A DNA stretch of 64,000 bases from Dyella amyloliquefaciens. Lineage in GTDB: Bacteria; Pseudomonadota; Gammaproteobacteria; Xanthomonadales; Rhodanobacteraceae. The stretch lies in contig NZ_SAYT01000002.1 in the NCBI RefSeq assembly GCF_004296575.1, positions 673,313-737,312 of the forward strand, in the 5' to 3' direction. Position 1 is the first letter of the stretch; every line of letters starts with the position of its first letter. Under the pieces are notes generated by a model. The model was not told the DNA's origin, ran no database searches, and saw nothing but the letters and a program-made list of their open reading frames with translations. Shown here piece after piece: positions 1 through 64,000 of the stretch. The position numbers were made by a program, and so were the translations under genes.

Positions 1-1869
1 GCCCCGCGCGATGGCGTCCAGCAGCGGCTTGGGCGCATCAAACGGCTCCACGCCGGTGTTCTTCTCCACGATGCCCGCCGTTGTGGTGAGCGGCTGGTAG
101 ACGACCGCATCGCGCGCCTGCAGCGGCGTGACCTTGCCGTAGCTCACGCGCAGCGTGGAGTTGGCATCGGGATATACCGCGCGGCCCTGCTTCTCGCGGT
201 AGGCGATCAGCGCGTCCATATAGGCCGGCCGCAGGCGCAGTAGGTCGCCCTCGCGCGCCTTGCGCTCTTCCTCCATGCGCAGCAACGCCGGCTGCAGCTT
301 CGCCGCCAGCACCAGCAGCGCGTCGTCCGACTTGGCCAGCTCCGCCGGCTCGGCCGTCAGCCAGTGCAGGCGCTGCGCTTCGTCGCCCAGGTGGGTGGCC
401 GCGTAGATCTTGTCCAGCGTGGCCGTCAGCTCAGCCGGCGTGCGTCCGAACGCGGCGTCGAACTCGGGCAACCGCTGCGCATCGGGCAGCTTCTGATAGC
501 GCGTCAGCAGCGAAACCAGCAGTTGCTTCTCGACCTTCGGGTCATAACGGCGCTGCACCTGGCGCAGCATGCCGGCCGTCAGGTCTTCATCGCGCTGCTG
601 GTAACCGCTTTCGCGTTGCGCATCGGGCCTGGCGCGTTCGTGGGCAAGGCGCTGCAGGGTCAAGGCCGAACGCATGAGTTGCGTCTGCGTCTGCATCACG
701 GCGAGCAGCAGGTCCCGCTCGCGCGTGGCGTTGCCGGTGGCAATCAGCCTCGCAACTTCGTCGATCTGGGGCCGCAACGTGGCAGCCGATGGCTGCGTGG
801 CCAGCCACGCCAGCATCGCCTCCTCGTCCTTGCGGCGGATGGCGACCGCATCGCTGCGCTTGAGTCCGTCGAGCTCGCCGCTGTAGCGCTTGATGTTGTT
901 CTTCAGCGACTGCAGCTGCGAGGCATAGCGGATGGTCGCCTGGCGGTCGGTGTGACCGACCTCCTCGATCACGTCCTGCAACTGGCGCAACACGTCCACC
1001 GTGGTGGGCAGGCGCCACTGCACCTGGTCGGCAAACTCGGCGGCGGTACGGTGGCGATAGGTGACGCCCGGATAGCCCGCCAGCATCACGAAGTCGCCCT
1101 CGTGCACGCCCTGTGCGGCGATCTGCAGATGCGCCGGCGGGTGGTACGGCACGTTGTCCTTGGCGTAGTCGGCCGGCTTGCCATCCGGGCCCACATAGGC
1201 GCGCAGGATGGTGAAGTCGCCCGAATGGCGCGGCCACACGAAGTTGTCCACCTCGTCGCCGTAGTTGCCGATCGCGCGCGGCGGCGCGTAGACCAGGCGC
1301 ACGTCGCGCAGCTCCAGCTGCTTCACCAGGTAGAAGTCGCGGCCATAGAACATGTTGACTACGCTGCAGCGCATGCCGGGCTCGCGCTCGCATTCGGTCA
1401 CCAGCGCCTTGCTGGCGGTGTCGATGGCGTCGTAGTACGCACGCCCCGTCTTGCCCTTGGCCGCGCCGAGCACCTTATCGGTGACCTTGTCGAAACCGGT
1501 GGTGACGCGCAGGCGGAAATCGGGGTTGGCCGGCAGCTCTTCCGCGCGCTCGTGCGAGACGAAGCCGTTCTGGATGAGATCGCGTTGTGCGTTGCTGTTG
1601 TACTGGATGACACCGAAGGCCACGTGGTGGTTGGTCAGCACCAGGCCATCGTTGCTGACGAAGGCACCGGTGGCGCCGCCCACCTTCACCACTGCGCTGA
1701 GCGGCGCCTTGGTTAGATCGGCAAGATCGGCGGGATTGCCCTGGAAACCCGCGGCATGCAGTTGCTTGGCGATGCTGGGCAGCTGCGAAGGCATCCACAT
1801 GCCTTCATCCGCGTGCGCTGTCGTAGCAAGCACCATGACCATGACCCACCCCATCTTCTTCAAACGCAT
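1..1869 (-). CDS. S46 family serine peptidase (dipeptidyl-peptidase 7/11 type), 3' end outside window
   Basis: The frame is open from the ATG at 1869 to base 1 (623 codons), so the C-terminus is cut by the window edge. The protein begins with a short Lys/Arg-containing signal peptide ending near ATTAHA. The chymotrypsin-fold histidine is visible in LVLTNHH (about residues 77-82), and the motif NYGDEVDNFVWPRHSGDF, which carries the family's acidic residues, follows around residue 220. S46 enzymes release dipeptides from peptide N-termini in the periplasm and serve peptide nutrition. The nucleophile Ser motif normally lies near residue 650, beyond this window, so activity cannot be judged. Family call is firm; DPP7 versus DPP11 specificity is not decidable here. 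Confidence 0.9.
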   Translation of the reverse strand, partial: MRLKKMGWVMVMVLATTAHADEGMWMPSQLPSIAKQLHAAGFQGNPADLADLTKAPLSAVVKVGGATGAFVSNDGLVLTNHHVAFGVIQYNSNAQRDLIQNGFVSHERAEELPANPDFRLRVTTGFDKVTDKVLGAAKGKTGRAYYDAIDTASKALVTECEREPGMRCSVVNMFYGRDFYLVKQLELRDVRLVYAPPRAIGNYGDEVDNFVWPRHSGDFTILRAYVGPDGKPADYAKDNVPYHPPAHLQIAAQGVHEGDFVMLAGYPGVTYRHRTAAEFADQVQWRLPTTVDVLRQLQDVIEEVGHTDRQATIRYASQLQSLKNNIKRYSGELDGLKRSDAVAIRRKDEEAMLAWLATQPSAATLRPQIDEVARLIATGNATRERDLLLAVMQTQTQLMRSALTLQRLAHERARPDAQRESGYQQRDEDLTAGMLRQVQRRYDPKVEKQLLVSLLTRYQKLPDAQRLPEFDAAFGRTPAELTATLDKIYAATHLGDEAQRLHWLTAEPAELAKSDDALLVLAAKLQPALLRMEEERKAREGDLLRLRPAYMDALIAYREKQGRAVYPDANSTLRVSYGKVTPLQARDAVVYQPLTTTAGIVEKNTGVEPFDAPKPLLDAIARG

Positions 1870-2018
1870 GCCTGTTCCTCGGACGATTCGCAATAACTTG
1901 CGACCATAGAACGAAACGCCCGCGCGGGTAACGCTGCATTGCACACTTCAGGCAGGAACGGATCGGCGCCTGCAGCTGCAAGGTTGACGCCCCCATGGGT
2001 TGCGGGCGTCAGCTCGGT

Positions 2019-4127
2019 TCAATGACAGGATTGTCCAGCCGGCGGCGGCAGCGCCAGGAATACGGTGCTCCACAACTGCGCGGCGTTGGACTCATCCTCG
2101 TGCGCACCTTCCGCACCGAACGGCTCGATGCGGTAGTGGCCGTTGGCGTAAGACCAGGACCACAGCTCCGATGTACGCACCGCATTGGCCGCACAGATCG
2201 CACGCCACAACCCCGCCTGTGCGGTTTCCAGATGCTGTCGCGTCGTCGCCGACAGGTCGCTGCGCGCCAGCTGGCGCTTCAGGCCGGCGGCCATGATCGC
2301 CTGCTGCCACGCCCAGACCACGGTGCCGTGATAGGCGCTGTTGCCAAAACGTGACCACACATCGTGATCCGCATAGGCGGGATTGGCGACCACCATGCCG
2401 ACGTCGGTCATCAGGCCCGCCGGGAACGGCCGCATCAGGTTGCTGACGTTGCGATCCAGCACGGCAGCGTCCGGCTTGCCGAACAGCAACTGGAAGCCTT
2501 CGTCGGAATTCAGCACGGGAACCGGCTTGCCCTGCGCGTCGAGCGCGATGGCCGGAAACTCCACGCTGGCGCCGTCCATCGCCTTCAGGGCGGAGGCATC
2601 CGACACACCGATCTGTTTTGCGTAATCGCGCACCTGCTGGGTGGCACGGTCATTCGTGATCCGCACGGCGAACAGCGCGCTCGCATGCTGTTCCCACTCG
2701 TTGGCGCTGGCCGCCGCCGCGTGCAGGCGCTCGCGTTGAGCCGGCGTGGTGTAGTCATTGAGCAGGCCGGCATCGAGGAACTGGCCGATGGCACGCAACG
2801 CGGCAGGCATCCAGACTGCATTGACGTCATAGGGATACCGACCGCGACCGATGCCCTCGTTGCTGTCGCGCCACTGGCCCACCTTGGCGTTGGGCTTGAG
2901 TGCGATCAGGTTCGAGTACACCGGATCGTGCGCGAACGCTTCGCTGCTGTTGGCAACGAACATCAGGTTGCGTACCAGCGCATCGCCCTGCCGCCCCGTT
3001 CCGAGCTTGCCGGCGAGGAAGGCTCGTGCGCCATCGCGGCCGCGCGGATCCTCCAGCAGCCACGCCGCTGCCACCGGCGGCAGCATCACGTTGCTATCCA
3101 CCATCACGTAGTCGTAGATCGGCTCGGCCGATGGCTTGCCCTCTTCCTTGAGGTGCTGCAACACCGCGAACTCGCCGATGCCTTCCTCATGCGCGACCTG
3201 GCCATCGGGCGAAAGGCGCGCCAGCACCGAGGCGATACCGGCATCGACCGCAGCGGGCTGCAGCACCGGCATCAGCAGGCGCAGCGACATCATCGTGTCG
3301 CGCCCGAAATAGGTATCGAAGCGCCAGGAGCCGGCGAGGAATTTTTCGCGGTAGCTGAGGAACTGCAAGGCCTCGCGGCTGCGTTCGTCCGGCTGCGCCC
3401 GATCATTGAGCAGGTTGGTGAAGGGCGTCAGCGGGGTCTCGCCGGTGCTCGCTTCAATATGCAGGTGCATCGCCTCGCCCGCATGGTCCGGGCGCAGCAC
3501 GAGGTGCCCATCCTCGCGCGTAAAACGACCGTTGTCCGAGCTAAGCGCAATGGCATAGCCCGGCGCGCCATCCAGTCGCTGGCGCTGCCAGCTGACGGAG
3601 CGCTCGGTGAGTTGCGGCGTGGCGGCAACCTTGGGCGTGGCCGCGAGCTGGGCCGCGTAACCCTGGCCCTGCTGGTAGTCGCGCAGCATGCGGATGCTGC
3701 CCAGCACGGCGTCCTTCAACACCAGGCGGTCCACCGTGACAGTGGCATCGGCGGCGATGCCGTTCCAGGCGCGACCGTCCACCATACGCTGCTGACCGGT
3801 CAGCGAGCCCAGGGTCCAGTGCACCGGCTTGTCGGTCGGTTCGAACCACACGCCTGCCCCGCTGTTCCCGGCCGGGAACGCCACCAGCACGCGCGGCTTG
3901 TCGCCGGAGCTGAGCAGCAGATGGGCGGCAATGCTGCCTTTCTGCAAGAACGCGTTCTCGATGTTGCCTTCGGTAATGCGGAACTGCAGCGGCGGCTTGG
4001 TGCCCGGGTCCTGCGCCGCCCAGGCCGGCGACAGCGCCAGGCCCACCAGTATCAGTGTGGCCGCGACGGACCGCCGCCCCAACTTCCGCCCCGCCAAAAC
4101 CGAACTCCCCATCCTGCTCAAACGCAT
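2019..4127 (-). CDS. periplasmic six-hairpin glycosidase-like protein (glycogen-debranching-like fold)
   Basis: A 702-residue secreted protein. The start at 4127 is chosen because a GGAG sits 8 bases upstream and the product then opens with a normal signal peptide (cleavage near AWA-AQ, about residue 38); the frame stays open further upstream but without a good start. The middle and C-terminal parts look like an (alpha/alpha)6 toroid: [19 protein letters not shown] (about residue 275) and [20 protein letters not shown] resemble amylo-alpha-1,6-glucosidase and other six-hairpin glycosidases. Substrate and catalytic acids are not assignable by eye. It is transcribed toward the S46 peptidase, 150 bases away, and divergently from tdh. 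Confidence 0.65.
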
Positions 4128-4266
4128 TCGTCCGCTCCGTTCAGTGACGCACAGTCTTGCGACAGTAAAAGCATGGGCCCGGGACCACAACGTTGCAGTG
4201 CAGGAAGCCGCCACCCCGACAGCCTCCTATAATGTCGGTTTTCCTGTCCTTCCCCACGGAAATCCC

Positions 4267-5301
4267 ATGCCTCAGATGATGAAAGCCCTGGTCAAGCGCA
4301 ACCCCGAACAGGGCATCTGGATGGAAGAAGTGCCCGTCCCCGAGGTCGGCCCCAACGAGGTGCTGATCAAGATGGAAAAGACCGCGATCTGCGGTACCGA
4401 CTTGCACATCTACAAGTGGGACGACTGGTCCCAGCGCACCATCAAGCCCGGCCTGACCATCGGTCATGAGTTCGTCGGCCGCATCGTGGAGATCGGCCCG
4501 GGCGTCACCGGCTACAAGATCGGCGACCGCGTCTCGGCCGAAGGTCACATCGTGTGCGGCCATTGCCGCAACTGCCGCGCCGGCCGCCAGCACCTGTGCC
4601 CGAACACCATCGGCATCGGCGTCAACCGCAACGGCGCGTTCGCCGAGTACATGACCATGCCGGCCTCGAACCTGTGGCCGATCCCGGACCAGATCCCGTC
4701 CGAGCTGGCCGCGTTCTTCGACCCCTACGGCAACGCCGCGCACTGCGCGCTGGAGTTCGACCTGATCGGCGAGGACGTGCTGATCACCGGCGCCGGCCCG
4801 ATCGGCATCATCGCCGCAGGCATCGCCAAGCACGTGGGCGCACGCAACGTGGTGGTCACCGACATCAACGACTACCGCCTGAAGCTGGCGGCGGACATGG
4901 GCGCCACCCGCGTGGTGAACGTGGCCAACCAGTCGCTGAAGGACGTGATGAAGGACCTGCACATGGAAGGCTTCGACGTGGGCCTGGAAATGAGCGGCAA
5001 TCCGCGCGCCTTCAACGACATGCTCGAATGCATGTACCACGGCGGCAAGGTGGCCATGCTCGGCATCATGCCGCGCGGTGCTGGCATCGACTGGGACAAG
5101 GTGATCTTCAAGGGCCTCACCCTGCAGGGCATCTACGGCCGCCGGATGTACGAGACCTGGTACAAGATGACTCAGATGGTGCTGACCGGCTTCCCGCTGC
5201 AAAAGGTGCTCACGCACCAGATCCACATCGACGACTTCCAGAAAGGTTTCGACCTGATGGATGCGGGCAAGTGCGGCAAGGTCGTGTGCTCCTGGAGCTG
5301 A
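4267..5301 (+). CDS. tdh: L-threonine 3-dehydrogenase
   Basis: Oxidises L-threonine to 2-amino-3-ketobutyrate with NAD+; the product goes to Kbl (encoded at 9328). The 344-residue product aligns by eye along its whole length with E. coli Tdh. Visible zinc ligands are catalytic Cys42 in AICGTDLH and His67-Glu68 in GHE; the structural zinc cysteines are 97, 100, 103 and 111 in [15 protein letters not shown]. The NAD-binding GAGPIG lies at 175-180. The start is the ATG of MPQMMKAL; the reading frame extends about 440 bases upstream but that part is antisense to the preceding gene. Medium-chain dehydrogenase, cytoplasmic tetramer. Confidence 0.97.
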
Positions 5302-5332
5302 GCTTCCACGAAACCATCACATAACCAAACAC

Positions 5333-5401
5333 TCCGCCGATCCGATCGGCGGAAAACGCTGCTACCGTCTCGGCCGCCCTAGTACACTCTTCGCCTAGGG
5401 C
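5333..5401. other. two inverted repeats downstream of tdh
   Basis: 5333-5353 is an 8-bp inverted repeat (TCCGCCGA / TCGGCGGA, 5-base loop). 5376-5382 and 5395-5401 form a second one (GCCCTAG / CTAGGGC, 12-base loop). Neither is followed by a T-run, so they may be a weak terminator for tdh or operator sites for the gene at 5490. No protein-coding potential seen between 5302 and 5489. Confidence 0.4.
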
Positions 5402-5489
5402 GCGCCGATAGCATGACCGGAACAGTGACGTTGCCGGGTCGTCGAGACCTCGCACGGTCGGCTCGCGATGACATCGGAGCATCGTCGGC

Positions 5490-8400
5490 ATGGCTGATCT
5501 TTTCAGCAACCCCCGTATGGCCGCAGGACGCGACCGCGCCCTCGCCGTCTACCATTCGCATCGCGTCCGCAAATGGACCCTGATCGGGGTCATCGCGATC
5601 GTGGTCTTTGGCCTGCTCGGTTTCTTCGCAGCGCCTTACATCATCCGCAGCCAGATCGAGAAGCGCGCCAGCGTCGCGCTGCAGCGCCAGGTCACCGTGG
5701 GCGCCGTTCATCTCAATCCCTACACCCTGCGCCTGCAGCTGGACCAGCTGCACATCGCCGACGCTGACGGCAAGTCGCCGTTCGTCGACATCGACCAGGC
5801 GGTGATCAACGCCTCATGGGGTTCGCTGTTCCGCCTGAAGCCGGTGCTGGACGAGCTCTCCCTGCAACGCCCGCGCATCCGCCTCGTGCGCACGGGCGAC
5901 CAGCGCTTCAATTTCAGCGACATCATCGACCGCTTCAACGCGACACCGTCGGATCCGAACGCGCCGCCCACGCGCTTCGCGCTCTCGAACATCAGCGTGC
6001 ACAACGGCGACATCCAGTTCGAGGATGAAGCGCTGAAGGCCAGCCATCACGTCGAGAATCTGGAGCTCGGCATCCCGTTCATCGCCAACCTGCCCAGCGA
6101 CACGGATGTGTTCGTGCAACCGCTGCTGTCGATGAAGGTGGATGGCAGCCCGCTGCGCGTGGATGGCCACACCAAGCCGTTCGCGGACAACCGCGAATCG
6201 ACCATCGACTTCCGGCTCGATCGACTCGACCTCGCGCGCTACATCGGCTACGCCCCCACCACACTGCCCGTCAGGATTCCCAAGGGCCTCCTTAGTGGTG
6301 ACCTCACGCTGCATTTCGTCCAGGCCAAGCCCGAGCCGCAAGTGCAGCTCACCGGCAAGCTGCAGCTCGACGACTTCGTGCTCAACAGCAGCGATGGCCA
6401 GGCGATCCTCGCCCTTGGCAAGGGCACCGCCGACCTGTCCGACGTGCAGCCGCTGCAATCGCGCTACGTGATCGGCACGCTCGCGCTCGAGCAGGCGCAG
6501 CTCTATTACACGTCCACGGCGGACGGCCGCAGCAATTTCGACACGCTGTTGGCGCCGCCGGCAAAGCCGGCCGCCGATGCGAAAGCCCAGCCGATGGACC
6601 TGCGCATCACCTCGATGACGCTCGCCAACAGCACCATCCACTACGCCAATGCCACCGGCAAGATCGACCTGGGCAACGTCCACGGTGGCATGCAGGCGCT
6701 GAGCATGCTGGCCGCCCCACCGGCGAAACTGGATGTAACGGCGCAGCTCTTTGGCGGCGAGCTTTCCATGAAGGGCACGGTGGACCTCGCCAAGGACAAA
6801 CTCGTTGCCGCACTGAACACCAAGCAGGTCGACATGGCGCCGCTGCAGGCAGCCACCTACCAGGGGCTGGCAGCCCGCCTGACCAAGGGCAAGCTCGATG
6901 CCACCGGCCAGCTTCAAGTCGACTGGGGCAAGCCGTTCAACGTGCACCTGTCGGACGCCCACACCACCGTCACTGATTTTGTGATGGAGCCGCAGTACAA
7001 GGGCCACGATTCGCCGGTGGCCTGGAAGGTGCTGGAGTCGGAGATCAAGCAGATCGATCTCGCTACCCAACAGGCGCAGCTGGGCACCGTCAAAGCGACG
7101 GGCCTGAGCCTGGACGTGCAGCGCAACAGCAACAAGTACATCAGCCTGGTCGACCTGTTCGCCGCCAAGGGGGCGCCAGCGAAGAAGGCCGAGGCCAGCA
7201 GTACACCATGGCACTGGAGCATCGAGCACCTGGTGTTCGACAAAACTGCGGTCGCATTCACCGACCTGGCCTCCGGTAGCGACAAGCCGGTGAAGATCAA
7301 GATCGACTCGCTTAGCGGCGGCATGGACAACCTGAGCGACAAGCTCAACGAGCCACGCGAGATGAAGCTGTCGGGCAACATCGACAAGGGCAGCTTCACG
7401 GCCAACGGCAAGGTGCAGCCGCTGCCGACGCTCGCCGACATCCAGCTCGACACCAAGCGCCTGGACATCTCCACCTTCCAGCCATACATCAGCGTGCCGC
7501 TGAACGTCACCATCTCCAGCGCGCGCGTCACCAGCAGCGGCAAGCTGCATTACGACGGACGCAGCGCCGAGCCCAAGATGACTTACAAGGGCAATGCGGC
7601 GCTGGAACAGGTACGCATCCAGGACAAGCTCACGGGTGACGACTTCCTGCGCTGGCGCACGCTGAGCGGCAACCAGCTGGACGTCTCCTACGGCATCGGC
7701 GCGCCACGCATGCATGTCGGAAGCCTGGTGCTCAGCTCGTTCTATGCGCGCATGATCGTCAACTCGAACGGCACGCTGAACCTGTCCGAGGTAGTGGCCA
7801 ATCCCGAGTCGGCGCCCGTCTCGGTGACGCGCGGCGAAAACGAGCAACCCGTCCCCGGCGCAAAGCCGGCGCCAGCGCCGCGCCCCGCACCGGCGCCCGC
7901 TTCGACGGCGAAGACACAAGCCGCTGCGGCGACACCCGCCCCGTCCACCACCGCGCCAGCGACACCGCCAGCCGATATCCACATCGGCGGCCTCACGCTG
8001 GTCAACGGCCAGCTCAACTACACCGACAACTTCATCAAGCCCAACTACACCGCCAACATGACCAAGGTCACCGGCAAGATCGGCGCCTTTGGCACCACGC
8101 CGGGCGACCCGCCGGCGGACCTGTCGGTGCAGGCCGCGCTGAACGACAACTCGCCCATCGATATCGACGGCACCATCAACCCGCTGCAGCCCGTGGCCTT
8201 TCTCGACATCAAGGGCAAGGCGAACGAAGTTGAGCTGACGGGACTGAGCGCGTATTCCACCAAGTACACGGGCTACCCCATCACGGCAGGCAAGCTGACG
8301 ATGGACGTCCATTACATGCTTGACCAGCGCAAGCTCAATGCCGACAACCACATCTTCATTACCCAGCTGACCTTCGGCGACCGCGACGAAAGCCCGGGCA

Positions 8401-9182
8401 TCCAGCACATGCCGGTGAAGCTGGCGGTGGCCCTGCTCAAGGACACGCAAGGCAACATCGATGTGGACGTACCGGTATCCGGCTCGCTGGACGATCCGCA
8501 GTTCAGCATGGGCGGCCTGATCTGGCGCGCCGTCGGCAATCTGATCGCCAAGGCGGTCACCGCTCCGTTCCGCCTGCTCGGCGCGGCGTTCGGCGGCAGC
8601 AACCATGAGGACCTCGGTTACGTGGAGTTCGACCCGGGGTCGGCCGTACTCGACAAGAACGCACAGGATCGACTCGGCAAGATCGTCGCCATGCTCAACC
8701 AGAAGCCTTCGCTCAAGCTGGACATCACCGGCCGCGTGGATCCCTCGAAGGATCAGGATGGCCTGCGCAAGGTCACGGTGGACAACCTGGTGCGCCGCCA
8801 GAAGGCGCTGGATCAGGACGGCAAGAACGCCGATACCTCGGATGCCGCGCTCGCAGCGGTCAATGTCACGCCCGACGAATACGAGAAGTACCTCAAGCGC
8901 GCGTACAAGGACGACGACTTCAAGGGCAAGCCGAAGAACTTCATCGGTCTCAAGAAATCGCTCGATGCCGACGAGATGCGCAGCCTGATGGAAACCAACA
9001 TCCCTGTCGACGACGCGGCCATGCGCGACCTCGGGCAGCGCCGCGCCACCGCCGTACAGGCCTGGCTGAAAGGCAAGCTGGACGACAAGCGCATGTCGCT
9101 GAAGGATCCCGTGCTGGACACCAAGGGCATCGACGACAAGGGCAAGACCACGCGGGCGGAATTCGGCCTGCACCAGGGCTGA
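5490..9182 (+). CDS. DUF748 / AsmA-like inner-membrane-anchored periplasmic protein
   Basis: A 1230-residue protein with one N-terminal transmembrane segment (about residues 29-52, WTLIGVIAIVVFGLLGFF) followed by a very long periplasmic region of repeating beta-rich units such as LDELSLQRPRIRLVRTGDQRFNFSD, typical of the DUF748 branch of the AsmA/YhdP/TamB superfamily. Such proteins span the periplasm and several members move phospholipids to the outer membrane; that role is inferred here, not shown. A Pro/Ala-rich linker at about 785-830 separates two DUF748 blocks. The C-terminus (FDPGSAVLDKNAQDRLGKI, about residue 1048 on) resembles an OmpA-like start, so peptidoglycan contact is possible. 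It sits between tdh and kbl, an odd place for an envelope gene. Confidence 0.85.
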   Translation: MADLFSNPRMAAGRDRALAVYHSHRVRKWTLIGVIAIVVFGLLGFFAAPYIIRSQIEKRASVALQRQVTVGAVHLNPYTLRLQLDQLHIADADGKSPFVDIDQAVINASWGSLFRLKPVLDELSLQRPRIRLVRTGDQRFNFSDIIDRFNATPSDPNAPPTRFALSNISVHNGDIQFEDEALKASHHVENLELGIPFIANLPSDTDVFVQPLLSMKVDGSPLRVDGHTKPFADNRESTIDFRLDRLDLARYIGYAPTTLPVRIPKGLLSGDLTLHFVQAKPEPQVQLTGKLQLDDFVLNSSDGQAILALGKGTADLSDVQPLQSRYVIGTLALEQAQLYYTSTADGRSNFDTLLAPPAKPAADAKAQPMDLRITSMTLANSTIHYANATGKIDLGNVHGGMQALSMLAAPPAKLDVTAQLFGGELSMKGTVDLAKDKLVAALNTKQVDMAPLQAATYQGLAARLTKGKLDATGQLQVDWGKPFNVHLSDAHTTVTDFVMEPQYKGHDSPVAWKVLESEIKQIDLATQQAQLGTVKATGLSLDVQRNSNKYISLVDLFAAKGAPAKKAEASSTPWHWSIEHLVFDKTAVAFTDLASGSDKPVKIKIDSLSGGMDNLSDKLNEPREMKLSGNIDKGSFTANGKVQPLPTLADIQLDTKRLDISTFQPYISVPLNVTISSARVTSSGKLHYDGRSAEPKMTYKGNAALEQVRIQDKLTGDDFLRWRTLSGNQLDVSYGIGAPRMHVGSLVLSSFYARMIVNSNGTLNLSEVVANPESAPVSVTRGENEQPVPGAKPAPAPRPAPAPASTAKTQAAAATPAPSTTAPATPPADIHIGGLTLVNGQLNYTDNFIKPNYTANMTKVTGKIGAFGTTPGDPPADLSVQAALNDNSPIDIDGTINPLQPVAFLDIKGKANEVELTGLSAYSTKYTGYPITAGKLTMDVHYMLDQRKLNADNHIFITQLTFGDRDESPGIQHMPVKLAVALLKDTQGNIDVDVPVSGSLDDPQFSMGGLIWRAVGNLIAKAVTAPFRLLGAAFGGSNHEDLGYVEFDPGSAVLDKNAQDRLGKIVAMLNQKPSLKLDITGRVDPSKDQDGLRKVTVDNLVRRQKALDQDGKNADTSDAALAAVNVTPDEYEKYLKRAYKDDDFKGKPKNFIGLKKSLDADEMRSLMETNIPVDDAAMRDLGQRRATAVQAWLKGKLDDKRMSLKDPVLDTKGIDDKGKTTRAEFGLHQG

Positions 9183-9327
9183 GGCCGCTTTGCCACTGCC
9201 CTCCCCGGGGCCGTCACTCCGGCGCAAGCCGGAATAGCGGCGCTCCGCCGGTTTCAAGAGCCGCTTCCTTCACAGCTCGCTTCCAGGGGGTCAAAATAGC
9301 CTTTTGCCCCCCCCTTGGAATGCCCCC

Positions 9328-10521
9328 ATGAGCTACCCCGGTCAGTCGCGCTTCGCCGCCGAACTCGAATCCATTCGTGAGCAGGGCCTGTTCAAGGCCG
9401 AGCGCATCATCGTCTCGCCGCAGTCGGCGAAGATCCGCCTCGAGAGCGGCAAGGAAGTGCTCAACTTCTGCGCCAACAACTACCTCGGCCTCGCCGATCA
9501 CCCCGACGTGATCCAGGCCGCCAAGGATGCGCTGGACACCCACGGCTTCGGCATGGCCTCCGTGCGCTTCATCTGCGGCACGCAGGACCTGCACAAGCAG
9601 CTGGAGAAGAAGATCGCCGACTTCTTCGGCACCGAGGACACCATCCTCTACGCCGCCTGCTTCGACGCCAACGGCGGCCTGTTCGAGCCGTTGCTGGGCG
9701 AAGAGGACGCAATCATCTCCGACGCGCTGAACCATGCCTCGATCATCGACGGCATTCGCCTGTGCAAGGCCAAGCGCTTCCGCTACGCCAACTGCGACAT
9801 GGCCGATCTCGAGAAGCAGCTGCAGGCTGCCGACGCCGCCGGCGCACGCACCAAGCTGATCACCACCGACGGCGCGTTCTCGATGGACGGCTTCATCGCC
9901 CCGCTGGATGAGATCACCGCACTCGCCGAGAAGTACAACGCGCTGGTGCACATCGACGAATGCCACTGCACCGGCTTCCTCGGTGATACCGGCCGCGGTT
10001 CGGCTGAAGTCAAAGGCGTGCTCAACAAGATCAACATCATCACCGGCACGCTGGGCAAGGCGCTCGGCGGCGCGCTCGGTGGCTTCACCACCGGCCCGCG
10101 CGAAGTGATCGAGATGCTGCGCCAGCGCTCGCGTCCGTACCTGTTCTCGAACTCGTTGCCGCCGCACGTGGTCGCCGCCGGCATCAAGGTGTTCGACATG
10201 CTCGCCGCCGCTGGCGAACTGCGCGACCAGGTCAAGGCCAACACCGCCTACTTCCGCGAACAGATGGCCAAAGCCGGCTTCGACATCAAGCCGGGCGTGC
10301 ATCCGATCGTGCCCGTGATGATCTACGACGCCAAGAAGGCCCAGGCCATGGCCACCGAGCTGCTGGACGAAGGCATCTACGTCACCGGCTTCTTCTACCC
10401 GGTGGTGCCGCAGGGGCAGGCACGCATTCGCACGCAGATGAGTGCGGCGCATACGCGGGAGCACCTGGATCAGGCCATCGCCGCGTTTACGAAGGTGGGC
10501 AAGAAGCTGGGTGTGATCTAA
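9328..10521 (+). CDS. kbl: 2-amino-3-ketobutyrate CoA ligase (glycine C-acetyltransferase)
   Basis: PLP enzyme that cleaves 2-amino-3-ketobutyrate with CoA to glycine and acetyl-CoA, completing threonine degradation begun by Tdh. 397 residues, collinear with E. coli Kbl (398). The PLP lysine is Lys244 in [10 protein letters not shown]; Asp210 and His213 (HIDECHC) are the usual cofactor-contacting pair. The start ATG at 9328 precedes [13 protein letters not shown]; eight in-frame codons upstream are discounted because they run through a C-tract. Usually adjacent to tdh; here a 1230-codon gene intervenes. Confidence 0.97.
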
Positions 10522-10534
10522 GCAGGCAAGTCGA

Positions 10535-10562
10535 CGAAGAGGGCATTACAAAGCCCTCTTCG
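10535..10562 (+). terminator. stem-loop after kbl, terminator-like
   Basis: Perfect 10-bp stem (CGAAGAGGGC / GCCCTCTTCG) with an 8-base loop, 13 bases after the kbl stop. There is no T-tract after the stem, so intrinsic termination is plausible but not certain. Confidence 0.55.
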
Positions 10563-10713
10563 CCACTCCCGCTCTAAGTCCTCAGCGCATCGACGCGTTG
10601 CGGTGTAGCCGCTATCCCTGAGGTAGCACGAGACCGGTCCGGCTGGCCTCGATCACGGGCGCTCGTATTCCGCAATTCGCTACGAGAGCCCTTAAGGCCA
10701 TTTTCTTTGGGTT

Positions 10714-10743
10714 ACTTTTCTTTTGGGCCAGCAAAAGAAAAGT
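10714..10743. repeat. interspersed 12-bp inverted repeat, ACTTTTCTTTTG type
   Basis: Perfect 12-bp arms around loop GGCCAG, flanked by the CTTTGGGTT and GACTCG contexts that accompany this widespread intergenic element. The T-rich arm is not followed by a T-run on the strand needed for a terminator of kbl. Function unknown. Confidence 0.6.
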
Positions 10744-10946
10744 GACTCGAGCGCCGGCAGGGGATCGAAACGCCCGCTGCGTAAGCGGCAAGCTCGCGAT
10801 AACGTATCGAGCAAAAGCCGAGACTCCACGCGCCGACTCTTGGCTCCTGTAAAGCTCTACCTACCTGCGCACTGATGACAGACAGGGGCGAGAACCGCAC
10901 CCTCTCCCGGAGGGAGAGGGAGTCACGGCTCGCATGGACATAGTTG

Positions 10947-10970
10947 GCGCGCACTGGGTGCGCTCCTACA
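10947..10970 (-). repeat. single GTAG-type REP palindrome
   Basis: On the minus strand this reads TGTAGGAGCGCACCCAGTGC and continues to GCGC. It matches the REP copies at 39991-40437 and 44481-44670. The core is a 6-bp hairpin, GCGCAC / GTGCGC. No partner copy in inverted orientation is nearby. Confidence 0.7.
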
Positions 10971-11023
10971 GTTGGCAGAGGTAGACAAGGACGGCGTGAG
11001 TGCAAAAGCCCGCGCCAAAGCGC

Positions 11024-11782
11024 TTACAGCTGGGCCAAGGCCCGCACCTCAGCCTCGGTGAGGTGCCGCCACTGCCCCTTGGCCAACTCGCCAAGCGCCA
11101 ACGCCCCGATCGCCACGCGAATCAACCGCATCACCGAAACATCGTGCGCCGCGAGCAGCCGCCGGATATGCCGGTTGCGCCCCTCATCCAGCACAATCTC
11201 CAGCCACGCGTTCTTCTCACCCTGCCGCAACAACACCGCACGGCGCGCAGCGAGCCGCTCCCCCTGCTCCACCACGCCTTCGACCAGCGCATCAAGCAAG
11301 GCCTGGTCGGGAATGCTGTCGATCTGCACGTGATACGTCTTGTCGACATGATGCTTCGGCTCGGTGAGCCCCGCAGCCCACACACTGTCGTTGCTCAACA
11401 GCAGCAGACCTTCGCTCGCCTTGTCCAGGCGGCCCACCGGCCCTAGCCATGGCAGACCAGCGCTCTTCAGCAGGTCATAAACGGTATCGCGGCCACGCTC
11501 ATCCGCTGCGCTCACCACGATGCCACGCGGCTTGTTGAGCGCGATATAGACGCGCTCGCTTGCCGCTACCGCTTCGCCGTCGAGCGTAATGCGCTGCCGC
11601 TGCGCATCGGCAGGACGCTCGGGATCGAGCACGACCTTGCCGTCCACACGCACCCTGCCCTCGCGCACGGCCTTCTCCGCCTGGCTACGCGAACACACAC
11701 CCAGCTTGCTGAGCACGCGCGCCAGGCCATGGCGTGGCGGCTGTGAAGCGGAGTTTGGTTTGGAAGGACGAGACGGACGCAT
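11024..11782 (-). CDS. RsuA/RluB-family pseudouridine synthase
   Basis: Converts a specific uridine of rRNA to pseudouridine. 252 residues: an N-terminal S4 RNA-binding domain (RVLSKLGVCSRSQAEKAVREG, about residues 19-60), then the catalytic domain with GRLDKASEGLLLLSND, whose Asp is the nucleophile, and the C-terminal LDEGRNRHIRRLL motif. The site (RluB, RluE or RluF type) is not decidable by eye. The start at 11782 is taken because the upstream frame runs through the terminator of the preceding ompA-like gene; no strong Shine-Dalgarno sequence is visible. Confidence 0.88.
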   Translation of the reverse strand: MRPSRPSKPNSASQPPRHGLARVLSKLGVCSRSQAEKAVREGRVRVDGKVVLDPERPADAQRQRITLDGEAVAASERVYIALNKPRGIVVSAADERGRDTVYDLLKSAGLPWLGPVGRLDKASEGLLLLSNDSVWAAGLTEPKHHVDKTYHVQIDSIPDQALLDALVEGVVEQGERLAARRAVLLRQGEKNAWLEIVLDEGRNRHIRRLLAAHDVSVMRLIRVAIGALALGELAKGQWRHLTEAEVRALAQL

Positions 11783-11852
11783 GGAATGACGAAGGAATAC
11801 GCGACGAGTGTCGCGACATGGTAGGGGATCGCGTGGCAACACACGACGCACA

Positions 11853-11884
11853 AAAGAAAAGCCCGGCTTGCGCCGGGCTTTTCG
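11853..11884 (-). terminator. intrinsic terminator of the downstream ompA-like gene
   Basis: On the minus strand: stem AAAAGCCCGGC / GCCGGGCTTTT with loop GCAA, ending in a T-rich run, 22 bases after the stop codon at 11906. Confidence 0.9.
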
Positions 11885-11905
11885 GTACTGCATTTACAAG
11901 TCCGG

Positions 11906-13003
11906 TTACTGCTGGACCTGCAGCTCCGTACGACGGTTCTGGGCGCGGCCAGCATCCGTGTCGTTGCTGCCAATCGGATCGTTCTTGCCGTGACCGACCG
12001 GACCTTCCAGACGGCTGGCGGCGATGCCGTGAGCAGTCAGGTAGTCGAACACGATCTGAGCGCGACGCTCGGACAGATCCTGGTTGTAGGCGTCCTTACC
12101 GACCGAGTCGGTGTAGCCGGCAACGTTGACCTTGACCTGCGGGTAGCGCTGCAGGGTGTCCACAGCCTGGTCGAGGATGGCGATCGAGTCGGTGGTCGGC
12201 TCAGCCAGCGCCTTCTTGATGTCCTTCTCGCCCTTCTTCGGACGATCGAACTTGAAGTTGACGCCGCGCAGGTCGATCACGACCTTCTGCGGGCAGCCGT
12301 CCGGACCGACGATGGTGCCAGCCGGGGTGTTCGGGCACTTGTCGTCGCAATCGTTGACGCCGTCACCGTCGCTGTCGAGCTTCGAGCAGTCCGGAGCAGC
12401 CGGCGGCGGGGTTGCGGCCACCGGAGCAGCAGCCGGCTCGCCGAAGCGCGACACGATGCTGAAGCCCAGGAACCAGTCGCCGTAGCCGTTCTTCGCCGGC
12501 TGGGTCTTGTCGTCCCAGTCATAGCGGTAGCCAGCTTCGACGCGGATGTCGGTGCTGTCGGTGACGGTCTTGGACACGCCAGCGCCCAGCTCTGCAGCCG
12601 GCGACCAGCCGTGGTCGGCTGCGCTCTGGTGGTAGCTGCCCATCACGCCTGCGAGCAGGTACGGACGCCATGCGTTCCAGTCGCCGTAGTAGAAGCGAGC
12701 GGCAACGCCGTAGTTGTTGTTCGACCACTTGCCGCCAGCGTCGGCATCACGCTTGGTGCGGTCCACGAACAGGTCGATCGAGGTGTTCGGCGCAATGAAG
12801 CGACCAAAGCCCAGGCCGTAATAGACCTGACGGCTGTTGGTGTTGCGATCGGTGTCGTTGTAGTAGCCGCCCACGGTCGGAGCGATGTACCAACGGCCGT
12901 CATAGCTCGGCGTGGTCGCACCGGCAGTGTTGTCTTGCGCGTGAACGGCACCTACGCCGCCCAGGGCCAGGGCAATCAGGAAATACAAGCCCTTACGATT
13001 CAT
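11906..13003 (-). CDS. OmpA-family outer-membrane porin (copy 1)
   Basis: 365 residues. Signal peptide MNRKGLYFLIALALGGVGAVHA, an eight-strand OmpA-type beta-barrel (about 30-190), a Pro/Ala hinge (AAAPVAATPPPAAPD), a calcium-binding thrombospondin-3-like stretch (DSDGDGVNDCDDKCPNTPAGT) and a C-terminal peptidoglycan-binding OmpA domain with VAGYTDSVGKDAYNQDLSERRA. It tethers the outer membrane to the cell wall. Strong ribosome site AAGGAGACACCTG. Very similar to the next gene upstream (13372-14499), especially in the C-terminal 170 residues. The central N-terminal barrel loops are shorter here than in copy 2. Confidence 0.95.
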   Translation of the reverse strand: MNRKGLYFLIALALGGVGAVHAQDNTAGATTPSYDGRWYIAPTVGGYYNDTDRNTNSRQVYYGLGFGRFIAPNTSIDLFVDRTKRDADAGGKWSNNNYGVAARFYYGDWNAWRPYLLAGVMGSYHQSAADHGWSPAAELGAGVSKTVTDSTDIRVEAGYRYDWDDKTQPAKNGYGDWFLGFSIVSRFGEPAAAPVAATPPPAAPDCSKLDSDGDGVNDCDDKCPNTPAGTIVGPDGCPQKVVIDLRGVNFKFDRPKKGEKDIKKALAEPTTDSIAILDQAVDTLQRYPQVKVNVAGYTDSVGKDAYNQDLSERRAQIVFDYLTAHGIAASRLEGPVGHGKNDPIGSNDTDAGRAQNRRTELQVQQ

Positions 13004-13148
13004 CAGGTGTCTCCTTGTTTATTGGTATTCGCGTCCGCTCCACCCCAGACGGAAAACGCGCGTCACTGACTTCTACATCCAGGGACTTACTTCCGTCCCT
13101 TGCTTTGCGTCCCGATCAAATTTGGTGTCAAAGATCAAAGCGCGGCGG

Positions 13149-13157
13149 AGTGTAGCA
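13149..13157 (-). promoter_or_regulatory. candidate extended -10 promoter of ompA copy 1
   Basis: On the minus strand TTTTGCTACACT, an extended -10 (TGnTACACT), about 150 bases before the start codon. A similar TTTTGCTAAGCT lies before copy 2 at 14640-14645. The same position and context in both copies supports a duplicated promoter; no good -35 is seen. Confidence 0.4.
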
Positions 13158-13320
13158 AAATCGTTAAGCGCATCGCACGCCTACCGAGACGTCGTTGGTG
13201 AATCCCGGTTCAGACAACGCCCGTCTGATGCGCACGAAGTGCCCGCAAGGTGCGACAACGTGTCGCGCATTAGCATGTCCTTGCGTTGTTTCCTGATCAC
13301 CGCCGCATGCAGCCGTACAA

Positions 13321-13350
13321 AAGAAAAGCCCGGCTTTCGCCGGGCTTTTC
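13321..13350 (-). terminator. intrinsic terminator of ompA copy 2
   Basis: Minus-strand stem AAAAGCCCGGC / GCCGGGCTTTT with a 4-base loop, then TCTT. It is almost identical to the terminator after copy 1, as expected if the duplication included the 3' flank. Confidence 0.9.
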
Positions 13351-13371
13351 GTACTGCGTTGAGCAAAGCGA

Positions 13372-14499
13372 TTACTGCTGGACCTGCAATTCCGTACGAC
13401 GGTTGCGGGCACGACCAGCATCCGTGTCGTTGGTGTCGATCGGATCGTTCTTGCCGTGACCGATCGGGCCTTCGAGACGGCTCGCGTCGACGCCATGCGA
13501 GGTCAGGTAGTCGTACACGATCTGAGCGCGACGCTCGGACAGGCTCTGGTTGTAGGCATCCTTACCGACAGAGTCGGTATAGCCGGCAACCGTGACCTTG
13601 ACCTGCGGATAGCGCTGCAGGGTATCAACTGCCTGGTCGAGAACCGCGATCGAATCCTTGCTCGGCTCAGCCAGCGACTTGCTGATGTCCTTCTCGCCCT
13701 TCTTCGGACGATCGAACTTGAAGTTGACGCCGCGCAGGTCGATCACGACCTTCTGCGGGCAACCATCCGGACCGACGATCGTGCCGGCCGGCGTGTTCGG
13801 GCACTTGTCGTCGCAATCGTTGACGCCATCGCCGTCGCTGTCCATCTTCGAGCAGTCCGGCGGCGGCGGCGGTGCTGCAACCACCGGCGCAGCAGCGGGC
13901 TCGCCGAAGCGGGACACGATGCTGAAGCCCAGGAACCAGTCGCCGTAACCGCTCTTGTTCGACTGGGTCTTGTCGTCCCAGTCATAGCGATAGCCCGCTT
14001 CGATGCGGATATCCGAACTGTCGGTGACGGTCTTGGAAACGCCCAGGCCGCCTTCCACTGCCGGATCCCAACCGTTGTCGTTGCTGTTCTGGTGGTAGCT
14101 GCCGATCACACCACCCAACAGGTACGGACGCCACGCGGTCCACTCACCGAAGTAGTAGCGTGCCGCCACGCCCCAGTTGTTGTTCGCCCACTTGCCGCCA
14201 TTGGTGGCTACACCATTGACCAACGTGTCGCGATCGCGCTTGGTGCGATCGAAGAACAGGTCGAGCGAGAAGTTGGGCGAGAAGAAGCGGCCGACACCGA
14301 GGCCATAGTAGAACTGGCGGCTGTTGGTGTTGCGGTCGGTGTCGTTGTAGTAACCACCCACGGTCGGGGCGATGTACCAGCGACCGTCATAGCTTGGCGT
14401 TGTGGTCGGAGCGGAAGTCGAAGTGTTGTCCTGCGCGTGAACGGCGCCTGCGCCGCCCAAGGCGAGGGCAATGAGCATGTACAAGCCCTTACGTTTCAT
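13372..14499 (-). CDS. OmpA-family outer-membrane porin (copy 2)
   Basis: 375 residues with the same layout as copy 1: signal peptide MKRKGLYMLIALALGGAGAVHA, OmpA-type barrel, Pro-rich hinge, DSDGDGVNDCDDKCPNTPAGT calcium-binding stretch and OmpA-like peptidoglycan domain (VAGYTDSVGKDAYNQSLSERRA). An extra loop (TLVNGVATNGGKW, about residues 105-115) is absent from copy 1. Same AAGGAGACACCTG-like ribosome site. Tandem paralogue in the same orientation with its own terminator, so the two can be expressed separately. Confidence 0.95.
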   Translation of the reverse strand: MKRKGLYMLIALALGGAGAVHAQDNTSTSAPTTTPSYDGRWYIAPTVGGYYNDTDRNTNSRQFYYGLGVGRFFSPNFSLDLFFDRTKRDRDTLVNGVATNGGKWANNNWGVAARYYFGEWTAWRPYLLGGVIGSYHQNSNDNGWDPAVEGGLGVSKTVTDSSDIRIEAGYRYDWDDKTQSNKSGYGDWFLGFSIVSRFGEPAAAPVVAAPPPPPDCSKMDSDGDGVNDCDDKCPNTPAGTIVGPDGCPQKVVIDLRGVNFKFDRPKKGEKDISKSLAEPSKDSIAVLDQAVDTLQRYPQVKVTVAGYTDSVGKDAYNQSLSERRAQIVYDYLTSHGVDASRLEGPIGHGKNDPIDTNDTDAGRARNRRTELQVQQ

Positions 14500-14707
14500 C
14501 AGGTGTCTCCTCGTTTATTGGTGTACGCGTCCGTTCACCCCAGACGGGAAAATCATCAGCCGTGAGTTCGAACTCCTATGAACCCGCCGACTTACCTACG
14601 GAACTTCGATGCTAGGTTTACCCGAAACGGGCGCGGAGTAGCTTAGCAAAAGTTAAACAATTGCAAATCGACCCCAAACGCCTGTTCATTTTCTGCTAAC
14701 GCCGTCT

Positions 14708-16159
14708 TTACAGCGTGAAGAGACCCAGGAAATCCTGAACCGGCATGGCGTCCAAGGTCTCCGGGTCAGCTGTCACGTCCAGAATGGCCCTCACCCGATG
14801 GGCTGGCAAGTGGCCGCGCAGGGCTGCCTCGAACTTCTTCAACAGTAGCGGGATGCCCTCGGCGCGGCGCTTGCGGTGGCCAATCGGGTAGTCGACGGAC
14901 ACCTTGTCAGTGTGGCTGCCGTCCTTGAAGAAGACCTGGACCGAGTTACCGATATAGCGCTTCCCGGGGTCATAGTAGTCCCTGGTGAATTGCGGGTTCT
15001 CGCTGACCACCGTCTTGTCGCGCAGGGCGTCGATGCACGGGTCGGCAGCCACCTCGTCGTTGTAGTCATCGGCGGTGAGGCGGCCGAAGATCAGCGGTAC
15101 GGCGACCATGTACTGGATGCAGTGGTCGCGGTCGGCGTAGTTGGCCAGGGGGCCGGTCTTGTCGATGATGCGGGCCCCCGCCTCCTGCGTCTCGATCACC
15201 ACCTTATCTATCTGGTCGAGCCGGCCGGCCACGGCGCCATGCAGCCTCATGGCGCACTCCACGGCCGTCTGGGCATGGAATTCGGCCGGGAAGCTGATCT
15301 TGAACAGCACGTTCTCCATGACGTAGCTGCCGAACGGCCGCTCGAACTGGAAGGCCTGGCCCTTGAAGGCCACGTCGTAGTAACCCCAGGTCTTGGCGCT
15401 GAGTGCCGAGGGGTAGCCGACCACGCCGCGGTAGACGGCATTGATGGCATGGGTGACGGCGCGACGGCAGGCGTCCCCGGCTGCCCAGCTCTTGCGGGGG
15501 CCGGTGTTCGGGGCGTGCCGGTAGGTCCGCAGGGATCCGTTGTCGATCCAGCTCTGCGAGATGGCGGTGACGATCTGCTCCCTGGTGCCGCCCAGCATGG
15601 CCGTGGCCACGGCGGTGGAGGCCAGGCGTACCAGGATCACGTGGTCCTGCCCGACGCGGTTGAAGCTGTTCTTGAGCGCGTAGCAGCCTTGGATCTCGTG
15701 GGCCTTGATGGCATAGGTGAGCACCTGGCGCACCGTCATCGGCGTACCGCCCTCCCGCTCCGCCTTGCGGCTGAGGTAGTCGGCGACGGCCAGGATGGCG
15801 CCAAGGTTGTCCGACGGGTGGCCCCATTCGGCAGCCAGCCAGGTGTCGTTGAAGTCCAGCCAGCGGATCTGCGTCCCGATCGCGAAAGCCGCCTGCACCG
15901 GGTCCAGCTCGTGGCTGGTGCCCGGTACGCGGGCGCCTCCCGGCAGTACGGCTCCGGGCACGACCGGCCCCAGATGCTTGACGCACTCGGGGAACTTCAT
16001 CGCGAGCATCGAGGTGCCCAGCGAGTCGAGGAGCATGTAGCGCGCGGTGTCGTAAGCCTCGGCGGACTCGATCCGGTAGTCGACGACGTAGTCGGCGACA
16101 TCGACCATCGGCTGGTCCGGATCGGGGCGCTTGGCGGAACGAAGATCAGGCTCGCTCAT
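14708..16159 (-). CDS. prpD: 2-methylcitrate dehydratase
   Basis: MmgE/PrpD family enzyme that dehydrates 2-methylcitrate to 2-methyl-cis-aconitate, the second step of the methylcitrate cycle. 483 residues, the same length as E. coli PrpD. Recognisable stretches include DFNDTWLAAEWGHPSDNLGAI, SWAAGDACRRAVTHA and SFPAEFHAQTAVECA. The start at 16159 has AGGAATCACCGG in front. It stands about 6.6 kb away from prpC-prpB and about 10 kb from prpE in this window, instead of between prpC and prpE as in enterobacteria; its promoter region is shared divergently with the Mn riboswitch-TerC gene. Confidence 0.95.
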   Translation of the reverse strand: MSEPDLRSAKRPDPDQPMVDVADYVVDYRIESAEAYDTARYMLLDSLGTSMLAMKFPECVKHLGPVVPGAVLPGGARVPGTSHELDPVQAAFAIGTQIRWLDFNDTWLAAEWGHPSDNLGAILAVADYLSRKAEREGGTPMTVRQVLTYAIKAHEIQGCYALKNSFNRVGQDHVILVRLASTAVATAMLGGTREQIVTAISQSWIDNGSLRTYRHAPNTGPRKSWAAGDACRRAVTHAINAVYRGVVGYPSALSAKTWGYYDVAFKGQAFQFERPFGSYVMENVLFKISFPAEFHAQTAVECAMRLHGAVAGRLDQIDKVVIETQEAGARIIDKTGPLANYADRDHCIQYMVAVPLIFGRLTADDYNDEVAADPCIDALRDKTVVSENPQFTRDYYDPGKRYIGNSVQVFFKDGSHTDKVSVDYPIGHRKRRAEGIPLLLKKFEAALRGHLPAHRVRAILDVTADPETLDAMPVQDFLGLFTL

Positions 16160-16264
16160 CCGGTGATTCCTAAGGCGACAGGGAAGCGATGGTAGCCCCG
16201 CCCTATGCATGGCTCAGGTGTTCTTGCTTGACCGGCCAGCGCCTGCACCCGGACAATGGACGGA

Positions 16265-16425
16265 CACTTATCCCAAAAGGGAGTAGTTCCGGACACCGAT
16301 GATTCGCGTGTCCTTGCGGTCGTCGTCATCACGGGCAGCACACTGCCCCGGTTACCGCAGCGGCTTTGCCGTGAACGAGACTTTTGCGGTAACGACGGGC
16401 TGCGCGTGTCCGTTGTTGCTGCATT
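16265..16425 (+). ncRNA. yybP-ykoY manganese riboswitch upstream of the TerC gene
   Basis: The leader contains the hallmark blocks of this riboswitch: GGGAGTAG near 16279, a paired CGTCGTCATCACG segment, then GGCTTTGCCGTGAACGAGAC (16362-16381) followed by TTTGCGGTAACGACGGGCTGC. The GAACGAGAC loop and the early GGGAGUAG are the metal-binding consensus parts. The class senses Mn2+ (alone or with pH) and controls Mn exporters, which fits the downstream TerC-family gene 25 bases on. Boundaries are approximate; a covariance-model scan would fix them. Confidence 0.88.
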
Positions 16426-16449
16426 GGTCCCACGCGCAGAGACACGTAC

Positions 16450-17133
16450 ATGGAACTGATGAGTACCGATTTTCTCTCCGGCCTGCTGGCCATCGTGCTG
16501 CTGGACCTCGTGCTCGCGGGCGACAACGCCATCGTGATCGCGCTCGCCGCGCGCAATCTCCCCAGGGACATCCAGAAGAAGGCCGTGCTCTGGGGTACCG
16601 TCGGCGCCATCGCGGTGCGCCTGGCGATGACGGGCATCGTCGTCTATCTGCTGGAGCTGCCTGGCCTGATGCTGGCCGGTGGCCTCCTGTTGCTGCCGAT
16701 CGCCTGGAAGCTGCTGAAGTCCGACGACAAGCCACACGATGTCGGTGCGGCCGCCAACTTCTGGGCAGCCATGCGCACGATCATCGTGGCCGATGCCCTG
16801 ATGGGGCTGGACAACGTACTGGCGATTGCCGGCGCATCCAAGGGGCACATGTCCCTGGTGGTGATCGGCCTGGCCATCAGCGTGCCCTTGGTGGTGTGGG
16901 GTTCCACCTTGATCCTGCGGCTGATAGAGCGCTTCCCCATCATCATCTATATCGGCGCGGCCGCCATTGCCTGGACGTCGGCACGCATGATCTCGCACGA
17001 CCACTGGCTGTCGCCGTGGTTCGACGCACATGGCTGGGCGACCTACACACTCGACGCCGTGCTGGTGCTGGGCGTCTGCCTCGGTGGCTGGCTGGTCCAG
17101 CGACGACGCACGCGTCTTGACGCAAAGGCTTGA
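16450..17133 (+). CDS. TerC/YjbE-family integral membrane protein, probable Mn2+ exporter
   Basis: 227 residues, about seven transmembrane segments. The two conserved acidic membrane motifs of the family are seen: LDLVLAGDNAIVIALA (about residues 19-34) and ADALMGLDNVLAIAGA (about 115-130). TerC/Alx relatives export manganese; control by the upstream yybP-ykoY element supports that here. The ATG at 16450 (MELMSTDF) is the first in frame after the riboswitch; the second Met at 16459 is an alternative. Confidence 0.9.
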   Translation: MELMSTDFLSGLLAIVLLDLVLAGDNAIVIALAARNLPRDIQKKAVLWGTVGAIAVRLAMTGIVVYLLELPGLMLAGGLLLLPIAWKLLKSDDKPHDVGAAANFWAAMRTIIVADALMGLDNVLAIAGASKGHMSLVVIGLAISVPLVVWGSTLILRLIERFPIIIYIGAAAIAWTSARMISHDHWLSPWFDAHGWATYTLDAVLVLGVCLGGWLVQRRRTRLDAKA

Positions 17134-17190
17134 GGCGCACAAGCCACGCAGGTGAAACTGCGTGGTTTCCGCAGACCAAGGAATGACCCC

Positions 17191-17802
17191 ATGAAGTTGT
17201 ACTACCTGCCCGGTGCCTGCTCGCTGGCCGACCACATCGTGCTCGAATGGATCGGCAAGCCGTACGAAACGTACCGGGTGGCGCGCGAGGAACTCGGCTC
17301 GCCGGAATACCTGAAGATCAATCCTTCCGGTGCGGTACCGGCGCTGCAGGAAGACGATGGCTGGGTGCTCACTGAAAACGCCGCGATCCTCAACTACCTC
17401 GCCGACCTCCATCCGGAAGCCGGGCTGGGCGGCGATGGTTCCGTGCGTGCGCGTGCCGAGGTGAATCGCTGGTTGGCCTATATCAATTCCGACCTGCACC
17501 CGCTGTTCCGCCCGGTATTTCGTCCGGATCGCTTCATCGATGACGCAACGGCCCAGGAAGCGTTGCGCGTGAAGTCCGTTGAGCGACTGCGCGCCTATTA
17601 CGAACGCCTCGACGCACAACTCGGAGGCAAGGACTGGTTGACCGGCTCCCGCTCGTACGCCGACCCGTATCTCTTCGTCGTGCTGCGCTGGGCCACGGCC
17701 AAGGGCGTCGACCTCGGCGGCCTGGACAACCTCGCACGCTTCCACCAGCGCATGCTGGAAGATGCCGGCGTGAAGTCGGCCATGCAGCAGGAAGGCCTGT
17801 AA
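17191..17802 (+). CDS. gstA: beta-class glutathione S-transferase
   Basis: 203 residues, closely resembling E. coli GstA over its length. The N-terminal thioredoxin-fold domain has the beta-class Cys10 (MKLYYLPGACSLADHI) and the cis-Pro motif GAVPALQ; the glutathione-gamma-Glu-binding TENAAI follows. The C-terminal helical domain has SYADPYLFVVLRWA. Ribosome site AAGGA 8 bases before the ATG at 17191. It follows the TerC gene by 57 bases on the same strand and may be co-transcribed. Cytosolic detoxification; the substrate is not known. Confidence 0.92.
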   Translation: MKLYYLPGACSLADHIVLEWIGKPYETYRVAREELGSPEYLKINPSGAVPALQEDDGWVLTENAAILNYLADLHPEAGLGGDGSVRARAEVNRWLAYINSDLHPLFRPVFRPDRFIDDATAQEALRVKSVERLRAYYERLDAQLGGKDWLTGSRSYADPYLFVVLRWATAKGVDLGGLDNLARFHQRMLEDAGVKSAMQQEGL

Positions 17803-17844
17803 TCGGGTCGGCAGCGTCGCTGGCACGCCCGCTCCCAGGGGGTT

Positions 17845-19305
17845 CTAGTACATCATCGGGACGCGCACGGTCACCGTCGCGTCCGGCGTGTCGCGGGTGA
17901 CGCCCACGCCGAGCGTGAAGTTGAGCGTGCGCTTCTCGTCGAAGCGCCACGATCCACCGATAAGCAGCGTGCCCAGGACGATCTTGGTCGAACCGGGTAC
18001 GCGCGACCCGTTCTGCTTGGTGGGGCCGACGAAGGCCTGCTCGTAGCCGATACTCATCGAGGCCTTCTCGTTGAGCGAAAGGCCCATGCCCAGGCTGAGG
18101 TCAACGATGCCGCCCGGCTGCACCTTGCCGAGCTGCTCGACGCCGCCCAGCAGGACATGCCGCTCGACGTTGTCGCGCGGTATGTTGTACAGATAGCTGA
18201 AGTTGCCGAACAGCACGATGGGGTCGGTGGGATAGAGCCAGGTGACACCCGGCTGCAGCGACCAGAAGCCGGTGCCCGTAGGCTGCTGCAATGGCAGCCC
18301 GGTGCCGGTGACCGACAGCGGAACTTCCGACAGCACGTTCTCCACGCAGCGCTGGATGCAATCGGTGGTGACCTGGAATGGGTCCTTGCCGGTGTTGGAC
18401 TTCACACGGAACCAGCCGACGTAGAACGGCTTGTCCGGACCGCCGACATTGAGCTGGTAGCGTATCGTCGCCTCGATGTCGCCCAGGCCATGCCCGCTGG
18501 TGCCAAACGCGTTGTCGGCCGCGGTACCGGTGAAGATCTCGCGACTGATGGTGTCTTCGTTGGTCCACACATAGGGCACGCGAAGTTCCACTTCCATCCG
18601 ATCGGTGATGCCGTAGCGGCCGGTCAGCCAGCCGATCTGCGTGGTGGTCTTCACCTCTCGAGCATCGATCAGGCCGATGAGGATCGCGGGAATCACCGTA
18701 TAGCCGACCAGCGCGACGCGATCGACCGAGGAATAACCGAACTGGTAAGCCGGCTCGATGACGAATTTCCCCTTGGGTGTGAGCACGCCGGGCTGCTGGA
18801 AAATGGGGGCCACTTCGGGAGGACGCGTATCGGGCTTCGGTGCTTCACCGACGGGTTGCTGCTGAGGCGCGTCGGCCGCCACCGCTTCGGCGGCAGGCAT
18901 GGGCAACGCGGATGCACCCGGCCCACCGGCGGCGATGCTGCCGGCACGCTGCTTGTCCAGCACGTCGATGCCCACGGCATGGCGCAGCGACTGATAGTCG
19001 GCCTCCTGCTGCGCCAACGCTCGCTTCATCTCATCAAGCTGGGCCATCTGCGCGCTGATCTGGCTGCGCATGGCATCGATGCGTTCGCCCTGCTCGACCA
19101 CCTTCTTGCGAATGTCAGTCGGGTCCGCCGCCGCGGGCGCTCCAGTGGGAGCCGCCGGGATGGGGTTCGCCGCCACCGGTGGTGGCGTACCCGTCGCCGC
19201 ACCCGCAGGCGCTCCCACCTGTTGGGCCGCGACAGGCAGGCCGAGCATCACCAGCCCCGCACATCCTGCCGACCATACGTATCGCCACGCTGAGTGTCGC
19301 ATCAT
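17845..19305 (-). CDS. FapF-like outer-membrane secretion pore (coiled-coil plus beta-barrel)
   Basis: 486 residues. Signal peptide to about residue 27, an Ala/Pro-rich segment, a coiled coil at about 63-110 (DIRKKVVEQGERIDAMRSQI onward), a flexible linker rich in Ala/Pro/Gln (about 120-165), then a C-terminal beta-barrel starting at PKGKFVIEPAYQFGYSSVDR and ending in alternating strands to RVPMMY. This architecture is that of FapF, the trimeric pore that exports Pseudomonas functional amyloid. It is the last gene of a five-gene run with a C39 protease, as in fap operons. Ribosome site GAGGAAGC. Without alignment the assignment rests on architecture and neighbours. Confidence 0.72.
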   Translation of the reverse strand: MMRHSAWRYVWSAGCAGLVMLGLPVAAQQVGAPAGAATGTPPPVAANPIPAAPTGAPAAADPTDIRKKVVEQGERIDAMRSQISAQMAQLDEMKRALAQQEADYQSLRHAVGIDVLDKQRAGSIAAGGPGASALPMPAAEAVAADAPQQQPVGEAPKPDTRPPEVAPIFQQPGVLTPKGKFVIEPAYQFGYSSVDRVALVGYTVIPAILIGLIDAREVKTTTQIGWLTGRYGITDRMEVELRVPYVWTNEDTISREIFTGTAADNAFGTSGHGLGDIEATIRYQLNVGGPDKPFYVGWFRVKSNTGKDPFQVTTDCIQRCVENVLSEVPLSVTGTGLPLQQPTGTGFWSLQPGVTWLYPTDPIVLFGNFSYLYNIPRDNVERHVLLGGVEQLGKVQPGGIVDLSLGMGLSLNEKASMSIGYEQAFVGPTKQNGSRVPGSTKIVLGTLLIGGSWRFDEKRTLNFTLGVGVTRDTPDATVTVRVPMMY

Positions 19306-19405
19306 GCTTCCTCATGATCCGGGGTTCGAAGTCCTGCGGACGAACGCGGAGACGGTGCTCGGCGCGTTCGCGGGTGGATACGACACTGGTGCAGCGCATC
19401 GCATG

Positions 19406-19996
19406 TCAGTGCCCAAGGGCCTGCAGTTGCGCCTGCTGGAACGCATCCTGGAAATTCGCCTGGCGGAATGCGTTGATCGTGTTGACCGACGTATTGATCG
19501 TCGTGATGCTCTGGATGTGCTGGTTGTTCAGCGTGTTCTGGATCACCGTCGCCCCCACGTTGGGTCCGAGCGACGATGGATCGAAACTGTTGTTCGGCCC
19601 TATCTGGGTCACCGTGACCGTATTGATCGCCGTCTGCATGGCCGTCGCCTGCGCGGTGGTCATGTGCGCGATGTCAGGAATGTTGAAGCTGGTGGACGTC
19701 ACAAGGTTGCCGTTGACGTAGACCGCGCGATCGATGCCGAACGATGCGACCAGTCCGTTGCCGAGATCGAAGCCACCGCGCGCATCGTCCAGCGTTTCCT
19801 GGCTCACCGGCGTCCAGCTCGCCATGTCATCCGTTGCGGGGACGGCAACCACGTTGGCGAGCGCTGCAGCCGGTGCTGCGGGGGCCGCAGTAACAGGCAT
19901 CTGCGCGGCGCCATCCTGGGCGCTTGCACCCGGCATCCATGGCCCGCATGCCACGATCAGGGCAGCAAGGCCAGCTATGCGTGTGACCGGTTTCAT
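19406..19996 (-). CDS. small secreted protein of the Fap-like cluster (FapE-like position)
   Basis: 196 residues with a signal peptide (MKPVTRIAGLAALIVACGPWMPGASA). After a short Ala-rich stretch comes LDDARGGFDLGNGLVASFGIDRAVYVNGNL, then a Gln/Asn/Thr-rich tail (TVTQIGPNNSFDPSSLGPNV, IQNTLNNQHIQSITTINTSV) and a Gln-rich end. Position between the C39 protease and the pore matches fapE. Q/N-rich beta-prone composition suggests a fibre-associated or tip component. Ten bases separate it from the protease gene upstream. Function is inferred from context only. Confidence 0.6.
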   Translation of the reverse strand: MKPVTRIAGLAALIVACGPWMPGASAQDGAAQMPVTAAPAAPAAALANVVAVPATDDMASWTPVSQETLDDARGGFDLGNGLVASFGIDRAVYVNGNLVTSTSFNIPDIAHMTTAQATAMQTAINTVTVTQIGPNNSFDPSSLGPNVGATVIQNTLNNQHIQSITTINTSVNTINAFRQANFQDAFQQAQLQALGH

Positions 19997-20006
19997 CGTC
20001 CCGTCC

Positions 20007-20693
20007 TCACAAGTCGTCCGGCCCGTACTTGGGCATCACAGTGTTGTAGAGACCGTTGCGGTCGATCGCATTACTGAGCGGCGCTCCCGGTGCGACTCTC
20101 CAATCGCTCGCACTGTTGAATACCGCCAGGTTGCGGCGGTTGTGGATGACGAACACCAAGCCGTTCTTCCACATCGACATGAACTTCGTCTGCGAAAGCA
20201 CGCGCGTGCCGCGTGCCGGATCGCCAACGAGAATGCGGCCATTGCGCATGCCCTTCACGACCACGAAATGGTGATAGCCCTTTTCATCGATCAGGACGAT
20301 GGCAGGCAGGTTCTCCTGCTCCAGCTTGTCCAGCGGCACCTTGTAACCGTCCGCCTGGAAGCCGTTCGCCTCGAGGAAGCGCTTGATGTCGAGCAGCGAG
20401 AAACCTTCGCGGTTGATCTTGGCCTGGTCGCCATGCGTATACATCTGCTCGAACGCGACCTGCTCGTTGATCGGATAACCGTATTGATAGGTAAGCAGCG
20501 TCGCCACGGCGGCCGAGCCGCAGCTGAAGTCGTACTTCTGGTGGATGGTGGCCTTGTAGCGCGCTTCCTTCACGCTGGTCAGGTGCACCGTATACATGCC
20601 GGTCGAACCACCCGCCACGGCGACGGGAGTGGTGGCGTGGCCTTCCAGCGGGAGCGCCGCGATCAGGATCCACAGCGCTGCCCACTTGCTCAT
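20007..20693 (-). CDS. C39-family cysteine protease of the Fap-like cluster (FapD-like)
   Basis: 228 residues with a signal peptide, so it acts in the periplasm. The papain-like C39 residues are visible: Gln52 and Cys58 in HQKYDFSCGSAA, His142 in GYHHFVVVKG and Asp158 in VGDPARG. Stand-alone secreted C39 proteases are the FapD component of amyloid secretion and are thought to process the exported subunits. The start ATG overlaps the stop of the upstream gene (ATGA), so translation is coupled. Unlike bacteriocin exporters there is no ABC-transporter domain attached. Confidence 0.82.
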   Translation of the reverse strand: MSKWAALWILIAALPLEGHATTPVAVAGGSTGMYTVHLTSVKEARYKATIHQKYDFSCGSAAVATLLTYQYGYPINEQVAFEQMYTHGDQAKINREGFSLLDIKRFLEANGFQADGYKVPLDKLEQENLPAIVLIDEKGYHHFVVVKGMRNGRILVGDPARGTRVLSQTKFMSMWKNGLVFVIHNRRNLAVFNSASDWRVAPGAPLSNAIDRNGLYNTVMPKYGPDDL

Positions 20694-21109
20694 GGCTGGA
20701 ACTGGACGTTGAGGACGGTGGCGTTCTGGATCAGGACACTGTTGCCTGAATTCTGGATCACCGTCGGAAAACCGGTAGCGCCGCTGAGCGAATTGCCTGT
20801 GATCAGGTTGCTTCCAGACACCGTGTTTTCGACACTATTGTCGGACACCGTGCCGGTCAGCGTGGTGTTCTGCTGGACCAGCGTTCCTCCGCTCAGGTCA
20901 GCCAGGGTGGCGTTGTCAACGCTGGCCCCGAGATCGCCCACGACGTTCTCGTGCTCGATGCGCGTCGCGGCGACATACACGGCTATCGGCGAGTCGGCGC
21001 CATCGGCCAGATAAGCCGAAGGAATCTCCGCGTCTTTCGCGCAAAGCACCGCGGGTGCGCCCAAGGCGCAGCATGCGGTAATACCAAGCATCCACTTGAA
21101 CGATCGCAC
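20690..21109 (-). CDS. small secreted protein of the Fap-like cluster
   Basis: 139 residues from a GTG start at 21109, chosen because GGGGAG lies 8 bases upstream and the product then has a clean signal peptide (RSFKWMLGITACCALGAPAV). The mature part is rich in Ser/Thr/Asn/Gln with strand-forming alternation, e.g. LVQQNTTLTGTVSDNSVENT, and ends QNSGNSVLIQNATVLNVQFQ. The C-terminal QNSG...SxxIQ pattern echoes the end of the Gly-rich gene upstream (QNSGAASLVQQSVNVQ), hinting at a shared assembly or recognition motif. Overlaps the C39 protease gene by 4 bases. Role unknown: chaperone, minor subunit or nucleator. Confidence 0.6.
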   Translation of the reverse strand: MRSFKWMLGITACCALGAPAVLCAKDAEIPSAYLADGADSPIAVYVAATRIEHENVVGDLGASVDNATLADLSGGTLVQQNTTLTGTVSDNSVENTVSGSNLITGNSLSGATGFPTVIQNSGNSVLIQNATVLNVQFQP

Positions 21110-21240
21110 GGCACAATCTCCCCGGGCGCGAGGCACCCATTCGATCGAAGCACGCATCAATCAGTCGTCCCTGAAGACGGCCGTCTTTCAGCACCGCGCA
21201 CGATGGGGCAAACGCCCCATCGTGCGTGGACTCCTCACAC

Positions 21241-22281
21241 TTAGTGACCCAGATTCAGGTTGGCCTGAACGTTCACGCTCTGCTGTACCAGCGAGGCTGC
21301 GCCGCTGTTCTGGGCAAGAATCGACACGCCTGCCGCTGCCGCGGCCGAACCGTTCATCTGGTTCGACATGTCGAACGCACCCGTCGTGGCATAAGCCGTG
21401 CCGCCTGCGCCACCGGCGCCACCGGCTCCGCCGGTACCTGCGCCACCCGTGCCGCCCGTACCTGAACCGCCCGCTCCAGCCGCACCGCCCGTGCTGGAGG
21501 CGTAGCCCGAGGTACCGCCCGTGGCGGACGACGAACCGCTGTAGCTGCTCGGCGATGCAGCACCCGAGCTGCCAGCACCGCCTGCACCGCCAGCGCCGCC
21601 GGCGCCACCGGCACCGCCAGTACCGCCAGTTGCGGTGCCGCCACCGGCCATACCACTGCCGCCGCCTGCACGAGCGCGGCTGTGGCTATTGGCATTGGCG
21701 TCGCCGCCGTCGTTGCCGCCGCCGCCGCTGGCGCCACTGCCGCCGCCGGCAAGCGATGCACCGAGAGCGCCCGAATCACCCGACGAACTGCCGGAGCCAC
21801 CGGCCCGGCCACTACGTGCGTGAGCGCTGCCGCCGTCGCCGCCGTCGCCGCCGTTGCCGCCAATGGCCTTGCCGCCACGGCCGTCACCGCCGCTTCCGCC
21901 ACGGCCGCCATTGGCATTGCCGTTATTGGTCGCGGAGTTGCCGATGTCGCTCACGCTGACTTTGCTGACGGTGCCACTCAGATCGCTGTTGGCAACGGCA
22001 GTGCTGGTGTTGAATGCGTCGGAGAACGAAGCGGTAGCAGTTCCGCCGTTATTGGCTGCCGCGGTACCTGCACCGGCTGCGGCCGCATCGCCCGAGTTGA
22101 ACGCATCCGTGAAGGTCTTGGTATGCGTGCTTGAGTTGGTATGTGTGCTCGAGTTGGTATTGCTGTGCGTACTTGAATCGGTCAGATTGCTGCTTCCATG
22201 GGAAGTGTTGTCATCCGCGAAAGCCGGGAGTGCCAATCCCAGTCCCAATACGATCGCGGTCGCAATTAGAGTCTTACGCAT
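21241..22281 (-). CDS. silk-like Gly-rich secreted protein, candidate fibre subunit
   Basis: 346 residues, first gene of the cluster, with AGGAG 8 bases before the ATG. Order of regions: signal peptide (to ADD, about 23); Ser/Thr/His-rich repeat (SSTHTNSSTHTK); two FTDAFN/FSDAFN copies (about 57-90); a long Gly/Ala/Ser region (about 120-300) with GGAGGAGGAGGAG runs; C-terminal FDMSNQMNG...GVSILAQNSGAASLVQQSVN. The simple GGA repeats look like silk or glycine-rich structural proteins. Gene databases often label such proteins 'heme utilization'; nothing here supports that. If the cluster secretes amyloid, this is the likely bulk subunit, though it lacks obvious FapB/FapC Q/N repeats. Confidence 0.68.
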   Translation of the reverse strand: MRKTLIATAIVLGLGLALPAFADDNTSHGSSNLTDSSTHSNTNSSTHTNSSTHTKTFTDAFNSGDAAAAGAGTAAANNGGTATASFSDAFNTSTAVANSDLSGTVSKVSVSDIGNSATNNGNANGGRGGSGGDGRGGKAIGGNGGDGGDGGSAHARSGRAGGSGSSSGDSGALGASLAGGGSGASGGGGNDGGDANANSHSRARAGGGSGMAGGGTATGGTGGAGGAGGAGGAGGAGSSGAASPSSYSGSSSATGGTSGYASSTGGAAGAGGSGTGGTGGAGTGGAGGAGGAGGTAYATTGAFDMSNQMNGSAAAAAGVSILAQNSGAASLVQQSVNVQANLNLGH

Positions 22282-22675
22282 GGTTATTACTCCTGGAACG
22301 ATGCGGTGACCCCCTGTGTAGCTGGTGTTGCTGATCCAGCAAGTTGTAAACGCAACATGCGTGCCACCACGCCCACTCGCCTGTTCAGGCTCGGGAACCT
22401 CATGAAATCAGGCGGTTGAAGAGACTCACTGGCAGTGAGTCGCAGCTCTATTCAGGGTGCCAGGAGCGAAACTGATTCATACCTGTTACGCGCGATAGGA
22501 AGACCGGTATAGAACGTGCTCTTTAGACCCGCAGGCATCGCTCGAAAAATCAGCACGTTGTGGCACCTTTTGAGGCGAACTCCGCAGTGCGTGACAGCTG
22601 TATCAATTGCTTTACACCCGTGCACACAAAACGATAGCAATGTCGTACAGGCTCATGAACCCAAACGAAAGTTAA
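22282..22675. other. promoter region of the Fap-like cluster; no gene seen
   Basis: About 390 bases between the Gly-rich gene start and the prpC terminator. Base composition is lower in GC than the flanks. Contains the 19-bp dyad at 22423-22441. Short open frames here have no ribosome site and no recognisable composition. Confidence 0.6.
22423..22441. promoter_or_regulatory. perfect 19-bp dyad upstream of the Fap-like cluster
   Basis: GACTCACTG, one central G, then CAGTGAGTC: perfect 9-bp arms 142 bases upstream of the first gene of the cluster. The short spacing between arms suits a homodimeric repressor or activator. No regulator gene is adjacent. Confidence 0.5.
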
Positions 22676-22712
22676 GGAAAAAAGAAGGGAGCCTTGCGGG
22701 CTCCCTTCTTTC
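22676..22712 (-). terminator. intrinsic terminator of prpC
   Basis: Minus strand: stem GAAGGGAGCC / GGCTCCCTTC with a short loop, then TTTTTT; begins about 25 bases after the prpC stop. Confidence 0.92.
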
Positions 22713-22731
22713 ATGACGACGGCGTGTCGTG

Positions 22732-23877
22732 TCAGCGCTTTTCGATCGGTACGTAGACCTGGTCTTCAGGGCCCGTGTAGTTGGCGCTGGGACGGATGAT
22801 CTTTCCGTCGATGCGCTGCTCGATCACGTGGGCGCTCCAGCCGGAGGTGCGGGCGATCACGAACAGCGGGGTGAACATGGCCGTCGGCACGCCCATCATG
22901 TGATACGCGCTGGCCGAGAACCAGTCGAGGTTCGGGAACATCTTCTTCTGTTCCCACATCAGCTTCTCGATCTTCTCCGACACGTCGAACAGGGTCGGAT
23001 TACCACCCTCGGTGCAGAGCTTGCGCGAGACTTCCTTGATGATCTCGTTGCGCGGATCGGACACGGTGTACACCGGGTGGCCGAAGCCGATGATGATTTC
23101 CTTGCGCTCGACGCGCGCACGGATGTCCGCTTCCGCCTCAGCCGCATTGCGGTAGCGCGCGATGATTTCCATCGCCACTTCGTTGGCGCCGCCGTGCTTG
23201 GGACCACGCAGCGCGCCGATGGCGCCGGTGATGGCCGAGTACATGTCCGAACCGGTACCGGCGATGACGCGAGCGGTAAAGGTGGACGCGTTGAACTCGT
23301 GCTCGGCATAGAGCACCAGCGACTTGTCCAGCGAATGCGCATGCAGCTCGCTCGGCTTCTTGCCGTGCAGCAGGTGCAGGAAGTGACCGGCAATCGACTC
23401 GTCGTCGGTCTCCGTCTCGATGCGCTTGCCGTTGTGGCTGAAGTGGAACCAGTACAGCAGCATCGAGCCGAAACTGGCCATCAGACGGTCGGCGATGTCA
23501 CACGCGCCGGTGAGGTTGTGGTCGTCTTTTTCCGGCAGCACCGTACCCAGCACCGAACAACCCGTGCGCATCACGTCCATCGGGTGGGTGGCAGCCGGCA
23601 GCAGCTCCAGCGCGTTCTTCACCGGCGCAGGCAGGCCGCGCAGGCGCTTGAGCTTGGCGCGATAGGCATTCAGTTCCGCCCAGTTCGGCAGCACGCCGTG
23701 GACCAGAAGGTAAGCCACTTCCTCGAAGCAGCCCTTGGCCGCCAGGTCATGGATGTCGTAGCCGCGGTAATGCAGGTCGTTGCCGCTGCGGCCCACCGTG
23801 CACAGCGCGGTGTTGCCTGCAGCCACGCCCGACAGCGCGACGGATTTCTTGGGCTTGGGAAGGGTTTGCTCGCTCAT
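22732..23877 (-). CDS. prpC: 2-methylcitrate synthase
   Basis: Condenses propionyl-CoA with oxaloacetate to 2-methylcitrate. 381 residues, citrate-synthase fold. Catalytic residues seen: His in EHEFNASTF, His in GPKHGGANE, His in [14 protein letters not shown] and Asp in [14 protein letters not shown]. The GFGHPVY and [10 protein letters not shown] signatures are those of methylcitrate rather than housekeeping citrate synthase. Lies 79 bases downstream of prpB on the same strand; together they form a prpBC unit ending at a strong terminator. Confidence 0.95.
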
Positions 23878-23956
23878 GGGATACGTCTCCTCAAATGCAT
23901 GCGTCTATGGCCGGCCGTGACCCCCTCGCCACGGCCTGGCAAATGGATCGGCCCGC

Positions 23957-24844
23957 TCAGGCCTTCTTGTTGGCGAACAGGGCGTCGAGCTTGTCCTCGT
24001 AGGCGTGGTAGCCGAGGTAGTCGTACAGGTCCGCGCGCGTCTGCAGCGTGTCGATGATGTTCTTCTGCGTGCCTTCGCGGCGAACCGTCTCGTAGAAGTT
24101 GAGCGCGGCCTTGTTCATGGCGCGATAGGCGCCGCAGCAATACAGCGCGATGTCCACGTTGGCGGTGCGCAGATCATCGGTGGTGAAGAACGGCGTGGAA
24201 CCGAACTCGGTGAGGTTGGCCAGGATCGGCACCTTCACGGCGGCGCGGAAGCGACGATAATCGTCCAGCGTCTTCATGGCCTCCGGGAAGATCATGTCGG
24301 CGCCGGCCTCGACGTAAGCGCAGGCACGATCGATCGCGGCGTCGATGCCTTCCACGGCAGCCGCATCGGTGCGCGCCATGATCACGAAGCCGGCGTCGGT
24401 GCGGGCATCCACGGCCGCCTTCACGCGGTCGACCATCTCTTCCTTGGGCACCACTTCCTTGCCCGGGCGATGGCCGCAACGCTTCTGGCCCACCTGGTCC
24501 TCGATATGCACCGCCGCCACGCCCACGTTGATGAACGAGCGGATGGTGCGGCCGATGTTGAATGCACCGCCCCAACCGGTATCGATATCGACCAGCAGCG
24601 GCATCTGGGTGGCATCAACGATGCGGCGGGCATCGGTGAGCACGTCTTCCATGGTGGAGATGCCCAGGTCCGGCATGCCCAGCGAGTTGGCGGCCACGCC
24701 GCCACCCGAGAGGTACAGCGCCTTATAGCCCACGCGCTTGGCCATCAGGCCGGCATAGGCGGTGATGGCGCCCATCACCTGGAGAGGACTTTCGGCGGCA
24801 ACGGCAGCACGGAAACGTGCGCCAGCAGATTCGGTGTGGGACAT
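23957..24844 (-). CDS. prpB: 2-methylisocitrate lyase
   Basis: Cleaves 2-methylisocitrate to pyruvate and succinate. 295 residues, isocitrate-lyase superfamily barrel. The active-site loop [10 protein letters not shown] (Cys-Gly-His) and the metal-binding DIDTGWGG are present, as is [10 protein letters not shown]. Start ATG at 24844 with GGAGAA 8 bases upstream; the frame runs 7 codons further without a ribosome site. First gene of prpBC, divergent from the HTH-citrate-synthase regulator candidate, with about 140 bases between them. Confidence 0.95.
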
Positions 24845-24947
24845 GGTGGTTCTCCGAAACCTCATATTCTAGGTGATGCGATGACTACGCCGTGTCGCGG
24901 CGCAGTAGGCGCCGAGGCATGGCGGACATGCTGTCACCGGCCGATGT

Positions 24948-24975
24948 ATTGATCAATCTTGATCCACAGGATCAA
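24948..24975. promoter_or_regulatory. overlapping AT-rich dyads between prpB and the HTH-citrate-synthase gene
   Basis: ATTGATCAAT (24948-24957) is a perfect 10-bp palindrome; TTGATCC ACA GGATCAA (24959-24975) is a 7-bp inverted repeat. Both share TTGATC half-sites and form an AT-rich island in GC-rich DNA, 10-37 bases before the proposed start at 24985. A likely operator for self-control or for prpB. Confidence 0.55.
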
Positions 24976-24984
24976 TATGTCGCC

Positions 24985-26199
24985 ATGAGAGCCGATTACC
25001 TTTCCGCCCAGGAAGCCGCCACACGCCTAGGCATAAGCGCCGCCACGCTCTACGCCTACGTGAGCCGCGGCAAGATCGATTCACGCCCCGGCGCCGACGG
25101 ACGCAGCCGCGAGTACCTGGCTGACGACATCGAGCGCCTGATCAAACGCCGCCAGGCCGGCCGGGGCGCGGCAAAGGCCGCGGCGGATAGCCTTACCTGG
25201 GGTCTGCCGGTGCTGGAGACGCGCATTTCGCTCATCCGGCCACATGGCCACTATTACCGCGGCGAATCGGCCATCGCGCTGGCCACGCAAGGCGCCAGCC
25301 TGGAAGACGTGGCCCGATTGCTGTGGGGTGGCGATGTCGATCCGTTCGCCCCCATGCCGCCGCGCACGTGGCCCAGCGCCGTGGCCGGCCTGATGCGCAG
25401 GGACGACATCCCCCCGCAGGAACGTACCGCGGCGGCCCTGCCCCTGATCGCCCTCACCTCGCCGTTTACCCACAGCTCTGACGCCCAGCAACGCAAGGAA
25501 TGTGCGGCACGCCTGCTGCGCGAGACAGCTGCCCTGCTGTGTGGCACCCGGCCCAGCCACCAGCCCATTCACCGCGTGATGGCGGAGAGCTGGCGTGCCG
25601 GCGATGAAGGGTTGGCCGAGATCGTGCGCAGCACCCTGGTGCTGTGCGCCGATCACGAACTCAACGCCTCCGCTTTTGCGACGCGCGTGGCCGCCTCGAC
25701 CGGCGCCAGCCTGCACGCGGCGGTCAGCGCCGGATTGGCTGCGCTGTCCGGACCGCAACATGGCGGCGCCGCCGCCCGCGCCTACGCGTTGATCCAGGAA
25801 GCGCAGCGCGACCGTCGCCCGGCCGACCACGTGCGTGAACGCCTGCGCCGCGGCGACGAGCTGCCAGCCTTCGGACACCCGCTCTATCCGGACGGCGATC
25901 CACGCGCGGCGCTGCTGTTGCGCATGCTCGACGACATGCGTCCACGCCTGGGCGGGCTGCTGCGCATCCGCCAGCTGATCGATGCCGTGCACGACAGCGT
26001 GGGTCGCCCGCCGAGCCTCGATTTTGCGCTGGCCGCGATTGCGACGCTGTACGGGCTCGGTGCGCACGCCGCCCTGTCTCTATTCGCCGCGGGTCGCATG
26101 GCCGGATGGCTGGCCCACGCGCTGGAACAGCAGGATTACGGCGGGCTGATCCGCCCGCGCGCCAACTACGCCGGCACCCTGCCCGGCCGGCGCGACTGA
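24985..26199 (+). CDS. HTH-citrate synthase fusion, candidate regulator of the methylcitrate genes
   Basis: 404 residues. An N-terminal excisionase/MerR-like helix-turn-helix (YLSAQEAATRLGISAATLYAYVSRG, residues 5-29) is joined to a full citrate-synthase domain (about 75-400). The catalytic set looks intact: His224 (DHELNAS), His259 (GPQHGGA), His298 (AFGHPLY) and Asp346 (SLDFAL). It could therefore be a transcription factor that uses a citrate-synthase fold to sense CoA esters or methylcitrate, or an active enzyme with DNA-binding ability. Start 24985 is preferred because homologous HTH proteins begin just before the helix-turn-helix and the operator-like dyads lie right upstream; ATG at 24919 is the alternative. 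Divergent from prpB, convergent with prpE. Confidence 0.82.
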   Translation: MRADYLSAQEAATRLGISAATLYAYVSRGKIDSRPGADGRSREYLADDIERLIKRRQAGRGAAKAAADSLTWGLPVLETRISLIRPHGHYYRGESAIALATQGASLEDVARLLWGGDVDPFAPMPPRTWPSAVAGLMRRDDIPPQERTAAALPLIALTSPFTHSSDAQQRKECAARLLRETAALLCGTRPSHQPIHRVMAESWRAGDEGLAEIVRSTLVLCADHELNASAFATRVAASTGASLHAAVSAGLAALSGPQHGGAAARAYALIQEAQRDRRPADHVRERLRRGDELPAFGHPLYPDGDPRAALLLRMLDDMRPRLGGLLRIRQLIDAVHDSVGRPPSLDFALAAIATLYGLGAHAALSLFAAGRMAGWLAHALEQQDYGGLIRPRANYAGTLPGRRD

Positions 26200-26205
26200 T
26201 CCGTC

Positions 26206-28095
26206 CTAGACGTCCGAGCCGCGCTCCAGCGCGCGCCGGACTTCTTCGAGCGCATTCGGATCGTCCAGCGTCGAAAGATCGCCCGGATCGGTGTGCTGCA
26301 CCAATGCCTGCAGCGAGCGACGCAGCAGCTTGCCGGAGCGCGTCTTGGGCAAGGCGTTGACCACGTACACGCGTGCCGGTTTCGCCACACCGCCGAGCTG
26401 GGACACCACGCGTTGCTGCATCGCGCGCGCCACGTCGCCTGATGTCTCGGAAACTCCCTGCCTGAGCGTGGCAAACACCACCGGCACCTGCCCTTTCAGC
26501 TCGTCCTGCACGCCCACTACAGCGGCTTCGGCGCAGGCCGGATGGGTGGACACCGACTCCTCGATTTCACGCGTGCCCAGGCGATGGCCGGCCACGTTGA
26601 TCACGTCATCGGTGCGACCGAGGATGGTGGTATAGCCGTTTTCGTCGCGGATAGCCCAGTCCAGCGAGCTGTAGAGCAGCTCGTTGAAATGACTGAAGTA
26701 GCTGGTGACATAACGCTCGTCGTCGCCCCATACCGTGGTGAGGCAGCCAGGCGGCAGCGGCGGCACGAACACCAGCACGCCCTTCTGATGAGGCGGCAAT
26801 TCCTCGCCCGTGCTTTCGTCGATCACCTTCATGCGGTAACCGGGGCTGGGCAGGCCGGGCGATCCGAACTTCACCGGCTTCAGGTCGAGTCCCGGCATCA
26901 AGGTGATTGCCGGCCAACCGGTTTCGGTCTGCCAGTAGTTGTCGATCACCGGCACGCCAAGACCTTCGGTGATCCAGTGGGCCGTGGGTTCGTCCAGCGG
27001 TTCGCCCGCGAGGAACAGCCATTTCAGCCTGGACAGGTCGTACTTCTTCAGCCAGCTCGGATCCTGCTTCTTCAGCACACGGATGCCGGTGGGCGAAGAG
27101 AACATGGTGCGCACGCCGTAGCGTTCGCAAAGTTGCCACCAGATGCCCGGATCGGGATGCGTGGGCAGTCCTTCGTAAAGCAATGAAGTGGCGCCGCCGA
27201 TCAGCGGGCCATACACGTTGTACGAATGCCCCACCGCCCAGCCCACGTCGGAGGTGGAGAACATCACCTGTCCCGGTGCGATGTCGAACACGGTCGTGAT
27301 CGACAGGGCCATCGCCACCGCGTAGCCGCCCACGTCGCGCTGGATGCCCTTGGGTCGGCCGGTGGTGCCGGAGGTGTAGAGCAGGTAGCTCGGTTCGTTC
27401 GACTCCAGCCAGGTCACGGGTACTTCCGCACCTTCGTAAGAGGCGCGCAGGCTCGCATAGTCGAGGTCGCGGCCGGCCACGCGCGTCATCCGCGGGTCGA
27501 GACCGCGATCGACGATCAGCACATGCGGCGGCTTGTTGGTCGACTCCTCCAGCGCGGCGTCGACCAGCGGCTTGTAGGGAATCACCTTGCCGCCGCGCAT
27601 GCCGGCATCGGCCGCGATCAGCAGCTTGGGTTGTGCGTCATCGATGCGCAGCGCCAGGTTGTGCGAGGCAAAACCGCCGAACACCACCGAGTGGATGGCG
27701 CCGATACGGGCGCAGGCGAGCATGGCAAACACCGCTTCGGCGATGTTGGGCATGTAGATCACCACGCGATCGCCCTTGCCCACGCCCAGCGAAACGAGCA
27801 CGGCGGCGAAGGTGTTCGCCTCGCGATAGAGGTCACGATAGGTGAGTTCACGCGTGATGTTGGTTTCGGTGGAGATCGCCACCAGCGCCAGCTGCCCGCC
27901 ACGCTCTTCAAGGTGACGATCGACCGCGTTGTAGCAGAGATTGGTGGTCCCACCGACGAACCAGCGGCGGAACGGCGGACGCGAAGTGTCGAGGATCTGT
28001 TGGGGCGGCGTGTGCCAATGGATGCGCGTGGCCTGTTCGGCCCAGAACGCCTCAGGTTGATCTACCGAACGCTGATAGAAATCTTCATAGCGCAT
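26206..28095 (-). CDS. prpE: propionyl-CoA synthetase (propionate-CoA ligase)
   Basis: Activates propionate with ATP and CoA to propionyl-CoA, feeding PrpC. 629 residues, collinear with E. coli PrpE (628). Motifs: YTSGTTGRPKG (ATP loop), IDNYWQTETGWP, GRTDDVINVAGHRLGTREIEE and the acetylatable lysine in KTRSGKLLRRS. Its 3' end stops 6 bases from the end of the HTH-citrate-synthase gene, so the two converge with no terminator seen between them. N-terminal YEDFYQRSVDQPEAFWAEQA is typical of PrpE rather than acetyl-CoA synthetase. Confidence 0.95.
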   Translation of the reverse strand: MRYEDFYQRSVDQPEAFWAEQATRIHWHTPPQQILDTSRPPFRRWFVGGTTNLCYNAVDRHLEERGGQLALVAISTETNITRELTYRDLYREANTFAAVLVSLGVGKGDRVVIYMPNIAEAVFAMLACARIGAIHSVVFGGFASHNLALRIDDAQPKLLIAADAGMRGGKVIPYKPLVDAALEESTNKPPHVLIVDRGLDPRMTRVAGRDLDYASLRASYEGAEVPVTWLESNEPSYLLYTSGTTGRPKGIQRDVGGYAVAMALSITTVFDIAPGQVMFSTSDVGWAVGHSYNVYGPLIGGATSLLYEGLPTHPDPGIWWQLCERYGVRTMFSSPTGIRVLKKQDPSWLKKYDLSRLKWLFLAGEPLDEPTAHWITEGLGVPVIDNYWQTETGWPAITLMPGLDLKPVKFGSPGLPSPGYRMKVIDESTGEELPPHQKGVLVFVPPLPPGCLTTVWGDDERYVTSYFSHFNELLYSSLDWAIRDENGYTTILGRTDDVINVAGHRLGTREIEESVSTHPACAEAAVVGVQDELKGQVPVVFATLRQGVSETSGDVARAMQQRVVSQLGGVAKPARVYVVNALPKTRSGKLLRRSLQALVQHTDPGDLSTLDDPNALEEVRRALERGSDV

Positions 28096-28223
28096 CGCTC
28101 ACACCTCGACTCAGTCTGCTGACCAGGCCTAGCCTAGATCAGCAGCGCAAAACGGGCCTTGCGACCTTGGTCGAGCCGTACCGTGCGCGACCGCCGCTGG
28201 CGGCGGTCACGCTTCCTGGATCA

Positions 28224-28565
28224 TCAGAGGCAGGAAACAGCCGCGTCGCGATAGGCGGAGTTGTATTCCTTCTTCATGTCCCTGGACTCGTACATCATCA
28301 CCAGTGCACCCGTGCCATCAGCCGTCACCTCGACCAGTTCGTGCGCGCCTTCCTTGTCGTTGGCGGACAACGTACCCGATTGATCCTTGTGCGATGCGCT
28401 CACTTCGGCCGTCTCGGCCCACTTGGCGCGCACGCATTCCAGATAGGTCGGGATGTCCTTGTTGGTGCGGCTGCTCATTTTTGCCGGCGTGTCATGGAGC
28501 CCATGGGTGCCGCCGCAGGCGGTCAGCAAGGCGCAGCAGGTGGCGATCGCAAGGAGTTGCTTCAT
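28224..28565 (-). CDS. small predicted lipoprotein, unknown function
   Basis: 113 residues. A lipobox LTAC (Cys17) follows a short hydrophobic signal, so it is probably lipid-anchored at the membrane. The mature part has no motif I recognise; two further cysteines (Cys44 and Cys112) could pair. It is flanked by prpE and a divergent MerR-type regulator gene 117 bases away. Confidence 0.7.
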   Translation of the reverse strand: MKQLLAIATCCALLTACGGTHGLHDTPAKMSSRTNKDIPTYLECVRAKWAETAEVSASHKDQSGTLSANDKEGAHELVEVTADGTGALVMMYESRDMKKEYNSAYRDAAVSCL

Positions 28566-28625
28566 TGGGATGTTCCAGTCGAGGATCGTCAGATTTAACC
28601 ATGAAGCGCCATGCTGTGGAGAGGC

Positions 28626-28656
28626 TTGACCCTCACGTCACGTGAGGGCCCACAGT
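28626..28656 (+). promoter_or_regulatory. MerR-type promoter with dyad in a long spacer
   Basis: TTGACC (28626-28631) as -35 and CACAGT (28651-28656) as a weak -10 are 19 bases apart. A perfect 9-bp dyad, CCCTCACGT c ACGTGAGGG (28630-28648), sits between and over them. A 19-base spacer carrying a dyad is diagnostic of MerR-family activator sites. Lies 26 bases before the regulator gene, so autoregulation is likely. Confidence 0.75.
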
Positions 28657-28681
28657 GCCCGGCACGCAACAAGGACATGCC

Positions 28682-29704
28682 ATGGAACTGACCGTCGGAG
28701 AACTCGCCCGTCGCAGCGGGCTCACCATCCGCACGCTGCACCACTACGACGCCATCGGCCTGCTGGCTCCCTCGCTGCGTTCCGCTGCCGGCTACCGGCT
28801 CTACGACCGGGCGAATATCGAACGCCTGCACCGTATCCAGGCCCTGCGCCAGCTGGGCCTGTCGCTGGCCGACATCGGAACCGCCCTGTCCGGGCCTCAG
28901 GCACCGCTGGCCGAGGTGATCGAGCGGCAGATCGCCCAGCTCGATCACGAGATCGTCAACGCCACCCGCCTGCGCGACCAGCTGGGACGCCTGCGTTCCC
29001 AGCTCGCCTCCGGACAGACTCCCGACCTTGCCGATTGGCTGGAGACCCTGGAAACCATGTCGCTCTACGAGAAATACTTCTCACCCGAGGAACTGAAGGC
29101 ATTGCCGCTGCATGCCGATCCGGACGTGCTGCCGCAATGGAGCGCGCTTGTGACCGCCGTGCAGTCTGCGATGGACCGCGGCGCAACCGTCGATGATGCA
29201 GACGTCCATCTGCTCGCCTTCAGCTGGATGGCGATGCTCGAACGCGGCACCGGCAACAACCCGGCGTTCCTGTTGCGCCTGCATGCGATCAACGAACAGG
29301 AGCCGCAGATGCGCGTGCGCAGTGGCATCACCCGGGAGCTGGAACGCTTCGTGGAACAGGCGGTGATCTCGGCACGCCTGGCCATCTTCGCGCGCTACCT
29401 GGACGAGCACGAGATGCAGCGCGTGCGCGCGAACTACGGTCACCAGATGTACGACTGGCCTGCACTGATCGTCGAACTGCGCACGGCCATGGCAGATAAC
29501 CGCCCGCCCGACGATCCGCACGTGCAGGCCCTGGCACAGCGCTGGATGACCTTGTTCCGCGCCTATGCCGGCGATGACCCCGCCACCCACGAACGCATCC
29601 GCGAGGCCTATGCCAGGGAACCGGACCTGCGCCGGGGTAGCGCGGTGGACGAAGCCTTCATGACCTATCTGCGCAAGGCATGGACCCACCAGCCGCCACG
29701 ATGA
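28682..29704 (+). CDS. MerR-family regulator with TipAS-like effector domain
   Basis: 340 residues. MerR helix-turn-helix and wing at the N-terminus (TVGELARRSGLTIRTLHHYD, residues 4-23; GYRLYDRANIERLHRI), a coiled-coil dimer helix (about 75-110), then a helical C-terminal half with two similar blocks (about 120-225 and 235-335) resembling the TipAS antibiotic-binding fold; one block contains YEKYFSPEELKAL. Such proteins activate their own promoters on binding drugs. Start at 28682 has AAGGA upstream. Adjacent genes give no clear target; the self-promoter dyad is the visible one. Confidence 0.88.
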   Translation: MELTVGELARRSGLTIRTLHHYDAIGLLAPSLRSAAGYRLYDRANIERLHRIQALRQLGLSLADIGTALSGPQAPLAEVIERQIAQLDHEIVNATRLRDQLGRLRSQLASGQTPDLADWLETLETMSLYEKYFSPEELKALPLHADPDVLPQWSALVTAVQSAMDRGATVDDADVHLLAFSWMAMLERGTGNNPAFLLRLHAINEQEPQMRVRSGITRELERFVEQAVISARLAIFARYLDEHEMQRVRANYGHQMYDWPALIVELRTAMADNRPPDDPHVQALAQRWMTLFRAYAGDDPATHERIREAYAREPDLRRGSAVDEAFMTYLRKAWTHQPPR

Positions 29705-29776
29705 GCGCCGGCGCCGCCCCCATCCATGACGACGTGCTAGGTTGGGGGCGCGCTTTCATTCATGCGAGGGGACAAC

Positions 29777-30250
29777 ATGCAGCACCGGAAAGGTTCACGG
29801 CTGGGCGGATGGATGCTGGCAGTGGCGCTGGCGATCGTCGCGCCCATGGCACGCAGCGCCACGGACGATGCCGCGCAGATCCGCCAGATCATGACCGACC
29901 AGCAGACCGCGTGGAACCGCGGCGACATCGACGCCTTCATGCAGCCCTACAAGGATGCGCCCGATACCACCTTCATCGGATCGAAGATCCGCAAGGGTTA
30001 TCGCCCCATCCTCGAAAACTACAAGAAGAACTACGCGTCGAAGGAACAGATGGGCACGCTTTCGTACTCGGACATCGAAGTCCGTTTGCTGCCCTGCGCC
30101 GACGGCCAGGCAAGCTATGCGATGGTCACCGGCCGCTTCCACCTCGATCGCAACGAACACGGCAGCGCGGCCAAGGATGATGGCGTGTATTCACTGCTGT
30201 GGGAGCGCACGCCCGCCGGCTGGAAAATCGTGCTCGACCACAGCAGCTGA
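29777..30250 (+). CDS. secreted SnoaL/NTF2-like (DUF4440-type) protein
   Basis: 157 residues: signal peptide to about residue 28 (PMARSATDD), then a cystatin-like NTF2 fold. DDAAQIRQIMTDQQTAWNRGDIDAFMQPY is the typical first helix and GWKIVLDHSS the closing strand of YybH/SgcJ-like proteins. No catalytic residues are conserved enough to assign a reaction. Start at 29777 is preferred for the GAGGGGACAAC just upstream. Single-gene unit ending at a bidirectional terminator. Confidence 0.8.
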   Translation: MQHRKGSRLGGWMLAVALAIVAPMARSATDDAAQIRQIMTDQQTAWNRGDIDAFMQPYKDAPDTTFIGSKIRKGYRPILENYKKNYASKEQMGTLSYSDIEVRLLPCADGQASYAMVTGRFHLDRNEHGSAAKDDGVYSLLWERTPAGWKIVLDHSS

Positions 30251-30292
30251 ACCTGCCGCCTCGCCGTTCACGATGCACTGACGATCACAAAG

Positions 30293-30320
30293 AAAAAGGG
30301 CGGCCGAGGCCGCCCTTTTT
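30293..30320. terminator. bidirectional intrinsic terminator between the NTF2-like gene and mdh
   Basis: 13-bp stem AAAAAGGGCGGCC / GGCCGCCCTTTTT with a tiny GA centre; T-runs on both strands, between two convergent genes. Confidence 0.93.
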
Positions 30321-30339
30321 CGTACCGGCGTAAGCCAGC

Positions 30340-31326
30340 TTACTTCTTGGCGAACAGGTGCTCGACGCCGGCGCGCTCTTCGCGCAGTTCCTTGTTGGTG
30401 GCGTCCATGCGGGCGCGCGAGAAATCATTGATTTCCAGGCCCTGCACGATGGCGTACTTGCCGTCCTTCACGGTCACCGGGTAGCCGTAGATCACGCCCG
30501 GCTCGATGCCGTACGAACCGTCCGACGGGATACCCATCGAAGCCCAGTCACCTTCCGCGGTGCCCTGCGCCCAGGTGCGCATGTGGTCGACGGCGGCCGA
30601 AGCAGCCGACGCGGCCGAGGAAGCGCCACGAGCCTTGATGATGGCCGCGCCGCGCTGCTGCACGGTCGGGATGAAATCGCTCTCGTACCAGCTCTGGTCG
30701 ACCAGCGACAGCGCCGGCTTGCCACCCACGGTGGCGTGGTGCAGGTCCGGGTACTGGGTGGAGCTGTGGTTGCCCCAGATGGTCATCTTCTTGATGTCGG
30801 TGTTGTGCTTGCCGGTCTTCTCGGCCAGCTGCGACAGCGCGCGGTTGTGGTCCAGGCGGACCATCGCGGTGAAGCACTTCGGATCCAGGTCGGGGGCGTT
30901 CTGCTGGGCGATCAGCGCATTGGTGTTGGCCGGATTGCCGACCACCAGCACGCGCACGTCACGCTTGGCGTGATCGTTCAGCGCCTTGCCCTGCGGGCCG
31001 AAGATGGCGCCGTTGGCTTCGAGCAGATCCTTGCGCTCCATGCCCGGGCCGCGCGGACGCGCGCCGACCAGCAGTGCGTAGTCGACATCCTTGAAGGCGA
31101 CGTTGAGGTCGTCGGTGGCGACCACGCCAGCCAGCGTCGGGAACGCGCAATCGTTGAGTTCCATCACCACGCCCTGCAGCGCGGGCAGCGCCGGGGTGAT
31201 TTCCAGCAGGTGCAGGATCACCGGCTGGTCCGGACCCAGCATGTCGCCCGCGGCGATGCGGAACAGCAGGGCGTAACCGATCTGGCCGGCAGCGCCGGTA
31301 ACGGCAACACGAACAGGGGCTTTCAT
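30340..31326 (-). CDS. mdh: malate dehydrogenase
   Basis: Interconverts malate and oxaloacetate with NAD in the TCA cycle. 328 residues, matching the cytosolic-type MDH common in Xanthomonadales. NAD-binding [15 protein letters not shown] at the N-terminus, [17 protein letters not shown] (substrate arginines), [13 protein letters not shown], and the catalytic Asp/His pair in VRLDHNR and [12 protein letters not shown]. Start at 31326 has GGAG 8 bases upstream. Supplies oxaloacetate also used by PrpC. Confidence 0.97.
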
Positions 31327-31401
31327 CGGGGAAACTCCTTCAACTTGGCTAGGACTTACAAAAGACAAGGCCCACGTCACGCGACGCGGGCCCCAAGACC
31401 A

Positions 31402-32601
31402 TCAGGTCAGTTCTGCGAAGAACGCCTGGATGCGTTCCAGCCCGGGCTGCAATTGTGCGGTCGGGCAGGTATAGGAAATGCGCATGGCGCGCTCTTCACC
31501 GAAAGCCGAGCCCGGCACGCAGGCCACGCCCTTGGCTTCGAGCAGTGCGGCGCAAAGCTCGACGTCGTTGTTGATGCGCACGCCGTTGTGGCTCTTGCCG
31601 AAGGCCACGGAAATATCGGGGAACGCGTAGAACGCGCCCTGCGGATACGGACACACCACGCCGGGGATCGCGCGCAGCGCATTCACCACCACGTCGCGCT
31701 TGCCCGCGAACTCCTTGCACTTCGCTTCAGGCACGTCCTGCGGGCCGGCGAATGCAGCCACCGCCGCGGCGGTGATCACTTCCGGCACGCTGGTGATGTG
31801 GTTGGAGTTGAGCGTGGTGATGGCCTTCGCCACGTTCTCGGGGCCCGCGATCAGGCCCACGCGCCAACCCGGCATGCCATAGGTCTTGGACACCGAGTCG
31901 ACGAAGATCAGGCGATCCTTCAGCTCCGGCTTCACGTGCACGAAGTTGTGGTAGCCGATGCCGTCGAACACCATCGAGTTGTAGATGTCGTCGGTGATGA
32001 TCCAGGTGTCCGGATACTTCGCCAGCACCTCGGCCAGCGCGGCGATTTCGTTACGCGTGTAGACCATGCCCGTCGGATTGGACGGGTTGTTGAACAGGAA
32101 CACCTTGGGCTTGCGCGCCAGCGCGGCATCGAGCTGTGCGGGCGTGAGCTTGTAGTTCTGCTCCGGGCCGCAATGCAGGATGTTGGCCTTGGCGCCGAGG
32201 ATGTCGGCGATGTCGCGGTAGGTGGTCCAGAACGGCGCGGCGAAGGCGATTTCGTCGCCCTCGTTCAGCAGCGCCTCGCCCAGGTTGTACAACACGTGCT
32301 TGGCGCCGATGCCGATCGAAAGGTTCGTGCGGCCGTAACCGGTGAAGCCGAGCTTTTCGATGTGCACCAGGAACGCGTCGAGCAACGCATCGGCACCGCG
32401 GTTGCTGCCGTACTGACCGGAGTCGTGCTGGAGCGCTTCGCGTGCGGCGGCATACACATGCTCGCCAGGAAGGAAGTTCGGAACGCCGATGGAGAAGCTG
32501 ATGATGTCGCGACCGGCAGCCTTGAGCTGCTTGGCCTTTTCGGCGATGACCATGATCGCGCTGGGCTTGGCGCGACCGACACGCTGGGCGAGCTGGGGCA
32601 T
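31402..32601 (-). CDS. class I PLP aminotransferase, aspartate aminotransferase type
   Basis: 399 residues. PLP-binding lysine in VDSVSKTYGMPGWRVG, the N-terminal ISFSIGVPNF, NNPSNPTGMVYT and the carboxylate-binding Arg in MRISYTCPT are all present, as in subgroup Ib aspartate aminotransferases. Interconverts aspartate and oxaloacetate with 2-oxoglutarate/glutamate; some members also take aromatic amino acids or prephenate, so specificity is not certain. Start at 32601 with AGAGGAAG upstream. Lies just upstream of mdh in the same direction (75 bases), linking two oxaloacetate enzymes. Confidence 0.9.
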   Translation of the reverse strand: MPQLAQRVGRAKPSAIMVIAEKAKQLKAAGRDIISFSIGVPNFLPGEHVYAAAREALQHDSGQYGSNRGADALLDAFLVHIEKLGFTGYGRTNLSIGIGAKHVLYNLGEALLNEGDEIAFAAPFWTTYRDIADILGAKANILHCGPEQNYKLTPAQLDAALARKPKVFLFNNPSNPTGMVYTRNEIAALAEVLAKYPDTWIITDDIYNSMVFDGIGYHNFVHVKPELKDRLIFVDSVSKTYGMPGWRVGLIAGPENVAKAITTLNSNHITSVPEVITAAAVAAFAGPQDVPEAKCKEFAGKRDVVVNALRAIPGVVCPYPQGAFYAFPDISVAFGKSHNGVRINNDVELCAALLEAKGVACVPGSAFGEERAMRISYTCPTAQLQPGLERIQAFFAELT

Positions 32602-33003
32602 GACTTCCTCTTGATGGGGGACGAAGACAGCAAACTTGGCGATTTTAGCATGTGGCGGCGCGTCATCCCCCGTCCGATAGTCGGGGGTTGCCCCCTTCAG
32701 AAATGGCAGATGGGCCGCCATGCCCGCGCCCATCGAGGGGCCTGTGATACCGCGACCAAGCGCGAAGTCTTTGAAAGCAAAGGCGCCATACCCGACTCGC
32801 GCCCGTTATGGACGACCGCAGAAGCATGCCCTCGGGGACCTGCGGGCAGGCTCACGTGCACACCACCTCGCCCGGGCGCATGATGCGCTAGCCGCTGGAG
32901 AGCTGGCCGGAACGAGTGCGGACACGGCGGCAGCGGGACCACGGAGGCGTCCCGGCAGGACCGCTCAGGAACCCTTACGAACGCTCACCAAGGACATACG
33001 AAT
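32602..33003. other. 400-bp divergent intergenic region, no gene seen
   Basis: Lies between the aminotransferase start and the GlsB-type gene start. No convincing coding frame: the open frames have no ribosome site and translate to Arg/Pro-rich strings. Presumably holds both divergent promoters; none stands out. Confidence 0.5.
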
Positions 33004-33261
33004 ATGCACTGGCTATGGGTGATCATTGTCGGTCTGGTCGTAGGTGTGATTGCCAAGGCGCTGACCCCTGGCAAGGAGGCGATGGGCTTCATCATCACCG
33101 CCATCCTCGGTATCGCCGGTTCTTTCATTTCCACCTACCTCGGCGAAAAGCTGGGTTGGTGGGGCGAGACCGGTTTCGTGCATTTCCTCGGATCGATCGG
33201 CGGCGCGGTGGTACTGCTGGTCATCTACCACGCGTTGTTCCGGCGAAACGTCACTTCGTGA
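33004..33261 (+). CDS. GlsB/YeaQ/YmgE-family small stress membrane protein
   Basis: 85 residues, three transmembrane segments. The family pattern WVIIVGLVVGVIAKALTPG, then GFIITAILGIAGSFIGxYLG-like GFIITAILGIAGSFISTYLG and GSIGGAVVLLVIYHALFRR, is clear. Transglycosylase-associated family name is historic; actual function is unknown, with stress induction known in relatives. AAGGA lies upstream of the ATG. Confidence 0.92.
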   Translation: MHWLWVIIVGLVVGVIAKALTPGKEAMGFIITAILGIAGSFISTYLGEKLGWWGETGFVHFLGSIGGAVVLLVIYHALFRRNVTS

Positions 33262-33315
33262 CACGCCCGTCCCCGGCGGTGCCTTGCGCACCGTCGGGGC
33301 CATGAACCTTCCCCG

Positions 33316-33744
33316 TCAGGCGGCGCTGCCGCCAAACAGCTTGCCCGCCAGCGAGGCGAGTGAACCCAGGTCGAAACCACCCTGCCCCTGCGCCGGTACC
33401 TGGCCGTCAGGCGTGAGGTGATCGACCGCATGCGGCAACACCTGCGAGAGCTGGCCCAGCAACTGGTTCTGGTCAACGCCCAGCTTGCCCGCCGCCTCCT
33501 GCACCAGGGGACCCAGCCCGCCATTCTGCAGCGCCTGGCCCAACTGGTCGCCGGACACCGGCTGGTTGGCGCCGGTGCCTACCCACGACTGCGCGGCATC
33601 GCCCAGCCCATGCTGCTGCAGCATGGCCACCAGGCCCTGGATACCGCCCGCCTTTTCTATCAATTGGCCCGCGATCGAAACGAGCGAAGAGCCACCGGCC
33701 TGGCCGCCCTGGGCACCGCCGAGCAGATCGTTGAGGAATGACAT
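33316..33744 (-). CDS. YidB-family (DUF937) protein
   Basis: 142 residues, Gly/Gln/Leu-rich, cytoplasmic. Pattern FLNDLLGGAQGG...GLVAMLQQHGLGDAAQSWVGTGANQPVS...LGQLSQVLPHAVDHLTPDG is that of YidB relatives. Function is unknown in the family. AAGGAGA lies 8 bases before the ATG at 33744; an in-frame GTG at 33750 is less likely. Convergent with the GlsB-type gene. Confidence 0.9.
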   Translation of the reverse strand: MSFLNDLLGGAQGGQAGGSSLVSIAGQLIEKAGGIQGLVAMLQQHGLGDAAQSWVGTGANQPVSGDQLGQALQNGGLGPLVQEAAGKLGVDQNQLLGQLSQVLPHAVDHLTPDGQVPAQGQGGFDLGSLASLAGKLFGGSAA

Positions 33745-33842
33745 GACCACATCTCCTTGGGAATGGGATGACGCACATCGGATGCTGCGTGGAGCCCTTC
33801 GATTCTAGGCCGCTGCTTCCCGCATCTCCATGACAGCGGGCG

Positions 33843-33884
33843 TGAAAAAAGCCGCCATTCTCGCGAACGGCGGCTTCTTCACGT
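33843..33884 (-). terminator. intrinsic terminator of the cyclophilin gene
   Basis: Minus strand: stem GAAGCCGCC / GGCGGCTTTTTTC around a 12-base loop, about 18 bases after the stop at 33902. Confidence 0.9.
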
Positions 33885-33901
33885 TACGCAGACGAATGCG
33901 C

Positions 33902-34408
33902 TCAGCGCTGGTCGAGCACCGCGTTCCATTCATTCACGCGATCGGCGTGCGCAGCCAGCAGTGCATCGACATCACCTTCCACGGTGACCTTCTCGATGGC
34001 ATCGCCCTGGCGGATGGCGTCGACCACGGCCTGGTCTTCCGCACTCACCACTTCGCCGAAGACGCTGTGCTTGCCGTCCAGCCACGGCGTCGCGCCATGG
34101 GTGATGAAGAACTGGCTGCCATTGGTGCGCGGACCGGCATTGGCCATCGACAGCACGCCCGGCTTGTCATGGCGCAGCGAGGCGTCGAACTCGTCCTCGA
34201 AGCGATAGCCCGGGCCGCCACGGCCGCTGCCTTCCGGGCAGCCACCCTGGACCATGAAATCGGCGATCACGCGATGGAACGACAGGCCATCGTAGTAACC
34301 GCGACGAGCCAGGTTGACGAAGCTGGCCACCGTCACCGGGGTCTTGTCATCGTGCAGGCGCAGATGAATGGGGCCGCGGTTGGTGGTCATGGTGACGTTG
34401 ATGGTCAT
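33902..34408 (-). CDS. ppiB: peptidyl-prolyl cis-trans isomerase, cyclophilin type
   Basis: Catalyses proline isomerisation during protein folding; cytoplasmic, as there is no signal peptide. 168 residues with the cyclophilin core: [21 protein letters not shown] (catalytic Arg), [28 protein letters not shown] and [11 protein letters not shown]. Start at 34408 with AAGGAATTCAG upstream. Stands alone between terminator and a divergent-free gap. Confidence 0.93.
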
Positions 34409-34524
34409 CTGAATTCCTTGGTTCACAAAGGCAGCGCGCAAGCCTGGGGCGCCCTGCGGGGCCGCAAGGATACCCCAGGCAAGGTCACGCGCAGGTCTCC
34501 ATGGGAAAAAGGCCAGGAGTGCGC

Positions 34525-36390
34525 CTACTTGGGCCCGAGCGTCCAGGCCGCAGGCATGCCCAACGCGGCCATGGTCAACTCGCCACTGCCCCGCGGTTGC
34601 GGCGTCGGCGCCGGCACCACGGCCGGCCATGGCGCGCCGTCGTAGAGGTGCGCCCACAGGCGGTCCAGTGCCGCGTAGCCGTAAGGCAACAGGGGAACGT
34701 GCTTGTCACCGAAGCCGGGGAGTGCGAGGAACGCATCGAAATGCTGCGCATAGGGCACCTTCCAATACAAAGGATGCCCGCCCTTGCTGCGCAGCCAGTC
34801 CACGTAGGGCTCGGACGTGAACGCAGGAGGCAGCAGCCCGTCGGCCGCGCCATGCACCACCCACACGGGCAGGCTTGCACGCGAAGGCTTCACCACCGTG
34901 GCGGCGACACCATCGCGCAACGCCTGCGTGCTCGTATCGGTGTCCTCCCACAAGGCGCGCAGGCAGCGGGCTCCCGGCAAGGTGGCATCCGCCGAATGAT
35001 CGGTGCCGCCGAACAATCCCACGCCATTGCCCGGCGGAATACCGGAAGCGTCGGCCCACCAGCTGGCCCTGATCGCAGGATCGGCCGTGCCCGGCGCACC
35101 CTTCGCCCCGACGGCCGCGTAATGGAATCCGCAAGGCATGTCATCCGGGCCTCGACGCATATAAGCCGAGGCATAGGCGGCCGTCACCGCGCGCCACAGG
35201 TCGAACGTGGTGGTCGACGCGGCCGTGGCCATCACTTCGTCGGTCCAGCCTGCTGCGCGCAAATGCTCATACGCCTGGGCCGCCTGAGCGGCGACACGCG
35301 TACCACTGACCTGACCGTGCTCGTGCAACTGATGGCAGCGCTGTGCCCAGGCCGGCGGCACCTCGCCTGTCGCGGTGCGCGCAAGCGGCGTGTCGTCGAA
35401 ACGCGCATCGGATAGCGCGCACGGCAACCAGATGGAAGCCTCGGTCGCGTAGTCGAACAAGGCACGTCCCTGCTCCGGCACCCGCACGTTGGGTTCGAGC
35501 GCCACCACGCCCGCGAACATCCGTTCGTCATCCAGCCCGGCTGCCTGCAGCACCGCGCCGCCACCGTTGGAAAGGCCGGTGGCGATGATGCGCGTGTTCT
35601 GCGCCGTGAAAGGCGCCTGGTCGGGAAAAGCGCGATCCAGCATCGCCAGGCCGAATCGCGCGGCCTGCAACACGTGGCGCCCCCAGTCGGCCTCGGGGTT
35701 GTCGCCAGAGTGGGCATGCTTCACGGCAAGGCGGTCATGGCGCATGCCGGATGCGGGCTCGAACTCCAGTTGCGTGCTACCACGCCTGGCACGGCCACCA
35801 TCGAGCGCGACACCCGTGTCATCGGTGGGGTCGAAATAACCCGCGCCGGTACCTTTGTCCGTATAGGCCACGGCGCAACCGCGCGGCAGGCCCCAGGCCC
35901 CGGCCAATGCAATGGCGCCGTACACACCACGCGACCCGGATGACGCGGTGACCACCAGGCAGCGGCGCGAACGGTCGAAACCGTCCGGCACCTGCAGCAG
36001 CACGCGATGCGGCGACTGTGCGTTCGGAATCCAGGCGAAGGCCTGGTACTCCCGGCCCGGGACATTCGGGACGGCGCCATAAACGCTGCCGTACCCACCC
36101 AGCGGGCCAAGGTCCGCAATGCCCTTCCAACTGGCCTGGATCGCCCTGCGCCGCAGTTCGGCGGCGGTCGGCTTCAGCGGCTGCGCCATGGGCGCGGGCT
36201 CGCCGGCCAGGCCCGGCAGGCCGAGGCCGGCACTGAGCAGGTCATCGTCGCCACGGTGATCGGTAATCCGCACGTCGCCGCGGACGAAATCAGGGGCGTG
36301 CATGCCGGGTTCCTTGGTGACGGGCGCGACGGCGCACGACGCCAACATTGGCGCGAGCAGCAGTATCCATTGAGAAAGGCGCAGGGTCAT
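34525..36390 (-). CDS. D-(-)-3-hydroxybutyrate oligomer hydrolase-like lipoprotein
   Basis: 621 residues. Lipobox at LASC (Cys19) suggests a lipid-anchored extracytoplasmic protein. The alpha/beta-hydrolase nucleophile elbow is GLSNGGG (Ser around residue 278), inside [18 protein letters not shown], with a candidate acid in [13 protein letters not shown] and a late His ([14 protein letters not shown]). This layout is that of the 3HBOH family that splits oligomers from polyhydroxybutyrate breakdown. Substrate preference is inferred from family resemblance. Monocistronic by position. Confidence 0.82.
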
Positions 36391-36707
36391 GCGTCCACCT
36401 GTGAAAGTGGCGTGCCCCTGCGGCCGCGGCGAACTTCAGCACAGGGCGGGTCGGCGCCGGGTGATGATGGGCAGCCACGCGGCCTCCCCGGGGGTGGGTC
36501 GCATCCGACTATGCGACGGGAAGCTGCCGGACGGGGCCGGCGAAACCGGGCCTCGTCGCCTTTTTGGGGTGTGCCCCACCAGGGAAAAGGCAGATTCTCA
36601 CACTCAGAGGCGACTCTTCAGACAAGTTGTCACATAACCCCGTATAATTCCGGAGTTATCCCTACTGAAACTTCACGCGACGGCCCCCGGCCGCCCGAGC
36701 CCATCTC
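36391..36707. other. 317-bp intergenic region with the typA promoter
   Basis: Holds a perfect TATAAT at 36643-36648, about 60 bases before typA, without a well-spaced -35. ATAAC (36634) and GTTAT (36655) flank the -10 as loose inverted arms. A 7-bp inverted repeat GTCGCAT / ATGCGAC lies at 36498-36517. No gene seen. Confidence 0.55.
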
Positions 36708-38558
<1,851 letters not shown>

Positions 38559-38573
38559 TCGTTCCAGCAAGCC

Positions 38574-38605
38574 AAAAAGAGCCGCCGCAAGGCGGCTCTT
38601 TTTTT
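38574..38605 (+). terminator. intrinsic terminator of typA
   Basis: Stem AAAAAGAGCCGCC / GGCGGCTCTTTTT with loop GCAA and a T7 tail, 15 bases after the typA stop. Confidence 0.95.
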
Positions 38606-38669
38606 GAGTCCTGTCACCCATCTCCGCTAAGGTGGCACGGCTTCCCTGCCCTCACGCGCAGCGCCATCC

Positions 38670-39995
38670 ATGCGACTGAAGACCGTCCTGCCCACGATCT
38701 CGCTGCTGCTCGCCTCGTTCGCCGTGCACGCGGACGACGATCGGCTGTTCATACCCCAATGGCTGGGCGCGCAGTACACCTTTGTCGACCAGCACCAGTA
38801 CTCGCTGCATTCGCCCTACCAGGGTGAGCTGAGCCTGCGTCCGCAGGGCGACACCGAGCGCTCGCACACCTTCGGCGCCTACTTCGGCGTGAACCTGCCG
38901 CTGCACCTGCAGTTCTACTTCGACGTGGAGATGTTCAAGGGTGAAGGCGTGTCCAACGCCACCGGTCTGGGCGGCCTCACCAACGGCGACGTGATCCGCG
39001 CCGGCAGCGCAGGCCTGCCCAAGAAGCCCTACGTCGCCCGCCGCTACCTGCGCTGGGCGCTGCCCTTGGGCGATGAGACCGACGATGTCGAACGCGGCCA
39101 GGACCAGTTGCCGGGCAAGGAGGCCACGCGCCGCGTCGAGGTGAAGATCGGCAAGATGGCCGCGAGCGACGACTTCGACAAGAACCGCTACGCGAACGGT
39201 ACGCGCACGCAGTTCATGAACTGGTCGCTGTTCAACAACACCGCGTGGGACTTCGCCGCCGATACCCGCGGCTACACCGACGGCATCATGCTCGCCTGGA
39301 TCAACCCGACCTGGGCGCTGCGCTACGGCATCTACCGCATGCCCTACCACGCCAACGGGCAGGAACTGGTTTCGTCGCTCGGCGACTCCAACGGCCAGCA
39401 GGTTGAACTGACCTTGCAGCCGCATGCCGACGGCTTCGTCGTGCGCCTGATGGCGTTCCGCAACGACGCGCACATGGGTGACTATCGCGAAGCGATCGCC
39501 ACGGCCATGGCCACCGGGATGCGTCCCGACATCGCCGCTGACGACATACGCGGCCGTCACAAGTACGGCTTCGGTGCCAATGGTGAACTGCCGTTGGCCG
39601 ACCAGGGCGAAACCGGCGTGTTCATACGTGCCGGCTGGAACGACGGGCGCACCGAATCCTTCGCCTTCACCGAGGTGGATCGCACGCTGAGCGGCGGCTT
39701 CCAGTTGTCAGGCGCGCACTGGGGACGCTCGCAGGATCACTTTGCCGTCGCCGTGGCGATCGATGGCCTGTCATCCGCCCATCGCGACTATCTCGCGCTC
39801 GGCGGCAGCGGCTTCGTGCTCGGCGACGGCGCGCTGAACTACGCTCGCGAGCAGATCGTGGAGGCGTACTACAACTTCGTGCCGTTCAAGCACCTCACGT
39901 TGAGTCCCGACTTCCAGTACATCCGCAACCCGGGCTACAACCACGATCGCGGCCCAGCGCGTTTCGCAGGTTTACGAGCCCACCTCGAACTGTAG
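38670..39995 (+). CDS. OprB-type carbohydrate-selective porin
   Basis: 441 residues: signal peptide (to FAVHA, about 21), then a beta-barrel with the OprB signatures LGAQYTFVDQHQYSLHSPYQ at the start, NNTAWDFAADTRGY, RYGIYRMP, FIRAGWNDGRTESFAFTEVD and a late YNFVPFKHLTLSPDFQYI. It ends with an aromatic-poor HLEL rather than a classic terminal Phe. Lets sugars across the outer membrane. The TAG stop (39993-39995) lies inside the first REP copy of the array that follows. Confidence 0.9.
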   Translation: MRLKTVLPTISLLLASFAVHADDDRLFIPQWLGAQYTFVDQHQYSLHSPYQGELSLRPQGDTERSHTFGAYFGVNLPLHLQFYFDVEMFKGEGVSNATGLGGLTNGDVIRAGSAGLPKKPYVARRYLRWALPLGDETDDVERGQDQLPGKEATRRVEVKIGKMAASDDFDKNRYANGTRTQFMNWSLFNNTAWDFAADTRGYTDGIMLAWINPTWALRYGIYRMPYHANGQELVSSLGDSNGQQVELTLQPHADGFVVRLMAFRNDAHMGDYREAIATAMATGMRPDIAADDIRGRHKYGFGANGELPLADQGETGVFIRAGWNDGRTESFAFTEVDRTLSGGFQLSGAHWGRSQDHFAVAVAIDGLSSAHRDYLALGGSGFVLGDGALNYAREQIVEAYYNFVPFKHLTLSPDFQYIRNPGYNHDRGPARFAGLRAHLEL

Positions 39996-40437
39996 GAGCG
40001 CACCCAGTGCGCGACCGCGGCGCCTCGGGCTTGCCGCTTCGTAGGCTTATCGCGCACTGGGTGCGCTCCTACAAGAGCGGTCAGTGCTCCCGTGCGAAAG
40101 TGGAGCCGCGTTGTGGGAGCGCATCCTATGCGCGACCGCAGCGCCTCAGGGTTGCCGCTTCGTAGGCTTATCGCGCACTGGGTGCGCTCCTACAAAAGCG
40201 GTCAGTGCTCCCGTGCGGAAGTGGAGCCGTGTTGTGGGAGCGCATCCTATGCGCGACCGCAGCGCCTCAGGGCTACCGCTTCGTAGGCTTGTCGCGCACA
40301 GGGTGCGCTCCTACAAAAGCGGGCAGTGGTCCCGTGCGGAAGTGGAGCCGTGTTGTGGGAGCGCATCCTATGCGCGACCGCAACGCCTCAGGGTTTCCGC
40401 TTCGTAGGCTTGTCGCGCACAGGGTGCGCTCCCACAA
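39991..40437. repeat. four-unit tandem array of REP pairs, exact 121-bp period
   Basis: Units start at 39991, 40112, 40233 and 40354; the last lacks the spacer. Each unit is a REP (TGTRGGAGCGCA...TGCGCGA), a variable 35-base middle, an inverted REP (TCGCGCAC...GCTCCYACA) and a 37-base spacer (AGCGGTCAGTGCTCCCGTGC type). The hairpin core varies with compensation: GCGCAC/GTGCGC in unit 1 but GCGCAT/ATGCGC in units 2-4. A BIME-like structure of GTAG-type REPs. It starts 2 bases before the porin stop codon. Confidence 0.92.
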
Positions 40438-40455
40438 AAGCTGAGGTGTTGATGA

Positions 40456-41064
40456 TCAGGACGGCAGTTGCGCCAGCTCCAGCGCGGCGATGCGGCGCTC
40501 CAGCCTTGGCCCCAGATAGCAATGCGAACCACACGGCATCAGTCCTGCGCCCGTGAACTCGCGCAGGTACCACGACGGCGCGCGGGAATGAAAACCTTCC
40601 AGATCACCATCCACACCATCACGACTGGTGAAGACTTCGAGGAAGGCGACGCCCTCCAGCATGTCGGCAATACCCGCCAGCCCCGCGCGGATTTCTGCCG
40701 GCTTCAGGTAGTGCAGCACATCGGTGCACACGATCAGGTCGAAGCGGTGATCGAAGCGCAGGTATTCAAGCTGGCCGAAGCGCGCCAGACCGATATTGCG
40801 GCTTCGCCCATAGCGCGCCACCGCGTATTCGCTCGCATCCACGCCCTGATAGTGAACGTCGGGTCTCAATGCACGCAGAGGTGCCCGCCACACGCCTTCT
40901 CCGCAGCCCACGTCGAGCACGCTGCGCACGGGGCGTCCCAGGTAGTACTCCGCCTGTGCCACGGCCATCGCCACCTTGCGCCGCAATTCGGCCGGCGAAG
41001 CCACCGAGTGATCCGGATGGCGATACCACTTGTCGAAATAGGCGCGATCGTAGACTTTGGGCAC
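40456..41064 (-). CDS. class I SAM-dependent methyltransferase
   Basis: 202 residues from a GTG start with GAGGAGAGCCCC upstream. The Rossmann-fold SAM site is SVLDVGCGEGVWRAPL (motif I, about 49-64), then GVDASEYAVARY and FDLIVCTDVLHYLKPAEI. The substrate is unknown; N-terminal YFDKWYRHPDHSV resembles small-molecule or lipid methyltransferases. Lies between the REP array and a small unrelated gene on the opposite strand. Confidence 0.88.
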   Translation of the reverse strand: MPKVYDRAYFDKWYRHPDHSVASPAELRRKVAMAVAQAEYYLGRPVRSVLDVGCGEGVWRAPLRALRPDVHYQGVDASEYAVARYGRSRNIGLARFGQLEYLRFDHRFDLIVCTDVLHYLKPAEIRAGLAGIADMLEGVAFLEVFTSRDGVDGDLEGFHSRAPSWYLREFTGAGLMPCGSHCYLGPRLERRIAALELAQLPS

Positions 41065-41168
41065 GGGGCTCTCCTCAAAGCATGAATGGTAGCCCAGCAG
41101 GAGCGCTCACCTGCCCTGAACATGGCTTGGGCGAGCATGGGGTCGCTGGAAACTGGAAGCCGCCCACC

Positions 41169-41456
41169 ATGCCCATGATCCGCATCCGCATGACCGGCAG
41201 CCGCGACGACGCGGATACCCTGCTCACAACGCTGCACGGCATCGATGGCATCGAACACATCGAGGAACTGGAAGAGCCTTCGAACTTCCTGCGCGACGAC
41301 TCCAGCTCGAGCGAGCTGGTCGACGACAACGGCAGCGAGCTGTTCCTGATCGAAGTGCAGGCTGGCGACAATCTGCACGCCGACGCCGTGCGTGCCGTCA
41401 CCGAAGTGGAAGCCACCATCCTCGGGGCCGTCGTGGAATTCGTCGACGAGTTCTGA
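41169..41456 (+). CDS. small acidic protein of unknown function
   Basis: 95 residues, strongly acidic in the middle (DDSSSSELVDDNGSELFLIE). The first half, IRIRMTGSRDDADTLLTTLHGIDGIEHIEELEE, has the beta-alpha-beta rhythm of a ferredoxin-like/ACT fold. No family recognised. The frame is open upstream, but that part is antisense to the methyltransferase gene; the ATG at 41169 is the first beyond it. GGAAG lies in front. Confidence 0.7.
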   Translation: MPMIRIRMTGSRDDADTLLTTLHGIDGIEHIEELEEPSNFLRDDSSSSELVDDNGSELFLIEVQAGDNLHADAVRAVTEVEATILGAVVEFVDEF

Positions 41457-41696
41457 GTTCCTTTGCTCCTTCCGGAACCTCCAGGAAGCGACCATGCACG
41501 GCCTCGACGCTGGGGAGCGAGGAGGGCATGGAGTGAACGCCACGCTTGCGCCATCCTGTCGATCGCCATCCAGCCCGCGCCGGATGAATCCCCGTCGAAT
41601 AAATTCGCTGCGTGCCGGTAGTCCGGACGCCACTTCCTGCGTTCACACAGCCATATCCACGCCGTCGCTTGCCCTCACCGCCAGGAATCCCGACGC

Positions 41697-43253
41697 ATGC
41701 GCTTTACACCCAAGCCGGTTCGCCTTGCCCTCCGCCCGCTGCTGGCTGCCTTTGCGCTCGTCGTCGCGGTAGCGCCCACAGGCGCCATCGCACGAAGTGC
41801 CCATCCGTTGTCGCAGGACGACGTCGAGTGGCTGCGCCGTGATGGCTTCGACCTCGACAGCGCGACCGTCGAGCACTATCGCGAACTGGGACGCTCCCGC
41901 TTCCTCGACGAACAGCTCGACGACCATGGCAGCGATGCACTGCCCCAGCCGATCACCGCCCTGATCGCCGGCTACGAAGTCGCCAACACGCCCACCGAGC
42001 AGTTGCTGGCGAACCTTCGCGACGAGCAGGAAAAGATCAAGAACATGCCCGACGGCGACGACAAGACCGCCGCCAAGAAGGCCCAGCAGGAGCACGCCAA
42101 CCAGCTGCTGCAGCAGGCGCAGCAGATCGAGCTGCTGCATGCCGTCTACGGCCAGAACCAGCTGAAGGAACAGATGGTGTGGTTCTGGCTCAACCATTTC
42201 AGCATCTACGGCGCCAAGGGCCGCGTGCGCTGGGTGGCCGCCGACTACGTACAGAACACCATCCGTCCGCACGCGCTGGGCAAGTTCCGCGACCTGGTGA
42301 TGGCCACGCTGCAGAGCCCGGCCATGATGGAGTTCCTGGACAACGCGCAGAACGCCAAGGACCACGTCAACGAAAACTACGCGCGCGAGCTGATGGAGCT
42401 GCACACGCTCGGGGTAGGTTCGGGCTACACGCAGCAGGACGTGCAGCAGCTAGCGTTGATCCTTACCGGCTCGGGCGTGGCGCCTCTGCGCGATCGCCCT
42501 GCCCTGCGCGAACATCCGCGTTTCGCCGCCATGTTCGTGCGCAATGGTCTGTTCGAATTCAACCCCAAGCGCCACGACTACAGCGACAAGGTATTGCTGG
42601 GCCAGAAGATCAGGGGTTCGGGTTTTGACGAAGTGACCAAGGCGGTGGACCTGATCACCCGCCAGCCTGCCTGTGCGCAGTTCATCTCGCGCGAGCTCGC
42701 GGAATACTTCGTGGCCGATCAGCCGCCGCCGGAACTGGTGGCGAAGATGGCCCACACCTTCCAGCGCACCGACGGCGACATCGCCGAAGTACTGCGCACC
42801 ATGCTCGAGTCGAAAGAGCTGGCCTCAAGCTACGGCAAGAAGTTCAAGGACCCGATGCAGTTCGTGGTGTCGTCCGTGCGCGTCGCCTACGACGGCAAGC
42901 CCATCGCCAATGCCAAGCCGCTCATCAACTGGCTCAACCAGCTTGGCGAACCGGTATTCGGCCGGCTCACGCCCGATGGCTGGCCGCTGGACGGCAGTGG
43001 CTGGTCCAGTTCCGGCCAGATGGCCAAACGCTTCGAGATCGCCGGCGCCATCGGCACCGGCAACAACCGCCTGCTGACGCCCGAAGGCATGCCGCGCTCC
43101 GGCGGCGACTTCCCGATGCTGACCACCAAGCTCTACTACGAGACGGTCGACCCGCGCCTGAGCGCCCCCACGCGCGACGCGCTCGCCAAGGCCATTTCCC
43201 AGCAGGAATGGAACACCTTCCTGCTCTCCTCGCCCGACTTCAATTACCGCTGA
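41697..43253 (+). CDS. DUF1800 family secreted protein
   Basis: 518 residues, signal peptide to about residue 33 (GAIARSAHP). The DUF1800 core is clear: KEQMVWFWLNHFSIYGAKGRV, NTIRPHALGKFRDLVMATLQSPAM, NENYARELMELHTLGVGSGYTQQDV and FISRELAEYFVADQPPPELV. Biochemical role unknown. Nine bases before the DUF1501 gene; the pair is found together across many phyla. Confidence 0.93.
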   Translation: MRFTPKPVRLALRPLLAAFALVVAVAPTGAIARSAHPLSQDDVEWLRRDGFDLDSATVEHYRELGRSRFLDEQLDDHGSDALPQPITALIAGYEVANTPTEQLLANLRDEQEKIKNMPDGDDKTAAKKAQQEHANQLLQQAQQIELLHAVYGQNQLKEQMVWFWLNHFSIYGAKGRVRWVAADYVQNTIRPHALGKFRDLVMATLQSPAMMEFLDNAQNAKDHVNENYARELMELHTLGVGSGYTQQDVQQLALILTGSGVAPLRDRPALREHPRFAAMFVRNGLFEFNPKRHDYSDKVLLGQKIRGSGFDEVTKAVDLITRQPACAQFISRELAEYFVADQPPPELVAKMAHTFQRTDGDIAEVLRTMLESKELASSYGKKFKDPMQFVVSSVRVAYDGKPIANAKPLINWLNQLGEPVFGRLTPDGWPLDGSGWSSSGQMAKRFEIAGAIGTGNNRLLTPEGMPRSGGDFPMLTTKLYYETVDPRLSAPTRDALAKAISQQEWNTFLLSSPDFNYR

Positions 43254-43262
43254 GGTGTATCG

Positions 43263-44465
43263 ATGAACCGACGCGACTTTCTTCGTTCCGCGGCAGCCGC
43301 TGCCATCGCTGCACCAGCGTTCTCGTTCTCCGGACGCCTGTTCGCGGCGCCGGCCAGCAGCCCGCGATTCCTGCTGGTGTTCCTGCGTGGCGGCTACGAC
43401 TGCAACAACCTGCTGGTGCCCTACGGCAGCGACTTCTATTACGAATCGCGCCCGACGCTGGCAATCGCGCGTCCGGATGCGAACAACCCCAACAGCGCGA
43501 TCGCGCTCGACAGCCACTGGGGCCTCAACCCCGTGCTGCGCGACTCGATCTATCCGCTTTGGCAGAAGCGCCAGGTGGCCTTCGTACCGTTCGCCGGTAC
43601 CGACGATCTCTCGCGCAGCCACTTCGAGACGCAGGACAACATCGAGTCGGGCGAGCCCAGCAACCAGCGCAGCGACTATCGCTCCGGCTTCATGGCACGC
43701 CTGTCGGGCCAGATGCGCAGCGTGCCGTCGATCGCCTTTACCGATGCGCTGCCGCTCAGCTTCCAGGGCGGCAACCATGACATCCCCAACATCTCGCTGC
43801 GCGGCAACACCAAGCCGGTGTTCGACGAACGTCAGGCGGGCATCCTCGCCGGCATGTACAAGGACACCAGCCTCGCCTCCGCGGCCGCTGACGGACTGGA
43901 ACTGCGCCAGACCGTGTCCAAGGAACTGCAGGACGAGATGATGAAGGCCAACCGCGGCGCGCCCAACGCGAAGAACTTCGCGGCGGAAACGCAACGCATC
44001 GCCACCATGATGCGCGACCAGTACCGGCTCGGCTTCGTCGATGTCGGCGGCTGGGACACCCACGTCAACCAGGGCAGCGTCACCGGCGGGCTCGCCAACA
44101 ACCTCGGCAACCTCGGCAAGGGCCTGGCTGCCTACGCCGATGCACTCGGCGACGAATGGAACAACACCGTGGTGGTCGTGGTGTCGGAGTTCGGCCGCAC
44201 CTTCCGCGAGAACGGCAACAAAGGCACGGACCACGGGCACGGCACGGTCTATTGGGTGCTGGGTGGCAAGGTCAACGGCGGACGCATCGCCGGCGACCAG
44301 GTCGCGATCAATGCGCAGAGCCTGCTGCAGAATCGTGATTACCCGGTGCTCACCAACTATCGCGACATGCTGGGCGGGTTGCTGGGGCGCACCTGGGGAC
44401 TATCGGGCAGCCAGCTGCAGAGCGTGTTCCCCGGTTCGCGGCCGCGGGATTTGCAGCTGGCGTAG
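43263..44465 (+). CDS. DUF1501 family Tat-exported protein
   Basis: 400 residues. Twin-arginine signal MNRRDFLRSAAAAAIAAPAF, then LLVFLRGGYDCNNLLVPY, DDLSRSHFETQDNIE, VDVGGWDTHVNQG and VVVSEFGRTFRENGNKGTDHGHG, which resemble the metal-binding motifs of the alkaline phosphatase/sulfatase superfamily. Function unknown. Co-transcribed with the DUF1800 gene; followed by two REP pairs. Confidence 0.93.
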   Translation: MNRRDFLRSAAAAAIAAPAFSFSGRLFAAPASSPRFLLVFLRGGYDCNNLLVPYGSDFYYESRPTLAIARPDANNPNSAIALDSHWGLNPVLRDSIYPLWQKRQVAFVPFAGTDDLSRSHFETQDNIESGEPSNQRSDYRSGFMARLSGQMRSVPSIAFTDALPLSFQGGNHDIPNISLRGNTKPVFDERQAGILAGMYKDTSLASAAADGLELRQTVSKELQDEMMKANRGAPNAKNFAAETQRIATMMRDQYRLGFVDVGGWDTHVNQGSVTGGLANNLGNLGKGLAAYADALGDEWNNTVVVVVSEFGRTFRENGNKGTDHGHGTVYWVLGGKVNGGRIAGDQVAINAQSLLQNRDYPVLTNYRDMLGGLLGRTWGLSGSQLQSVFPGSRPRDLQLA

Positions 44466-44480
44466 TGCCCCTCGCAAAAC

Positions 44481-44563
44481 TGTAGGAGCGCACCCAGTGC
44501 GCGACCGCGGACCATGGGCCCAACGCTCCGTCGGCTTTTCGCGCACTGGGTGCGCTCCTACAA
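44481..44563. repeat. inverted pair of GTAG-type REPs
   Basis: TGTAGGAGCGCACCCAGTGC... at 44481 and its inverted copy ending CTCCTACA at 44562, 83 bases in all, starting 15 bases after the DUF1501 stop. Same ends as unit 1 at 39991, but a different middle, so the ends are conserved and the centre is not. Confidence 0.88.
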
Positions 44564-44586
44564 AACCACTTGCCACATCATCACTA

Positions 44587-44670
44587 TGCGGGAGCGCACC
44601 CTGTGCGCGACCGCAGAGCTCCAGTGCTTCCTCTCCGTAGGCTTGTCGCGCACAGGGTGCGCTCCCACAG
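44587..44670. repeat. second inverted pair of REPs, CCT-loop variant
   Basis: GGGAGCGCACCCTGTGCGCG and its inverted copy ending CTCCCACA. Loop CCT instead of CCA, matched on both arms as in units 3-4 of the array at 39991. Confidence 0.88.
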
Positions 44671-44682
44671 AATGCTCTCCGG

Positions 44683-45126
44683 TTACGCGCCCAGGCGGCG
44701 GTAACGCCCATCCATCACACGCTCCCAGCTCACGCCGCCGTCGAACGAACTCTCCAGGCGCAGCGTGAAGACATCTCCGCCTTCCAAGGCGTAGACATGC
44801 CGCGTCTGACCGCGCGACGAGCTGCGTACGAAGGTGAGGCGCTGCCCGTCCCACAGGCCGGGGGCGGGGTTGGCGGGCACGAATCCGTAGCTGTCGAACC
44901 AGTACAGCGCGTATTGGTCATGTTCGGGGCCAGCCACGAAGACCGCGTGTGCCTGCAGCACCGCCTTGCCGTCGCGCTCCTGGCGATAGTCCTGCACAAG
45001 CGTCCGGCCACCAAGCTCCAGCCCCGCGCGAACCGAACCCCTGGCCGGGCCGCCCTGTCCCCAGCGGGTCGTCGCGATCTCCTCGTCGCCAGTCCACTCA
45101 CCGGCCAACGCGTCGAACATCGTCAT
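44683..45126 (-). CDS. DUF1579-like cytoplasmic protein
   Basis: 147 residues. FDALAGEWTGDEEIA at the start and RGQTRHVYALEGGDVFTLRLESSFDGG near the end are lipocalin-like strands seen in DUF1579 relatives. Function unknown. Start at 45126 has GGGAGG 7 bases upstream. Follows the membrane sensor gene by 31 bases, so likely the third gene of the PadR operon. Confidence 0.78.
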   Translation of the reverse strand: MTMFDALAGEWTGDEEIATTRWGQGGPARGSVRAGLELGGRTLVQDYRQERDGKAVLQAHAVFVAGPEHDQYALYWFDSYGFVPANPAPGLWDGQRLTFVRSSSRGQTRHVYALEGGDVFTLRLESSFDGGVSWERVMDGRYRRLGA

Positions 45127-45157
45127 GTCATAGCCTCCCATGGCCCGAGGTCCTGCC

Positions 45158-46081
45158 TCAGTCGCCGTCGCGCGGCACCAGCATGACCTTGGCGATGTGG
45201 CCGTGCATGATGCCGAGGCTGCGTGCAAGGTGCAGCGTGGCGAACAGCAGCACGATACCGATCATGCAAAGTATGGTCACGTCGGTCCAGCCGATTTCAT
45301 GGAAGCCCAGGCCCCAGCTGATCAGCGGCTGGCCATCCGTGAACACGCCGCCGAACCGGCTGCGGTCGACAGCGAGTGCGAGCGGCGAGGCAATGAAGGC
45401 CACCGACACGCTCAGCAAGGTCACCGCCAGCGTGAAGTACACAATGCCCAGCGGCAGCATCAGCCACATGTAGCAGATCGTGGTCCACGTATGCAGGTCG
45501 GTGAACATGCGGCCGATGCGCTTCATCAACCCCATCGGCGGCGACGGATACACCGGGCGGCGCGGCATGCGCATGCCCAGCATGGTCTCCACGATGCGCC
45601 CTTCCATCAGCGAGAGCACGCGCACGCTGCCGAAGAACAGCACGATGAACGGCAGGCCGATGATCAGGATCGACAGGCTGGCCGACAGCGAAATGCCGGT
45701 GACCGCCCAGGTGAAGTAGAAGATGCCGGTCGCCAGCGACAGCAGCATGTAGAACAACGCGCCGTAAGTGCGTGCATCCGCGGCGACACCGAAGAAGCGC
45801 CCCAGCGCGGAGCGGCGCTTGGGCGGCGGCGGCGTGCGCAGCGCGCGCTGGATCTTGATCTCCTGGTCGCGATAGATGTCCGCCACTTCGTCGGGCGCGC
45901 CATAGCTGCCCACCACGTGGGCAAGCATCTCCGCCTCGGTGCGTCGCGGGTTCTCGGCCAGCTCCGCGCGCAGGTGTTCTTCCGCGTCGTACAGCGCATC
46001 CTGGATCAATGCCGGATCGGCCCCACGCAGTGCGTCGCGCAGCTGCTTGAGGTACTCGGCAATCGTGCGTGGTGCGTTCAT
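45158..46081 (-). CDS. PadR-linked membrane sensor-domain protein (DUF1700/HAAS type)
   Basis: 307 residues. N-terminal helical HAAS-like domain (IAEYLKQLRDALRGADPALI...DALYDAEEHLRAELAENPRRTEAEMLAHVVGSYGAPDEVADIYRD), then four to six transmembrane segments with two similar halves (GALFYMLLSLATGIFYFTWAV and ICYMWLMLPLGIVYFTLAV). These genes are typically paired with PadR regulators and control envelope stress. Its ATG shares one base with the padR stop (TAATG), so translation is coupled. Confidence 0.85.
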   Translation of the reverse strand: MNAPRTIAEYLKQLRDALRGADPALIQDALYDAEEHLRAELAENPRRTEAEMLAHVVGSYGAPDEVADIYRDQEIKIQRALRTPPPPKRRSALGRFFGVAADARTYGALFYMLLSLATGIFYFTWAVTGISLSASLSILIIGLPFIVLFFGSVRVLSLMEGRIVETMLGMRMPRRPVYPSPPMGLMKRIGRMFTDLHTWTTICYMWLMLPLGIVYFTLAVTLLSVSVAFIASPLALAVDRSRFGGVFTDGQPLISWGLGFHEIGWTDVTILCMIGIVLLFATLHLARSLGIMHGHIAKVMLVPRDGD

Positions 46082-46443
46082 TACACCCCTCCTTGCAAGA
46101 CGGCATCGACGGAAGCGCGCGTGGCGTTCCAGGCATCCACCCAGTCGCGCAAGACCTCGCGCCCCGGCTTCGTAATGCGGTAATAGCGTCGCGGCGGCCC
46201 GCTCACGGAAGGCTCCACCTCGCTGTCGAGCAGCCCGGCGGCCTCCAGATTGCGCAGCACGGGATAAAGCGCGCTCTGTTTCCCCGAGAGCACCCCCTCC
46301 CCCACATCTTCCAGACGTTTGGCGATCTGGTAGCCGTACATCGGCTGACGCGACTGCCCAAGCACCGCCAGCAGCACCAGGGACACGGTGCCCGCCGACA
46401 GCTCTTTCTGGAATTTCTTCAGATGGCTGGCATTGTCGTCCAC
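46081..46443 (-). CDS. PadR-family transcriptional regulator
   Basis: 120 residues from a GTG start. Winged helix with GTVSLVLLAVLGQSRQPMYGYQIAKRLEDVGEGVLSGKQSALYPVLRNLEAAGLLDSEVE and the PadR motif GPPRRYYRITKPGREVL. Represses its own operon in most studied cases. Upstream bases 46470-46505 hold GTTAAC and TAGTAC, possible operator parts. Confidence 0.92.
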   Translation of the reverse strand: MDDNASHLKKFQKELSAGTVSLVLLAVLGQSRQPMYGYQIAKRLEDVGEGVLSGKQSALYPVLRNLEAAGLLDSEVEPSVSGPPRRYYRITKPGREVLRDWVDAWNATRASVDAVLQGGV

Positions 46444-47176
46444 AGCTCACCCGCACTGCTGGTTACCTTGGAGTGAACCATAGTGCGAAGTTAACAGTAG
46501 TACATGGGCCTGAAGTCATGAGGGGCCGGCTGGGGGCCTGGTGTTAGTAGGCGTACCCCGAGGGCGGCCCGAACGGGCGTTTGAGATCGCTTTGTGGGCT
46601 TTTCGCGCACAAGCTTTAGTTATCGGCATACCACGGCAGGCCTCGACGTCACCCATCGAGGCATTTGATTTACTTGGGGGCGCACATACGTTGCATTCCT
46701 ACACCAGGCAAAGATCAGTGCGTCGTAGGACCAAGCGGTACAGGCTTTGCTTCCCAGACGCGCCCGTACTTTGCCGTCATGCCCGTTCGCCAGCCTTCTC
46801 ACGACCCGCCTTTCAGATAGCCGGCGATGAGCCGTGCGCCACGATCGGTGATGGCTTCAACTGTATCCCTCGAGATCGTCCGCACATGGTGCATGTGACC
46901 ATCAACCCACTTGAGATGAAACAGTCCCGCCTTATGAATCGCCTCCACCGCGTCGCCAAATGTATGGACGCCAGCGATATAGCGTGGTCGAAGTAGCCGT
47001 CCGCGGGTGTGGCAGGACTGATTGGCTCCAAGGAAACGCTTGATCCTGTCGACACGCGCGCCAAGGTCATGGACCGTACTGCCCGTTGCCTCGCGGCATT
47101 TGTATGCCGTTTATAACCTCTGGCAGATAGCTATTTTTCACGCGGCGCGCATGCTCATTCGCTCAGGGAACCTCAC
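46444..47176. other. 730-bp region with no intact gene
   Basis: Two long open frames (46541-46996 plus, 46813-47070 minus) have no ribosome site and unnatural composition and are not called. The minus frame 46799-47110 does look protein-like; it is listed separately as a remnant. The TTTGTGGG...CGCGCACAAG at 46591-46612 resembles a decayed REP. Confidence 0.5.
46799..47110 (-). pseudogene. possible gene remnant, no start codon
   Basis: In this frame the translation reads DLGARVDRIKRFLG...YIAGVHTFGDAVEAIHKAGL, FHLKWVDGHMHHVRTISRDT, VEAITDRGARLIAGYLKGGS and stops at 46799. The hydrophobic and charge pattern is that of a real protein, but between the upstream stop at 47111-47113 and the late Met there is no ATG, GTG or TTG. 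The N-terminal half may belong to another frame (a frameshift near 46985-47000) or be lost. No family recognised. Confidence 0.35.
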
Positions 47177-48400
47177 GTGGTCGCAGATATGACCCAGAGC
47201 GAGCCCATGATCCACTGGATCTACCAGTGCGATGACATCATCGTCGAGCCACACACTCATCGGCTTGAGCGCGCGCATGAAGACGTGTCGGTGGAGCCAA
47301 AGGCTTATGCCGTGCTGGTGGCGCTGCTTGAGAACGCGGGCGAGGTGGTAGAGAAGGATTTGCTGCTGGACATTGCGTGGGGACACCGGCACGTCACGCC
47401 GGGAGTGCTCAGTCGCGTCATCTCTCAGTTGCGACATGCGCTAGGCGACTCGGTCGGCGAGCCTCGTTATATCGCCACAGTTCATACGCTTGGCTATCGC
47501 TTCATAGGCAACGTCCAACGCCGACAGGCCATCGCGGAGACATCAGTTCTTTCATCGGCGCCGATTGCCGCAGCAACAAGCCAGGAACTGGCGACGATGC
47601 TGGACACCCGTCGTGCGCGCTCCGCCACAAAACGGTCCCGCGTGTGGCTTGTCGGATGGGGCGCTGCGGTGGCCGCCCTGGGCCTGCTGATGGCCATGGC
47701 TCACTGGCACGTCGCCCGCCAAAACGACGATTATGCTTTCGACGGCGACCTGCACAGCGCCGTGCTGATGCACGAGACTCGCCGCGGTGCTGAAGCGCAC
47801 GAGCGACTGACTCAGATGCAGACCGACTACCGCGACCAGCCAGCCAAGTTGCGTCGCGTTTACGAGGCGGACGCCACGTTCTATATGGATGAACAGCTGT
47901 ACGCACAGGCCGAGCAAGCGTTCACCCGAGCCCTGCAGGTCTCGCCCGATGAACCGGCGTTGCTCTATGGCCGTGGCTCTGCCTATGCGGACGAAGGCAA
48001 GATCGACCAGGCCGTAGACGACTTCCGTCATTTGCTGGCGCTGAAACCCAACGATACCGATGCGCGCAACGCGCTCGGCTACACACTGGCCGACGCCAAC
48101 CGTGAGCTGCCCGAAGCGCAGCGGCTGATTGAAGCGGCCCGCTTGGCCCGCCCAGGCGACCCTGCCATCGAAGACTCCTGGGCTTGGCTGCAATACCGCC
48201 TGGGCCATCTTGACCAGGCGGAGCAGACCCTGCGCAGCGTGTGGGCGACAAACAAGGACGCGGCCATTGGCGCGCACTTGGGCGAGGTGCTTTGGAAGCA
48301 GGGACGCCGGGAAGATGCGCAGCGCGTGTTCAACGACGTGCGCAAGGTCGACCCGCAGAGTACCAGCGTCCCCAACGCTCTCAAGCGCCTCAATCCATGA
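47177..48400 (+). CDS. winged-helix regulator with membrane segment and TPRs (CadC/ToxR-like)
   Basis: 407 residues. OmpR/PhoB-type winged helix at about 20-108 (VSVEPKAYAVLVALLENAGE...PRYIATVHTLGYRFIG), one transmembrane helix (about 155-175, VWLVGWGAAVAALGLLMAMA), then TPR repeats (about 235-400; AEQAFTRALQVSPDEPALLYGRG...). This is the one-component membrane-regulator layout. A GTG at 47177 preceded by AGGGAA is taken as start; ATG at 47189 is possible. The DNA-binding domain is a near relative of that at 51200. Confidence 0.85.
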   Translation: MVADMTQSEPMIHWIYQCDDIIVEPHTHRLERAHEDVSVEPKAYAVLVALLENAGEVVEKDLLLDIAWGHRHVTPGVLSRVISQLRHALGDSVGEPRYIATVHTLGYRFIGNVQRRQAIAETSVLSSAPIAAATSQELATMLDTRRARSATKRSRVWLVGWGAAVAALGLLMAMAHWHVARQNDDYAFDGDLHSAVLMHETRRGAEAHERLTQMQTDYRDQPAKLRRVYEADATFYMDEQLYAQAEQAFTRALQVSPDEPALLYGRGSAYADEGKIDQAVDDFRHLLALKPNDTDARNALGYTLADANRELPEAQRLIEAARLARPGDPAIEDSWAWLQYRLGHLDQAEQTLRSVWATNKDAAIGAHLGEVLWKQGRREDAQRVFNDVRKVDPQSTSVPNALKRLNP

Positions 48401-48710
48401 AACCTCCCTTTCGAACTTTGGCGGAAGTCCCTTCGCCGCCCACCCTCCTGCCGACAATCCCACGCGCACAGCCATCATCGATGCGCCGCAAGCCAAGCGT
48501 CGACCGCGCCTCGGCGGTATCGCGTGCCGCCTCTCCCTGGCCTGCGTATCGCGCCAAAGTCATGAGCTTTGGCGATGGCCATGTCGATTCGGCAACCGGC
48601 CGTTCGTCGTCATTTCAAGGAGGGCCAGAACATCGCCCCTGGGCAAAGCCCACCGTCGGCACGATCCTTTCCCAGGAGAGTGCCGAGCAACCCAGTCACA
48701 GGAAACCCCG
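48401..48710. other. 310-bp gap, no gene seen
   Basis: The frame of the next gene is open through it but lacks ribosome sites and codes for low-complexity Arg/Pro-rich sequence; no regulatory motif stands out. Confidence 0.5.
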
Positions 48711-49367
48711 ATGACCGTCACCATTACCGCTTTTGAACGCTCGCCGGATAGCGGCATGGGGCTGGCACGCGATACGCGCGTTCGCTGGGCGCTGGAAGAA
48801 ACCGGCCAAGCTTACGAGGTGCGCCCGGTGTCGTTCGCCGCAATGAAGGAGCCGGCGCATCTGGCCGTCCATCCGTTCGGCCAGATCCCCACCTATGAGG
48901 AAGGCGATCTTGCGCTGTTCGAATCAGGCGCGATCATTTTCCACATCGCCTCGCACCATCCGGGCTTGTTGCCGGACGACGCCAACGCCCGGGCACGGGC
49001 CATCACCTGGATGTTTGCCGCGCTCAACACGGTCGAGCCGCCCATCCTCGAAACCGTCGTCGCCAGGTTCACCGAGGGCGACAAGCCGTGGAGCAAGGAG
49101 CGCATGCCTCTCATCGCGGATCGCATCCGTCACCGGCTGAGCCAGCTCTCCACGCGCCTGGGTGATGCGGAATGGCTGGATGGCGCGTTCAGTGCGGGCG
49201 ACCTGGTCATGGTGTCGGTGCTGCTCAGGACCCGGCCGTCCGGCATCTTGAACGAGTTTCCCAGCCTGGCCGCCTATGTCGCCCGAGGCGAGGCACGCCC
49301 CGCCTACCAGCGCGCTTTTGCCGCCCAATTGGCGTTCAACACGGCAAGCCATCCGGCGCCCGGCTGA
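48711..49367 (+). CDS. glutathione S-transferase family protein
   Basis: 218 residues. Thioredoxin-like N-terminal half with RWALEETGQAYEVRPVSF, cis-Pro in FGQIPTYEEGD and FESGAIIFHIA; all-helical C-terminal half with WLDGAFSAGDLVMVSVLLR. Substrate unknown. ATG at 48711 with AGGAAACCCCG; the open frame further upstream is not used. Confidence 0.9.
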   Translation: MTVTITAFERSPDSGMGLARDTRVRWALEETGQAYEVRPVSFAAMKEPAHLAVHPFGQIPTYEEGDLALFESGAIIFHIASHHPGLLPDDANARARAITWMFAALNTVEPPILETVVARFTEGDKPWSKERMPLIADRIRHRLSQLSTRLGDAEWLDGAFSAGDLVMVSVLLRTRPSGILNEFPSLAAYVARGEARPAYQRAFAAQLAFNTASHPAPG

Positions 49368-49389
49368 CAAGGGCGAAACGGCCGGGCCA

Positions 49390-49701
49390 TTACCTGGCCC
49401 GCCGCCGCGCGTGTCGTTCCACACTCAACATCGCCAGGTCATAGCGCGCCTGCAGCACCAGCCAGTAGGCAGGCGTCGGGTCCATCACCAGGGACAGGCG
49501 CAGCGCATACTCGGCATTGATGCGCCGACGCCCGAGCGTGATCTGCCGCAGCGTCGTCAACGAGATGCCGGTGCGGCGCGCAAATCGCGACAGCGGAATG
49601 GCGTTGGGTTGAAGGTAGTCGTTCCATAACACGTCACCGGGGCTGCGTAGCAACATCGAGGTGTCAAAGTCCATCAGCGGATCGATCTTGATGAGGCACA
49701 T
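49390..49701 (-). CDS. HigA-family antitoxin-like XRE regulator, no toxin partner seen
   Basis: 103 residues. HTH from about 45 to 72: LSRFARRTGISLTTLRQITLGRRRINAEYALRLS, preceded by the HigA/VapI lead SPGDVLWNDYL. HigA antitoxins normally follow a ~90-residue HigB toxin gene upstream. The bases upstream (49702-49800) hold no such gene, so it is an orphan. Start at 49701 with AAGGAAGCCCC. Confidence 0.85.
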   Translation of the reverse strand: MCLIKIDPLMDFDTSMLLRSPGDVLWNDYLQPNAIPLSRFARRTGISLTTLRQITLGRRRINAEYALRLSLVMDPTPAYWLVLQARYDLAMLSVERHARRRAR

Positions 49702-50338
49702 GGGGCTTCCTTTCCTGTCAGGCACGGCCCAATGACGGATCAAGCCCTACAGGCTTCCGTGTAAGCACACGCCAGGGATGGGTGTCCGTGATCACTGAGG
49801 GACAGCGCACCGACCGACAGGCCGGTGCGCTGCGGAAACGATCAACGGGTGCGAGAAATGCTCACTTCCAGCTTGATATCAAGCTTTTGGGTCAACAAGC
49901 GGCATGCAAGCGTTGCCGCTGGTGGCTGTCGGCGAGCGCCGACGCGGGTCACCATGTACCGCCCGGCCCGCACGGCGCGATGCCGCGTGATGGGAAGTGA
50001 GGGTGCCATCGAGGGGAATGGACGGGCGAATGCGTCCCGTATGATCGCGTGCAGCCATGATCAACTCCATGATCGTTGGTTATGGTCAGCGGGTCGTCGG
50101 TGTTTGCAGCACCGCGACCCGCGCTTCACGACATCGCTGTCGAGGCCACCAGCCTGCGTCGTTGCCAACGCCGAAGTGGCCTGCCGAAATTAGCAAAGCG
50201 CGTTCGACCAGCCTGTCAGCGATCACCACGCAACTATCAGACCAAGTGCCGACGCACGTGTCGGCACGCAATGACTTTGTGGATCCAGCTGATCTTGACA
50301 CGTCCGCATTGGGCCGAAGGCAGACATTGCCAATATCG
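49702..50338. other. 640-bp region without a confident gene
   Basis: A 10-bp inverted repeat CAGCGCACCG / CGGTGCGCTG (49803-49832) lies 10 bases after the stop of a 55-codon minus-strand frame (49842-50009) ending LLTQKLDIKLEVSISRTR; that frame has no ribosome site and is left uncalled. GCTTGATATCAAGC (49871-49884) is a perfect 14-bp palindrome. Larger open frames on both strands look random. Confidence 0.45.
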
Positions 50339-50794
50339 TCATGGCCGCGTTTCGCACGTATCAAGCAGGCGCTGCAAGACCTCGCGCTCACCACCTGAAG
50401 TGCCGTTGGATTGATCAACGATCACCCCATTCACCAGATAGTATTCCGTTTCGTTGCGAATGATTCCGCGCTCGACGATACGGCGAAGGGACTTCGAATA
50501 GCGCCGCCTGATTTCGGAAACGGTGACGACTCCAGCGGACCGAAACTTGCCATCGATCGCCTCCATCTCCGCCGGCGAAAAACGTGCGGCATCCTCGATG
50601 GTGTCATTGGCTGCTTGGCGCAGACCTTCGAGAGCACGTGATCTGCCAAAATCTTCCACGATGCGCGCCAGCTCATTGATCGGATGAGTTGCCGAGGCCG
50701 GATCGATCCCCAACATGCAGGTCGCGTAAAAGCCAAGATAAGCGCGGAGTTCATCGAATTCACGCTCCCGCTCTAGCGACATCTTTCGCGCCAT
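50339..50794 (-). CDS. conserved-looking protein of unknown function
   Basis: 151 residues, charged and mostly helical (MSLEREREFDELRAYLGFYA...), closing with RRRYSKSLRRIVERGIIRNETEYYLVNGVIVDQSNG. No domain recognised. Start at 50794, the second of two adjacent ATGs, has AGGGAGG 6 bases upstream. Divergent from the STAND regulator gene, with 405 bases between. Confidence 0.6.
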   Translation of the reverse strand: MARKMSLEREREFDELRAYLGFYATCMLGIDPASATHPINELARIVEDFGRSRALEGLRQAANDTIEDAARFSPAEMEAIDGKFRSAGVVTVSEIRRRYSKSLRRIVERGIIRNETEYYLVNGVIVDQSNGTSGGEREVLQRLLDTCETRP

Positions 50795-51199
50795 CATCTC
50801 CCTCCCTATAAATTGGCTTGAAGCCGCTTTCGCGCATCCGTCATGGTTCGAAAGCAATCTCGTGTCCTTCAATTTTCACGGTTTCGCATCGCTTACCACG
50901 ACAGCAATGAGCGAATGGAGGTAGCCACGGGCCACAGCTTATCTTCGCCCCATCCAGCCGAGAAACTACCCTCCCACCGGATGATGAGTCCACGCCACGA
51001 ACAGCAACGCCCGCGGGCATCAATCTTGCAGTTCACCGCCCTATTACCCCTCTTGGCCGATAGCCGACCAAATCAGGGTGAGCGCATAGTGGTTTGCTGC
51101 CATTCGCAGGCTCTGAATGTCGGCAGGTGTGACGCGAGCATCGAGGTGGGGTCTCTGCCCGCATCGCCAAAGCGGGCTCCACATAGGGTGTGCCAGATC
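50795..51199. other. 405-bp divergent promoter region
   Basis: The frame of the downstream regulator is open through here, but there is no ribosome site and the sequence is not winged-helix related, so it is treated as non-coding. No clear dyad found. Confidence 0.45.
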
Positions 51200-53725
51200 A
51201 TGGGCATCGGCGAGCATTCGGGAAAGGGCGACAAGCCAGCTGAGTACGCCTTTGGAGACATCGTTGTCGACACGGGCGCCCACCGCCTGTTGCGCGGCGA
51301 TCGTGAGCTGGAAGTCGAACCAAAGGTCTTCTCCGTCCTGGTCGAGTTCCTGACACACCCTGGCCAGCTGCTGAGCCGCGACTACCTTCTCGACGCCGTC
51401 TGGGGCCACAGCTGCGTGACACCCTCCACACTCAGTCGCGTCATTTCGCAGTTGCGGCGAACCGTGGCGGACGACCAGGAGCAGCCACGCTACATCCAGA
51501 CCGTCCACAGCCTTGGCTATCGCTTCATCGCGCCTCTGATAAACGCGGAGGCAGAGGGAGCAGCGACACTGCAATTCGCACCGCCGATACGAGGTCGCCT
51601 CCCGGTCGGGCCCCACGCGCTTATAGCTCGCGAGCACGACATCGCCAGCCTCGAGCGACTGGTGGTCGACAGCAGGCTGGTGACCATCGCCGGCGCGGGC
51701 GGCGTGGGCAAGACCCAGGTTGCATTGGAAGTCGCACGAAGGATCACGGCGGACTTCCCGGATGGCGTCTGGCTGGTCGACTGCACCTCGCTGACCGACG
51801 AAGAAGGACTGACACACGCATTGGCGGGCATGTTCGAGATCCATAACCCGGCCGGCACCGACGCACTGATGGACAGCTTGATTGAGCTGTTGAGGGAGCG
51901 TCATGTGCTTCTGGTGCTGGACAACGGGGAGCGAGTCGCCGCCCACCTCGGCAAGGTCGTCGAAGCACTGCTCGAGGACAGCGTGGGGCCGCACGTGCTC
52001 GTGACCAGCCAGCAACGCCTGAACTGTGCGAGCGAATCACTCTATTGGCTGCTGCCGCTGGACGTACCCGGTTCGGGCGAATGGCCGACCGACGAGGATA
52101 TTGTTCGTCTCGCGCAGGTGCCGTCAGTACAGCTCCTGCTGACACGTCTGCGTTCTTTCGCCTCGGGGTTTTCGTTGACCAAGGCGAACGCGGCCGCGGT
52201 CGCCGAGATCTGTCGCCGCGTGGATGGTCTTCCGCTGGCGCTGGAAATCGCAGCGGCGCATCTTCGGCTGCTGAATCCGGAGCAGCTGCTGAAACGCATG
52301 AAGGCGCACCTGCTCAACCTTGCCGAAGCGAGTCCCGGAAGGCCAGCGCACCATCAAACCCTGCACGCGTTGATCGAGTGGAGCTTTGCACTGCTGTCCA
52401 AGGACGAGCAATACCTTCTCGCCGGCCTTAGTGTCTTCGCGCGAGGTTGCACGATGACCGGCGCCAACGCGGTCGGAAAGGTGTTTGGCCTGAACGAGGA
52501 GCAAGTACTGGAGCTGCTGGTCGGCTTGGTGGACAAGTCGTTGCTGGTGGCGGATACCACCATGCATCCACCCAGCTATCACCTGTTGCACAGCGTGAAA
52601 TGGTTCGCTCGGGAGAAGCTTGCCGAAAGCGGCGAGGAACCGCTCGTTCGGGACGCACACCTGGCCCACTTTGTTCAATTCACGGAGTACGTCGATCGTG
52701 CGATGAACAGCGATCGCGAACATTTCTGGTGCGATCGCGTGAGGCGCGAATGGTCAAATCTGCATGTGGCCTTCGATTACGCCATGTCACGCCAGGACCG
52801 GGTCGAGCACGCGCTGACCATGAGCGGCAATCTCTGCTGGTACTACAGGATGTGCTCCCACTACGACGACGCCGCGCGGCGCATCGACCGGGCCCTGAAC
52901 GCCGGACAGGGGCAGACCCGCCAGCGCGCCAAGGCCCTCATCGCCTGCGGCACCGTGAATCACCAGTCGCAACTCCACGAGCATGCCGGACCGCTACTTC
53001 GCGAAGGCATCGGCCTGGCAACCCGCCTGGAAATCCAGTCGCTCGCCGCCGCCGGCCAGGCGGTGCTCTCGTTCGAGCTCGCCACCTGTGGAGATCTGGT
53101 GCAGGCCGAGGCCTGCGCGGCCTCCGCCCAGGCCTTCGCTGAGGAACAGGGCGACCTTTGGCTACGCTCCATGGCCCTGCTTGGGCATGGCATCTCGCTG
53201 GCGCTGACCGAACGCCATGCCGAAGCGGAGGCCTGCCTGGGCGAGGCCTACGGTGCGGTGTCGGTGCTAGGGAGGGATCTATTCCAGCGCGCGTATATCC
53301 TGAAAAACCGTGCTCTCCAGCGCTTCTATCTCGGGCAACTGCGAGGCGCAGCAGGCGATTGGCTCGCGGATCTCGATGCGTTCATCGGCCTGCGACACTG
53401 GCGCGGCGTCGCAGGTTGCGTCGAGGGCGCGGCCTACCTCTCGAGCGAGCGCGGAGAAGCCCAGCGCGCAGCACGCTTCATGGCTGCCGCCGCACGTGTG
53501 CGCAAGTCCAGCGCCGCTCCCCTCATGCCGCAGTGGCGCAAGGCTCAGGCGATTGCCGAGCAAAGGGCCCGCCGCCAACTTGGCAAAGCCTTTGCACAGA
53601 CCCAACAGGAAGGATATTCGGCGCGCTTCGAGGACATCGCGTCCGAAGCACGCGCAACCCTTGAAGACGTGGTTAGCGCCAGCGCCGTGCGGAACCCATT
53701 GGATGTCTATCAGGCTGACGGATGA
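51200..53725 (+). CDS. winged-helix STAND ATPase regulator with TPR-like repeats
   Basis: 841 residues. OmpR-type winged helix (about 15-110: VEPKVFSVLVEFLTHPGQLL...PRYIQTVHSLGYRFIA), then an NB-ARC/STAND NTPase: Walker A GAGGVGKTQ (about 165), Walker B VLLVLDNGE (about 237), sensor region LVTSQQRL, and GLPLALEIAAAHLRLL. The last half is helical and TPR-like. Such proteins switch transcription after nucleotide exchange and ligand binding to the repeats. Start at 51200 is chosen for domain reasons; no good ribosome site, so upstream starts remain possible. Confidence 0.85.
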   Translation: MGIGEHSGKGDKPAEYAFGDIVVDTGAHRLLRGDRELEVEPKVFSVLVEFLTHPGQLLSRDYLLDAVWGHSCVTPSTLSRVISQLRRTVADDQEQPRYIQTVHSLGYRFIAPLINAEAEGAATLQFAPPIRGRLPVGPHALIAREHDIASLERLVVDSRLVTIAGAGGVGKTQVALEVARRITADFPDGVWLVDCTSLTDEEGLTHALAGMFEIHNPAGTDALMDSLIELLRERHVLLVLDNGERVAAHLGKVVEALLEDSVGPHVLVTSQQRLNCASESLYWLLPLDVPGSGEWPTDEDIVRLAQVPSVQLLLTRLRSFASGFSLTKANAAAVAEICRRVDGLPLALEIAAAHLRLLNPEQLLKRMKAHLLNLAEASPGRPAHHQTLHALIEWSFALLSKDEQYLLAGLSVFARGCTMTGANAVGKVFGLNEEQVLELLVGLVDKSLLVADTTMHPPSYHLLHSVKWFAREKLAESGEEPLVRDAHLAHFVQFTEYVDRAMNSDREHFWCDRVRREWSNLHVAFDYAMSRQDRVEHALTMSGNLCWYYRMCSHYDDAARRIDRALNAGQGQTRQRAKALIACGTVNHQSQLHEHAGPLLREGIGLATRLEIQSLAAAGQAVLSFELATCGDLVQAEACAASAQAFAEEQGDLWLRSMALLGHGISLALTERHAEAEACLGEAYGAVSVLGRDLFQRAYILKNRALQRFYLGQLRGAAGDWLADLDAFIGLRHWRGVAGCVEGAAYLSSERGEAQRAARFMAAAARVRKSSAAPLMPQWRKAQAIAEQRARRQLGKAFAQTQQEGYSARFEDIASEARATLEDVVSASAVRNPLDVYQADG

Positions 53726-54042
53726 AGTATCCCTGGGGCCGGTCGTGCCCCTACGGGGCCTGCCATGGGTCGAAAACGGAGCTTAGGACCGAGGTCTCAA
53801 TGACTTGCCCAAGATTGGCTCGAAGACGGGGGAACCCGCTATTTCCCTGTACGTGGCGCGCGACAGGATAGATCCTGTCTTCTCCGAAGCCGCATGTCCC
53901 AATCTCAGCGGCACCAACTCGACGCGCGATCACCTGGTCCATCGCTTTTTTCTTCGGGTCCGGCCGCTGCCCCCGATTGACCTACCCTCGAAAGCGCGCC
54001 CACGCCCCCTTGCGAAATCACTTCCTATCCTGCGTTTCGCGA
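53726..54042. other. 317-bp gap, no gene seen
   Basis: Bases 53766-53783 (GGGTCGAAAACGGAGCTT) look like a decayed arm of the GTCGA-AGCGGAC repeats at 56-60 kb. Otherwise nothing recognised. Confidence 0.4.
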
Positions 54043-54330
54043 TTACTCCGCATCGCTGGCCTCGCCGGGCTGCGTGGCCTCCGCACGCGCAGAAAGGATG
54101 GACCGCAGGTTCTGTTCCAGCTCGGCGATGCTCAGCGGGAAATACCCGTCATCACCCTCGGCGCGAAGCCAGCCCATGGCTCGGCCCTGCTCCACCTCCA
54201 AGCCCTTCGCGCGCAAGGCTGACACCACGTCATCGACGGTGATGTAGCCCGCTTCGCAGACCAGCCGCCATAGCCAGTTCATTTTCTGGGGGTACACGCC
54301 GCGACTAAGCGGTGGCTGCTTGTAGGTCAT
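54043..54330 (-). CDS. small protein of unknown function, last of a micro-operon
   Basis: 95 residues. MNWLWRLVCEAGYITVDDVVSALRAKGLEVEQGRAMGWLRAEGDDGYFPLS looks like a small winged helix; acidic C-terminus. GGGAGGGACG lies upstream of the ATG, which overlaps the stop of a 32-codon frame (54327-54425, MSTFETNDIADTLMRASAKT...). That pattern of coupled short genes suggests a mobile or phage-derived origin; no homologue recognised. Confidence 0.65.
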   Translation of the reverse strand: MTYKQPPLSRGVYPQKMNWLWRLVCEAGYITVDDVVSALRAKGLEVEQGRAMGWLRAEGDDGYFPLSIAELEQNLRSILSARAEATQPGEASDAE

Positions 54331-54436
54331 CGTGACGTCCCTCCCGTGCGTCGGACCAGGACTGGGGTTTTAGCAGATGCGCGCATGAGTGTGTCGGCGA
54401 TGTCGTTTGTTTCGAAGGTGGACATGGGGCAGCGGA

Positions 54437-54577
54437 CTACTGCAGCGCCTTGAGGTGCGCCGCCATGAGCAGCTTTATGAGGATCATGTACGCCACACCG
54501 CCGGCAATGACGCAGCCGAGGACTAACAGTAGCAAGCGAATCAGCCCTTTCAGCACGACTTTCCATGTCAGCTTCAT
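54437..54577 (-). CDS. 46-residue small membrane protein
   Basis: MKLTWKVVLKGLIRLLLLVL, then GCVIAGGVAYMILIKLLMAA and a short HLKALQ tail: one or two hydrophobic helices with a basic N-terminus (in-inside). GGAG 8 bases before the ATG. Twelve bases before the 32-codon frame that couples to the 95-residue gene, so the three likely form one transcript. Too short for automatic callers. Function unknown. Confidence 0.6.
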   Translation of the reverse strand: MKLTWKVVLKGLIRLLLLVLGCVIAGGVAYMILIKLLMAAHLKALQ

Positions 54578-54697
54578 TCAACCCGCTCCGAATGGCTTGG
54601 CTCCGTAGGCATTGCTGAGGGCCTGCAATGGCCTCCAGCCTGCGGAAATCTAGCCAAGCTTGAGCTTCAACAGCAAGCCGGCCATGAAAGCCACGAC

Positions 54698-55777
54698 TCA
54701 GACCGTTGGCGACATGCCCTCAACGCGATTGCGCCCGGCGCGCTTGGCCGCGTATAGCGCTGCATCGGCGCGCTGCAGCACGCTGTCGACGTTGTCCGTT
54801 TCCAGGGCCATCGCAGCCCCGCAGCTGATCGTGATGGCGTGGCCTCCGTCCATCGGTTCGGTCGCCACGTGCCGGCAAAGTACATCTGCAATGTGGAGCG
54901 CCTCTGCGACATCGACGTTGCGAACCAGTGCCACGAACTCGTCGCCTCCCCAGCGTCCCAGGGTGTCCATGCCTCGAAACACCTGTGCGGCACGCTGGGC
55001 CAGCGCAATCAGCGCCTCGTCGCCCGTGCCGTGGCCGTAGCGGTCGTTGACCACCTTGAAGTGGTCGATGTCGAACAGCAACACTGCGAACATCGCCCCT
55101 CGTTCCCGCAGATGCCCCAGCTCGGCATCAATCAGGCTGGCCATGCGGCGCCGGTTGCTCAGCTTGGTGAGTTCGTCGGTATTGGACAGCTCCGCGAGCT
55201 GGCCAACCGTGCGCTCCGCGAGCCGGTAGCGCCGCTGAAAGCTGGAAAAGAAATACAGGGAGGCAACCAGCGCCGCGGAAACGATATGCAGCTGCACGGT
55301 GAAGTTGGCATAAGGCGCATGTATGTCACGCACCAGGTAATGCAGGCTGATGAGAACGAACAGCACAAGCACGCCCAGTGAAATGGCCAGGCTGCTTTTG
55401 TGGCCCGTCAGCGTGAATGCGAACACATAGATGAGCGGGATCCACAGATACAGCGGCTGCAAGTCCAGTCCCGCGCCGTAGCGGGGAGAATACAGGCGCA
55501 AGGCCATGCACAGCGCGCAAATCGTGGCGGCGAACAGCAGGCAGGCCAGCGCAATGGCGCGAGCTTCCAGCCACCGTCGCCATGCGACTACGAACAGGAC
55601 CACCAGCACCACGGTGCAGGTGCCGAACATCCCGCGCAGCACGGGAGAAAGCAGGCCTTGCGCCCCCATGATCCACCAGCCACAGGACGTGCTCAGCAGC
55701 GCCAACACGATGATGGCCATCGGCAAGCTGCGCTCGAAGCCATACGTGGAAGTTCTGGTGGAACTCGGGTGATTCAT
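54698..55777 (-). CDS. membrane-bound diguanylate cyclase (GGDEF)
   Basis: 359 residues. Five or six transmembrane helices (about 20-185, MASE-like sensor), then a GGDEF domain from about 200: TDELTKLSNRR, LLFDIDHFKVVNDRYGHGTGDEAL and GRWGGDEFVAL, the active-site loop being intact. Makes cyclic-di-GMP from GTP. The autoinhibitory RxxD just before GGDEF reads QVFRGMDTLGRWGGDEF (RGMD), so product inhibition is possible. No partner phosphodiesterase nearby. Confidence 0.92.
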   Translation of the reverse strand: MNHPSSTRTSTYGFERSLPMAIIVLALLSTSCGWWIMGAQGLLSPVLRGMFGTCTVVLVVLFVVAWRRWLEARAIALACLLFAATICALCMALRLYSPRYGAGLDLQPLYLWIPLIYVFAFTLTGHKSSLAISLGVLVLFVLISLHYLVRDIHAPYANFTVQLHIVSAALVASLYFFSSFQRRYRLAERTVGQLAELSNTDELTKLSNRRRMASLIDAELGHLRERGAMFAVLLFDIDHFKVVNDRYGHGTGDEALIALAQRAAQVFRGMDTLGRWGGDEFVALVRNVDVAEALHIADVLCRHVATEPMDGGHAITISCGAAMALETDNVDSVLQRADAALYAAKRAGRNRVEGMSPTV

Positions 55778-56212
55778 GGATCGGTACAGCCTGGGTCAGG
55801 TGGTCGCCACCCACGCAGTAGACGCGCAGTAAGCAGGATAGACAGGGATTGTGACGCGTGTGATCGACGCAGCACCCGCCGAGCTCCCGGTGGGCAGAGG
55901 CGCCTCCGCGATGATGGTGTCTTGGTATGGCGCAGTAAAGGAGGGGCAGCGGCCAATCCACTCTACACTGCGTGGGCAGCCATGGTTCGAAGGCGGGAAC
56001 GTTGGCAAAGGCCCCCTACGCATCCGCCCCAGAGGGTCGCCGCTAACCCAGGTAGCCAGGCGCGACCTGATTCTCGCAATCCGGAGCGTCCCCTCGTGCC
56101 ATACAACTTCTCCAGCGCTTTACTGGCGCCGGTGGCCATCTGCGTGGTTCGCCCACCAAAAGCATGATGTCCTCGATGGGTCGAAGGCGGACCTATCAAA
56201 AAGCGCCAGACA
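55778..56212. other. 435-bp gap with one GTCCGC-type repeat
   Basis: Open frames here are Arg/Pro/Ala-rich and unsupported. The palindrome at 56169-56192 ends the stretch. Confidence 0.45.
56169..56192. repeat. GTCC...GCGGAC palindrome, copy 1
   Basis: GTCCTCGATGGGTCGAAGGC then GGAC: imperfect arms around GGGTCGA, 21 bases past the stop of the HExxH gene (minus strand). Confidence 0.55.
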
Positions 56213-56971
56213 TCACGAAAGCGGCCCCCACCCCCTCGCCACGGTCAGGGCAAAGGCTAGCCAGATGACCCCAGCGAAAATGACGAATCCGACACTACGG
56301 GAAACCACGTTTGGCGCCGGCTCCATAGGTGCTAACCGTCTAGCGATGAGCAAAAGCCCGACAGGCGCAACTCCGAAGGAAAGAAAGCCGTCCAGCGCCG
56401 AAGCAGCGCGACCACCGTGCCAGAGAGCACCCAGCACGACAGCCGATAGCGTTGCCGTCGCATAAGGAAGAAGCAACCGCGCCGGGCGTCCATTCGCCAG
56501 GACGCTGCCCAGGCGGCTGACCATCCGCAGGGTGATGATGTAGCCAAGCAGGCCGGCCAGGGCCAGCAGCCAATGCCATTGGCTGGACCAGCCAAGGTCA
56601 TGAGCGACGTGTCCCCAGTCGTCGCTACCATCAAAGGCCTCTTCCATAGCCTGGCCGCAAACCCAAAGCAGCGTGATAGCACCGAAGTTCAGCAGGAACA
56701 GACGCCCCGTAAGCCCCTTGGATTGAAAGACGCGCACTGACGTCAACGCTACGCACCCTGCCAGAAGCACGCCAACCGGGCCGCCACCATCGGCCATCGT
56801 GCCAGCTCCCGCGCATCGGAATACGAGAAATGTAATAAGAGAAATGCGCCCGCCATCTACCGCGCAGCCCACGCCATGCCCGATGGCCTCATGGGCCAAC
56901 GATGCAACCATCGAGACGAGTATTCCGATGGCCGCTAGCGTGAGTACATCATCCTTGACGCGCTCTTTCAT
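56213..56971 (-). CDS. multipass membrane protein with HExxH motif
   Basis: 252 residues, six or seven transmembrane helices. SLAHEAIGHGVGCAVDG (about residues 25-41) is a zinc-metalloprotease HExxH sitting in or next to a membrane helix, as in site-2 proteases and M50-like proteins. A second metal ligand (NxxPxxxxDG type) is not obvious. GGAAGGGT lies just before the ATG at 56971. First of the run of minus-strand genes separated by GTCCGC palindromes. Could be a protease or a degenerate relative. Confidence 0.7.
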   Translation of the reverse strand: MKERVKDDVLTLAAIGILVSMVASLAHEAIGHGVGCAVDGGRISLITFLVFRCAGAGTMADGGGPVGVLLAGCVALTSVRVFQSKGLTGRLFLLNFGAITLLWVCGQAMEEAFDGSDDWGHVAHDLGWSSQWHWLLALAGLLGYIITLRMVSRLGSVLANGRPARLLLPYATATLSAVVLGALWHGGRAASALDGFLSFGVAPVGLLLIARRLAPMEPAPNVVSRSVGFVIFAGVIWLAFALTVARGWGPLS

Positions 56972-57000
56972 ACCCTTCCCTTGATCATCCGTGGCCCCCA

Positions 57001-57029
57001 AATGCCACTTTGAGTCGATAGCGGACATT
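57001..57029. repeat. GTCCGC palindrome, copy 2
   Basis: AATGCCACTTTGAGTCGATA GCGGACATT: arms AATG-CC and GGACATT around the GTCGA loop. Between the GFA gene and the HExxH gene. Confidence 0.6.
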
Positions 57030-57142
57030 GCCGAGAACATTGAAAGCGGATAGCTATCTGATCGATCCTGCTAGCACAACGTCGTGCGGACATGCCGCGC
57101 TCGCCGATGCCGTTGACCTCGCTTTACTCGGCGCCAGGGGAC

Positions 57143-57517
57143 TCAAGACGCATCAGCGAGTGGCAATGCCTTACCGTCGACGATCGTGATGTCGAGCGCG
57201 AGCGTGTCGAGGCCCTCCACGCAACCGAGGTTGACTCGGTAACGGTCCTTGCCGTCCTCGCCAGTAACGACACCGTATGTATAGATACCGCACGTCTTGC
57301 AGAAATAGTGCCGAATAACTTCGTCGTTCCAGAGGTACACGGCCAGGTCGCTCTCATCGGCGTGCGGCGTGAAGTCGGCGTCCGGAATGTAGGTCGGCGA
57401 CAGCACCGCGCCTCTGCGTATGCACAGTGAGCAGTTACAGCGTTTGCCTGCCGTGATCTCGGTGCTGCGGAACGAAAAGTGCACGCGCTTGCAATGGCAG
57501 CGAGCAAGGTACTCCAT
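57143..57517 (-). CDS. GFA/CENP-V family zinc protein
   Basis: 124 residues. Zinc-binding cysteines in CHCKRVHF (about 7-14), CNCSLC (about 33-38) and FCKTCGIYT (about 75-83), the signature of the glutathione-dependent formaldehyde-activating family. Most members have no proven reaction. Start at 57517 with GGGAGG 7 bases upstream. Confidence 0.9.
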   Translation of the reverse strand: MEYLARCHCKRVHFSFRSTEITAGKRCNCSLCIRRGAVLSPTYIPDADFTPHADESDLAVYLWNDEVIRHYFCKTCGIYTYGVVTGEDGKDRYRVNLGCVEGLDTLALDITIVDGKALPLADAS

Positions 57518-57648
57518 GGCGTGACCTCCCAGGGATAATGGCAGCTGCTTGAGCGCAAGCGCGGTGGAAAACTCCTGCAGCACACAAGCGACGACCCAAA
57601 TTCTGTCAATCGCTGAGGTGACCTCCCGCTAAAGCCTGGCTTCTAAAC

Positions 57649-57676
57649 TGTCCGCCAAGGTCCAGTAGCGGATACT
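57649..57676. repeat. GTCCGC-type palindrome, variant copy 3
   Basis: TGTCCGCCAAGGTCCAGTAG CGGATAC: arms GTCCGC / GCGGATAC with a different centre (AAGGTCCAGTA). Between the anchored unknown gene and the GFA gene. Confidence 0.5.
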
Positions 57677-57763
57677 GGGCTGCAACGAACAGCAAGGAGC
57701 CGCCACAACGGCCCCTTGCCTGACTCCCGACCCACGTCGCTGGCGACGAGGATAAAGCGCTGG

Positions 57764-58336
57764 TCACTCGCCACTTTCAGTCGACTGCGTGTCGCCGTGC
57801 ACACCTAGCGTGCGTACCTGCAATTGTTTGCCATCAGGCGTGGCCTCTGAAACCTGCAAGGCACCACCGTTGGCGGCAGCCCCCTTGGCCGTCACGATGG
57901 GGGCACCCTGGCCGTCCTCCAGTATGAACACCGTGTTGCCCTTGCCGTCGACCATCATGCCGATGCGGTCGCGGGGCACGCCTTTTTCGGAATGCTGCGC
58001 ATCCAGCCCTATCGCCACGCTGCCATTGGCCATGGTGGCCATGCCGCCACGCTCGATTCCGGTGGTGTCGTAAACGACCAAGCCGGCTACGCGGCTCTTA
58101 CGGTTCCCGCCCGCCGGATCCTCGCCAACTCGCACGCGCACCGTACCCGCGTCATCCACGGCATAAATGTGGTGGACACGTATCTCGCGCTGGACGATGC
58201 CACCAACGCCGTACCAAGCCAGGAACATCGCCACCACAAGCAACAGCAAACCGACCATACCCCAGCGTGCGCGTCGCAACGAACGCTCAAGCTGGGTCAG
58301 ACGCACATCAACGGCTTCCGGCGATACGGAGGTCAT
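57764..58336 (-). CDS. membrane-anchored protein of unknown function
   Basis: 190 residues: a short cytoplasmic N-terminus, one transmembrane helix (about 26-46, GMVGLLLLVVAMFLAWYGV), then a periplasmic beta-rich part with regular Gly-Asp turns (VRVRVGEDPAGGNRK, VVYDTTGIERGG, GMMVDGKGNTVFILEDGQGA). Resembles anchored proteins with repeated strand-turn units. AGGAAAACGC upstream of the ATG. No function known. Confidence 0.75.
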   Translation of the reverse strand: MTSVSPEAVDVRLTQLERSLRRARWGMVGLLLLVVAMFLAWYGVGGIVQREIRVHHIYAVDDAGTVRVRVGEDPAGGNRKSRVAGLVVYDTTGIERGGMATMANGSVAIGLDAQHSEKGVPRDRIGMMVDGKGNTVFILEDGQGAPIVTAKGAAANGGALQVSEATPDGKQLQVRTLGVHGDTQSTESGE

Positions 58337-58438
58337 GCGTTTTCCTTTGCGGGGTTGGGTGCGGCAGACGTTAGCACCCAGTTAGCTGTCACGACAATCA
58401 AGCCGTCAGAGCCTGCGATCAAGGAACCGAAAGCGGCG

Positions 58439-58550
58439 GATTGTCTGCCTTGGGTTACGGATTCAGCCGGTCGTTGCAACGCACTGAAGACTGCGCGAGC
58501 AGTAGGAGTGTTGCAACGACCGGCTGAATCCGCAGTCGATAGCGGACATT
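58439..58550. repeat. GTCCGC palindrome interrupted by a miniature element, copy 4
   Basis: Left part GATTGTCTGCCTTGGGTT (58439-58456), right part GTCGATAGCGGACATT (58535-58550). Read together across the 75-bp insert they give the usual arms and GTCGA loop. The insert sits in the loop. Confidence 0.6.
58458..58532. mobile_element. 75-bp miniature element with IS30-like inverted ends
   Basis: Perfect 23-bp terminal inverted repeats (58458-58480 and 58510-58532) around 29 unrelated bases; no coding capacity. The end sequence GGATTCAGCCGGTCGTTGC matches the pattern of IS30 ends (ATTCAAxxGGTCxxxGCAAC). Such a structure is either a MITE or a deleted insertion sequence. It sits in the loop of a GTCCGC palindrome. 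Confidence 0.75.
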
Positions 58551-58670
58551 AAGCGCCAGCATTGACTCAATGTTGCGATCACTGAATCTCTTATCAGCCC
58601 TCTGGCCCCATTTCTCTCACCGATCGACCCACCGAAGTATCAAGGCCGGACAAGCCCTGCCTCAGGTGAA

Positions 58671-59423
58671 TCATTCCCCGGAATTACGCACCGTCATGGG
58701 CCCCACCGTGAGGGTGTCTGCCCCCGACATCAGATCGGCCGGAACATGGTCGCAAGGTGGCGTAGCACTAAGCGCCGCGAGCAATGGCTGGTCTATCGGC
58801 TCGCCCTTGGCTCCTGTCGCACGCACCACCTTACCGGACTCATCGACGGAAACGACAACCTCGACAGGATGCTGCAACTTGAACCTTGGCATCTCCCACA
58901 GAAGATGAAAGGAACATCGCCTGGCGTACTCAGCACGCCGCATGGGCAGCCCCACCGTTGCCTCCCACTTTTTGTCCGACTCGGCGGAATCATTCTTTAT
59001 CTGGGCTTCTGACGCCTGGCTTGCCGCCCTAGCCTCGCGATCACTGGCGGTGGCAGGATGGAAGACAATCTGGATCTCTCGCTGATAGACGCTCTCAAAG
59101 CCGTGGTAAGGAAGAGGTCCGGATTGGCGCACAGCGTCGACGAGATCCGTGCGACCTACCTCGTTGAAATCACACTCCGGCAAAATCTCGACGCTCTGAA
59201 TGTCGCCTCCACGCAACTGGATGATCCGCGCCGTGCAGGCTGAGCCCGGCTCCAGTTCGGCGCTGAAGGAATAACGCTCCCAGTGCCACTGGATGACCGT
59301 AAAGATCGCCTTGGCGTAATTGCTGGATACCGAGTCAGCGACCTGGGCATGACCGTCCGTCGCCGGAATGATCGACGCTCCAGCCAACAAGGTGATTCCC
59401 GCGACGAAAAACTTCTGCCGCAC
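58671..59423 (-). CDS. secreted protein with two TonB/TolA-type C-terminal-like modules
   Basis: 250 residues from a GTG start preceded by GAGGGGGGGGGCA; signal peptide to about GHA (residue 26). YAKAIFTVIQWHWERYSF...GSACTARIIQLRGGDIQSVEI...LVDAVRQSGPLPYHGF resembles the TolA C-terminal domain. A second block, HPVEVVVSVDESGKVVRATGAKGEPIDQPLLAAL, has the TonB C-terminal pattern. Between them is a helical Glu/Ala/Lys-rich link. Role unknown; envelope located. A longer GTG start at 59447 is possible. Confidence 0.72.
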   Translation of the reverse strand: MRQKFFVAGITLLAGASIIPATDGHAQVADSVSSNYAKAIFTVIQWHWERYSFSAELEPGSACTARIIQLRGGDIQSVEILPECDFNEVGRTDLVDAVRQSGPLPYHGFESVYQREIQIVFHPATASDREARAASQASEAQIKNDSAESDKKWEATVGLPMRRAEYARRCSFHLLWEMPRFKLQHPVEVVVSVDESGKVVRATGAKGEPIDQPLLAALSATPPCDHVPADLMSGADTLTVGPMTVRNSGE

Positions 59424-59470
59424 TGCCCCCCCCCTCGCCGTTTCCACGGCATGAAACCTACGCTCCCATC

Positions 59471-59492
59471 CACCCTGGATCGAAAGCGGACC
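59471..59492. repeat. GTCCGC palindrome arm, copy 5
   Basis: CACCCTGGATCGAAAGCGGA CC: one good arm (AGCGGACC) with GATCGA loop; partner arm decayed. Confidence 0.45.
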
Positions 59493-59530
59493 ACTCGCCT
59501 AATCCAGGTGACGAACCCATGCGCCCTTTC

Positions 59531-59554
59531 GTCCGCTCCGGGTCGAGAGCGGAC
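59531..59554. repeat. GTCCGC palindrome, copy 6
   Basis: GTCCGCT then CCGGGTCGAG then AGCGGAC: perfect 7-bp arms. 12 bases after the stop of the 104-residue gene on the minus strand. Confidence 0.7.
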
Positions 59555-59566
59555 CTTTAGTACTTC

Positions 59567-59881
59567 CTACTGACCGACCTTCTCTCCGATGTAGCGCAAT
59601 AGTGGCGCCGCATGGATAAGCATGAGCGAAGGACCCTCGACCTTGATGTCACCTCCTTGCTTTCGCAAGTTAAGTAGGAATTCCCAGCTGTCACCAAGAC
59701 TTCCCACTAGATCGGCCTTTGGCACATCTTTGGTCATGTCATACAAGAGATCGCTGTCGACGTCCCAGTAGTAATCCTGGTCAAGTCGAAGTTCGGGGCC
59801 GTTTATGGCTTCAACGTGGTCCAAAAGATCGTTCACAACCCTGCGCAGCTCGCCTATGTCTACAACGGGGTACTTGATCAT
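59567..59881 (-). CDS. small acidic protein of unknown function
   Basis: 104 residues, start ATG at 59881 with AGGTGC upstream. YPVVDIGELRRVVNDLLDHVEAINGPEL then DQDYYWDVDSDLLYDMTKDVP and SLGDSWEFLLNLRKQG. The pattern resembles small immunity-type proteins, but no partner toxin is visible. No family recognised. Confidence 0.7.
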   Translation of the reverse strand: MIKYPVVDIGELRRVVNDLLDHVEAINGPELRLDQDYYWDVDSDLLYDMTKDVPKADLVGSLGDSWEFLLNLRKQGGDIKVEGPSLMLIHAAPLLRYIGEKVGQ

Positions 59882-59945
59882 TTTGCACCTGTGAAAGTCC
59901 GGATATTTCTCTGAATTCCATGAAGCCTGACGCTCAACGGCAAAG

Positions 59946-59969
59946 GTCCGCTCCGGGTCGAATGCGGAC
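59946..59969. repeat. GTCCGC palindrome, copy 7
   Basis: GTCCGCTCCGGGTCGAATGC GGAC: perfect GTCCGC / GCGGAC arms, same CCGGGTCGA centre as copy 6. Between the VOC gene and the 104-residue gene. Confidence 0.7.
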
Positions 59970-60070
59970 ACCCTCAGCATGGCAATCCCGGCGGCCGGCG
60001 GCAAGGCATCGGGCAGCTACAGTCCATTAGGCCACAGTGATTGGCGTGCGCGCGGGCGAACTACCGTTAC

Positions 60071-60505
60071 TCAGCCAAGATGCTCGGCAAGCCCGACAAT
60101 GATGCCTTCAGGCCCGCGGATGTAGGCGAGGCGGTACGAGGCCCCGTACTGCATTTGGCCAATGAGTTCGGCGCCGTGAGATTGCATGTGCGCGACGACA
60201 GCATCTATTTCGTCAACAGCAAACATGATCCGGCGCAGGCCTAGTGCGTTCACCGGCGCGTCTATAGGCCCGAACCTGACCGCGTCGGGCCTGTGGAACT
60301 TGTCCAGCTCGATGCCCTGTCCATCGGGAGTGCGCATCATGGCGATGGTGGCCCGGACGTCCTTGAGGCCGATCAGGCTGCCGACCGAAGGCCCTTCAAC
60401 GGTTGTCTGACCCTCAAGCTCAAGTCCCAGTTCGGTGAAGAACGACTTCATGGCGTCCAGGTCATCGACCACGATGAGGACGTTGTCCATTCGCTTAAGC
60501 ACCAT
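60071..60505 (-). CDS. VOC (glyoxalase/bleomycin-resistance) family protein
   Basis: 144 residues, two beta-alpha-beta-beta-beta modules: DNVLIVVDDLDAMKSFFTELGLELEG...GIELDKFH and LGLRRIMFAVDEIDAVVAHM...AYIRGPEGIIVGLAEHLG. Metal ligands typical of the fold are His/Glu at strand ends (e.g. the late Glu in GLAEHL). Reaction unknown. AGAGGAAGAGC before the ATG. Confidence 0.9.
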   Translation of the reverse strand: MVLKRMDNVLIVVDDLDAMKSFFTELGLELEGQTTVEGPSVGSLIGLKDVRATIAMMRTPDGQGIELDKFHRPDAVRFGPIDAPVNALGLRRIMFAVDEIDAVVAHMQSHGAELIGQMQYGASYRLAYIRGPEGIIVGLAEHLG

Positions 60506-60596
60506 GCTCTTCCTCTCTATCTGCCGGTGGTCTGATCCTTGATGTCTACCACGGTAGCGGTTTCATCCGATCAAGGAACCCATTTCTCCATGAGCG

Positions 60597-61127
60597 TCAG
60601 GGCTTTGCCACCAGCGCCTTCACCAGTGCGCCCTGCCATTCGTCGATCATGGCTGCGTAATGCGCGTCTGCGGTGAAGTTCGCTGCGAAAGTCTCGCCCT
60701 TGGGGGTCAAGCCGGTCAGCGTGTAGGTCACGTCGATAGCGCTGCCGTTGCCGTCTTTCGTGCAGCGCACATCGACCAGCCCGATGTTGGAGCCTTCCGC
60801 CAGACGCGCATAGCTGACACGACCCGCAGCAGGGTCGTATTCGGTGACGATCCATGTGGTGACCTGGCCGTCGGGGTGGCGTGTCTGGAATGCACTGCCC
60901 CGATGTTCGCTTCCACTCAACAGCATCGGATCCCACCCCTCCGCCCATTGCTTTTCGCCAACGGCGGTGAATAGCGGGAAGACGCGCGCGCAGGGGGCGT
61001 CCAGGTGAAAGCGACGGGTATTGGAATGAGGTTCGGAGGCCATGGCGACGCCGGTGCCGGCCAGTGCCAACCCCAGCATGCAGCTGCCCCGTAGGAGGCA
61101 GGCCATCCTATTTGGGAGTCGCGGCAT
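60597..61127 (-). CDS. secreted SRPBCC (START-like) family protein
   Basis: 176 residues: signal peptide to about residue 32 (GTGVAMASEP), then a START-like fold: FHLDAPCARVFPLFTAVGEKQWAEGWDP, FQTRHPDGQVTTWIVTEYDPAAGRVSY, TLTGLTPKG. Binds a hydrophobic ligand in relatives. Unusual in being exported. Its promoter region carries the 24-bp palindrome at 61147 and is shared with the divergent RHH-like gene. Confidence 0.82.
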   Translation of the reverse strand: MPRLPNRMACLLRGSCMLGLALAGTGVAMASEPHSNTRRFHLDAPCARVFPLFTAVGEKQWAEGWDPMLLSGSEHRGSAFQTRHPDGQVTTWIVTEYDPAAGRVSYARLAEGSNIGLVDVRCTKDGNGSAIDVTYTLTGLTPKGETFAANFTADAHYAAMIDEWQGALVKALVAKP

Positions 61128-61146
61128 GGCGGCACACACCCTACTA

Positions 61147-61170
61147 TGGTAACTTGGTACCAAGTTACCA
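61147..61170. promoter_or_regulatory. perfect 24-bp palindrome between divergent SRPBCC and RHH-like genes
   Basis: TGGTA, ACT, TGGTA and their exact complements: two TGGTA boxes 8 bases apart on each arm, no spacer at the centre. 20 bases before the SRPBCC start and 57 before the divergent small gene. Tandem short boxes suit a ribbon-helix-helix repressor. Confidence 0.7.
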
Positions 61171-61226
61171 ACATGAAAACTTCGGCGCAAGCCTATACTC
61201 ATGCGCTGTCATAGAGAGATCCTTTC

Positions 61227-61505
61227 ATGCCCGCCGCAAAAAAAAGGACGACCGCCCACTCGCCGGCCCGCCAGATAGAACGGATCCAGACCGGCGTGCG
61301 CCTGGAAAAGCGCCTGCTCAAGGTGCTGAAGGGCCTGGCCGAGTCGCTTGATCTGTCGCTGGGTGACTTGCTGGAAGGCATTGCCCTGCACGCACTGGAA
61401 AACAAGCCGCCCTTCTCTGCCGCCACGCTGAAGAAGATCACCGACCTCAAGCGTATCTATGAGCTCGACCTCTCCGCCGCGGATAGTCATCAGTTGCGTG
61501 AATGA
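61227..61505 (+). CDS. small basic protein, ribbon-helix-helix-like
   Basis: 92 residues. Basic N-terminus PAAKKRTTAHSPARQIERIQ, then TGVRLEKRLLKVLKGLAESLDLSLGDLLEGIALHALENK, which has the strand-helix-helix spacing of RHH repressors. If correct, it probably binds the palindrome just upstream and controls both itself and the SRPBCC gene. Not an antitoxin by neighbour: no toxin gene follows. Confidence 0.65.
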   Translation: MPAAKKRTTAHSPARQIERIQTGVRLEKRLLKVLKGLAESLDLSLGDLLEGIALHALENKPPFSAATLKKITDLKRIYELDLSAADSHQLRE

Positions 61506-61795
61506 CGGGGAATGCCAGCCAGGGCGGCCGTAACGTCAACCGTGCCGGCCCTGCCCGCTCGCCGTCGAAGCCAGTGGCTTGGGCGATAGACGCCGCCGGT
61601 GCATCGAGGGATGTGTCTGGCGGCGTTCTCATGGCCGCGGTAAAGCTCGCAAAAAGCTGATTAGACGCGCTGATCGAATAAACACGGATCATGCCACGCA
61701 AGCATCTCTCGGCCCGCAACACCGATCAACCTCGACCCTTATTTATTCGCCCTTGATGCACGTGCCACGCTGGGTAGAGGGCAACCCCGGCGCAC

Positions 61796-62248
61796 CTAGC
61801 GCTTGGGCTCCCAGAGCTCGACCTTGTTGCCCTCGGGATCGAGGATCCAGGCAAAGCGGCCATTGGGGTCGTTGTCGTCGCGCTTGAGGACCGTGACATG
61901 CTTGGACTGCAGGCGCACAAGCAACGCATCCATGTCATCCACGGCGTAGTCGATCATCAATCCGCTGGTCGATGGCGCGAAGTAGTTCGTTGTCGCGGGA
62001 AACATGTTCCATGCCAGTGCCGGCGGGTGATTCGGCGCGTCGTAACGGAGAGCCGCACCGCCCCAGACTTCCACTGGCATGCCAAGAACATCGCGATACC
62101 AGGCCGCGAGGGTCTTGGGATTCTTCGCCTTGAAGAAGATACCGCCCACACCGGTGATATGTCCTGCTGGCGGCGGCGACTCGGCCAGCGCCAGGCAGGG
62201 AATGGAAAGAACGGTTGCGCAAAGCAGGAAAATCGATTGCCGCTTCAT
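61796..62248 (-). CDS. secreted VOC-family protein
   Basis: 150 residues: signal peptide (MKRQSIFLLCATVLSIPCLALA), then glyoxalase-like modules GHITGVGGIFFKAKNPKTLAAWYRDVLGMPVEVW and MIDYAVDDMDALLVRLQSKHV...WILDPEGNKVELWEPKR with a metal-ligand-like Glu near the end. VOC proteins are usually cytosolic; this one is exported. GGAGGATTTGG before the ATG. Confidence 0.88.
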   Translation of the reverse strand: MKRQSIFLLCATVLSIPCLALAESPPPAGHITGVGGIFFKAKNPKTLAAWYRDVLGMPVEVWGGAALRYDAPNHPPALAWNMFPATTNYFAPSTSGLMIDYAVDDMDALLVRLQSKHVTVLKRDDNDPNGRFAWILDPEGNKVELWEPKR

Positions 62249-62521
62249 CCAAATCCTCCAGTTTGTGTGCCTTTCCCAATCCCCATGCATGGCGCGCCCG
62301 CCTGGATCGAAGGCGAGTGGTTCTTCGTACCGAAACACGGCCCATGGCTCTTCGGCTTCGAGAAAGTACTCCCGAATTCATTTCAGGTCAGCCATCGTCC
62401 CTCTCCCTGCCGCGGACCGAAGCGTAGATCGCCATCCGACGCCATGAGGGGACCCCATCCCGATACCGCTTTCCAGATACGTTGAACCGAGAGGCACTAA
62501 CCAGCTGCCAGCGACGTCGGG

Positions 62522-63418
62522 CTAGGCGCGTCGCTTCTTGCGCCCGGGCCAATGCTCCAGCGTCAGGTCCACAAACGCCCTGCTCGCCGCGCTTTGGTAC
62601 GCGCCCTTCCGCCTCAACAGCACTGCCGTGCGTTTCAGCAGGCTGGGGTTGAGCGAAATGGCGGACAGGTCGGGATGCTGCTCGGCCACCGAGGCCGGCA
62701 ACAAGGTGGAAAGACTGGTGCGCCTCACGATCTCCGTCACGGCGGTAATCGAATTGGCTTCCATCGCGACATGCGGCTGTACGGCGTGTTGGAGGCAATA
62801 GCGATCAATCTGCTCGCGCGTAGCGAACTCGCTCGAAAGCAGCACCAACGACTCGTCATTCAAGGCTTGCAGCCCGATGGTCCGCTTGCCTGCATAGGGG
62901 TGTTCCTTGCCCACGACGAGCGCCAGTGTTTCCACCAGCAGGGCCGTGGCCTCGATATCGGGAGATCGCACCTCATCGAAGGCAATGCCCACGTCGAGCT
63001 GGTCATTGCTCAGGAGTTCCTCCATGCGTTCCTGCGGCATCTCGCGCACGGTCAGCACGATATGGGGGTACCGCCGGTGAAATGCCTCGACCAAGGGGCC
63101 AATCAGGTACGAGGTGAAAGTGGGCGTCATGCCCAGGCGCAACGCGCCGCGACTGAGATCCTGCACATCGTGCAGTGCGCGCTTGCCGGCCTCGAGATCC
63201 ATCAGCGCGCGTTGCGCGTAGCGCTGATACACCTCGCCGGCATCGGTCAGGCGCGTGACCTTGCCGGTCCGTTCAAACAACGGTACGCCAAGCGCTTCCT
63301 CGAGCAGTTTTATCTGCTGCGATAGCGCCGGCTGCGAGACATGGAGTGCTTCGGCCGCACGGGTGAACCCACCGTGCTCGGCTACGGCCAGGAAGTAGTG
63401 GATGTGTCGTGAAAGCAT
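62522..63418 (-). CDS. cynR: LysR-type regulator of cyanate metabolism
   Basis: 298 residues, nearly collinear with E. coli CynR. HTH at 5-65 ([38 protein letters not shown]), effector domain with [22 protein letters not shown] and [20 protein letters not shown]. Activates the cyn genes when cyanate is bound. Divergent from cynT. Confidence 0.93.
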
Positions 63419-63431
63419 GGACGCTCACTAC

Positions 63432-63446
63432 ATAAGTTATTCCTAT
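63432..63446. promoter_or_regulatory. LysR-type box between cynR and cynT
   Basis: ATAAGTTATTCCTAT: near-palindromic ATA-N9-TAT in an AT-rich patch of the divergent region, 89 bases before cynT and 14 before cynR. Fits a T-N11-A CynR site. Confidence 0.6.
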
Positions 63447-63534
63447 GACATACATAATAAATCAGTCTTTTACCTTATGCTCGGCCGCGCGTAACTTGCG
63501 CTCCATCGCCCCACCCGGGCCAGGAGCAGCAGCC

Positions 63535-64000
63535 ATGAAAGACATCATCGAAGGGTTCCTGAAGTTCCAGCGCGACGCCTTCCCCAAGCGGGCTGGCCTG
63601 TTTCGGGAGCTCGCCACGCGACAGGCACCGCGCGCGTTGTTCATTTCATGCTCCGATAGTCGCCTCGTACCGGAGCTGGTGACCCAGCGCGAGCCCGGCG
63701 ATCTCTTCGTGATTCGCAATGCCGGCAACATCGTGCCCTCCTACGGGCCGGAGCCGGGCGGTGTGTCGGCGTCGGTGGAATACGCCGTCGCGGCCCTGCG
63801 AGTGTCGGACGTCGTGATCTGCGGCCACTCCGACTGTGGCGCAATGACGGCCATCGCCTCCTGCACCTGTCTGGACCATATGCCGGCCGTCGCGAGCTGG
63901 TTGCGCTATGCCGATTCGGCCCGCGTGGTCAATGAGGCGAGGCAGCACAAGACACCTATCGAGCGCGTGCAGTCGATGGTCCGCGAGAACGTGATAGCGC
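63535..64000 (+). CDS. cynT: beta-carbonic anhydrase of the cyanate operon, 3' end outside window
   Basis: 155 codons to the window edge. Collinear with E. coli CynT: the zinc ligands Cys (CSDSR), His and Cys (GHSDCGAM) and Asp-Arg of the same loop are present. Restores bicarbonate consumed by cyanase (CynS), which is expected next but lies outside. AGGAGC upstream of the ATG. Confidence 0.95.

Follow-up and report, generated by a model that had tools for sequence, protein, structure and literature searches.

Five genes of Dyella for a probable Fap-like secretion system with a glycine-rich candidate fibre subunit

Five neighboring genes of the soil bacterium Dyella, here called A to E, probably encode a secretion and assembly system for extracellular fibres that represents a sister clade within the Fap family, a reading that we hold with moderate confidence. 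In Pseudomonas, Fap is the machinery for export of the amyloid fibres of biofilms. An open reading frame check places the genes at 22281-17845 on the minus strand of the window, the 64-kb stretch of DNA that was analysed, in the order A-B-C-D-E. Both claims of the sequence-only reading about this layout are borne out: the five secreted-protein genes run in the same direction, and the succession of protease, small protein and pore is that of fapD-E-F.

Protein C (20007..20693, minus strand) is a FapD-like C39 cysteine protease of 228 residues with a signal-peptide-like N-terminus, as judged from NCBIfam and Pfam profiles. It matches the FapD model NF058616 with 141 bits and an E-value of 2.5e-41, missing the curated cut-off of 330, and Pfam Peptidase_C39 with an E-value of 3.8e-23. 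By profile, C is closest to FapD, with FilB not far behind. The C39 residues Cys58, His142 and Asp158 are located as predicted, and Gln52 can be added to them. None of the four is substituted in any of the 78 aligned copies, Dyella included, taken from the best 80 of 519 relatives.

Protein E (17845..19305, minus strand) is a FapF-like outer-membrane pore of 486 residues. It matches the FapF model NF058560 with 139 bits and an E-value of 2e-40 (curated cut-off 700, missed), and its sequence matches PDB entry 5o67 with an E-value of 2.5e-24. In a Foldseek search against the PDB, ranks 1-18 are all occupied by FapF, with TM-scores to the target of 0.79-0.85. The AlphaFold2 model of E, with a mean pLDDT of 68.7, contains helices at residues 62-111 and 113-124 and a barrel from residue 181, which supports the proposed N-terminal coiled coil and β-barrel; it has no plug helix. 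By profile, PDB sequence match and predicted fold, E is a homolog of FapF. The FapD and FapF proteins of L057, a locus with canonical Fap from the same family, also stay below the curated cut-offs, at 236 of 330 and 375 of 700 bits. The suspected link to Fap is thus sustained by C and E, and the outcome feared at the outset, a pore of an unrelated family next to a lantibiotic-type protease, did not occur. The correspondence to Fap profiles does not extend to A, B and D, for which the NCBIfam models yield nothing at E<=1.

The order A-B-C-D-E is intact in all 23 orthologous loci that were fetched from the family, and in all 12 loci from a second family; in one of these loci, L082, A is cut by the contig end. 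It is kept in 77 of 80 named loci, which are the best 80 of at least 519 relatives and lean towards close ones. The contig start cuts A in L135, L174 and L177 and cuts further in at L166 and L173, and E stands alone in L170. The short extra rows G090 and G047 were not taken as separate systems. The genomes with B are exactly the genomes with E, 57 of the 147 in the family. On an Indioceanicola plasmid, whose PLSDB annotation is empty in this region, as is that of Cupriavidus metallidurans CH34, the profiles match only an E-like pore in place. The conservation of the operon is not due to chance.

Protein A (21241..22281, minus strand), the presumed bulk subunit, is a secreted Gly-rich protein of 346 residues composed of a signal peptide, a conserved N-block, a GGA-rich stretch, and one C-terminal repeat. 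Residues 116-300 consist of 43% Gly, 18% Ala and 15% Ser, and the protein contains 10 GGA triplets, in agreement with its initial description as Gly-rich with GGA repeats. Neither Pfam nor NCBIfam gives a match to A at E<=1. AlphaFold2 produced no fold whatever (mean pLDDT of 43), and a bundle of polyglycine helices is neither supported nor excluded by this model. The N-block (residues 83-126; 21904..22035, minus strand) resembles the stretch that immediately precedes the repeat in A proteins of distant loci (88% in hhalign against five of them, E-value 2.9e-6, 0 of 60 column shuffles). Residues 127-300 (21382..21903, minus strand) are, by composition, a Gly/Ala/Ser low-complexity insertion; the A proteins of L089-L092 and L188 have other low-complexity sequence. 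The single C-terminal assembly repeat (residues 303-343; 21253..21375, minus strand) is supported by a repeat HMM and hhalign. The HMM matches residues 310-343 with 20.6 bits and an E-value of 8e-8, which, as in all repeat-HMM searches here, applies to a set of five sequences; hhalign E-values refer to one comparison each. The C-terminus of A aligns to the repeat set with an hhalign probability of 96.9%, and none of 60 shuffles scored as high. The set comprises ten repeats from five loci (three from L088, four from L093, and one each from L089-L091); the regular expression missed one repeat of L088 and those of L092 and L094. Two distant relatives of A have four copies of the repeat, whereas A has one. 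Judged from sequence, the Gly-rich stretch splits the repeat domain of A.

The repeats of the distant relatives resemble those of FapB (hhalign 87%, 0 of 60 shuffles as high). When the C-terminus of A is compared directly with the FapB and FapC repeats, 4 and 32 of 60 shuffles, respectively, score equally high; canonical repeat HMMs do not match A, and neither A nor B matches the FapB or FapC models of NCBIfam. The earlier statement that the candidate subunit lacks FapB/FapC-type repeats therefore stands for direct matches and fails for the one C-terminal repeat, which resembles FapB repeats by way of distant homologs. Alignments of A to FapC, FapE and FapF at 50-61% in hhalign were discarded, as they lie in columns 1-26, the signal peptide.

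Protein B (20690..21109, minus strand) is a small secreted protein of 139 residues, counted from the conserved GTG at 21109, upstream of which lies GGGGAG; the listed reading frame of 156 residues spans 21160-20690 and starts with TTG. Residues 100-132 of the 139-residue form match the repeat HMM, with 20.6 bits for the protein, and form a single C-terminal repeat. A local HMM of FapA, a chaperone that Fap operons have often lost, gives B only 7.5 bits, and none of the proteins A-E matches the FapA model of NCBIfam. Protein D (19406..19996, minus strand), of 196 residues, is FapE-like by hhalign in its leader segment and position only. Its hhalign probability against canonical FapE is 95% with the signal peptide and 75% without it, the alignment then covering only 31 columns that surround the leader site; the latter match is partly built in, owing to trimming of the sequences at the motif. 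Behind the site, D does not detectably match FapE (42 of 60 shuffles as high), the FapE model of NCBIfam gives no match at E<=1, and a local FapE HMM reaches 8 bits. Homology of D to FapE over the full length is not supported, since after removal of the signal peptide the leader segment alone matches. D and B have a common C-terminal part (hhalign 80%, 0 of 60 shuffles). The label of Q/N proteins previously given to B and D is generous, as Gln and Asn together make up 11% of the listed B frame and 16% of D.

Proteins D and B contain conserved double-glycine sites. The D site, V-S-Q-E-T-L-D-D-A-R-G-G (19772..19807, minus strand), has a proposed cut before F76. In 78 aligned copies from the best 80 of 519 relatives, Dyella included, Leu at position -7 and the double glycine are invariant, and Arg at -3 is present in 77. 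Position -12 is Val, Leu, Ile or Ala, and position -4 is Val, Met, Ile, Leu or Ala in 58 copies and Thr, Ser, Glu or Gln in 18. Glu is not kept at -8, where Arg (43 copies), Thr (11), Gln (10) and Lys (5) are found. The 5'-cut loci L166 and L173 were left out of this alignment, and all 77 full-length named relatives have the site. The B site, V-D-N-A-T-L-A-D-L-S-G-G (20885..20920, minus strand), has a proposed cut before Thr, its last Gly being G75 when counted from the GTG and G92 in the listed frame. Among the 78 copies from the same best 80 of 519 relatives, Dyella included, Leu at -7 and Gly at -2 are invariant and Gly at -1 is replaced once, by Ser; the double glycine is present in 76 of 77 named relatives. 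Position -12 is Val, Ile, Met or Leu in 70 of the 78, position -4 is Leu, Met, Tyr, Val or Ile in 69, and position -8 is mostly Thr, Ala or Lys, Glu again not being kept. Inspection by eye shows no double glycine at the B site in Polymorphobacter or in the seven distant loci where B was matched, and B is therefore not a universal substrate. A weaker double-glycine-like site, A-G in Dyella, is located at the junction of coiled coil and linker in E (residues 111-122; 18940..18975, minus strand). In 81 sequences, Dyella counted with the best 80 of 519 relatives, it has Leu at -7 in 78, Arg at -3 in 79, and Val, Leu, Ile or Met at -12 in all; positions -2/-1 are GG in 41, AG in 25, GA in 3, and other pairs in 12. 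This site is degenerate and could instead mark the end of the coiled coil. The loose pattern occurs by chance in a single shuffled sequence at rates of 0.6% for D and 1.4% for B, conservation being the main evidence.

The published C39 leader register is L(-12)xxxE(-8)L(-7)xxxxG(-2)G(-1), of which positions -4, -7 and -12 are described as docking in the protease groove (PMC6959990, PMC6363468). D and B agree with it at -12, -7, -2 and -1, where Gly, Ala or Ser was accepted, and lack Glu at -8. In canonical FapE, the motif of V/I/L-12, L/M-7, M/L/I-4, R-3, G-2 and R/K-1 was found in 25 of 30 sequences examined, the remaining five being without it in the called frame, and Glu at -8 is present in 20 of the 25. 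The sequence comparison indicates that the FapE segment ending in R-G-R/K corresponds to the double-glycine site of D and B. The catalytic Cys of FapD is reported to be required for FapC secretion, and peptide coverage reportedly shows complete N-terminal processing for FapE alone among the Fap proteins (PMC5557850). A 2025 review words the role of FapD as being 'thought to' process FapE and FapF (PMC12822426). Since the D site is present in every full-length aligned copy (best 80 of 519 relatives) and has a matching segment in FapE, the debated substrate of FapD is directly testable in a one-protein cleavage assay.

A sigma-54 (RpoN) -24/-12 promoter-like element, TGGCACGCATGTTGC (22352..22366, minus strand), precedes the start of A by 85 nt, as at fap. 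At least eight of the nine consensus positions are present in 63 of 75 upstream regions, compared with 1.9% of 20,000 random stretches. The element precedes canonical fapA in 17 of 17 controls, and the fap promoter of P. fluorescens PF07 is described as RpoN-dependent (PMC9207406). No sigma-70 promoters or terminators around the operon scored above shuffles, Rfam gave no match in 17000-24000, and a regular-expression search for an activator gene found no GAFTGA or Walker motif within the window.

We hypothesize that transcription starts at the sigma-54 promoter. Such a promoter would imply an enhancer-binding activator as the switch, which may turn the operon on in biofilm conditions; the Pseudomonas fap activator, linked to c-di-GMP, is the comparison case. 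The Sec pathway would carry all five proteins across the inner membrane. Once in the periplasm, C would bind the 12-residue leader (V-12, L-7, G-2 G-1) in D and B and cut both after the double glycine, removing about 75 residues. The cut D and B would then be licensed to engage a trimer of E, which, as a FapF-type pore, would have its coiled coil in the periplasm. Perhaps E itself is cut too, at the coiled-coil/linker junction, for which the site is weaker. A would exit unfolded through E. Outside the cell, A and B may each contribute their one C-terminal repeat to a stacked, thin cross-β core, from which the Gly-rich stretch of A, about 175 residues long, would protrude as a flexible arm or loop, giving a bottlebrush fibre.

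The A-E operon has in common with Pseudomonas fapABCDEF a FapD-type C39 protease, a FapE-like leader segment, a FapF-type pore, the order D-E-F, a sigma-54 element before the operon, and one repeat whose distant relationship to the FapB repeats is traced by way of relatives. It differs from fap in having no detected FapA or three-repeat FapB/FapC, an additional small protein B, a Gly-rich subunit with one split repeat, and full double-glycine sites, and C and E score far below the FapD and FapF cut-offs. Canonical Fap and the A-E system are separate in a tree of C and E. True fap and A-E operons occur together in 9 of 147 family genomes, and the A-E operon is therefore a sister system. It is also conceivable, although we consider it unlikely, that A-E is an ordinary divergent Fap producing a FapC-like cross-β amyloid, with the Gly-rich stretch serving as no more than a long linker of variable sequence. 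FapC is reported to vary in length mainly through its highly variable linkers (PMC3792158), the repeats of A and B are similar within the clade, the repeat set resembles FapB, and the promoter type is common to both systems. This explanation is opposed by the separate clade and the coexistence with canonical Fap, by the one repeat of A in a domain split by an insertion, and by the missing NCBIfam matches of A, B and D, whereas L057 matches all six Fap models.

Returning to the sister system, we tentatively speculate, with less than even confidence, that it exemplifies a second branch of a Fap superfamily in Gamma-, Beta- and some Alphaproteobacteria. The exported subunit of this branch would contain a single cross-β repeat in place of an array and would form spidroin-like bottlebrush fibres. 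A low-complexity chain that differs between lineages would split or precede the repeat; it is rich in Gly in Xanthomonadales and Burkholderiaceae, and in SDN or NRASGYNT elsewhere. The FapD-type protease of the branch would recognize the same double-glycine code in D, B and perhaps E and mature them there, and L-x-x-M-R-G-R/K of canonical FapE would be a variant of this code.

Another alternative is that A serves on the surface as an adhesin or coat protein, displayed singly or as a gel and not as a fibre subunit, and is exported by a Fil-type or adhesin machinery. Fil is a putative pilus system with FilB as its C39 peptidase. C matches the FilB model NF050078 nearly as well as FapD, with 129 bits and an E-value of 2.5e-37 (curated cut-off 475, missed), and the lack of a predicted fold in A would suit such a protein. 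E, however, matches FapF far better than FilC, to which only its C-terminal 143 residues align, weakly, with 37 bits (cut-off 630), and stacking is suggested by the repeat that A and B have in common with the relatives that possess four. We consider this alternative improbable.

Export of a processed bacteriocin or signal peptide, with D or B as the double-glycine precursor, is highly improbable. The double-glycine leaders would fit it, and the solved structures related to C are bacteriocin-type C39 domains. The leader register of -12/-7/-2/-1 with a mostly hydrophobic -4 is that of PCAT1 and LahT, the C39 domains of peptidase-containing ABC exporters. Unlike these, C is free of a fused transporter or ABC module and has a signal-peptide-like start, and the sites of D and B lack Glu at -8 and are found about 75 residues from the start of proteins that have signal peptides themselves. 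Moreover, the pore is FapF-like, and the best bacteriocin-transporter model gives C 57 bits, far less than the 141 bits of FapD. Least probable of all is that E is a COG4313/Phenol_MetA-type uptake channel in an incidental neighborhood: Pfam Phenol_MetA_deg matches E weakly (18 bits, cut-off 22) and the COG4313 channel 4rl8 has a related barrel fold, but this is the next Foldseek match after 18 FapF chains, E is strictly linked to the C39 protease and B, and a 2018 Fap review states that a C39 partner had not been reported for COG4313 channels (PMC6173800).

The same review lists fapD/fapF pairs in five further phyla, in passages that do not describe their subunits, and the text examined names none of Cupriavidus, Dyella, Rhodanobacter, Luteibacter or Lysobacter (PMC6173800). 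Among the literature matches listed, no title or abstract opening describes the A-E clade. The presumed exported polymers form a natural series behind one type of machine, from four repeats, through one repeat with an SDN chain, to one split repeat with a Gly-rich chain, which bears on amyloid evolution and silk-like materials. Cupriavidus metallidurans CH34, in which all five genes are present, is a tractable host.

The operon comprises five minus-strand genes in the 5'→3' order A-B-C-D-E, which encode a Gly-rich protein (A, 22281-21241), a small protein (B, 21109-20690, with a GTG start), a C39 protease (C, 20693-20007), a FapE-like protein (D, 19996-19406) and a pore (E, 19305-17845). Genes B and C overlap by 4 bases. 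The host genome comprises 4.83 Mb in 17 contigs. The closest named E among the matches listed is from Dyella sp. EPa41 (90% identity).

As regards protease and pore, it is well supported that A-E works in the manner of the Fap machine, the functional amyloid system fapABCDEF of Pseudomonas. The sequence-only reading had likened the cluster to Fap, and profile searches bear this out: C matches the NCBIfam FapD model (E-value 2.5e-41) and E, over residues 81-484, the FapF model (2e-40), at 141 and 139 bits, which miss the cut-offs of 330 and 700. C scores slightly higher for FapD than for FilB (129 bits), the peptidase of the putative Fil pilus system, and E reaches only 37 bits with the FilC model. 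A canonical Fap operon of the same family, serving as a positive control (L057), matches all six NCBIfam Fap models, likewise under the cut-offs. No Pfam or NCBIfam family was found for A and B, and D has no convincing match in either (Pfam DUF2673 has an E-value of 0.031, under its cut-off). The sequence of E retrieves FapF crystal structures (5o67, E-value 2.5e-24). The AlphaFold2 model of E, built from 41 sequences (mean pLDDT 68.7, pTM 0.56), shows two helices (62-111 and 113-124), then a linker of low confidence (124-172) in which no plug helix is seen, and a barrel starting at residue 181. FapF chains occupy ranks 1-18 of the Foldseek search with this model (best E-value 9.8e-21), followed by the COG4313 channel 4rl8. 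The FapF-like pore proposed earlier is thus upheld in its helices and barrel. By its subunits, FapA and the curated cut-offs A-E is not Fap, and we classify it as a sister variant; the nature of the exported product and its polymerisation we infer.

A search with E found matches in 77 of 147 genomes of the host's family, Rhodanobacteraceae. An orthologue class (56-90% identity, plus the window itself) is present in 57 genomes and a distant class (24-29% identity) in 29, with both together in 9 of the 147. The loci fetched are arranged as A-B-C-D-E in the orthologue class (23/23) and as fapA-B-C-D-E-F in the distant class (17/17). A profile of B, composed of 24 sequences, picks exactly the same 57 of 147 genomes as orthologue-class E. 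Within the order Xanthomonadales, E was matched in 92 of 299 genomes; the orthologue-class loci of a second family number 12, and all of these were fetched and keep A-B-C-D-E, with A interrupted by the contig end in L082. In the class Gammaproteobacteria, 29 of 274 genomes matched; eight of these loci (L088-L095, 40-50% identity) were retrieved. The A-E-system profiles give the best scores for C and E of all eight; in L088, L093 and L094 E is encoded on the other strand, and A, B and D of L095 are recognisable by eye only. When C and E of 54 loci are concatenated and the tree is rooted at the midpoint, 26 canonical Fap loci part from 28 A-E-type loci (support 0.88 at the node of the latter).

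Five genes in order are present in 77 of 80 named loci, the best 80 of 519 relatives, from Dyella, Rhodanobacter, Luteibacter, Fulvimonas, Lysobacter, Luteimonas, Pseudoxanthomonas, Cupriavidus, Ralstonia, Paraburkholderia, Pandoraea and other genera. In L135, L174 and L177, which are among the 77, the contig begins inside A; of the other three loci, L166 and L173 are truncated more deeply and L170 shows only E. In L170, from Paraburkholderia sp. Tr-20389, the 6.4 kb upstream of the E homologue on the same strand show none of A-D. Cupriavidus metallidurans CH34 carries all five genes on a megaplasmid record (NC_007974.2). A plasmid of the alphaproteobacterium Polymorphobacter (L188, 4641-9020) has an identical five-gene layout, annotated only as 'C39 family peptidase' and hypothetical proteins; its C scores 197 bits with the A-E-system profile versus 162 with FapD, and its E 242 versus 145 with FapF. 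The A protein of this plasmid is rich in N-R-A-S-G-Y-N-T. A Vibrio plasmid (L187, 7878-12667) contains homologues of E, B, C and D, with the C39 gene apparently split over two frames. In a contig titled Candidatus Eremiobacteraeota (L130), which is probably misbinned, the operon resembles those of Rhodanobacteraceae and has prpB/prpC, TerC and PrpD as neighbours.

The most useful result is a conserved C39 site, which makes the debated substrate of FapD directly testable. Passages of two reports describe C39 leaders as L(-12)xxxE(-8)L(-7)xxxxG(-2)G(-1); they place residues -4, -7 and -12 in a groove of the protease and give the cut site as GG, GA or GS (PMC6959990, PMC6363468). D contains the segment V-S-x-x-x-L-D-x-x-R-G-G-F, and B the segment V-x-x-x-x-L-x-x-x-[SR]-G-G. 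In 78 sequences, namely the window copy plus 77 full-length named ones from the best 80 of 519 relatives, with positions counted back from the proposed cut, D has L-7 in 78/78, R-3 in 77/78, and G-2 and G-1 each in 78/78, followed by F (66), Y (9), M (2) or L (1); B has L-7 and G-2 in 78/78, and G-1 in 77/78 with one Ser. Judged from these alignments, both fit a C39 leader well at -12, -7, -2 and -1 and partially at -4, with Glu -8 not retained. By eye, RGG is present in the eight distant D proteins (8/8, L088-L095), and Polymorphobacter D also has it; GG is absent by eye at the corresponding place in B of the distant and Polymorphobacter loci. Canonical FapE has a matching segment ending in M/L/I-R-G-R/K in 25 of 30 examined, with V/I/L at -12, E-8 in 20, L or M at -7, R-3, G-2, and R or K at -1; it lies 45-60 residues from the start in 17 copies of the host's family. 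According to passages of PMC5557850, no peptides were detected from the first ~70 residues of FapE, FapC secretion requires the catalytic Cys of FapD, and the target of FapD was unclear, FapF being put forward there as a possible one. Residues 111-122 of E form a weaker site of like shape where the predicted helix passes into the linker (GG in 41/81, AG in 25/81), which may be merely where the coiled coil ends. In hhalign, the match of D to canonical FapE reaches 95% with the signal peptide included and, once this is removed, 75% over 31 columns round the leader site; C-terminal of this site no match to FapE was found. Because the match is limited to this region, we regard D as FapE-like in position and leader segment.

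A has a signal-peptide-like N-terminus, a conserved block (83-126), a Gly-rich stretch (Gly is 43% of residues 116-300) and a conserved C-terminus; AlphaFold2 gave no fold for it (mean pLDDT 43). In the distant loci L088 and L093, A consists of four ~37-residue repeats in a row, for example N-T-I-x-D-N-A-F-Q-x-A-E-G-I-T-Q-V-Q-Q-N-N-G-x-N-N-A-M-Q-Q-G-x-A-V. A of L089, L090 and L092 is an S/D/N-rich chain with a single repeat at its end, A of L094 likewise closes with a single repeat, and A of L091 is visible in its last part only. In the window, A (residues 310-343) and B each have a single C-terminal repeat scoring 20.6 bits with the repeat profile. In profile comparisons, a set of 10 repeats matched the C-termini of A (96.9%) and B (96.5%) and the FapB repeats (87%), each with 0/60 column shuffles, and the FapC repeats at 34% (0/60 shuffles, by a tiny margin of 20.6 vs 20.5). 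Direct comparison of the A C-terminus with FapB or FapC repeats was not significant, nor was that of the D C-terminus with the set of 10. Since the block of A preceding the Gly-rich stretch matches the segment immediately N-terminal of the repeat in L089-L092 and L094 (88%, 0/60 shuffles), the Gly-rich stretch appears to be inserted within a domain that the relatives keep continuous. The same block of A matches the corresponding segment of B weakly (21%, 0/60 shuffles). In the C and E tree, four-repeat L088 and L093 lie outside the Gly-rich and SDN groups; because one-repeat L094 falls with them and L095, in which no repeat was recognised, is outermost, this tree does not show in which direction the change went.

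A putative -24/-12 element, TGGCACGCATGTTGC, is located at 22366-22352, 85 nt upstream of A, and is also found in 10/10 Dyella upstream regions aligned with the window. In 63/75 regions (window counted), at least 8/9 consensus positions are found 50-135 nt upstream, versus 1.9% of 20,000 random stretches; 71/75 have at least 7/9, versus 10.7%; a stricter pattern is found within 500 nt upstream in 30/74. In P. fluorescens PF07, passages of PMC9207406 and PMC13101488 report a -24/-12 element preceding the mapped fapA start, decreased fap expression in an rpoN deletion, and an activator, BrfA, that senses c-di-GMP. The canonical fapA genes of the host's family (L055-L071) have at least 8/9 consensus positions 40-60 nt upstream in 17/17, and these sigma-54 elements extend the P. 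fluorescens promoter finding. No activator motif was found within the 64-kb window. About 320-385 nt before A, 11/11 aligned Dyella sequences (window counted) share a strongly conserved block of ~60 nt (~22600-22664). It has no Rfam match and could be an activator site or mark where the prpC transcript ends.

Within ~14700-24900, genes resembling prpB and prpC precede the operon and TerC follows it, often together with GST and PrpD. This neighbourhood recurs in most Rhodanobacteraceae loci, which suggests long vertical inheritance of the operon within the family; it was not found in the Lysobacter, Luteimonas and Cupriavidus loci. A plus-strand gene (24892-26199) encodes a HTH_17 helix-turn-helix domain fused with a citrate synthase domain. 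It is divergent from what we take to be a prpB-like gene adjoining prpC, and its product may sense a ligand and regulate propionate metabolism. Two adjoining minus-strand genes (11906-13003 and 13372-14499) encode highly alike OmpA-family proteins of 365 and 375 residues, apparently a tandem duplication.
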